Below are positions 1-23,420 of a stretch of DNA of 23,420 bases, piece by piece; position 1 is the first letter of the stretch; every line of letters starts with the position of its first letter. Source of the DNA: a virus. The stretch lies in the IMG/VR virus record IMGVR_UViG_3300027170_000003, positions 1-23,420 of that record; one strand, written 5' to 3'. The notes below the pieces were generated by a model. The model saw only the letters and a program-made list of their open reading frames with translations. It was not told where the DNA came from and searched no databases. The position numbers and the translations under genes were made by a program.

Positions 1-1611
1 TTGTTTCTCTAATGCTAATGCTTCTTTTCTATCTTTTGCTTTTTCTCTTTTAATTTTTGCTGCTGCTTTTTCTTCATCTCTTATCGCTTGTTGGTCTGAT
101 TGAAATTGCTGTGCATTAGCAGTTTCTACTGCAGTAGTTTCTTTCTCCTTTTGAACTTTAACTTCTTCTGCTAAATCTTTTATCGCTTGTTCTGTTGCTT
201 CAAGTATCTGAATTTTTTGTGTAAGTTTTTTTTCTTCTTCAGTAATCTCCTCTCCGTTTTTTTGAATTAATCCATTCAAGCCTTGCACCCGCCCATCTTC
301 AGTTAGTTTAGTTATTCTATCTTGTGATTCTTCAACTGCTGCTTTTTTTCTCCTTAAAGTTTTCTTTAGAAGATGCATTTCTTCATATAATTGCCTAGAG
401 TATTTAGTAGACCCCTCTCCTCTATCTTTGATTAACTTGTTTGTTTCTTCTTTTGCTGCTTTTGAAGCATTAACAAACATATCTGTTGCAACATCCTCAG
501 TACTCTTTAAGTCATCTGACCATCCATTTAATATGAAAGTCCAAGTTTTAACAGCAGTTCTAAGCATATTAGATACATTACTAGAGCCTGTCATAATTGC
601 TATCTGGAATCCCTCCCATGCAGATTTAGCAGTAATTATATCACCCTCTAAGGTGTCAGCCATAATATCAGCCATCTCTTGAGCAGCACCATTAGCATCT
701 TCTAAAGCATCTGTCAGGTCTAAAATAGAATCAGTACCATTAACCATTGTCGCAAATGCTGCCACTTGCCTCAAATCAACAAGACCCATTATCTCCTCAT
801 TAGATAATCCTTCTTCATTTAATTGGATTAATGCTTTTTCTAAATCTGCACTACTCTTAACTGTAAATCCTAAATGTTGAGATAAATCAGAGGAGGAATC
901 TTGCATTTTCAAAAATATATTCCTCATAGATGTACCTGCAATAGAAGCCTCAATACCTGCATCAGTTAATTTACCCATAACTGCTGCTGTACTCTCAATA
1001 GATACCCCTGCACCTGCTGCAATAGGTGCTACCTTAGTCATGGATGTTTGCCACTTCTCAATATCTAAAGCAGAACTTGTAAACGCTACAGCCATTACAT
1101 CAACTACTCTTTCAGTTTCACTAGCATCTAAATTAAAACCTCTTACTGCAGCACCTGCCACTACTGCTGCTCTCGCTAAATCTGAACCTGTTGCTGTCGC
1201 TAATCTTAATGTTGCTTCTTGAGCATCTAATATCTCGGAAGTTGTAAATCCTAACTTAGCATAGTTCATTTGCAATTCCCCTACTTGTGATGAAGTAAAG
1301 AATGTAGTTCTACCTAATTGTTTTGCTGTAGCATTTAGTTTCTTAAAGTCCTTCTCAGTAGCACCAGTTGTTGCTTTAACTTTAGCCATTTGAAACTCAA
1401 ATTTCTTAAATGTGTTTATTGCACCCCCTATAACCTTATTAATAGTTGCAAAAGCAGTAGCAGCAGCAAGTGCTTGAGTAGCCATCTTTTTTAATTCCTT
1501 CTGAAGGTTACCTGTTTTTTTAGTTGCTTTTTCTGTTTTATTAGATAGTCCAACTAATTGCTTATCCCCTTTTACTACTACCTGAACTACAATTTTCTCT
1601 GTATTTGCCAT
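1..1611 (-). CDS. Tail tape measure protein (TP901 type), 3' part missing
   Basis: 537 codons are open from the ATG at 1611 to the window edge, so the C-terminus is missing. The N-terminus (MANTEKIVVQVVVKGDK) has a short basic coil (about residues 22-45), then an Ala-rich segment. A region resembling the TP901 tape-measure core follows, with features such as KLGFTTSEILDAQEATLRL and AAVMGKLTDAGIEAS. From about residue 430 the protein becomes a charged Lys/Glu coiled coil that continues past the edge. Tape measures set tail length and are threaded inside the tail tube with the aid of the tail chaperones, a candidate pair of which lies at 8506-9386. The leader is TATA-rich (TAATAATATGG) with no Shine-Dalgarno. 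It is the last gene of the late operon inside the window. Confidence 0.88.
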   Translation of the reverse strand, partial: MANTEKIVVQVVVKGDKQLVGLSNKTEKATKKTGNLQKELKKMATQALAAATAFATINKVIGGAINTFKKFEFQMAKVKATTGATEKDFKKLNATAKQLGRTTFFTSSQVGELQMNYAKLGFTTSEILDAQEATLRLATATGSDLARAAVVAGAAVRGFNLDASETERVVDVMAVAFTSSALDIEKWQTSMTKVAPIAAGAGVSIESTAAVMGKLTDAGIEASIAGTSMRNIFLKMQDSSSDLSQHLGFTVKSSADLEKALIQLNEEGLSNEEIMGLVDLRQVAAFATMVNGTDSILDLTDALEDANGAAQEMADIMADTLEGDIITAKSAWEGFQIAIMTGSSNVSNMLRTAVKTWTFILNGWSDDLKSTEDVATDMFVNASKAAKEETNKLIKDRGEGSTKYSRQLYEEMHLLKKTLRRKKAAVEESQDRITKLTEDGRVQGLNGLIQKNGEEITEEEKKLTQKIQILEATEQAIKDLAEEVKVQKEKETTAVETANAQQFQSDQQAIRDEEKAAAKIKREKAKDRKEALALEKQ

Positions 1612-1622
1612 ATTATTATATA

Positions 1623-2117
1623 TTAACTAACTTTTGCTTTTGTATTATTTTTAATTTTTTCTCTAATCATACTTGCTACATCTTCACCTATAGATGGTGC
1701 TAATTTGATTGCTACTTGTTTACTAAACTTATTTGCTACATATCCTGCAAAGTTTGTTCTTCTTAAATTATTCCCCTCTGTCCAAAACACATAAGGCTGA
1801 CCATATCCTTGCCTTAATAATTTAGCGTATATTCTTGTTATTGATGCTGAAGTTGCTTTTATACCTTTCTTTGCTCTAGCCCAAGATGCTATTGCATTGT
1901 AATTAGGAGTCTTAGCAAACTTAGGATTATTAACAGCCTTCCAATAATCAACAGATGAGGTTATATTTAAAGTTTGACCTTTAACTTCATAATTCAACCC
2001 TCTACTCAATCTACCTGTAGCATTATGCTTTTGTGCAATAAGTTCTTTCTGCAAACCCACCTTTAGCATTTGCCCAACACCCTTTAACTTCTTTAATGTC
2101 TTTTTGAATTTAATCAT
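1623..2117 (-). CDS. gp10-like tail completion/neck protein (putative)
   Basis: 164 residues, strongly basic, with Lys-rich ends. The middle (about residues 33-90) reads ATGRLSRGLNYEV, then SSVDYWKAVNN, a proline, IASWARAKKGI and an ITRIYAKLL helix. This layout (small-residue/Gly turn, beta strands, YW, then I..W...KGI) resembles HK97 gp10-type proteins at the head-tail joint or tail terminus, as found in Bacteroidota phages. That assignment rests on pattern memory, not a search. The gene overlaps the upstream gene by 8 bases (the ATG lies inside its last codons) and is followed 11 bases later by the tape measure, so translational coupling is likely. Confidence 0.6.
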   Translation of the reverse strand: MIKFKKTLKKLKGVGQMLKVGLQKELIAQKHNATGRLSRGLNYEVKGQTLNITSSVDYWKAVNNPKFAKTPNYNAIASWARAKKGIKATSASITRIYAKLLRQGYGQPYVFWTEGNNLRRTNFAGYVANKFSKQVAIKLAPSIGEDVASMIREKIKNNTKAKVS

Positions 2118-2829
2118 CAGATACTGTTTGGTTTGTAGTTCTTCTTAATATTTTATGGTCATTACCATACTTATCAGTAGCATAAACAGGTACTAAGTAT
2201 TCTTGCTTTTCTTTTATTGATATACTTACTACTGGAACAACAACAGAAGATGTTGAGTCTGTTGTAAAGTACAACTGAATAATATCATTAGCAGTTTCGG
2301 CAGTAAATGTTGATGTGATAAGTGATGTAGATGTGTTACTAAAAGGATATGTTATTGATGTTGATGATATTTCTGTAAAACTATCACCAATAGGTCTGTA
2401 TGTTTTTACATACAAAGTACCTGCACTAGCACCAATAGCACCCTGAATTGATATTTCATATTCATTACCTCTAATTAAATTTAATTTTTGATAAATACCA
2501 CTATATGATGGTAATCCACCAGTTTTTTGACCATAGAAAACAAAAGCACCAGAAGAAGATGTAGGTGCTGATATTGATGTGTATGGAGAGCCACTTGTAT
2601 GATACCTATACCATCTTCCAATATCAGATGCAGGACTATTTATTAAAGCATCAGTATGTGGGTCTGCTGCTGTTGTAGCATAATCTGTGTCTGACCCAAG
2701 TTGAGTTCCGTAATCAACAGCATTTCCCCAATTCATATACTCCCCATTATAGGTTGTTATACTAGAAAATACATCTAATCCACTTTGCTGTGCTATTCCT
2801 CTACTTGATATTTGTTTGTTGTCTTTCAT
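2110..2829 (-). CDS. Virion protein with carbohydrate-binding-like beta-sandwich
   Basis: 239 residues, rich in Ser, Thr, Gly and Tyr, with no predicted membrane segment. Residues about 85-205 look like a jelly roll of the CBM4/9 kind: GIYQKLNLIRGNEYEISIQG, an alternating strand TLYVKTYRP, a Ser/Thr-rich section and ITSTFTA, and the closing strands VVVPVVSISIKE. Such modules bind glycans, so exposure on the tail tip or a fibre is plausible. The N-terminal section has several Tyr/Asp motifs but no family I recognise. It lies in the tail operon between the 884-aa tail protein and the gp10-like gene. The fold is inferred from strand pattern only. Confidence 0.6.
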   Translation of the reverse strand: MKDNKQISSRGIAQQSGLDVFSSITTYNGEYMNWGNAVDYGTQLGSDTDYATTAADPHTDALINSPASDIGRWYRYHTSGSPYTSISAPTSSSGAFVFYGQKTGGLPSYSGIYQKLNLIRGNEYEISIQGAIGASAGTLYVKTYRPIGDSFTEISSTSITYPFSNTSTSLITSTFTAETANDIIQLYFTTDSTSSVVVPVVSISIKEKQEYLVPVYATDKYGNDHKILRRTTNQTVSDD

Positions 2830-2866
2830 ACTTTATATTATAAGTCATTTACATACACATTGCTAT

Positions 2867-5521
2867 CTATCCTTGCCCATCAAAAGGGTCATCATCAACT
2901 GCACCATCCTGACCATTCCAACCACCCCATTCTGTATCACCATCAAAAGGTGGTGCTGTCGCTGCGAATGTTCCAAGTTGTAACCATTCAATTAATTCTA
3001 CTTTTGTAGATTGATTTTTATTTGGCTGATAATCAACTACTTTATTTATCCTCCAATAAACACCATCTATATTAATTAATTTTGTAAAATCTAAATCAAG
3101 AATGTCTTTTACTTTCAAATCAACATAAATAGTTCTTAGTCTTGGTTTTGCTTTTAACATCTCAAACATAGTTTTGTAATATGTTTCAAATAAACCCTTA
3201 CCCGCTACGCTAGATGCATACACTCCTGTTGCATCATTATAGTCTTTTATATTGACATTACCATAAGATAATATTGGACTTGAAATACTATCTCTATTAA
3301 TTGATGTTGCTTGAGGGTATATATTTGATGTTATAGAAAGGTTGGATGCACTTGCTAATATAAATCCAAATTCACTTTCCCAAGTTTGAACCTTTGCGAG
3401 TTTAATATCTTCTGCTACAGTAGGTGGTGAGTATTTATTCCAATACAATAATCTTGGTAAAAACTCAAAACCTTTATCTGGTCTAGAGGAATTATTAGCA
3501 GATACATCTTCTTCCCATAAACAAGCAGAATATGCTGTGTCTAATTTCACACCTGCAGGTGTGCCTGTACTGTCTTGGTCTTTAGCATTATAAGTACCTG
3601 CAAAAAATGGGTTTTCATACTTGCTTTCACCTTTCTCAAAAGTTTTAGGTAGTGTTTCTTGATATGGATATTCATCTTTTATCCCATCCCAATATTGCTC
3701 ACCTCTCGCCTCCACTTTCTTATCTTTGCTATCTGATTTATATTTAAAAATAACATCTCTTTTTAAATCACTTTTAATCCATTTATCTTCTATCTGTTTA
3801 CTTCTATCTAATTTATAAGTCCAATCTATTGCGTGGGCATAATCCTTATAGAAAGTATCAAATGGCTCTATACTTACAACTCTAGCACTTTCATCTGTAC
3901 TAATCTGAAGATTAAATGCGTGTGCAACACCCTTAACAAAATCTATCTGCTTGTAGTCAGTATTAATTACTTCTTCTAAATCATAAGTTTGACCATACTC
4001 AACTCTATTAGGGTTAATTTGAATATTAAAATTGCTAGAACTTCCTGCTTTAAAGAAAATCCAAACCAAAAATTGTTGCCAACTTCTTTGCGAACAATAT
4101 AACCTAGTGCCTAAAGTTATTCTTACTTTATCATTTTTATTTAACCAAAGTCCCTGCATATCAATACTAGGCATATTTGCGTAAGAAGTTGAAGCATCTG
4201 TGTTCGAATCTACATCTTGATTTATTGTATGGCTGTAATTAGATAAATCTATTATGTTCCAACTGCTCTGTCCTGCTGTTTGAACTTCTAAGTTTATCCT
4301 AGCGTGAATTGTGTTTATCAAAACATCATCACTTCCACCCTTATATGCTCTTGCAATTTTTGATTGTATTCCATTTAATGTTATATCATAATAACCATAC
4401 TCTCCTATTGTTATATAATGATTAGCAGAATCTACATAAGACCCTTCATCTAAAGTTACATTAAGATTTGTCGCCCCATCTATATCTAGTAATTTTCTAC
4501 CTGCACCATTCCAATAATAATTACCCTCATCTTGCTCTAAACTACCATTATAAAGCCTTTGAATACCATTTTCTGTAATTACACCAAACCCTGTACCTGT
4601 TGCACTCATAGAAACTCCATTTGTAAAATCACTCTCTACAGAAAACTCATCATACTTTTCTTCAGGATTGTTATATTTAAAATTAGGCAATAACCATACC
4701 AACTTCTTAAACATATCTGTTTCCATAAAAGTTGAGTTTATTTTATAGCCATCACCTGCCTTTGCAAATATCTTTTCTAATGTATCTTTAATAAATATTG
4801 CAGGTCGCCAATCTGGAGATGGCAGAGGTGTTCCATAACTACCAACAGTATTAAAAAAACCATAATAACCAATCTTAGCAACAGTTCCTGTTTGATTATA
4901 GTCATAAGCAGTATCTAATAGTTGTATTGTTCTTGGCTCTCCATCAGAATTGTATTTACCATAAGATGTTATCGGATATACTATTGGAGGGTCTGAAGCA
5001 GCAGCAGCAGCATCACAATCTTCATGTTGCCAAGTAGCCATAATGTTTGTTTTATTGTATGCTAAGTCTTTGCTATTAGCACCCCAATCTATAACATCCA
5101 TATACTTGTTAGATAAATCATCAGCCCAACTTATATTATTACCAAAAAATACGCAATTATAATAAGATGGTGTTTCGCCATAACCCCCAATTCCTGTAAT
5201 CTTAATCAGTCCTTTTAAAGAATAAAGATTATTTATAAGTATTCTACATTTTTTATTCTCAGTAAGATTTACATCAGTATCTATATTGGCAATATAAGAA
5301 TGTTTTAATAACTTATTATTATTCTTTGTAGCAGGTATTTTAAATGTTTTACTATAATCACCACTTGTTGAGGTTAAATCTTTAATATCTGATATTTGGA
5401 ATGTCATTGCTAATGGAAAATCAGAATGGTCAGTTACATCTAACTCACCAATTACACTTTTTTCCCAATTAATATTACTTCCACTATACTGGTAATCTAA
5501 TATCTCTATTTTTACTGACAT
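2867..5521 (-). CDS. Large tail protein, baseplate hub-like
   Basis: 884 residues. The N-terminus has a section seen in tail proteins of Bacteroidota phages: DFPLAMTFQISDIKDLTS followed by GDYSKTFKIPATKNNN (about residues 34-68). The middle is rich in aromatic residues and beta strands. Around residues 535-570 the stretch KQIDFVKGVAHAFNL, then ARVVSIEPFDTFY, resembles a hub or late-control domain that assembles under the tail tube. Near the C-terminus, VKDILDLDFTKLINIDGVYWRINKV looks like a final beta barrel, and the tail ends in an acidic Gly/Asp-rich stretch. A role in the baseplate or tail tip is inferred from these patterns and from its position between other tail genes. It starts 3 bases after the 612-aa gene stops. 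Confidence 0.65.
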   Translation of the reverse strand: MSVKIEILDYQYSGSNINWEKSVIGELDVTDHSDFPLAMTFQISDIKDLTSTSGDYSKTFKIPATKNNNKLLKHSYIANIDTDVNLTENKKCRILINNLYSLKGLIKITGIGGYGETPSYYNCVFFGNNISWADDLSNKYMDVIDWGANSKDLAYNKTNIMATWQHEDCDAAAAASDPPIVYPITSYGKYNSDGEPRTIQLLDTAYDYNQTGTVAKIGYYGFFNTVGSYGTPLPSPDWRPAIFIKDTLEKIFAKAGDGYKINSTFMETDMFKKLVWLLPNFKYNNPEEKYDEFSVESDFTNGVSMSATGTGFGVITENGIQRLYNGSLEQDEGNYYWNGAGRKLLDIDGATNLNVTLDEGSYVDSANHYITIGEYGYYDITLNGIQSKIARAYKGGSDDVLINTIHARINLEVQTAGQSSWNIIDLSNYSHTINQDVDSNTDASTSYANMPSIDMQGLWLNKNDKVRITLGTRLYCSQRSWQQFLVWIFFKAGSSSNFNIQINPNRVEYGQTYDLEEVINTDYKQIDFVKGVAHAFNLQISTDESARVVSIEPFDTFYKDYAHAIDWTYKLDRSKQIEDKWIKSDLKRDVIFKYKSDSKDKKVEARGEQYWDGIKDEYPYQETLPKTFEKGESKYENPFFAGTYNAKDQDSTGTPAGVKLDTAYSACLWEEDVSANNSSRPDKGFEFLPRLLYWNKYSPPTVAEDIKLAKVQTWESEFGFILASASNLSITSNIYPQATSINRDSISSPILSYGNVNIKDYNDATGVYASSVAGKGLFETYYKTMFEMLKAKPRLRTIYVDLKVKDILDLDFTKLINIDGVYWRINKVVDYQPNKNQSTKVELIEWLQLGTFAATAPPFDGDTEWGGWNGQDGAVDDDPFDGQG

Positions 5522-5524
5522 ATA

Positions 5525-7363
5525 TTAGTTTCTTTGAGTTATTACTTTATGCGATAAAGTATATTCAATATTAAATTTAACTAAACCTTCTGCTTGATTA
5601 ACAGTTTCAACATCACTATTTGTTATTATAACTGGTATATACTCTTTATCAGATGGTCGTAAGTAATCATTCATGTCATTACCCATTTCTGTTGCCTTTG
5701 TATCCATCTCTATCCAAACATTAGGAGATAACATTATTTCTTCTAGCCATTTTGCTACACTTTTATTTAATGGCTCTGTATAAACACTTTGTACTCTTTC
5801 TGCATTTATATTAGTAACTTCTCTACCACCCTTATATATATCACCACCCCTCATTGTATCTGAATGGTACTGATAATCACTAACACCATGATAGCCACCA
5901 GACCCATTACCACCCTTATCATCTTGATACCAAGTTCTATCACCACTTTTTCTTTCAATTACATCTCTACTTATTGTTAAGCCCTCAACTACATCTCTCT
6001 TTGCAGTATAACTATCAATTCCACCTAATGAATTTAACCAATGAAATCTAACAAATCCATAAGCAATTTTCTCATCTTCTCTATCTATAGTATAATATCT
6101 GTATTCTGATGTTCTTCTTTCATTGTAAACACCTGAGTCTGGAAACAGAGCAATTCTTGACATACTAACTCTGTAATAAGCAGTATTTCCTGTTATTGTA
6201 TCACCTGTATATGCGTTCCAATAAGGGTAATTGTTGCTTGGTGCATGAATCCTAGTATCATCTCGTTCATATACTTTGTCAGAATCTATAATATAATCTG
6301 CCGAAACATTCTGAACAAACATTTGGTCTTGATAGCCATTAATATATTCAATACCAGAACCATCTGCAATAATAGTTTCAAAATTATCTTCAAAATCTCT
6401 TAGATAAAATGTATGTTGTAGCGTATCATCTGCTCGGTATGTTTGTACTTTCAATGCAATAGCACCAACATTATTATCCAAACTAGTACCTCTTATCTCG
6501 GTTGATTCAGCAGCCCTCATGTAAAACTGTAAATATTCTGCTTGTTCATCTACTCTGATTGGTTTTCTGAACGCAAATCCACTTTGAGCATTTGGGCATC
6601 TACTTAGGAAACTGTATTTGGTAGATGAATTAGCACCCATTGTATAAACACCTGTATAATACAAACTATCTTTCTCAAACTGATTAACTGAGTTTATAAC
6701 TGTAATGTTAGTTGAATTTAAAACACCATCTGCAGAAACAATCTCTCCATCTCCATTTATAACCTCAAAACTTGCTTCTATTCTTAAAGTTCTAAAAGTT
6801 CCATTTAAAGAAACATTGTATCTGCTTACTGGAGTACCATGTGCAATATTATGATTAAGAACATTATCTTGCATTGTTAATCCACCATTCATACCTCCAA
6901 AATAATTACTTTGCCAAGTACCTTTATTTATTGGACATAAACTATAAGAAAGTTCATCTGCCACTAATTGACTAATATCTATTGTAAATCTATGTCCTTT
7001 AGGTGGTTGATATGTAGATGAATTACCAAAAGAACCAATCCTTTGCGTGTTAATCATATCTCTTGATTTCTTAATAGTACCTATTAAATTCCACGCAGTT
7101 GGAAATGAGGCAGCCTTATCTGTAGTCGTATAAACCTTGAACACCACATTTACCAAATCGCCATTACCACCTGAAAAATTAGCAGCAGAAGGTTCTACCT
7201 CTTCTGTTAAATTAGCATTAAACCATTGAATTTGGTATCTTAATGGGTCATTTACACTTTTAAGGTAGTTAGATTTACTCTCCCAAAAAGCACCTGCTAA
7301 ATTTGATGTATCAAAATCTAGAGGCTGTATTCCCCAACTTATTTCTCCGTTATATCCTGCCAT
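5525..7363 (-). CDS. Tail/virion structural protein, unknown family
   Basis: 612 residues, beta-rich, with many Tyr, Asn and Thr and no membrane segment. The N-terminal part contains an Ig-like stretch (about residues 40-110: RYQIQWFNANLTEEV, then VFKVYTTTD). The C-terminal 100 residues include a helix (NKSVAKWLEEIMLSPNVWIEMD) and strands ending VKFNIEYTLSHKVITQRN, reminiscent of tail-tip proteins that dock on a partner. I recognise no specific family. The gap is 3 bases on both sides, which places it in the tail operon between the LamG tail protein and the hub-like protein, so it is probably a virion component. The leader ATTAAGATATG lacks a Shine-Dalgarno. Confidence 0.6.
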   Translation of the reverse strand: MAGYNGEISWGIQPLDFDTSNLAGAFWESKSNYLKSVNDPLRYQIQWFNANLTEEVEPSAANFSGGNGDLVNVVFKVYTTTDKAASFPTAWNLIGTIKKSRDMINTQRIGSFGNSSTYQPPKGHRFTIDISQLVADELSYSLCPINKGTWQSNYFGGMNGGLTMQDNVLNHNIAHGTPVSRYNVSLNGTFRTLRIEASFEVINGDGEIVSADGVLNSTNITVINSVNQFEKDSLYYTGVYTMGANSSTKYSFLSRCPNAQSGFAFRKPIRVDEQAEYLQFYMRAAESTEIRGTSLDNNVGAIALKVQTYRADDTLQHTFYLRDFEDNFETIIADGSGIEYINGYQDQMFVQNVSADYIIDSDKVYERDDTRIHAPSNNYPYWNAYTGDTITGNTAYYRVSMSRIALFPDSGVYNERRTSEYRYYTIDREDEKIAYGFVRFHWLNSLGGIDSYTAKRDVVEGLTISRDVIERKSGDRTWYQDDKGGNGSGGYHGVSDYQYHSDTMRGGDIYKGGREVTNINAERVQSVYTEPLNKSVAKWLEEIMLSPNVWIEMDTKATEMGNDMNDYLRPSDKEYIPVIITNSDVETVNQAEGLVKFNIEYTLSHKVITQRN

Positions 7364-7366
7364 ATC

Positions 7367-8503
7367 TTAATATATTTTATATTTTAAATTTAAGTAACCC
7401 TTAACCCCCTCTATCTCATCACCTGTAAGTTCTCTGTTGTAAACAATAACCTCCTCTATGTTGTTGCTTATATATGATGAGCCATCACTACCTACATTAA
7501 ATACCGAACCATTAAATGTAGTGCCACCATCCCACCCTACAGCGACTGATGCAGATTCTCCACCATTATTAACTGCAGACTTTAATCTACCACCACTTTT
7601 ATCAAAACTTGCCCTTACTATTGCGTATTCACTAGAATCTTGACTATTAAAATTAGCAGTTTTAAGTGCATCCTTCACAAATGTGTAGTGTTTATTACCT
7701 TTAAATCCAACATTTATTTCAACATCAATTCTTTTGTAAGAAAAAACACTAAAAGTACCTGCATTTACAGTATTTTGTTTTGCAACTGTGAATATTGTAA
7801 AACTACCATCACTAAGAGGACAGTTGTTGTTTGATGGCATAATATCGTTAGTTCCATCAAAAGCAAAATATGCTTTATCATTAGCCCCATCATATCCATG
7901 TCTTAATGGTTGATTTGCTGCTGTTGATTGAGCCACATTATTACTGTTCCCTGATTGGTCAGCCCAAGCACTTACCCTTTTAGATGCTATATCAAATGTA
8001 GCACCACTATCTGCTTTTAGCCACACCACTAAATCAGAATAATCTGATGGGTAGTTTGAAACAGGTCTAAAACATTTAGTAAATGCACTCATAGTGAATG
8101 TTAATTTTATTTGCACTAACCTATCGTTTGCTACCTCTTTAACTCTTTCTATAGCGATACTCTCATCTTCTAAGTATGCTTCCACATTTACATCTTGATA
8201 ATTTTTAAGCACCATATCTAGCCACTCATTAGCCAAATCTTGTAAATCATCCCATCTCTTTTGAAGTGTAACTGCTGATTGTGCTGCTTGAGAATATAAA
8301 TTATAGAAATTTATTTCAAATGTATATTCCTCTCTACCATTATACACTACAGGTATAGTTGATTCAGGTGGTTCAACTAGCATTAATGGGTACTGAGTGT
8401 CATGGTCTTGGTTTACTTCACTTTCGTAACCAAATTTCACATCACCATAAGTCCATTTGCTGTCAAATACTGTTATTATGTCTGTTAATCTTGTTATTGC
8501 CAT
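7367..8503 (-). CDS. Tail protein with C-terminal LamG domain
   Basis: 378 residues in two parts. Residues 1 to about 150 form an alpha/beta domain (MAITRLTDIITVF at the start, EEYTFEINFYNLYSQAAQS in the middle, RLVQIKLTFTMSAFTKCFRP at the end) that resembles small tail-terminator or tail-completion proteins. Residues about 153-378 are a concanavalin A/LamG_3 domain: SDLVVWLKADSG, VSAWADQSGNSNNV, FAFDGTNDIM, and the characteristic ending EEVIVYNRELTGDEIEGVKGYLNLKY. LamG domains bind glycans or proteins, so this one may decorate the tail. It starts 2 bases after the frameshift partner ORF stops. The two-domain reading is secure; the function of the first domain is less so. Confidence 0.72.
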   Translation of the reverse strand: MAITRLTDIITVFDSKWTYGDVKFGYESEVNQDHDTQYPLMLVEPPESTIPVVYNGREEYTFEINFYNLYSQAAQSAVTLQKRWDDLQDLANEWLDMVLKNYQDVNVEAYLEDESIAIERVKEVANDRLVQIKLTFTMSAFTKCFRPVSNYPSDYSDLVVWLKADSGATFDIASKRVSAWADQSGNSNNVAQSTAANQPLRHGYDGANDKAYFAFDGTNDIMPSNNNCPLSDGSFTIFTVAKQNTVNAGTFSVFSYKRIDVEINVGFKGNKHYTFVKDALKTANFNSQDSSEYAIVRASFDKSGGRLKSAVNNGGESASVAVGWDGGTTFNGSVFNVGSDGSSYISNNIEEVIVYNRELTGDEIEGVKGYLNLKYKIY

Positions 8504-8505
8504 TA

Positions 8506-8844
8506 TTACAATGTTATATTATTTTTATTATGTATTTTCTCCTGAACAGCAATTTCATAGTCATTTTTAGCAGTATTCCAACTTAAATAAGTTAAAACCT
8601 TGTATAAGTCTGTTTTCTTTACACTATCTATGTCGTTTTCACCATTCACTCTAAATATCCCTTTTTCTGCAACCATATATAAACTATTAAGCCATCCATA
8701 AGGCTTTATGAACTTGTTGTAGAGTCCAACTGTAGAAACTCTATTTTTGCCTCCTCCACCTCTTCCTCTGTTTTCCCCAAAAACATTTGGAAAGTCCTTG
8801 TTAATTTTACGCTTTGCATTGTCAAAAAAAAACTGAACTCCCAC
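8506..8844 (-). CDS. Tail assembly chaperone, -1 frame extension
   Basis: 112-codon frame whose only early start is a GTG inside the upstream gene. It overlaps that gene's 3' end by 139 bases in the -1 frame and is open only from the stop at 8866-8868. It is best read as the 3' half of a frameshift fusion of about 293 residues, the first 187 coming from the 226-aa ORF and the rest from here (DNAKRKINKDFPNVFGENRG onward). The basic, Gly-rich segment GENRGRGGGGKNR is followed by a helical domain (TVGLYNKFIKPYGWLNSLYMVAEKG). This mirrors lambda gpG/gpGT, where the frameshifted T domain contacts the tail tube protein. Independent translation from GTG cannot be excluded. Confidence 0.7.
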   Translation of the reverse strand: MGVQFFFDNAKRKINKDFPNVFGENRGRGGGGKNRVSTVGLYNKFIKPYGWLNSLYMVAEKGIFRVNGENDIDSVKKTDLYKVLTYLSWNTAKNDYEIAVQEKIHNKNNITL

Positions 8845-9386
8845 ACGAAGTCCATTGTTAATTCTTTAAACTTTTCAGTTTTGGAAGATATTGCATCATC
8901 ATCATACTCCTCATCAGCCCTTCTGCAAAGTATTGCCATTTGTTCTGGTAATACATCAAACCTTCCATGTTTCATTATTTCTATTGTACTCTCTAGGTGA
9001 GTTGATTCAATATAATCTCCAAATGTGTTTCTTCTTAGAAATTCTTTTGGAAATAAATACTCCTCACCTTCAAATTCAAATTTATCTATTCCTTTTGGCT
9101 TATATTCTTCTAATGTTTGTGAGAATGTTGCTACTGCAGCATTTACACTATCAACATCTAGCATATTCATCTGATTAGCACTAAGACCAGTAAGATATAT
9201 GAAAATATCCCTATTCATCTTCAATAATTCCACTTCTGAGTGTTCTGCCTCAATAACATTACCCTCATCATCTCTTTTGTTGTACTGATTGATGATTGAA
9301 TATAAACCACACCAATATCTAAGTGTTATGTCTTTCCATTCAGTTGGAATTTCATAACTTTTGTCTTGAATTTTAATCTCTACCAT
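8706..9386 (-). CDS. Tail assembly chaperone, zero-frame product
   Basis: 226 residues. The N-terminus (MVEIKIQDKSYEIPTEWKDITLRYWCGLYSII) is a small beta/helix unit typical of tail chaperones in Bacteroidota phages. A helical body follows, and the last 40 residues are charged (KTEEEVEEAKIEFLQLDSTTSS). The gene lies upstream of the tail genes and overlaps a -1 frame ORF, the arrangement of gpG/gpGT-type chaperones, which wrap the tape measure during tail assembly. Here the pair is about 7 kb upstream of the tape-measure gene instead of beside it. The family is inferred from architecture and sequence feel, not from a search. Confidence 0.68.
   Translation of the reverse strand: MVEIKIQDKSYEIPTEWKDITLRYWCGLYSIINQYNKRDDEGNVIEAEHSEVELLKMNRDIFIYLTGLSANQMNMLDVDSVNAAVATFSQTLEEYKPKGIDKFEFEGEEYLFPKEFLRRNTFGDYIESTHLESTIEIMKHGRFDVLPEQMAILCRRADEEYDDDAISSKTEKFKELTMDFVWEFSFFLTMQSVKLTRTFQMFLGKTEEEVEEAKIEFLQLDSTTSS
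8824..8832 (-). promoter_or_regulatory. Slippery T9 run, candidate -1 frameshift site
   Basis: On the coding strand the zero-frame codons are AGT TTT TTT TTG (residues 185-188 of the 226-aa ORF). This contains the heptamer T TTT TTT, which fits X XXY YYZ, and both tRNAs re-pair perfectly after a one-base backward slip. The run lies inside the 160-base window where the -1 frame is open (8706-8865). It is the only heptamer I found there that allows full re-pairing: a GGGGAAA further on is in a frame that would mispair. Confidence 0.68.
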
Positions 9387-9391
9387 ATCTA

Positions 9392-9829
9392 TTAATTTTT
9401 AGTCAATTCTAAATCTAAAATATCTTGCATTATTTTTTTACTCTCCTTTTCATCTATCAATATATCTGCAAGTTCACTTGTTGCGTTTTCGCAAATAGAA
9501 CCAATTTCTTCTAAATTACTTCTCATTAAATAATCATTACTTCCATCTTTTAATGCAGTCAAAAACCCAATAGCAGTATAAAAAACCATATTTGGTATTA
9601 AAAACATAAATTCTTCCAACAAACCACCATCACCCTTCTTTTCTACCATAGTATCGTAAAAATTATTAGAATATAAGTAGACTGAGTTCATTATATCTAA
9701 AAAGTCTTGATACTTACCCTCTCCAACATCTTCAGTAGCAAAATACATTGCTTTCTTAATCTTTCTTAGATGTAATTCAACAATCTTTTTGTGATTTTCG
9801 TTTATGTAAGATATTTCCGTATTTTTCAT
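9392..9829 (-). CDS. Conserved-looking phage protein of unknown function
   Basis: 145 residues, mostly helical and acidic overall. It starts with MKNTEISYINENHKKIVELHLRKIKKAMYFA and ends with a charged helix (EKESKKIMQDILDLELTKN). Residues about 72-92 (EFMFLIPNMVFYTAIGFLTAL) are hydrophobic enough to be a buried helix or a weak membrane segment. I do not recognise the family. It starts 99 bases after the large terminase stops and ends 5 bases before the chaperone, so a tail or head-tail accessory role is possible from context alone. The leader is AT-rich with no Shine-Dalgarno. Confidence 0.7.
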   Translation of the reverse strand: MKNTEISYINENHKKIVELHLRKIKKAMYFATEDVGEGKYQDFLDIMNSVYLYSNNFYDTMVEKKGDGGLLEEFMFLIPNMVFYTAIGFLTALKDGSNDYLMRSNLEEIGSICENATSELADILIDEKESKKIMQDILDLELTKN

Positions 9830-9858
9830 AATTTTCTGATAATTTTTTTAGAATTACT

Positions 9859-9888
9859 CAAAACTACGCAAAAATAGTAAATATACTA
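9859..9888 (-). promoter_or_regulatory. Possible promoter/operator between terminase and tail genes
   Basis: The 99-base gap holds two TAnnTTTG matches on the minus strand, TATTTTTG (9876-9869) and TAGTTTTG (9866-9859), and a 5-bp dyad TAGTA/TACTA at 9875-9888. No TTG lies at a convincing -33 distance (the nearest is about 25 bases upstream). It could start a tail transcript, but in DNA this AT-rich the match may be chance. Confidence 0.3.
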
Positions 9889-9928
9889 TGAAATATTTTC
9901 ACAATTTTTAAACAAACTGAAAAAAAGT

Positions 9929-11371
9929 TTAATTAAAGTAAACTACCTTACCTCCACCACCCCATATTTCCTTATTTACAGCCATAACTAAACAATCTAC
10001 CATATCATCATGTTTTGCTGCGGGAAACCTAGTAAGTTGGTCAAGAAACTCTCTATTCCAATCTCCATTAAGTAAACTAACTCTACCACTCTCAAGTGAT
10101 GCACTAATATCACTAACTCTCGCTACTTTGTCTTTTGTTGGTGGTTTATCTTCTTTTATATTAAGTCCTGTTTCTCTAACTAATGTTTGCACAATAGATT
10201 TACCTGATGCTTTAGGTTCTACAAATATTCTGCTTTTTGGAGTATATCCATTCTTTTTTACCCATTGAGGAATGAATTTAACAAGTTCTGGAAATTCTTT
10301 ATGTACATTAATACAATCTACTATCTGCCATTTGTTATCTTGATAGGTATATGCTAGTAGTGCTGATGGGTCATTCTTTTGATTTGCAGTATATGCAGGG
10401 TCAATAACAAAGTTTACTGTAGCCTCATCTTTTCTATATCTATCAATCTTAAACCAATCCTTATGAATCATACCACTATCTAAGGGTGTTGGTGTTTGTT
10501 GCAGTTGTCCTGCATAACCATAAGTACCTAATGCACTTTTATAATCATCTAATACTTCTTTACTAAATCTATCTTCCCAAAACAAGCCATTTTCTTTATT
10601 ATAGAACTTCTCTAGTGATTTTGGTTTGATATTACCATCTTCATTTGTTGCAGGTATGCAAATATGTTTATATTTTATTCTTGTTTCCCTATCTAACAAG
10701 AATCCACTTAAATCTTCTTCATGCACTCTTTGCATAATAATTATCCTTACTCCAATATCTGCTTGATTAAGTCTTGAGTAGAATGTTGTCCTATACCATT
10801 CATTAGCGTTCTCTCTTTCGGTTGCTGAGTTTGCCATTTGAGGTGATAGAGGGTCATCCACAATTAGGAAATCTCCACCCTGACCTGTTACAGTACCACC
10901 AACAGATGTTGCTCTTCTCATTCCAATATGATTATTCTCGTATCTCTCTTTTAAGTTCTGGTCTTTTTTAATGTGGAATACATCACCCCATCTTCTCTTA
11001 AACCAATCACTAAATATTATATCTCTTGATTTAGTTGCAAGTTCAATAGATAGTGCAGCAGAGTAAGAAGAAGTAATGAATCTTAGTTTAGGAGATTTTA
11101 TCCAAGCCCATACTGGAAACATAACAGTAACTATTAATGATTTCGTACTTCTAAATGGTACATTAATAATTATATCTTTAGTTTTTGGCTTTTGTGCTAT
11201 GATTCTCTCACATTCTTCTTGTAGCGTATCGCATATATATTTATGATGCCAATTAGTAGATAATGGTACGGCAGGTTCTACTACTATCCAAGCAGCCTTA
11301 AAGAACTCATAGAAACTCATCTCACAAAGTTTCTTTTGAAGTGCGAACTTTAATAATTTTTTATCAGTCAT
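9929..11371 (-). CDS. terL: Terminase large subunit (packaging ATPase/nuclease)
   Basis: 480 residues, a normal TerL length. The ATPase half shows a Walker A-like loop (PFRSTKS, about residues 72-78, a deviant form usual in TerL), a Walker B (FLIVDDP, 168-174) and a coupling motif region (MQRVHEEDLSG, 213-223). The nuclease half has the RNase H-like acids D324 in FVIDPAY, E385 in FVEPK and D455/D456/D459 in HDDMVD. TerL cuts concatemers and pumps DNA into the prohead. It overlaps the small subunit gene by 8 bases (GATGACTGA contains both start and stop), which indicates coupled translation. The C-terminus is Gly-rich (WGGGGKVVYFN). No portal gene follows, which is unusual. Confidence 0.95.
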   Translation of the reverse strand: MTDKKLLKFALQKKLCEMSFYEFFKAAWIVVEPAVPLSTNWHHKYICDTLQEECERIIAQKPKTKDIIINVPFRSTKSLIVTVMFPVWAWIKSPKLRFITSSYSAALSIELATKSRDIIFSDWFKRRWGDVFHIKKDQNLKERYENNHIGMRRATSVGGTVTGQGGDFLIVDDPLSPQMANSATERENANEWYRTTFYSRLNQADIGVRIIIMQRVHEEDLSGFLLDRETRIKYKHICIPATNEDGNIKPKSLEKFYNKENGLFWEDRFSKEVLDDYKSALGTYGYAGQLQQTPTPLDSGMIHKDWFKIDRYRKDEATVNFVIDPAYTANQKNDPSALLAYTYQDNKWQIVDCINVHKEFPELVKFIPQWVKKNGYTPKSRIFVEPKASGKSIVQTLVRETGLNIKEDKPPTKDKVARVSDISASLESGRVSLLNGDWNREFLDQLTRFPAAKHDDMVDCLVMAVNKEIWGGGGKVVYFN

Positions 11372-11780
11372 CTAATTCAGTAAAGTCAATATCTTCTGCA
11401 TCTTCAAGTCCTCTGATTTGATTTTTAATATCATCAAGTGTTGCACCTTCAGTTAAGTTAATCTCAATCTTAGTATCAGTATCTTTCTTAATCTCTGTAG
11501 ATGATAATTTAGGCATAGCATAGTTCATTAGTTTTGCTATTGCATCTATATATGCTCTAGGGTCTTCATCAAATAATATATCTAATGCCATCTTAATCTT
11601 TACAGGTTGTCCTTCTAAAGCATAAGCAAGTGATTTACGAGTCATCTTAGCCACTTGTCTTGCCTCATTGTTTTTAGGTATTAATGCCTTTGGAGTCTTA
11701 TTATAGTTCTCATCTATCTTACCAAGTTGAGGTCTTTTCTTCCTTGCCTCACTACCTAACTTCTTATCTTCTTCTTTCAT
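11364..11780 (-). CDS. terS: Probable terminase small subunit
   Basis: 138 residues with a Lys/Arg-rich N-terminus, a helical centre (RKSLAYALEGQPVKIKMALDILFDEDPRAYIDAIAKLMNYAMPKL) and an acidic C-terminal tail (GLEDAEDIDFTELDD). The centre resembles the small terminase proteins that precede TerL in Bacteroidota phages, and the immediate overlap with TerL supports DNA recognition for packaging. The start at 11780 is preceded by AACATAATATAATG. It is the first gene of the late operon and sits below the 670-base noncoding leader. The identification rests on position and general shape; no clear HTH can be seen by eye. Confidence 0.72.
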   Translation of the reverse strand: MKEEDKKLGSEARKKRPQLGKIDENYNKTPKALIPKNNEARQVAKMTRKSLAYALEGQPVKIKMALDILFDEDPRAYIDAIAKLMNYAMPKLSSTEIKKDTDTKIEINLTEGATLDDIKNQIRGLEDAEDIDFTELDD

Positions 11781-11838
11781 TATATTATGTTAAAGTCGCA
11801 AGATACAAAAATTATTTAAACTGCTTTCCTAATTATTA

Positions 11839-11858
11839 TATAAAATTGAACTTCTATT
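11839..11858 (-). repeat. 20-bp direct repeat, copy 1 (TATAAAATTGAACTT...)
   Basis: Plus-strand TATAAAATTGAACTTCTATT. It matches 12056-12075 at 19 of 20 positions in the same orientation, 217 bases away. This copy lies 59 bases upstream of terS and has no TAnnTTTG box at the spacing seen beside copy 2. Confidence 0.65.
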
Positions 11859-11905
11859 ATTTAACATTATTGTAAATTGTAAGAAAACTATGCAAAACTA
11901 TAATT

Positions 11906-11989
11906 TTAAACACCTATCTTCGTGCCTCTTATAAGAGTATATGTTATTCTTCCATTATACTTATAATCGCCACATCCTATAGTAAACAT
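11906..11989 (-). CDS. Possible 27-aa micro-ORF in the late leader
   Basis: Reads MFTIGCGDYKYNGRITYTLI plus seven residues. It has no membrane segment and alternates like two beta strands. A TACTTTG box (12010-12004) lies about 15 bases upstream of the ATG, one base short of the TAnnTTTG spacing. The reading frame contains the perfect 12-bp palindrome CTCTTATAAGAG (11926-11937). It could be a leader peptide, a tiny protein or chance. There are no homologues I recall. Confidence 0.28.
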   Translation of the reverse strand: MFTIGCGDYKYNGRITYTLIRGTKIGV

Positions 11990-12042
11990 TATTGCTCATA
12001 TCGCAAAGTATGTACCAACCTCCAAAATAAATGTTTATTCTA

Positions 12043-12050
12043 CAAACATA
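12043..12050 (-). promoter_or_regulatory. Candidate late promoter -7 box (TATGTTTG)
   Basis: TATGTTTG on the minus strand matches the Bacteroidota -7 consensus TAnnTTTG. No TTG is seen 17-23 bases upstream; the 20-bp direct repeat copy (12056-12075) occupies that position. This would fit an activator-dependent late promoter for the terminase-tail operon, with a leader of about 255 bases. The box is exact; its use is inferred. Confidence 0.42.
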
Positions 12051-12055
12051 GTATT

Positions 12056-12075
12056 TATAAAATTGAACTTGTATT
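12056..12075 (-). repeat. 20-bp direct repeat, copy 2, at -33 position of TATGTTTG
   Basis: Plus-strand TATAAAATTGAACTTGTATT, one mismatch from 11839-11858. It ends 5 bases upstream of the TATGTTTG box on the minus strand, so it covers the place where a -33 element would be. It may be a binding site for a phage transcription factor. Confidence 0.6.
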
Positions 12076-12138
12076 CTGTGTGTGTGCGTTTGGGTGGCTA
12101 AACAGTATATACTACTCGGTTTACGGAATCCAAAACAA

Positions 12139-12180
12139 AACCTTTTATTTAACCTTTTTTAAACCTTTTCAACATCTTTT
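12139..12180. repeat. Phased AACCTTTT repeats
   Basis: AACCTTTT occurs at 12139-12146, 12151-12158 and 12162-12169 (spacings of 12 and 11 bases), with a degenerate AACATCTTTT at 12171-12180. Spacing near one helical turn would put the copies on one face of the DNA, as in protein-binding iterons. Low complexity makes chance possible. Confidence 0.4.
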
Positions 12181-12452
12181 TAATAAAAAACTGTAAGAAT
12201 TGACACAAAACCAACTAAAAACTGTTTAAAGTTTGTAATATACTAGTAATTAACACTTTATGTTGATAAAATGTGTCTTTTTTTAGTGCAAAGTTGCTTA
12301 TAAAAAGAAAATTTGCCAATCATACAAAACAATTTAAACCTAATATAATCAACACTAATTAAAAACTAACTAAGTATTTAAGCGTTTTTAAAGGCTTTTA
12401 CTGTGCTTCTAGTGTCTTACTATTACTTATTTATTTAGATACATTAGAGCAT

Positions 12453-12480
12453 AAAAAAACCACTGTTTAAAGTGGCTTTA
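12453..12480 (-). terminator. Intrinsic terminator after the accessory-gene operon
   Basis: On the minus strand GCCACT and AGTGGT form a stem around a 6-base loop (five Watson-Crick pairs, then G-U and A-U pairs), followed by TTTTTTTATG. It lies 26 bases after the stop of the SH3-fold gene. In the plus-strand transcript the G-U pair would be an A-C mismatch, so the minus direction is preferred. Confidence 0.78.
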
Positions 12481-12505
12481 ATATATTGTATTTAATTTGC
12501 TTTAT

Positions 12506-12784
12506 CTATTCAATAGTATATACATTCTTATTGATTGTAAGAGTAAGCAAAGTATTAAAGTTTAACATTCTAAACTCTTTAATTCTCATATCGTATACAG
12601 GTAATAGATTATATTCTTTTGCTTTGTATGGTGCTTCTTTGCCTGTTTTACTCTTATATCTTTTGCCTAGTCTGGCTGTAAGCGTTCGTATTGTATTATC
12701 TTTTTTGATAAAGGTACTGCTAAAGATTTGCCCGTTTGTCTGGTGGATTAGTTCCTTCGCTTTGTCTGTGTTAATTGTTTCCAT
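12506..12784 (-). CDS. WYL_2-like (DUF2693) SH3-fold protein
   Basis: 92 residues. The order LIHQTNGQIFSSTFIKKDNTIRTLTARLGKRY, then APYKAKEYNLLPVYDMRIKEFRMLNFNTLLTLTI, matches the WYL_2/DUF2693 pattern common in Bacteroidota phages and mobile elements: an H/R-x-NG-x-F-x-V-x-F-x-KKDG-type start, a basic RLG strand, a VYD strand and an FRxxN strand. It is an SH3-like small beta barrel, presumably a nucleic-acid-binding or regulatory accessory factor; the true function is unknown. It is the last gene of its operon, with the terminator just downstream. The leader TTTAAACAATAAACAAACATGG carries the early A-rich motif. Confidence 0.75.
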   Translation of the reverse strand: METINTDKAKELIHQTNGQIFSSTFIKKDNTIRTLTARLGKRYKSKTGKEAPYKAKEYNLLPVYDMRIKEFRMLNFNTLLTLTINKNVYTIE

Positions 12785-12818
12785 GTTTGTTTATTGTTTA
12801 AAATTAGTATTTGTTTGC

Positions 12819-12908
12819 TTAACATCCAGAAGTTAGGATTGCTAAGATAAAAAGGATGGTTAACTGGGTATTACTCCAGTCAGACATCGGAAGTTGCCCT
12901 TTGCTCAT
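12819..12908 (-). CDS. 29-aa membrane micropeptide ending in Cys
   Basis: Sequence MSKGQLPMSDWSNTQ followed by LTILFILAILTSGC. A polar N-terminal half precedes one hydrophobic helix (about residues 16-26), and the last residue is Cys in a context (LTSGC) that looks like a lipobox placed at the very C-terminus. The ATG follows the stop of the upstream gene by one base (TAAGATG), which supports real, coupled translation. A membrane-acting accessory role such as superinfection exclusion is only a guess. Confidence 0.55.
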   Translation of the reverse strand: MSKGQLPMSDWSNTQLTILFILAILTSGC

Positions 12909-12909
12909 C

Positions 12910-13218
12910 TTATAAAGTTTTTAAATTAATATCTATTTTATTGCCGTTCCACTCTTTGCCGTTAAGATACCACACAAAGTTTTTTTGTCTTATATCTACA
13001 TTAGGTAAGGCGTTTAATCGTTCCTTTGTTGTATTGCTGAACCATCCACAATTGCTTATTGTAAGCGTTCGTTCTGGGTCGTTGTATCTGTATGCAATTG
13101 TATTATTATGTAGTTTTAAAATCGTAACATTTGGCAATACTTCAACAACAGTATTTTGTTTTTTAAATCTTTTAGCGTTCATAAATGCGTTAATTGATTC
13201 TTTAGTTATTTTTCTCAT
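12910..13218 (-). CDS. Conserved phage protein of unknown function
   Basis: 102 residues, basic. It begins MRKITKESINAFMNAKRFKKQNT and has a beta section (VEVLPNVTILKLHNNTIAYRY). Its most characteristic part is SISNCGWFSNTTKERLNALPNV-like (here LTISNCGWFSNTTKERLNAL), followed by QKNFVWYLNGKEWNG. I associate this GW-NTTKERLN-WYLNGKEW pattern with small proteins that recur in phages of Bacteroidota, without a known role. It lies among accessory genes between a 122-aa unknown and a membrane micropeptide. The leader is AACTAAAAACAATAAAAAAATG, the early motif. Confidence 0.8.
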   Translation of the reverse strand: MRKITKESINAFMNAKRFKKQNTVVEVLPNVTILKLHNNTIAYRYNDPERTLTISNCGWFSNTTKERLNALPNVDIRQKNFVWYLNGKEWNGNKIDINLKTL

Positions 13219-13231
13219 TTTTTTATTGTTT

Positions 13232-13600
13232 TTAGTTATTAATTGTTTTGTCTAGTTCTGGTTCTACATCTTCCCAAAATTTAGTTTCTCTTTGTCTTGA
13301 TGCGTGTAAACTTGCTAATGTCTCAGAGTTTATATTTTCTAAGGTAAAGCCGTATTCGGTTGCTATTTCTATACTCTCACTTAGTGAAGCATCATTTTCT
13401 TGTAAATATTTTATCGCTTTACTATAATAAATTATATCTACATTAAAAAATCCATTATCTTGCAATTCATCATAAATCTGATGTACATCGTAGCCATCTA
13501 ACTCATCAGAAATAAAATCTGTTGCATCTTCCCCCAAATGAATAAGGGTTAAATCTTGTAAAGTGTTTTTAATTAGTTCGTTTTTTGTTGTTGTGTCCAT
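13232..13600 (-). CDS. Acidic small phage protein, unknown function
   Basis: 122 residues, acidic and helical. It contains DEL DGYDVHQIYDELQDNGFF, then VDIIYYSKAIKYLQENDASLSESIEIATEYGF and ENINSETLASLHASRQ. The IIYY-x-KAI-x-YL-x-END-x-SL-x-ES-x-EIA pattern is one I associate with anonymous proteins in Bacteroidota phages and plasmids. The small acidic composition would suit a DNA-mimic or anti-defence role, but nothing specific supports this. Its stop (AATAACTAA) lies inside the A-rich leader of the next gene. Confidence 0.78.
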   Translation of the reverse strand: MDTTTKNELIKNTLQDLTLIHLGEDATDFISDELDGYDVHQIYDELQDNGFFNVDIIYYSKAIKYLQENDASLSESIEIATEYGFTLENINSETLASLHASRQRETKFWEDVEPELDKTINN

Positions 13601-13621
13601 TGTTTAAAGTTTTAAAGTTAG

Positions 13622-13849
13622 TTAATAGTTATTTTCTATAATTAAGATAGTAATTAATACAGTAGCAGCAAAGAAACAAACTAATGCAATATTATCAAGT
13701 ATTTTATTCCTTTTAATTCTCTTTTGCTCTGTTAAGTTTATAATATTATAATTTTGCACTTTGTTTTTCTTGAAAAAATTTGTTAATTCTTCCTCATTTA
13801 AAAAATAGTTTCTTTTGCTTTTCTTGTTTGTAATTTTGTAGTTGTTCAT
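13622..13849 (-). CDS. Small single-pass membrane protein
   Basis: 75 residues. The first 50 are very basic and polar (KITNKKSKRNYFLNEEELTNFFKKNK), then one clear membrane helix spans about 50-71 (ILDNIALVCFFAATVLITILII) before a short ENNY end. The topology by the positive-inside rule is a cytoplasmic N-terminus. No family is recognised. It shares the accessory operon and the leader TTAACTAAAAACTTTAAAACTATG with its neighbours. Confidence 0.7.
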   Translation of the reverse strand: MNNYKITNKKSKRNYFLNEEELTNFFKKNKVQNYNIINLTEQKRIKRNKILDNIALVCFFAATVLITILIIENNY

Positions 13850-13862
13850 AGTTTTAAAGTTT

Positions 13863-14090
13863 TTAGTTAATTTCTGTTAGTTCTGATAGTATTCCATCTA
13901 ACGCCAATTTATTAAGTATCGGTTTTAATGTTTTTGTACTCTTTACAATTACTGCGTTTTTCTCTAGGTTAAAATGCCCCCATCTGCCGAGCCATAAAGC
14001 GAACAAATCGCCTTCACCATCAAAAGAATTTTTTAATATAAGTGTTTCGCCATTCTTTAAGGCGTTTTTGTGTTCTGTTGTTAATATCAT
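13863..14090 (-). CDS. Small hypothetical protein
   Basis: 75 residues: MILTTEHKNALKNGETLILKNSFDGEGDLFALWLGRWGHFNLEKN, then a VIVKSTKTLKPILNKLAL helix. It is soluble, mixed alpha/beta and near neutral. No family is recognised. It starts 12 bases after a membrane micro-ORF and belongs to the small-gene operon read from the promoter at 14234-14264. Confidence 0.7.
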   Translation of the reverse strand: MILTTEHKNALKNGETLILKNSFDGEGDLFALWLGRWGHFNLEKNAVIVKSTKTLKPILNKLALDGILSELTEIN

Positions 14091-14101
14091 TGTTTTAGTT
14101 T

Positions 14102-14200
14102 TTAAAGGTTTATAAAATAAAGTATTGCCGCTGCTGGTAAACTTAAAAGATAAATTAAATCAAATAAGTTAGTTTTTGTGTTTTGTTGTTTTGTGTTCAT
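14102..14200 (-). CDS. 32-aa membrane micropeptide
   Basis: Reads MNTKQQNTKTNLFDLIYLLS plus LPAAAILYFINL. A polar N-terminus of about 11 residues is followed by one hydrophobic helix reaching the C-terminus. It is the first gene after the promoter at 14234-14264 and starts about 34 bases downstream of the -7 box. It carries the early leader (AACTAACTAAAAACTTTAAACACTATG). Its stop precedes the next ATG by 11 bases. The context makes it a likely real gene; the function is unknown. Confidence 0.55.
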   Translation of the reverse strand: MNTKQQNTKTNLFDLIYLLSLPAAAILYFINL

Positions 14201-14233
14201 AGTGTTTAAAGTTTTTAGTTAGTTATTATGATG

Positions 14234-14264
14234 CAAATATACACCTTTTTAACAATTACAACAA
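14234..14264 (-). promoter_or_regulatory. Flavobacterial-type promoter for the small-gene operon
   Basis: TATATTTG on the minus strand (14241-14234) is an exact TAnnTTTG -7 box. TTG elements lie 17 and 20 bases upstream (14261-14259 and 14264-14262), within the 17-23 spacing known for Bacteroidota. It sits at the edge of the gene-free region and faces the accessory operon. Confidence 0.78.
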
Positions 14265-14339
14265 AAATGTGTAAAAAGATTATTTTTTTTTCTACTCTAG
14301 TAAAACACGCTTTTTTTAAAGTTTTTTTAAAATGATGTA

Positions 14340-14409
14340 TTTTTTATGGTGCTTTTTTACCTCTTTTTTTACTGCTTATATTGAAAAAGTGTTTTTTTAT
14401 GGTGCTTTT
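14340..14409. repeat. 17-bp direct repeat TTTTTTATGGTGCTTTT, two copies
   Basis: Exact copies at 14340-14356 and 14393-14409, 53 bases apart, upstream of the promoter at 14234-14264 in transcription terms. The core ATGGTGC is not low complexity, so duplication or a paired binding site is more likely than chance. Confidence 0.6.
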
Positions 14410-14613
14410 GTTGGTTGGTTGGTGCTGCTCAATTTTAGAGGTTAAAAATTTGCAATAGATAGAACGCGTATGCGAATAACAAAATATTTTAATTATACTA
14501 ATATTTTAAAATAAAGTTATTAACAATTTAATTTTTTAAAAAGTAGGTGCGAAAATTAGAAAAGAAGAAACAAAAATAAAATCTCACTCAAAATCTCCTA
14601 GCCAATATACCTA

Positions 14614-14686
14614 GCAGTTTCAGGGCAGTTTCAACAGCAGTTTCACCGAGCAGTTTCGGTGGCAGTTTCAAAACAGAAACAGTTTC
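14614..14686. repeat. Iteron-like GCAGTTTC array
   Basis: GCAGTTTC occurs at 14614, 14625, 14637, 14650 and 14662, with ACAGTTTC at 14679, giving spacings of 11, 12, 13, 12 and 17 bases. A 6-bp hairpin CACCGA/TCGGTG (14644-14661) encloses one copy, and the last copy is part of a near-palindrome GAAACAGTTTC. Phasing close to a helical turn fits cooperative protein binding. The array lies directly after the VRR-NUC stop codon. Confidence 0.72.
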
Positions 14687-14706
14687 AAGAAAAGTTTTTT
14701 AGGAAA

Positions 14707-15060
14707 TTATTTTATTTTCATATACCAATCAAGGACATCCATACATTCTTCAAGTCCTTTAACTACCTTAGCATAGTATCCTTCTTCATTGAGGTCAGCA
14801 ACCCATTGCTTTTGTTCTTTGGATGGATAGCAGGTCTTATCTGCTTTAATCTCTAGGAATAGTCCTGCATACTCACTATTGACTTTACATATTTGCATAT
14901 CGGGGAAGCCTTTAACATAGCCAGTTTTCTTGGCTAGTATTGCTTGTTTCATGGAGGTTCTTATACCACCTAGTGAGGCACAGTATCTTAGATTAGGGTA
15001 GGTATATTTTATATAGGTGCAGAATGAGGATTGGACTAATGCTTCTTTCTTCATAGCCAT
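14707..15060 (-). CDS. VRR-NUC domain nuclease
   Basis: 117 residues, the typical length of stand-alone phage VRR-NUC proteins. The order is an N-terminal helix, ASLGGIRTSMKQAILAKKTG, then GFPDMQI (D54), GLFLEIKADK (E70, K72), a Ser-x-x-Q helix (PSKEQKQWVADL, Q83) and GYYAKVVKGLEE. These are the PD-(D/E)XK catalytic acids and lysine. The family acts on branched DNA or in replication and repair. An alternative ATG two codons later (15054) gives a two-residue shorter protein. The ATG follows six runs of G on the coding strand (a seventh lies further upstream), which may affect its translation. Confidence 0.9.
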   Translation of the reverse strand: MAMKKEALVQSSFCTYIKYTYPNLRYCASLGGIRTSMKQAILAKKTGYVKGFPDMQICKVNSEYAGLFLEIKADKTCYPSKEQKQWVADLNEEGYYAKVVKGLEECMDVLDWYMKIK

Positions 15061-15061
15061 A

Positions 15062-15125
15062 CCCCCTATGCCCCCTTATGCCCCCTATGCCCCCTATGCT
15101 TACCCCCTACACCCCTTGTTCCCCC
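15062..15125 (-). repeat. Seven C-runs (G-runs on coding strand), possible G-quadruplex
   Basis: C tracts of 4-5 at 15062-66, 15071-75, 15081-85, 15090-94, 15103-107, 15112-115 and 15121-125 form an irregular tandem repeat of about 9-10 bases (CCCCCTATG). On the minus strand and in the mRNA these are G runs separated by loops of 4-8 bases, easily enough for a quadruplex. The array covers the C-terminal codons of the HTH gene, its stop and the leader of the VRR-NUC gene. Confidence 0.8.
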
Positions 15126-15338
15126 ATCAGTATAGGTCTTACCCTTTATTAGTTGGTACATTAAAGGTTGTGATACGCTATACTTCCTAGCAAGAGATGA
15201 GATAGTTATCTTCTCTGTAGCAGTAGTGTATTCTTCTCTGATAGCATCTGCCTCAGCAACAGTAAACTTTCTTCTGGAGTAACCACCACCTCTACTATCT
15301 TTTCTATCTTCTATTCTTATCTTTCTAATCTTTGGCAT
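15066..15338 (-). CDS. Small HTH DNA-binding protein
   Basis: 90 residues, basic. After an Arg-rich N-terminus (KIRKIRIEDRKDSRGGGYSRRK), residues about 46-67 form a helix-turn-helix (ISSLARKYSVSQPLMYQLIKG). The last 20 residues (GGTRGVGGKHRGHRGHKGA) are a low-complexity Gly/Arg/His tail produced by the G-run repeat, so the tail may be a repeat expansion that slid into the gene. It may be a regulator or a DNA-binding partner of the nuclease encoded just downstream. The repeat makes tail length likely to vary among relatives. Confidence 0.7.
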   Translation of the reverse strand: MPKIRKIRIEDRKDSRGGGYSRRKFTVAEADAIREEYTTATEKITISSLARKYSVSQPLMYQLIKGKTYTDGGTRGVGGKHRGHRGHKGA

Positions 15339-15341
15339 AAT

Positions 15342-15602
15342 CTAATATTCATCTTCAAACCTATCAGTAGTTTCACCATATTGATTTTCAATATCAATAC
15401 TTGTAATTATAACATCTACTTTATGTAGGTTCTTTTTATTTATGTAACAAATTCTATCTATTAATTCTTGGTCGCTCTCTATTTCTTTAATGTTAGATGT
15501 AAGAACAAATGTATCTAGTATTCCTGTAATTGCTTTTCTAGTTACAACTTTTTTATTCTTTATCTCGTAAGATACAAATACTCTAAAGATTGGTTTTTTC
15601 AT
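15342..15602 (-). CDS. Hypothetical protein
   Basis: 86 residues, alternating strands and helices. It begins MKKPIFRVFVSYEIKNKKVVTRKAITGIL, has a helical part IKEIESDQELIDRICYINKK and a strand KVDVIITSIDI, and ends in an acidic tail. No family is recognised. It overlaps the DUF3310-like gene upstream by 20 bases, and 3 bases separate its stop from the HTH gene, which suggests it belongs to the same operon. Confidence 0.68.
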   Translation of the reverse strand: MKKPIFRVFVSYEIKNKKVVTRKAITGILDTFVLTSNIKEIESDQELIDRICYINKKNLHKVDVIITSIDIENQYGETTDRFEDEY

Positions 15603-15903
15603 TTTTAATTTTATCTAACTCAAACTCTAGGTGGTTAATAGCCTTCTGTATGCAATCAACACTTGTATCGTGCTTACGCTTTGCTCTCATCAGATATGTA
15701 CAGGCAGTACCGATATTATAGGATAAATCAAAATCCTCTACAACTTTCCTAGCCTCATATCCATAAACTCTACCAATGTAATAGTTTGGAGTTTTATCTT
15801 TACTGTAATCTACTTTATCTTCTACCACCTCATTTTGCCAAGTAGTAGTTGGAGTCCATCCATTCCTTCCTTTATCGTTATAATATTTATTATGCTTTGT
15901 CAT
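15583..15903 (-). CDS. DUF3310-like (SaV-type) protein
   Basis: 106 residues. Residues about 40-100 fit the DUF3310 pattern: a Tyr-containing start (YYIGRVYGYEARKVVEDFDLSYNIGTACTYLMRAKRKH) followed by a helix that ends the domain (CIQKAINHLEFELDKI). Members are common in phage early regions and are often annotated as nucleotide-kinase-like, but no biochemical activity is proven to my knowledge. The first 35 residues are polar and rich in Asn, Thr and Trp. It overlaps the upstream micro-gene by 14 bases. Confidence 0.75.
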   Translation of the reverse strand: MTKHNKYYNDKGRNGWTPTTTWQNEVVEDKVDYSKDKTPNYYIGRVYGYEARKVVEDFDLSYNIGTACTYLMRAKRKHDTSVDCIQKAINHLEFELDKIKNEKTNL

Positions 15904-16036
15904 TTAATTTATCTATATTTTTTTTTAACTTCTCATTCTCTTGTCTTGCTATCTTATCCTCAACATAGCATAAAGCAAATATATATAAAATCACAACACC
16001 AACAATCATTAAAGCACCAATAGTTGCACTATTCAT
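15890..16036 (-). CDS. 48-aa membrane/coil micropeptide
   Basis: An ATG at 16036 (or 16039, one residue longer) overlaps the end of the upstream gene. Residues about 6-24 are one membrane helix (IGALMIVGVVILYIFALCY), followed by a charged helix (VEDKIARQENEKLKKNIDKL) that could be a coiled coil. The C-terminus overlaps the next gene by 14 bases. Tight overlaps on both sides make it a likely gene. Phage Rz/spanin-like or membrane-anchor roles are possible, but the context is early genes, not lysis. Confidence 0.6.
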   Translation of the reverse strand: MNSATIGALMIVGVVILYIFALCYVEDKIARQENEKLKKNIDKLNDKA

Positions 16037-16205
16037 CATTTAATATTTTTAAGAGTTGATGGCATGTATATATCCTATCATCACCTGCATAGTTTTCGTA
16101 TATCATTGTAAAGTTGTCATTCTTCCAAGTCCATAAAGACTTTACTCCAGTCTTAATGTGATGCTTCAATACACTCTTGATTGTCTTATAAGTTCTTTTC
16201 CCCAT
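16029..16205 (-). CDS. 58-aa hypothetical protein
   Basis: MGKRTYKTIKSVLKHHIKTGV, then KSLWTWKNDNFTMIYENYAGDDRIYTCHQLLKILNDE. A frame open further upstream would allow ten more residues, but the ATG at 16205 lies one base after the stop of the preceding micro-gene (TAATATG), so that start is chosen. Aromatic strands and a C-terminal helix are visible; no family is recognised. Confidence 0.6.
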   Translation of the reverse strand: MGKRTYKTIKSVLKHHIKTGVKSLWTWKNDNFTMIYENYAGDDRIYTCHQLLKILNDE

Positions 16206-16206
16206 A

Positions 16207-16341
16207 TTATTTTTGATTTTTATACCAAACCCCATAACCTTTTGCTTTACCAGTAAATGGAACTTTTTTAAGTATTACTAATTCTTCTTCCTTATCCTTT
16301 TTATACTTAGGATTCTTACTATTTAATTTTCGTTTCTTCAT
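16207..16341 (-). CDS. 44-aa basic micropeptide
   Basis: MKKRKLNSKNPKYKKDKEEE, then LVILKKVPFTGKAKGYGVWYKNQK. It is very Lys-rich, which suggests nucleic-acid or ribosome contact, but this is a guess. The leader AAATAAACAATATG carries the early A-rich motif, and its stop is one base from the next ATG. Upstream lies a structured noncoding stretch (16359-16447). Confidence 0.55.
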   Translation of the reverse strand: MKKRKLNSKNPKYKKDKEEELVILKKVPFTGKAKGYGVWYKNQK

Positions 16342-16358
16342 ATTGTTTATTTAATAAG

Positions 16359-16447
16359 CATAGTGGGGGTTAGAAAAAAAAAGGAATATTAACGCTTAGG
16401 GGTTTCAGAGTATCCCCATTGTTGTTATTATTATTTATCCCCACTAT
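16359..16447 (-). other. Structured stretch with competing G4/C4 tracts
   Basis: ATAGTGGGG (plus 16360-16368) and CCCCACTAT (16439-16447) are exact reverse complements, 70 bases apart. Between them lie a second pair, GGGG/CCCC (16409-16412 and 16424-16427), and a T9 run on the transcript. The RNA could switch between a long-range stem and local hairpins. This is a transcript leader between a micro-ORF and the 44-aa gene. No known riboswitch class is recognised. Confidence 0.4.
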
Positions 16448-16523
16448 ACTCATCTTCTATTAATACAGAGCAGAAATAGGCTTCTAGCACACAAGCGATT
16501 ATAACCACTCCCCATATTATCAT
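16431..16523 (-). CDS. 30-aa membrane micropeptide
   Basis: Reads MIIWGVVIIACVLEAYFCSV plus LIEDEYSGDK. A hydrophobic helix at residues 1-20 ends in an acidic tail. A GTG at 16535 would add four residues. The ATG lies about 17 bases after the TATATTTG box at 16540-16547, so this is the first gene of that transcript, with a very short leader. The last codons overlap one arm of the G/C-tract inverted repeat. Confidence 0.48.
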   Translation of the reverse strand: MIIWGVVIIACVLEAYFCSVLIEDEYSGDK

Positions 16524-16539
16524 AAATGTTTTCACAATG

Positions 16540-16572
16540 CAAATATATAAAAATATTTCAATTTTATACAAA
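16540..16572 (-). promoter_or_regulatory. Flavobacterial-type promoter
   Basis: TATATTTG (16547-16540, minus strand) is an exact TAnnTTTG box, with TTTG 21 bases upstream (16572-16569). It begins just after the stop of the DnaC-like gene and faces the micro-gene/DUF3310/VRR-NUC operon. Confidence 0.72.
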
Positions 16573-17148
16573 TTAATTCCTAAAACTTTTTCCCTTGATA
16601 ATCACCACTTTACACTTCCTCAACCTATCTAAAGTCCTTTCATCATATCTTTCTTTAAGTGCTTGAGGTGTTAAATTTGTAGTTATTAGTAATGTTTTAG
16701 AACTATCCTCAGCATAAGAAATTGCATCAGCAACTGCATCTATCTTAGTACCATAATCATTTTTAATACTCTCAGTACCTAAGTCATCAATGATAATGAA
16801 TGGTGCTTTATTTCTATCAACTGCACCTAATTCTTTTGCAGGAACGCTTCTTAATATCTTATTTGTTCTAGTCCTAAATATAGCAGGAATAACAAAGTTT
16901 AAGATAGTTGATTTACCTAATCCACATTCCCCCATCAACATCAATCCTCTACCTTTTGTATCTACCATCCAGTCAATAATCTCATCATAAGCAGGTAAAT
17001 GCTCATACTTTTCAACTGTTCTATCGTAATACTCAAAAGACTTAATGAACATTTCTTTTATTTCTTCTCTTACTCCTAGTTTATATCTGTTGTAAACCTT
17101 TGGCTGCAGGAAGTCTGCATTTTTAAATGTATCTTCTATTGTTCTCAT
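16573..17148 (-). CDS. DnaC/IstB-like helicase loader ATPase
   Basis: 191 residues. Walker A GECGLGKST at 73-81, Walker B FIIIDDLG at 117-124, a sensor-1 stretch LLITTN at 153-158, and arginine-finger candidates in YDERTLDRLRK (168-178) make it an AAA+ protein of the DnaC/IstB type, with a shorter N-terminus than bacterial DnaC. Such proteins load the replicative helicase. No helicase gene is seen in the window, so it would act on the host DnaB or on one encoded outside. It starts 3 bases after the replisome-organizer-like gene stops, consistent with a replication pair. Confidence 0.9.
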   Translation of the reverse strand: MRTIEDTFKNADFLQPKVYNRYKLGVREEIKEMFIKSFEYYDRTVEKYEHLPAYDEIIDWMVDTKGRGLMLMGECGLGKSTILNFVIPAIFRTRTNKILRSVPAKELGAVDRNKAPFIIIDDLGTESIKNDYGTKIDAVADAISYAEDSSKTLLITTNLTPQALKERYDERTLDRLRKCKVVIIKGKSFRN

Positions 17149-17151
17149 AGT

Positions 17152-17775
17152 TTAAAATTTACCATCACCATAATCTCCTCCTTTTTTATGTCTGTGTGAT
17201 GTAGTGTTATTGTTATTAGTTTTATTTTGTCTTTTCTCCCAAGTCCTTACACAAGCCTTCCAATCTTTCATTTTGTTTTTACCTATCAACCAATTTTTAC
17301 TCTCATAGAAATCAAAAAAAGTTTCTGCATCAATACCATTATTCCTCCATAAACAATATTCTTTAATATCATTAACTTCTGGTTTTTTAAAAGAAACCCC
17401 TTTATTATTAATATGTTTATCTTTAGATAAACTAATACTATCTTTAAAGTTTTCTTTAATACCCCCCTTAAAGTTTTCTTTAACACCCCCTTTAAGTTTT
17501 CTTATATACCTCCTTTCAATTTCTTTAGTATTTCCTTTATAGATGTAATGAGTTGATATGTAGCCATTTGCAACTAATTCACTTACCCATTTAGAAATAG
17601 TAACAGTACTCTTACCATAAAGGTTAGAAAAGTATTTATTTGTGGCAAAGCACTCACCATTAATATTAAGTAGTGCAGTTATTTCAGCATATAATAATTT
17701 AGCATTTGCAGTTAGATTCTTATCATATCTAACCTCAGCACTTATTATAGCATAGTAGTTTGGTTGTTCTTTCAT
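17152..17775 (-). CDS. Replisome-organizer-like replication protein
   Basis: 207 residues. Residues about 1-90 are a winged helix of the phage replication-initiator type (YAIISAEVRYDKNLTANAKLLYAEI at the start, GECFATNKYFSNLYGKSTVTISKWVSELVANGYI as the recognition part). A linker holds a repeated GGVKENFK/GGIKENFK, and the C-terminal half includes ESKNWLIGKNKMKDWKACVRTWEKR, typical of DnaD-like and phage organizer proteins. It should bind the origin and recruit the loader encoded next. The C-terminus is Asn/His/Gly-rich low complexity. Confidence in the role is high; no partner is shown directly. Confidence 0.83.
   Translation of the reverse strand: MKEQPNYYAIISAEVRYDKNLTANAKLLYAEITALLNINGECFATNKYFSNLYGKSTVTISKWVSELVANGYISTHYIYKGNTKEIERRYIRKLKGGVKENFKGGIKENFKDSISLSKDKHINNKGVSFKKPEVNDIKEYCLWRNNGIDAETFFDFYESKNWLIGKNKMKDWKACVRTWEKRQNKTNNNNTTSHRHKKGGDYGDGKF
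17444..17490 (-). repeat. 24-bp tandem repeat in the linker of the replication gene
   Basis: TTAAAGTTTTCTTTAA followed by a T/C, an A and a run of C repeats at 17444 and 17468 (24-base unit, two full copies plus a partial third at 17491). It encodes the eight-residue repeat GGVKENFK/GGIKENFK. The C runs are unusual in this AT-rich DNA. Confidence 0.75.
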
Positions 17776-17786
17776 TGTTTTTAGTT

Positions 17787-18296
17787 TTAGTTATTTTTTG
17801 GTATCTCTAGTTCATAGCACTCTGTATAGGTGGACATAACTACAGTCCATTCACTTACCTGTTCGTGAGTAAACCAACAAAATCTTGCGTATAAGGCGTT
17901 CAATGGCTGTATGAACAAATAGTGCGTAATTTTCTTTTTAGGGTTGTTATGGGCTTTAAAATTAACTCTAAGCGTATTTCCACCACTTTTTACGCCTTTA
18001 ACATCAATGTAGTTTAACTCACCAATGCCTTCCATAATTAAGTCAGCCTCAACAACTGGTCTTTGCTCAAGTAGTGGTGCAGCCTTGTATCTTATACCTT
18101 TATTGTTCTCCATCAGATGCCTTGCAATAAGTTCTGCAAATATTCCTAACTGAGAGATAGAGTGTTCTTGTTTACCTCTATATTTTTCTGTGTTTTTATT
18201 ATAAACATCAGCAGACAACATACTCCTTACCTTAGCAAGTTCATCAGATAGTTTGATGAAAGTGCTAGGATAAGTTGTTTTTTTCCATTTAATCAT
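17787..18296 (-). CDS. PD-(D/E)XK nuclease (putative)
   Basis: 169 residues. E55 in a helix (GIFAELIARHL), D85 in VVEADLI and D98-V-K100 in YIDVK match the PD-(D/E)XK order (E ... D ... DxK). These folds are seen in Holliday-junction resolvases and phage exonucleases; which one this is cannot be settled by eye. The C-terminus has two beta segments (HYLFIQPLNALYARFCWFT). Its ATG shares one base with the stop of the SSB-like gene (TAATG), so the two are coupled and probably act together in recombination or repair. Confidence 0.75.
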   Translation of the reverse strand: MIKWKKTTYPSTFIKLSDELAKVRSMLSADVYNKNTEKYRGKQEHSISQLGIFAELIARHLMENNKGIRYKAAPLLEQRPVVEADLIMEGIGELNYIDVKGVKSGGNTLRVNFKAHNNPKKKITHYLFIQPLNALYARFCWFTHEQVSEWTVVMSTYTECYELEIPKNN

Positions 18297-18571
18297 TAGA
18301 ATGGTAAGTCATCATCTGTTTTTGCTGTAGACTTCTTAGCAGCAGTTGGCTTAGAATCTTTTGGTGGCTCATAAGTATTTACATAAGCATAATGAGTTGC
18401 ACCCTTTTCAGATGGTTCTCTCCTTTCTGAAATCACCATAGAAACCCAACCATTCTTTGAGTTTGCTTGTAGTTCATCCATCTTAAAGTTAGCAACCATC
18501 ATTGTACCATACTTCGTATCAATATTTTTGATACTACTTGGCAAGTAAACCTTCTCTTTCTTGTCTGTCAT
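18296..18571 (-). CDS. SSB-like protein with DDDLPF tip
   Basis: 91 residues. A beta-rich front half (VYLPSSIKNIDTKYGTMMVANFKMDELQ, then SMVISERRE and HYAYVNTYEP) is followed by a Pro/Lys/Ala linker. The last six residues are DDDLPF, the acidic tip that single-stranded DNA-binding proteins use to recruit partners. The front half is short for an OB fold but fits small phage SSBs in Bacteroidota. It overlaps the DnaA-like gene by 38 bases and is coupled to the nuclease gene downstream. I infer that it coats ssDNA and docks recombination enzymes. Confidence 0.72.
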   Translation of the reverse strand: MTDKKEKVYLPSSIKNIDTKYGTMMVANFKMDELQANSKNGWVSMVISERREPSEKGATHYAYVNTYEPPKDSKPTAAKKSTAKTDDDLPF

Positions 18572-18974
18572 TTTTTGATTTTTTAATTTTATATAATTTA
18601 GTTAATGATTCGCTGATTTGTTTTAATTGAGTTTCTAGTCCTAATATTTCTTCATCCACCTCAACTTCAATAACCCTATCTTCTACTCTTTTAAAAGCAT
18701 CAGTATCTTCTGGATAGTTATTGTAAAAGAACTCAAACTTTCTTGTGTGGTGTATAATAGAGGCATGATGTAGGTTTGTTACTCTACCTATCTCGCTAAG
18801 AGTTAATCCAAACATCTCTCTTAATATGTAGATATACATTCTCTTAGCAAATATAATGTTTTTCTTTCTACTACCCAAAAACATTTCCTCCTGTTTAATG
18901 TTATAAATATCTGCTAATTCTTTTGTAATTACATTGTGGTAGTAATCACTAAATTTTAATCTTCTTCTTCTCAT
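18534..18974 (-). CDS. DnaA domain IV-like DNA-binding protein
   Basis: 146 residues without an AAA+ domain. Residues about 18-80 resemble the DnaA C-terminal domain: LADIYNIKQEEMFLGSRKKNIIFAKRMYIYIL, then GLTLSEIGRVTNLHHASIIHHTRK, whose last part matches the HxSxxxHxxRK signature of the DnaA-box-binding HTH. The C-terminal third is a charged helix (EVDEEILGLETQLKQISESLTKLYKIKK), possibly a coiled coil for dimerisation. A DNA-binding domain alone can mark an origin or block host DnaA; neither is shown. A near DnaA box is noted at 14518-14526. Confidence 0.85.
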   Translation of the reverse strand: MRRRRLKFSDYYHNVITKELADIYNIKQEEMFLGSRKKNIIFAKRMYIYILREMFGLTLSEIGRVTNLHHASIIHHTRKFEFFYNNYPEDTDAFKRVEDRVIEVEVDEEILGLETQLKQISESLTKLYKIKKSKNDRQEREGLLAK

Positions 18975-18986
18975 TTTGTTATAATT

Positions 18987-19229
18987 TTAATTTAAGTCGT
19001 ACACTATTGTATCAACTATGTCTTGTGTTTTTAATCCAATAAAGTCTGCTAATGTTTTAGCGTGAATGAATCTAAGTGATGGTGGATTCTCTATAAACTT
19101 TCTACTTGTAGCGTAATTAACTCCAAGTATCTTACAAAGTTTTAAATTAGACACACCATATATTCTTAGTAGAGCCTCAAACTCATTTCTGGATTCTCTG
19201 ATTTGTACTAATGTATATTTATTTGTCAT
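18987..19229 (-). CDS. Small Cro/CI-type HTH protein
   Basis: 80 residues. Residues about 25-65 show a helix-turn-helix: VSNLKLCKILGVNYATSRKFIENP, then a third helix (LRFIHAKTLADFIGLKTQDIV). The first helix is preceded by an EFEALLRIYG segment. It may be a repressor of the early operon. Its ATG lies inside the last codons of the preceding gene (11-base overlap), so the genes are co-translated. Confidence 0.72.
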   Translation of the reverse strand: MTNKYTLVQIRESRNEFEALLRIYGVSNLKLCKILGVNYATSRKFIENPPSLRFIHAKTLADFIGLKTQDIVDTIVYDLN

Positions 19230-19434
19230 CTCTCTTTATGTATTTTTCAATCTTAGATTTCTCAACTTTAAATTTAGTTTTACCAACATGATAAAAATCT
19301 ATAAGTTGTTGCTTGTCTAACATCTTCATCATATCATCCTCAACAATCTCACCCAAAAGGTGTTTCTTGTTCCATATAATATAAGTGTAGGTTTTTAAAA
19401 AGTGATTAAAAATCTCTATGTCCAAACACTCCAT
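19219..19434 (-). CDS. Small excisionase-like/HTH protein (weak)
   Basis: 71 residues from the ATG at 19434 (MECLDIEIFNHFLKTYTYIIW). Earlier in-frame starts at 19476 and 19488 would add up to 18 residues but overlap the upstream gene by 71-83 bases. The C-terminal part (MLDKQQLIDFYHVGKTKF, then VEKSKIEKYIKR) faintly resembles an excisionase-type HTH. The 29-base overlap with the gene above is normal in this operon. The family is uncertain. Confidence 0.55.
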   Translation of the reverse strand: MECLDIEIFNHFLKTYTYIIWNKKHLLGEIVEDDMMKMLDKQQLIDFYHVGKTKFKVEKSKIEKYIKRDDK

Positions 19435-19672
19435 CTTTGCACATTTTTTCCCATTGTTTTCTTGTGTCTTTTTCATATCTGTTTTCATATATTTTAGTTA
19501 TTATTTCTTCTGCTTCTAGTTCTGTTAAATCATTTATTCTTCCTAGAATATCAGATTTCATTGTTTCTGTAAAAGATGTTAGGTCAATGTTACTCTCAAT
19601 GATAAGCCATTGGGTATCTGTAATACCACTAGGCTCACCATCAAGAATATTATCTATCCAATCATCAGTCAT
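19406..19672 (-). CDS. Hypothetical acidic protein
   Basis: 88 residues. It begins MTDDWIDNILDGEPSGITDTQW and continues with helical charged stretches (LGRINDLTELEAEEIITKIYENRY, then KDTRKQWEKMCKDG). No family is recognised. Its ATG shares a base with the stop of the 177-aa gene (TAATG). It may be a partner of the annealing-type protein because of this coupling; nothing else supports a role. Confidence 0.65.
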   Translation of the reverse strand: MTDDWIDNILDGEPSGITDTQWLIIESNIDLTSFTETMKSDILGRINDLTELEAEEIITKIYENRYEKDTRKQWEKMCKDGVFGHRDF

Positions 19673-20205
19673 TAATCTACAATCTCATCCTGACCAAATA
19701 CTCCTTGCTCATAGAATCCTGCAATCTTTAAAACAACTCTACTCATTGCTCTCTTTTCTGCCATAGCAACAGGGAACTTCTTACCACCTCCCATTAAGTT
19801 ATTGTCAGATGCTTCTCCAAAACTCATAGCGTTCTTAACCTCATTACCAACCTTCATTGATGCTGCTGCTCTTAATACGCATATTCCTTTTTCTATATCC
19901 ATATTGATTACTTCATAAGCAACTGTAATATTGTTTCTTGATACAATCTTATCAATTCCAGTTCTTGTGATAACTACAAATCCTCTCTTGTCTTTGTAAA
20001 TATCTTCTTCTACTAAACCATTCTCTTTGTACATCCTTCTTAAAGCCTCTTTTCTTGTTTCTACAATTGGCTCAGGTTGTTTTCTTAATTTTTCTTGCAT
20101 TGTTTTTTTTGACATTTTGTTATTATTTAATTGATTAATACTCGGTTCTTGTTGAGCAAGTTCTTCTTGCTTCATTTGCATAAATTCTTCTTTCATTCTT
20201 CCCAT
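19672..20205 (-). CDS. Possible single-strand annealing/recombination protein
   Basis: 177 residues. A helical charged N-terminus (about 1-45) with alternative starts at M11 and M31 is followed by KRGFVVITRTGIDKIVSRNNITVAYEVINMD, then ICVLRAAASMKVGNEVK and AMSFGEASDN, and the C-terminal VAMAEKRAMSRVVLKIAGFYEQGVFGQDE. The last stretch (AEKRAxSRVVLKIAG) recalls Erf/Sak/Rad52-type phage annealing proteins, in which a similar basic helix is conserved. That link is from memory and moderate. Its position two genes after a 54-aa ORF at the head of the early operon, with an SSB-like protein downstream, fits recombination. Confidence 0.5.
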   Translation of the reverse strand: MGRMKEEFMQMKQEELAQQEPSINQLNNNKMSKKTMQEKLRKQPEPIVETRKEALRRMYKENGLVEEDIYKDKRGFVVITRTGIDKIVSRNNITVAYEVINMDIEKGICVLRAAASMKVGNEVKNAMSFGEASDNNLMGGGKKFPVAMAEKRAMSRVVLKIAGFYEQGVFGQDEIVD

Positions 20206-20217
20206 AATTTTATAGTT

Positions 20218-20298
20218 TTAGTTAGTTATTTTGTCTTGTTGGACAATGTAGATAATCATAAGTATTATGATTGTAGGTACTGCGATTAGTGTTTCCAT
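20218..20298 (-). CDS. 26-aa membrane micropeptide
   Basis: Reads METLIAVPTIIILMIIYIVQ plus QDKITN. One hydrophobic helix spans about residues 4-20. It is preceded by the early leader (AACTAAAACAATAAACTAAATGG), and its stop TAA lies in the leader of the next gene, so the layout is that of a real operon member. It is too short to assign a role. Confidence 0.5.
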   Translation of the reverse strand: METLIAVPTIIILMIIYIVQQDKITN

Positions 20299-20301
20299 TT
20301 A

Positions 20302-20323
20302 GTTTATTGTTTTAGTTATTAAT
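20302..20323 (-). repeat. Early-gene leader motif, representative copy
   Basis: GTTTATTGTTTTAGTT on the plus strand is identical at 20302-20317 and 20478-20493. On the minus strand it reads AACTAAAACAATAAAC just before an ATG. Related leaders precede at least ten early genes between 12782 and 20500 (see the separate finding). It is A-rich and contains no Shine-Dalgarno. Confidence 0.6.
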
Positions 20324-20476
20324 TTCTTCCCATAGAATTTGTGTTATTTCACACAACTCAAGCCCATCTTCATCCTGTAATATGTCTGGGTACATTCCAT
20401 TTAGATACCATTCACTAACTACATTAAGAACTTCTTGTTCAGTTAGTTTTAATCTTTTAATTATATCTTCTTCCAT
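20312..20476 (-). CDS. 54-aa acidic protein, first gene of the early operon
   Basis: MEEDIIKRLKLTEQEVLNVV, then SEWYLNGMYPDILQDEDGLELCEITQILWEEINN. It is helical and acidic with no membrane segment. It is the first ORF downstream of the consensus promoter (the -7 box is 29 bases before the ATG), so it is probably among the first phage products made. Small acidic first-early proteins are often host-takeover or anti-defence factors, but this is context inference only. Confidence 0.6.
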   Translation of the reverse strand: MEEDIIKRLKLTEQEVLNVVSEWYLNGMYPDILQDEDGLELCEITQILWEEINN

Positions 20477-20504
20477 TGTTTATTGTTTTAGTTGTTAATT
20501 GAGG

Positions 20505-20537
20505 CAAAGATATAAAATTGGAATTACCCACCAAAAC
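20505..20537 (-). promoter_or_regulatory. Early promoter (flavobacterial type)
   Basis: TATCTTTG (20512-20505, minus strand) is an exact TAnnTTTG box, with TTTTG at 20536-20532, 19 bases upstream. The box is 29 bases from the ATG of the 54-aa gene. This is the best promoter in the window and should drive the replication operon. Confidence 0.8.
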
Positions 20538-20604
20538 ATTTTTAACAATTTTTAGATAATTGTTTGTCTACTAGAAGTAAATTGTATGAAATTTATGTGA
20601 TATT

Positions 20605-21696
20605 TTAGAAATAATGCACTAAACGAGCCACTTGCCCACTTGTTTTTTCGTGCAAAAATCCTTCAACTGCTTTAGGAACTCCAACATATCCTTTTCTTGA
20701 GTGCCAACTATCAGTTCCTGATGGACTACGCATATACTCTACAGTAACTCCTATAAAGTCTTTAGCATCTAGCCACTTATGTTTAACTTTGTGATGTAAA
20801 TGATGTAGATACCAATATCTATATTTAGTTTCACTCCACATTACTGGTTTCTCCTGAGCCATCATTAAAGGTAAGTTTGCCATCTTAGCACCATCTCCAT
20901 GCTCTAAGCCAATTAAGTTCTTACCATATTTATAATACTTTCTATGTGCTACACTAATATCAAAAGTAATATCTCTGTCGTTTCTAAACCAACTCTTTAA
21001 TGCATGTGCTAAATGAAATCCACTTTGGTAATCGTGATTAGACATTGAATGAATAACATCTACAGGTGCTATCTCTCTTAACATCTCTACACACTTAACA
21101 TATAGTGCTAATGCAACCTCAAAATGTTCCCACCACTTGCCATCTACATCTTGACCTGTACCTGCTGTAGTTTGATTATATACATTATCAATATGCAAAA
21201 CATCATTACCTATACAAAATAATATCCTTTCTACCTCAAAGCCATCTGCTTTATATATAAGTCCTTCTAAGCCCTCTAAAACACGCATACAGGCAGTTTC
21301 AACATCATAGCCATCACCAGTTTCAACTCCATTAGCATATTTACCTATATGTATGTCTGCAGGATTTATTACTAATAGATGATTAGCATCTTTGTTATCT
21401 CTTTTTACTGAAGGATAATAAGGTGAGTGATTCTCAATGAAGTCGCTAATCTTCTCTAGCATATCATTTTCATTAGCAGTTATATCTTCTTTGGTTACAA
21501 TGCTAAATCTGTATTCACCACTAGCAGATTGCCAATGCTTGACACTTACAACATCATCTTTATTTATACCTCTTTCTGAAAGATGTATGTCTAACGCTGT
21601 GTTTCCATTAATGTTTGTTGTGCTTTCTGCTCTGTTTTCATAAACCATCTCAACTTCTTCTTTAGACAACCTAAGTCTTTTACCATATTTTTTCAT
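20605..21696 (-). CDS. Calcineurin-like metallophosphoesterase
   Basis: 363 residues. Metal-binding motifs of the metallophosphoesterase fold appear in order: DIHIGK (D114, H116), GNDV (N164, D165), SNHD (N220, H221), a Gly/His stretch LEHGDGAK (H266) and LHHLHH (298-302). Phage members of this family resemble the nuclease part of SbcD/Mre11 and may process DNA ends; the substrate cannot be told from sequence. The first 90 residues (AESTTNINGNTALDIHLSERGINKDDVVSV) are a separate small domain, possibly DNA-binding. It appears to be a separate transcription unit, with a terminator and possible promoter upstream and the early promoter downstream. Confidence 0.88.
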   Translation of the reverse strand: MKKYGKRLRLSKEEVEMVYENRAESTTNINGNTALDIHLSERGINKDDVVSVKHWQSASGEYRFSIVTKEDITANENDMLEKISDFIENHSPYYPSVKRDNKDANHLLVINPADIHIGKYANGVETGDGYDVETACMRVLEGLEGLIYKADGFEVERILFCIGNDVLHIDNVYNQTTAGTGQDVDGKWWEHFEVALALYVKCVEMLREIAPVDVIHSMSNHDYQSGFHLAHALKSWFRNDRDITFDISVAHRKYYKYGKNLIGLEHGDGAKMANLPLMMAQEKPVMWSETKYRYWYLHHLHHKVKHKWLDAKDFIGVTVEYMRSPSGTDSWHSRKGYVGVPKAVEGFLHEKTSGQVARLVHYF

Positions 21697-21719
21697 AGTT
21701 TTATGTATTGGTTATGATG

Positions 21720-21755
21720 CAATTATACAAAAAAAAATGCTTGTAAAATACAAAA
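21720..21755 (-). promoter_or_regulatory. Possible promoter for the metallophosphoesterase gene
   Basis: TATAATTG (21727-21720, minus strand) matches TAnnTTTG except for one base. TTTTG lies 23 bases upstream (21755-21751), the upper spacing limit, and is also the U-tract of the terminator. The gene would otherwise have no promoter after the terminator, which favours some promoter here. Confidence 0.42.
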
Positions 21756-21780
21756 GTGAGATGTTTTTAAACATCCCACT
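21755..21780 (-). terminator. Strong intrinsic terminator after the lysis cassette
   Basis: The minus-strand RNA forms a 12-bp stem (AGTGGGATGTTT with AAACATCTCACT, one G-U pair) around a 2-base loop, followed by TTTTGTATTTT. The plus-strand transcript would have an A-C mismatch instead, so the minus direction is intended. It follows the holin-like gene by 64 bases and ends the late/lysis transcript. Confidence 0.85.
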
Positions 21781-21844
21781 CTTGAAAACTATAAACAATG
21801 AAAACAAAGATAGGCACAACCCTACCTAAGTTATGCAAAGATAA

Positions 21845-22123
21845 TTATTTTTTACAATTACCAGTACAATTACATTTATTTTTTTCAAATACAGAGAAAC
21901 ATAATGGTAAAACACCTAACCCTGTAAGTATCAAAGCATTAGTATCAATACCATTTTTCTCAATGTATAAACTTGCAGCAATTACTATCACTCCACTAAT
22001 GGTTCTTTTACTACTCCATTTACCTTTAGTGTCTGTAAAAAGTTCTTTTACTGCCTTCAATAATTCTGTTATTGGTTTTACGCCACCCTTTAGCAGCACT
22101 CCCCCTATCCATTTCTGAAACAC
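21845..22123 (-). CDS. Holin-like two-TM protein, GTG start
   Basis: 92 residues. A basic, amphipathic N-terminal part (to about residue 40) is followed by TM1 (about 42-55, ISGVIVIAASLYIE), a short polar turn and TM2 (about 63-79, ALILTGLGVLPLCFSVF). It ends in a Cys-rich basic tail (EKNKCNCTGNCKK). Two TMs of this size next to an endolysin suit a class II holin, which makes holes for the endolysin. There is no in-frame ATG. The GTG overlaps the TAG of the 53-aa gene by one base (TAGTG), so translation is coupled. The Cys cluster at the C-terminus is unusual for a holin. Confidence 0.65.
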   Translation of the reverse strand: MFQKWIGGVLLKGGVKPITELLKAVKELFTDTKGKWSSKRTISGVIVIAASLYIEKNGIDTNALILTGLGVLPLCFSVFEKNKCNCTGNCKK

Positions 22124-22284
22124 TATTTCTTCTTGTTGTATTTAGGAACAATAGCATCAATGATAGTGTCTAACCATCCAAAGATTTTGTTGTCTTTTTC
22201 TGTTGGAGTTAAATTAGTAACAACTTTCGCAAAAGCCATTATTCCAACTAATAATTCTAGCCAATTTTCTGTAATAAAATTCAT
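22123..22284 (-). CDS. 53-aa lysis-cassette partner
   Basis: MNFITENWLELLVGIMAFAK, then VVTNLTPTEKDNKIFGWLDT and IIDAIVPKYNKKK. A short hydrophobic N-terminus with a basic tail resembles the small proteins beside holins in Bacteroidota phages; the LTPT-x-KD-x-x-x-GWLD motif is one I recall from them. It may be an antiholin or a holin partner. It ends at TAG, which overlaps the GTG of the holin-like gene. Confidence 0.62.
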   Translation of the reverse strand: MNFITENWLELLVGIMAFAKVVTNLTPTEKDNKIFGWLDTIIDAIVPKYNKKK

Positions 22285-22313
22285 AATATATATTTAATTA
22301 GTTAATATTCTGT

Positions 22314-22673
22314 TTAATAACCCCAAATACAGGGGTTTGTTTTGTCCTTATCACAATCAGTATGTATAAATTTGTTTTTAAAATCTATACCAAATCTTTC
22401 AAATCCTGCACCTCCCAGACCTCCCATTATTAGTGCTAAATTTTTACTGTCTATAAACCTGATGTCAGCAGCAATACCTTTAATATGAGATGAGGTTGGA
22501 TTTTTCTTAGATAATGGATGTTTCTCACATCTATATCCACTATTTATTTTAAATGGAACTCCTGCAATTCTTCTTGCTCTATCCATCATTTCTAAGAAAT
22601 CACTATCAATGTAATTAGTATTACATCCACACTTGCAATTAAACTCACTTCTTTTAAAGTATTTTAATTCCAT
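22314..22673 (-). CDS. Peptidase M15 endolysin
   Basis: 119 residues from the ATG at 22673, which lies one base after the stop of the gene above. The longer open frame above it, with a Lys/Leu-rich start, overlaps that gene and is rejected as the start. Zn ligands of the M15 fold are visible: SSHIKGIAADI (H and D) and FIHTD (second H), with a SGYRCEKHP segment in front. M15 peptidases cut peptide crosslinks in peptidoglycan. Small Cys pairs (CKCGC) at the N-terminus are notable. No signal peptide is seen, so export depends on the holin. Confidence 0.87.
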   Translation of the reverse strand: MELKYFKRSEFNCKCGCNTNYIDSDFLEMMDRARRIAGVPFKINSGYRCEKHPLSKKNPTSSHIKGIAADIRFIDSKNLALIMGGLGGAGFERFGIDFKNKFIHTDCDKDKTNPCIWGY

Positions 22674-22674
22674 T

Positions 22675-23151
22675 TTATTTTTTGTCTTTAATAGATTTGA
22701 TAATATCTTCAAAAAAACTTTCAAAATCTTCTTTAATTTTATTTTCAGAGTCAATTTGTTCTAATTTTTTTATAGCCCAATTTACACCTGCATCTCCTCC
22801 CCAAGCATCCCACATAATACCTCCACATCCTTCATCATAAGGAACATCCTTATGTTGTTGGTGTCTTTTAAATGAAGCCATACGAGCAATTGTATCTCTA
22901 CTTAAACTATCTCTGTTGGCTAATTGTCTTGCACGAGTCCATCCTACCTGAGTTCCACAATCACTACCATTTTCCTCTTTATACTTTATAGCCCTCTTAG
23001 CATTGTTAGTTGCTGCTTGTGGATAGTCATTATAAGTTTCTTCTGCATAATAATCTTTATTAGCAGTTTCACAAGAAGATTTAGAGTCATACTGACATTC
23101 ACCAGTTTCACCAAACCTCCACTTACCATTTTCACATTCGTAACAAGGCAT
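22675..23151 (-). CDS. Cys-rich N-terminus plus phage WTRARQL-type domain
   Basis: 158 residues. Residues 1-30 have Cys at 3, 6, 19 and 27 (MPCYECENGKWRFGETGECQ), possibly a zinc knuckle. Residues about 45-132 contain YPQAATNNAKRAIKYKEENG, VGWTRARQLANRDSLSRDTIARMASFKRHQQH and GCGGIMWDAWGGDAGVNWAIKKLEQI, a pattern I recall fused to prohead protease or portal-type proteins in Bacteroidota phages, where it is of unknown function. Here it stands alone, followed by an acidic tail. It starts one base after the stop of the partial gene upstream. A head-maturation link is inferred from this recollection only. Confidence 0.65.
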   Translation of the reverse strand: MPCYECENGKWRFGETGECQYDSKSSCETANKDYYAEETYNDYPQAATNNAKRAIKYKEENGSDCGTQVGWTRARQLANRDSLSRDTIARMASFKRHQQHKDVPYDEGCGGIMWDAWGGDAGVNWAIKKLEQIDSENKIKEDFESFFEDIIKSIKDKK

Positions 23152-23152
23152 A

Positions 23153-23420
23153 CTACGCTGTTACTACAATAAACTCAATATCAACTGCATCTGTATTTGC
23201 ATTAGCAGCAATTTGAGTTATATCTGTAAGAGTTCCTACTGTTGTACTAGATGCTGCTGCATCAATCTCGTTATCCATCAATAAGAAAGTTTCACCTGCT
23301 TTTATTTTAACAAAGAAAGAATCTGCAGTACCTGTAACTCTTAATTCTAAGAAGTTAGCACTATCTAAGTTCTTTATTCTAAAGTATTTGTAATTACTTA
23401 TATCTGCTACACCTGCTGCA
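23153..23420 (-). CDS. Probable virion protein, 5' part missing
   Basis: 89 codons including the stop are read into the edge, with no start in the window. The visible part is beta-rich: ISNYKYFRIKNLDSANFLELRVTG, then FFVKIKAGETFLLMDNEIDAAAS and DAVDIEFIVVTA at the end. The alternating strands (FLEL, FFVKIK, FIVV) suggest a small beta-sandwich such as a decoration protein. No family is recognised. It directly precedes the WTRARQL-type gene (TAG, one base, ATG), so it probably belongs to the head/structural transcript entering from outside the window. Confidence 0.6.
   Translation of the reverse strand, partial: AAGVADISNYKYFRIKNLDSANFLELRVTGTADSFFVKIKAGETFLLMDNEIDAAASSTTVGTLTDITQIAANANTDAVDIEFIVVTA

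Follow-up and report, generated by a model that had tools for sequence, protein, structure and literature searches.

The 23,420-nucleotide stretch analyzed here (the window) is the virus record IMGVR_UViG_3300027170_000003 (23.4 kb), in which the minus strand carries nearly all genes. Its TerL gene (9929–11371) found its best matches among cultivated phages in flavobacterial ones, with 45% identity for Croceibacter phage P2559Y, and the contig is that of a marine flavobacterial siphophage. The terS/terL and tail genes occupy positions 1–11780, a block of small genes lies at 12.5–14.2 kb, and a replication block at 14.7–20.5 kb carries DnaC-like, replication initiation, DnaA C-terminal domain and VRR-NUC genes; exonuclease and endolysin genes are also present. 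Rfam gave no match in the window and thus no known RNA family. Throughout, "early" and "late" stand for non-structural and structural genes, labels that were assigned from gene content and imply no timing.

Repeated leaders in the window

A first-pass annotation had reported a shared A-rich leader before the early genes and its absence from the late genes. Exactly as it claimed, the 16-mer AACTAAAACAATAAAC was identical at 20478–20493 and 20302–20317 on the minus strand. The word AACTAAAA occurred 11 times on the minus strand and once on the plus strand of the window, and 10 of the 11 minus-strand copies lay at most 25 nt from a start codon, covering nine genes (starts 20476, 20298, 20205, 19488, 17775 with two copies, 14200, 14090, 13849, and 13218). 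The other copies were found at 1525 (minus strand) and 12213 (plus strand). AACTAAAA preceded 9 of 24 non-structural starts versus 0 of 10 structural starts, whereas it stood before only 1 of the 568 minus-strand ATGs that are not starts and before none of 302 plus-strand ATGs. Nine leaders had an 8-mer in common, more than in any of 400 dinucleotide shuffles of the same leaders (mean 4.1, largest 7).

All leaders lie on the minus strand. The first gene after one promoter (20312–20476, 54 aa) has its leader at 20477–20500, which reads AATTAACAACTAAAACAATAAACA-ATG and agrees with the longer word TAACTAAAACAATAAAC at 16 of 17 positions. A flavobacterial −7-type promoter element, TATCTTTG (20505–20512, minus strand), precedes this transcription unit, beginning 36 nt before the 20476 start with TTG found upstream, and the motif leader lies downstream of it. 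All 17 positions agree in the leader (20299–20322) of the 26-aa gene at 20218–20298 (METLIAVPT...), a gene conserved in many relatives, and the upstream gene ends inside this leader (..EINN*). Upstream genes also end inside the leaders of the replication-initiation-like gene 17152–17775 (17776–17799; ..PKNN*), whose leader holds two tandem AACTAAAA copies, of gene 13622–13849 (13850–13873; ..TEIN*), and of gene 12910–13218 (phrog_554; 13219–13242; ..TINN*). The leader of gene 19672–20205 (20206–20229) carries AACTAAAA, and its upstream gene ends ..KITN*. The reported AAC TAA end of the preceding gene was accordingly confirmed at 13218, 13849, 17775, 20298, and 20205. The small gene 14102–14200 (leader 14201–14224) is again the first after a promoter, with the −7-type element TATATTTG at 14234–14241 (minus strand), and gene 13863–14090 (leader 14091–14114) has AACTAAAA at the −10 position. 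Looser forms precede gene 13232–13600 (13601–13624; TAACTAACTTTAAAACTTTAAACA, 11 of 17 to TAACTAAAACAATAAAC) and gene 12506–12784 (12785–12808; ...TTTAAACAATAAACAAAC, 13 of 17). The close forms listed by the first-pass annotation were therefore exact AACTAAAA at 20205, 17775, 14200, 14090, 13849, and 13218 and looser at 12784 and 13600, while start 16341, which carries only AATAAACAAT, was dropped as a motif gene. The copy before 19488 (19489–19512) sits inside the upstream coding sequence 19406–19672 and is probably not a free leader. A three-frame stop property of the leader was also considered and rejected, as early leaders (0.19) showed no excess over late ones (0.21).

The leader word in related phages and host-group genomes

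Conservation was examined in 341 related viral loci collected by five protein scans. For the loci that came from the first three of these scans, AACTAAAA occurred in 265 of 3,658 distinct start contexts versus 12.7 expected, the highest enrichment ratio of any common 8-mer in the relatives' start leaders. It was present in 78% of the distinct ortholog leaders of gene 20205 and in 21–30% of those of 20476, 17775, 13849, and 19488, but was near zero in those of the window's structural genes, except 9386 (15%). The exact 16-mer TAACTAAAACAATAAA had 68 copies in 4 Mb with at least five unrelated protein clusters downstream, whereas three permuted words had none. AACTAAAA leaders preceded 444 distinct proteins in 167 clusters, compared with 93–250 proteins for control words of similar make-up. 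Eight cultivated flavophages followed the A rule described below, with no repeated word clearly beyond shuffles; lillamy9-1 had five AACTAAAA leaders, all before non-structural genes. A word-pattern scan of all viral contigs returned mostly single matches among the matches listed. These data demonstrated that the leader is a real, repeated, and lineage-specific element, and a literature search, itself incomplete, found no published description of a repeated leader in flavobacterial phages.

An origin of the word in the host was rejected. In 10 Flavobacteriaceae genomes (33.5 Mb), which may not include the phage's host, the word was not enriched, with TAACTAAAAC-N4-10-ATG giving 18 matches versus 67 for the reversed control, whereas 19 phage records (about 0.65 Mb) gave 13 versus 0. 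Host start sites near EF-Tu showed the general A rule, and only 1.2% of them had AACTAAAA. This suggests that the phage lineage has, in this leader, its own form of the host A-rich initiation region.

Leader position and a proposed role in translation initiation

Start-codon choice by Bacteroidota ribosomes, which do not use Shine-Dalgarno pairing, is understood only in part. In Flavobacterium johnsoniae, A at −14 to −11, −6, and −3 is associated with more efficient initiation and helps to bring it about; replacing −14 to −11 of the EF-Tu leader lowered reporter output by 60–90%, and a contact between bS1 and the upstream A-run has been proposed (Baez et al. 2019, PMC6847099). The start of AACTAAAA peaked at −20 to −17 before the ATG, so that its AAAA falls on −16 to −10 and the A-run lies on or adjoins −14 to −11. 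Across the early-leader family, A reached 79–87% at −13 to −11 and about 80% at −5 to −3 (79% at −3) and was 63% at −6, in agreement with the host preferences against which the first-pass annotation had proposed to check A content. Between −18 and −1, G made up 1–3% at almost every position. The predicted minimum free energy of the −30 to +30 region was 0 for most early leaders, with a mean of −0.6 for early versus −2.0 for late leaders. The fit to the −14 to −11 rule is imperfect, since the spacing varies by a few nucleotides and a second positional mode lies at −11/−10. The phage leaders thus resemble the Bacteroidota A-rich, Kozak-like region (PMC6847099) in having A at −14 to −11 and −3, no Shine-Dalgarno sequence, and little structure, but differ from it in repeating the longer, near-fixed word TAACTAAAACAATAAAC. 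Furthermore, a matrix of host initiation regions separated early from late leaders only weakly (group-median means 5.3 versus 3.8, p = 0.07), indicating that host rules alone leave the recurrence of the word unexplained.

The preferred distance to the ATG, the A-run, A at −3, near absence of G, little structure, restriction to one strand, and use before internal genes without promoters are all consistent with a signal for translation initiation by host ribosomes that do not rely on Shine-Dalgarno pairing, as the first-pass annotation had suggested. We infer that the element is probably the form that the flavobacterial translation initiation region takes in this phage lineage, serving strong independent initiation. 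In the mRNA, the A-run at about −14 to −11, further A around −5 to −3, and a near G-free, unstructured stretch would let host 30S subunits start efficiently at the following ATG, without Shine-Dalgarno pairing and without upstream ribosomes. The 5′ part (AATAACTAA) often also provides the stop codon of the preceding gene, giving compact gene-leader-gene units. Such leaders may be used where strong independent initiation is needed, namely, before many small early genes, the first genes of operons, and the major capsid gene of relatives. A further and rather unlikely possibility is that TAACTAAAACAATAAAC is read by a specific factor of the phage or of the host (bS1, for example) that favors phage over host mRNAs; if so, the word would be a sequence-specific, Shine-Dalgarno-independent initiation enhancer in Bacteroidota. 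One leader word before many unrelated proteins, together with a capsid-gene variant, offers naturally selected strong initiation regions to test, and the leaders are candidate parts for flavobacterial expression tools.

Early and late genes, gene borders, and alternative explanations

The absence of the element from late genes held within the window (0 of 10 starts) but not across the family. Starts 5521, 7363, 8503, and 9386 lie 5–8 nt downstream of the first base in the preceding gene's stop codon, and in their ortholog groups the median upstream stop is at −2 to −6. Most of the "leader" of these genes is therefore coding sequence, and the window's late genes lack the word largely because they abut the preceding gene and leave no room for it. 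Being mostly abutting, the window's structural genes are probably translated by coupling. Many replication genes likewise lack the word because they abut or overlap their neighbors. Where only leaders with room were compared, AACTAAA was found in 85 of 425 early-side leaders versus 2 of 136 leaders in orthologs of the window's late genes (Fisher p = 3e-9, an optimistic value given that the sequences are related), so that the motif was not equally frequent before these late genes. The probable major capsid gene of the relatives, however, has the same kind of leader (TAA[C/T]TAAAA). This gene lies just beyond the right edge of the window and is visible in relatives, where a 335-aa protein is preceded by leaders such as TTTAATAACTAAAAAATAAATAAAA-ATG. 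AA[C/T]TAAA occurred in 16 of 16 distinct leaders of this protein, with AACTAAA in 44%, A at −14 to −11 in 100%, and A at −3 in 94%; the form with C (TAACTAAAAC..TAAAC) was commoner before early genes. The corresponding values for two further virion-region genes outside the window were 98% and 100%, and the virion-gene leaders outside the window were equal or stronger in A-richness. Of 20 members of the 335-aa protein group, 19 matched a PHROG virion structural family; the only two PDB matches were both capsid proteins, though weak (E 0.04), and the fold matches of a low-confidence AlphaFold model (pLDDT 44) were capsid proteins. Taken jointly, the profile, PDB, and fold evidence makes the major capsid protein its most likely identity. 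An early-only rule fails at this gene, suggesting that the leader marks strong independent initiation in both classes and no temporal class. Apparent early and late leader classes can thus come from gene packing and the site at which a contig is cut. Overall, the first-pass annotation was correct that the element is real, and its reading as a translation-initiation signal is the one favored here, whereas early-class specificity, family-wide absence from late genes, and a late TATA-rich class signal did not stand.

These observations also bear on a class-specific switch, in which a phage or host factor would recognize the word and switch the early genes on or off together at the level of translation, in the manner of T4 RegA. 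RegA acts on about 30 early mRNAs, and its operators are A+U-rich, unstructured, and next to or overlapping the AUG (PMC3014915), much like the flavophage leaders; the word is more specific than the host rule, recurs before unrelated genes, and shows the non-structural bias given above among leaders with room. RegA targets, in contrast to the flavophage leaders, have no clear common word (PMC3014915). The leader at the relatives' capsid gene argues against such a switch, which we consider unlikely. The RegA family (PF01818) was found in 0 of 19 records, although control genomes likewise gave no match. Phage-encoded bS21 of Bacteroidota phages (PMC9723584) raises the same question of how to steer a ribosome that ignores Shine-Dalgarno sequences, but a bS21 partner was found in 0 of 20 related records.

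The leaders also appear, from sequence alignments, to be frequent borders of gene cassettes. Alignment ends against relatives fell at motif leaders above chance (40 of 144 distinct end positions versus 15 expected, p = 0.005; 28 of 57 versus 11 expected, p = 0.016), and the promoter-proximal leader is conserved while the gene behind it varies among many proteins. Near-identical copies on either side of exchangeable small genes may explain why the leaders so often border gains and losses of genes. It is very unlikely that they are kept alike mainly as short homologies for exchange of early cassettes, with translation secondary, given that ends of alignments are concentrated at motif-free starts as well (59 versus 16, all starts, 14.6–20.1 kb), which indicates that exchange at gene boundaries is general, and that the ATG-relative position and G scarcity would be left unexplained. 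A similar arrangement is known from the start-associated sequences (SAS) of cluster K mycobacteriophages (Pope et al. 2011, PMC3203893). There, a short asymmetric repeat lies just upstream of many start codons whose genes are unrelated and mostly not part of the structural module (a likeness that holds in the window only), and it is kept while genes change. The SAS consensus GGGATAGGAGCCC is G-rich and unrelated, however, whereas the flavophage leaders are nearly G-free; no ESAS-like inverted repeat was seen for them, and restriction to non-structural genes fails at the relatives' capsid gene. The leader is thus SAS-like but not a member of the SAS. PeSL cassettes of T4-type phages (Arbiol 2010, Comeau 2014; cited in PMC4503421) also place a repeated regulatory stretch at the borders of shuffled genes, but as summarized in the citing article they combine an early promoter with a stem-loop, whereas 8 of 10 flavophage leaders have no promoter and none has a stem-loop.

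The promoter elements were likewise informative about a DNA element, under which each gene would have its own copy of an operator, a promoter, or an initial transcribed region. At 20476 and 14200 the copy does lie just downstream of a promoter element, but no −7 element was found near the other eight of the 10 motif leaders, and copies occur inside operons, overlap stop codons, and keep their distance to the ATG rather than to a promoter. Internal copies without a promoter, often overlapping the upstream stop, favor a role in the mRNA, and a DNA element is therefore highly improbable.

Plain composition, under which common words in the A-rich spacers of an AT-rich phage would reflect chance or recent duplication, is scarcely credible: late leaders do have a similar A content (0.50), and the cultivated flavophages follow the A rule with no strong repeated word, but this reading is contradicted by the shuffle tests (never nine leaders with a common 8-mer), the strand asymmetry (11 versus 1), and the comparative tests (permuted words 0 versus 68; conservation across divergent relatives). 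As for the TATA-rich leaders that had been taken as a signal of the late class, TAATATA occurred in 4 of 10 late leaders of the window, within the range of shuffles (p about 0.1); AATATA was commoner in the late ortholog groups, and the AATATATATT leader at 22284 is kept across relatives.

Genes and leaders kept among relatives

A membrane-like small protein of 26 aa (METLIAVPT...), which at this size falls below the length of usual ORF lists, is encoded at window positions 20218-20298 and is kept in many related viral loci behind the A-rich leader (20299..20322, minus strand). The leader of gene 22123-22284, AATATATATT-ATG (22285-22305), is strictly conserved across relatives.

A G-rich repeat at the VRR-NUC gene

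As a G-rich element against the AT-rich phage background, a tandem repeat of GGGGGCATA units occurred on the minus strand at 15060-15125. This repeat encodes the C-terminus (RGHRGHKGA) of gene 15066-15338 and also constitutes the leader of the VRR-NUC gene starting at 15060. The leaders of the orthologs of this gene scored -11.5 on the matrix of host initiation regions and look Shine-Dalgarno-like.

Start-proximal elements in other phages

Croceibacter phage P2559S carries its own repeated start-leader word, AACCGAGAGC, which differs from that of the window and precedes several genes (4-5 starts in one count and 3 non-structural starts in another). In small-gene leaders of the related loci L405, L406, and L383, some starts are directly preceded by a hairpin of the form GGGG(G)...CCCC(C), with AGGGGGTGTAAAAACCCCC or a similar sequence.

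Gene-poor stretches

About six copies of direct repeats around GCAGTTTCA were found at 14609-14699, within a 500-bp non-coding gap separating two transcription units; these could be iterons or an origin. Approximately 700 bp (11800-12500) that separate gene 12506-12784 from the start of terS have no clear gene and contain a terminator-like hairpin at 12456-12479.
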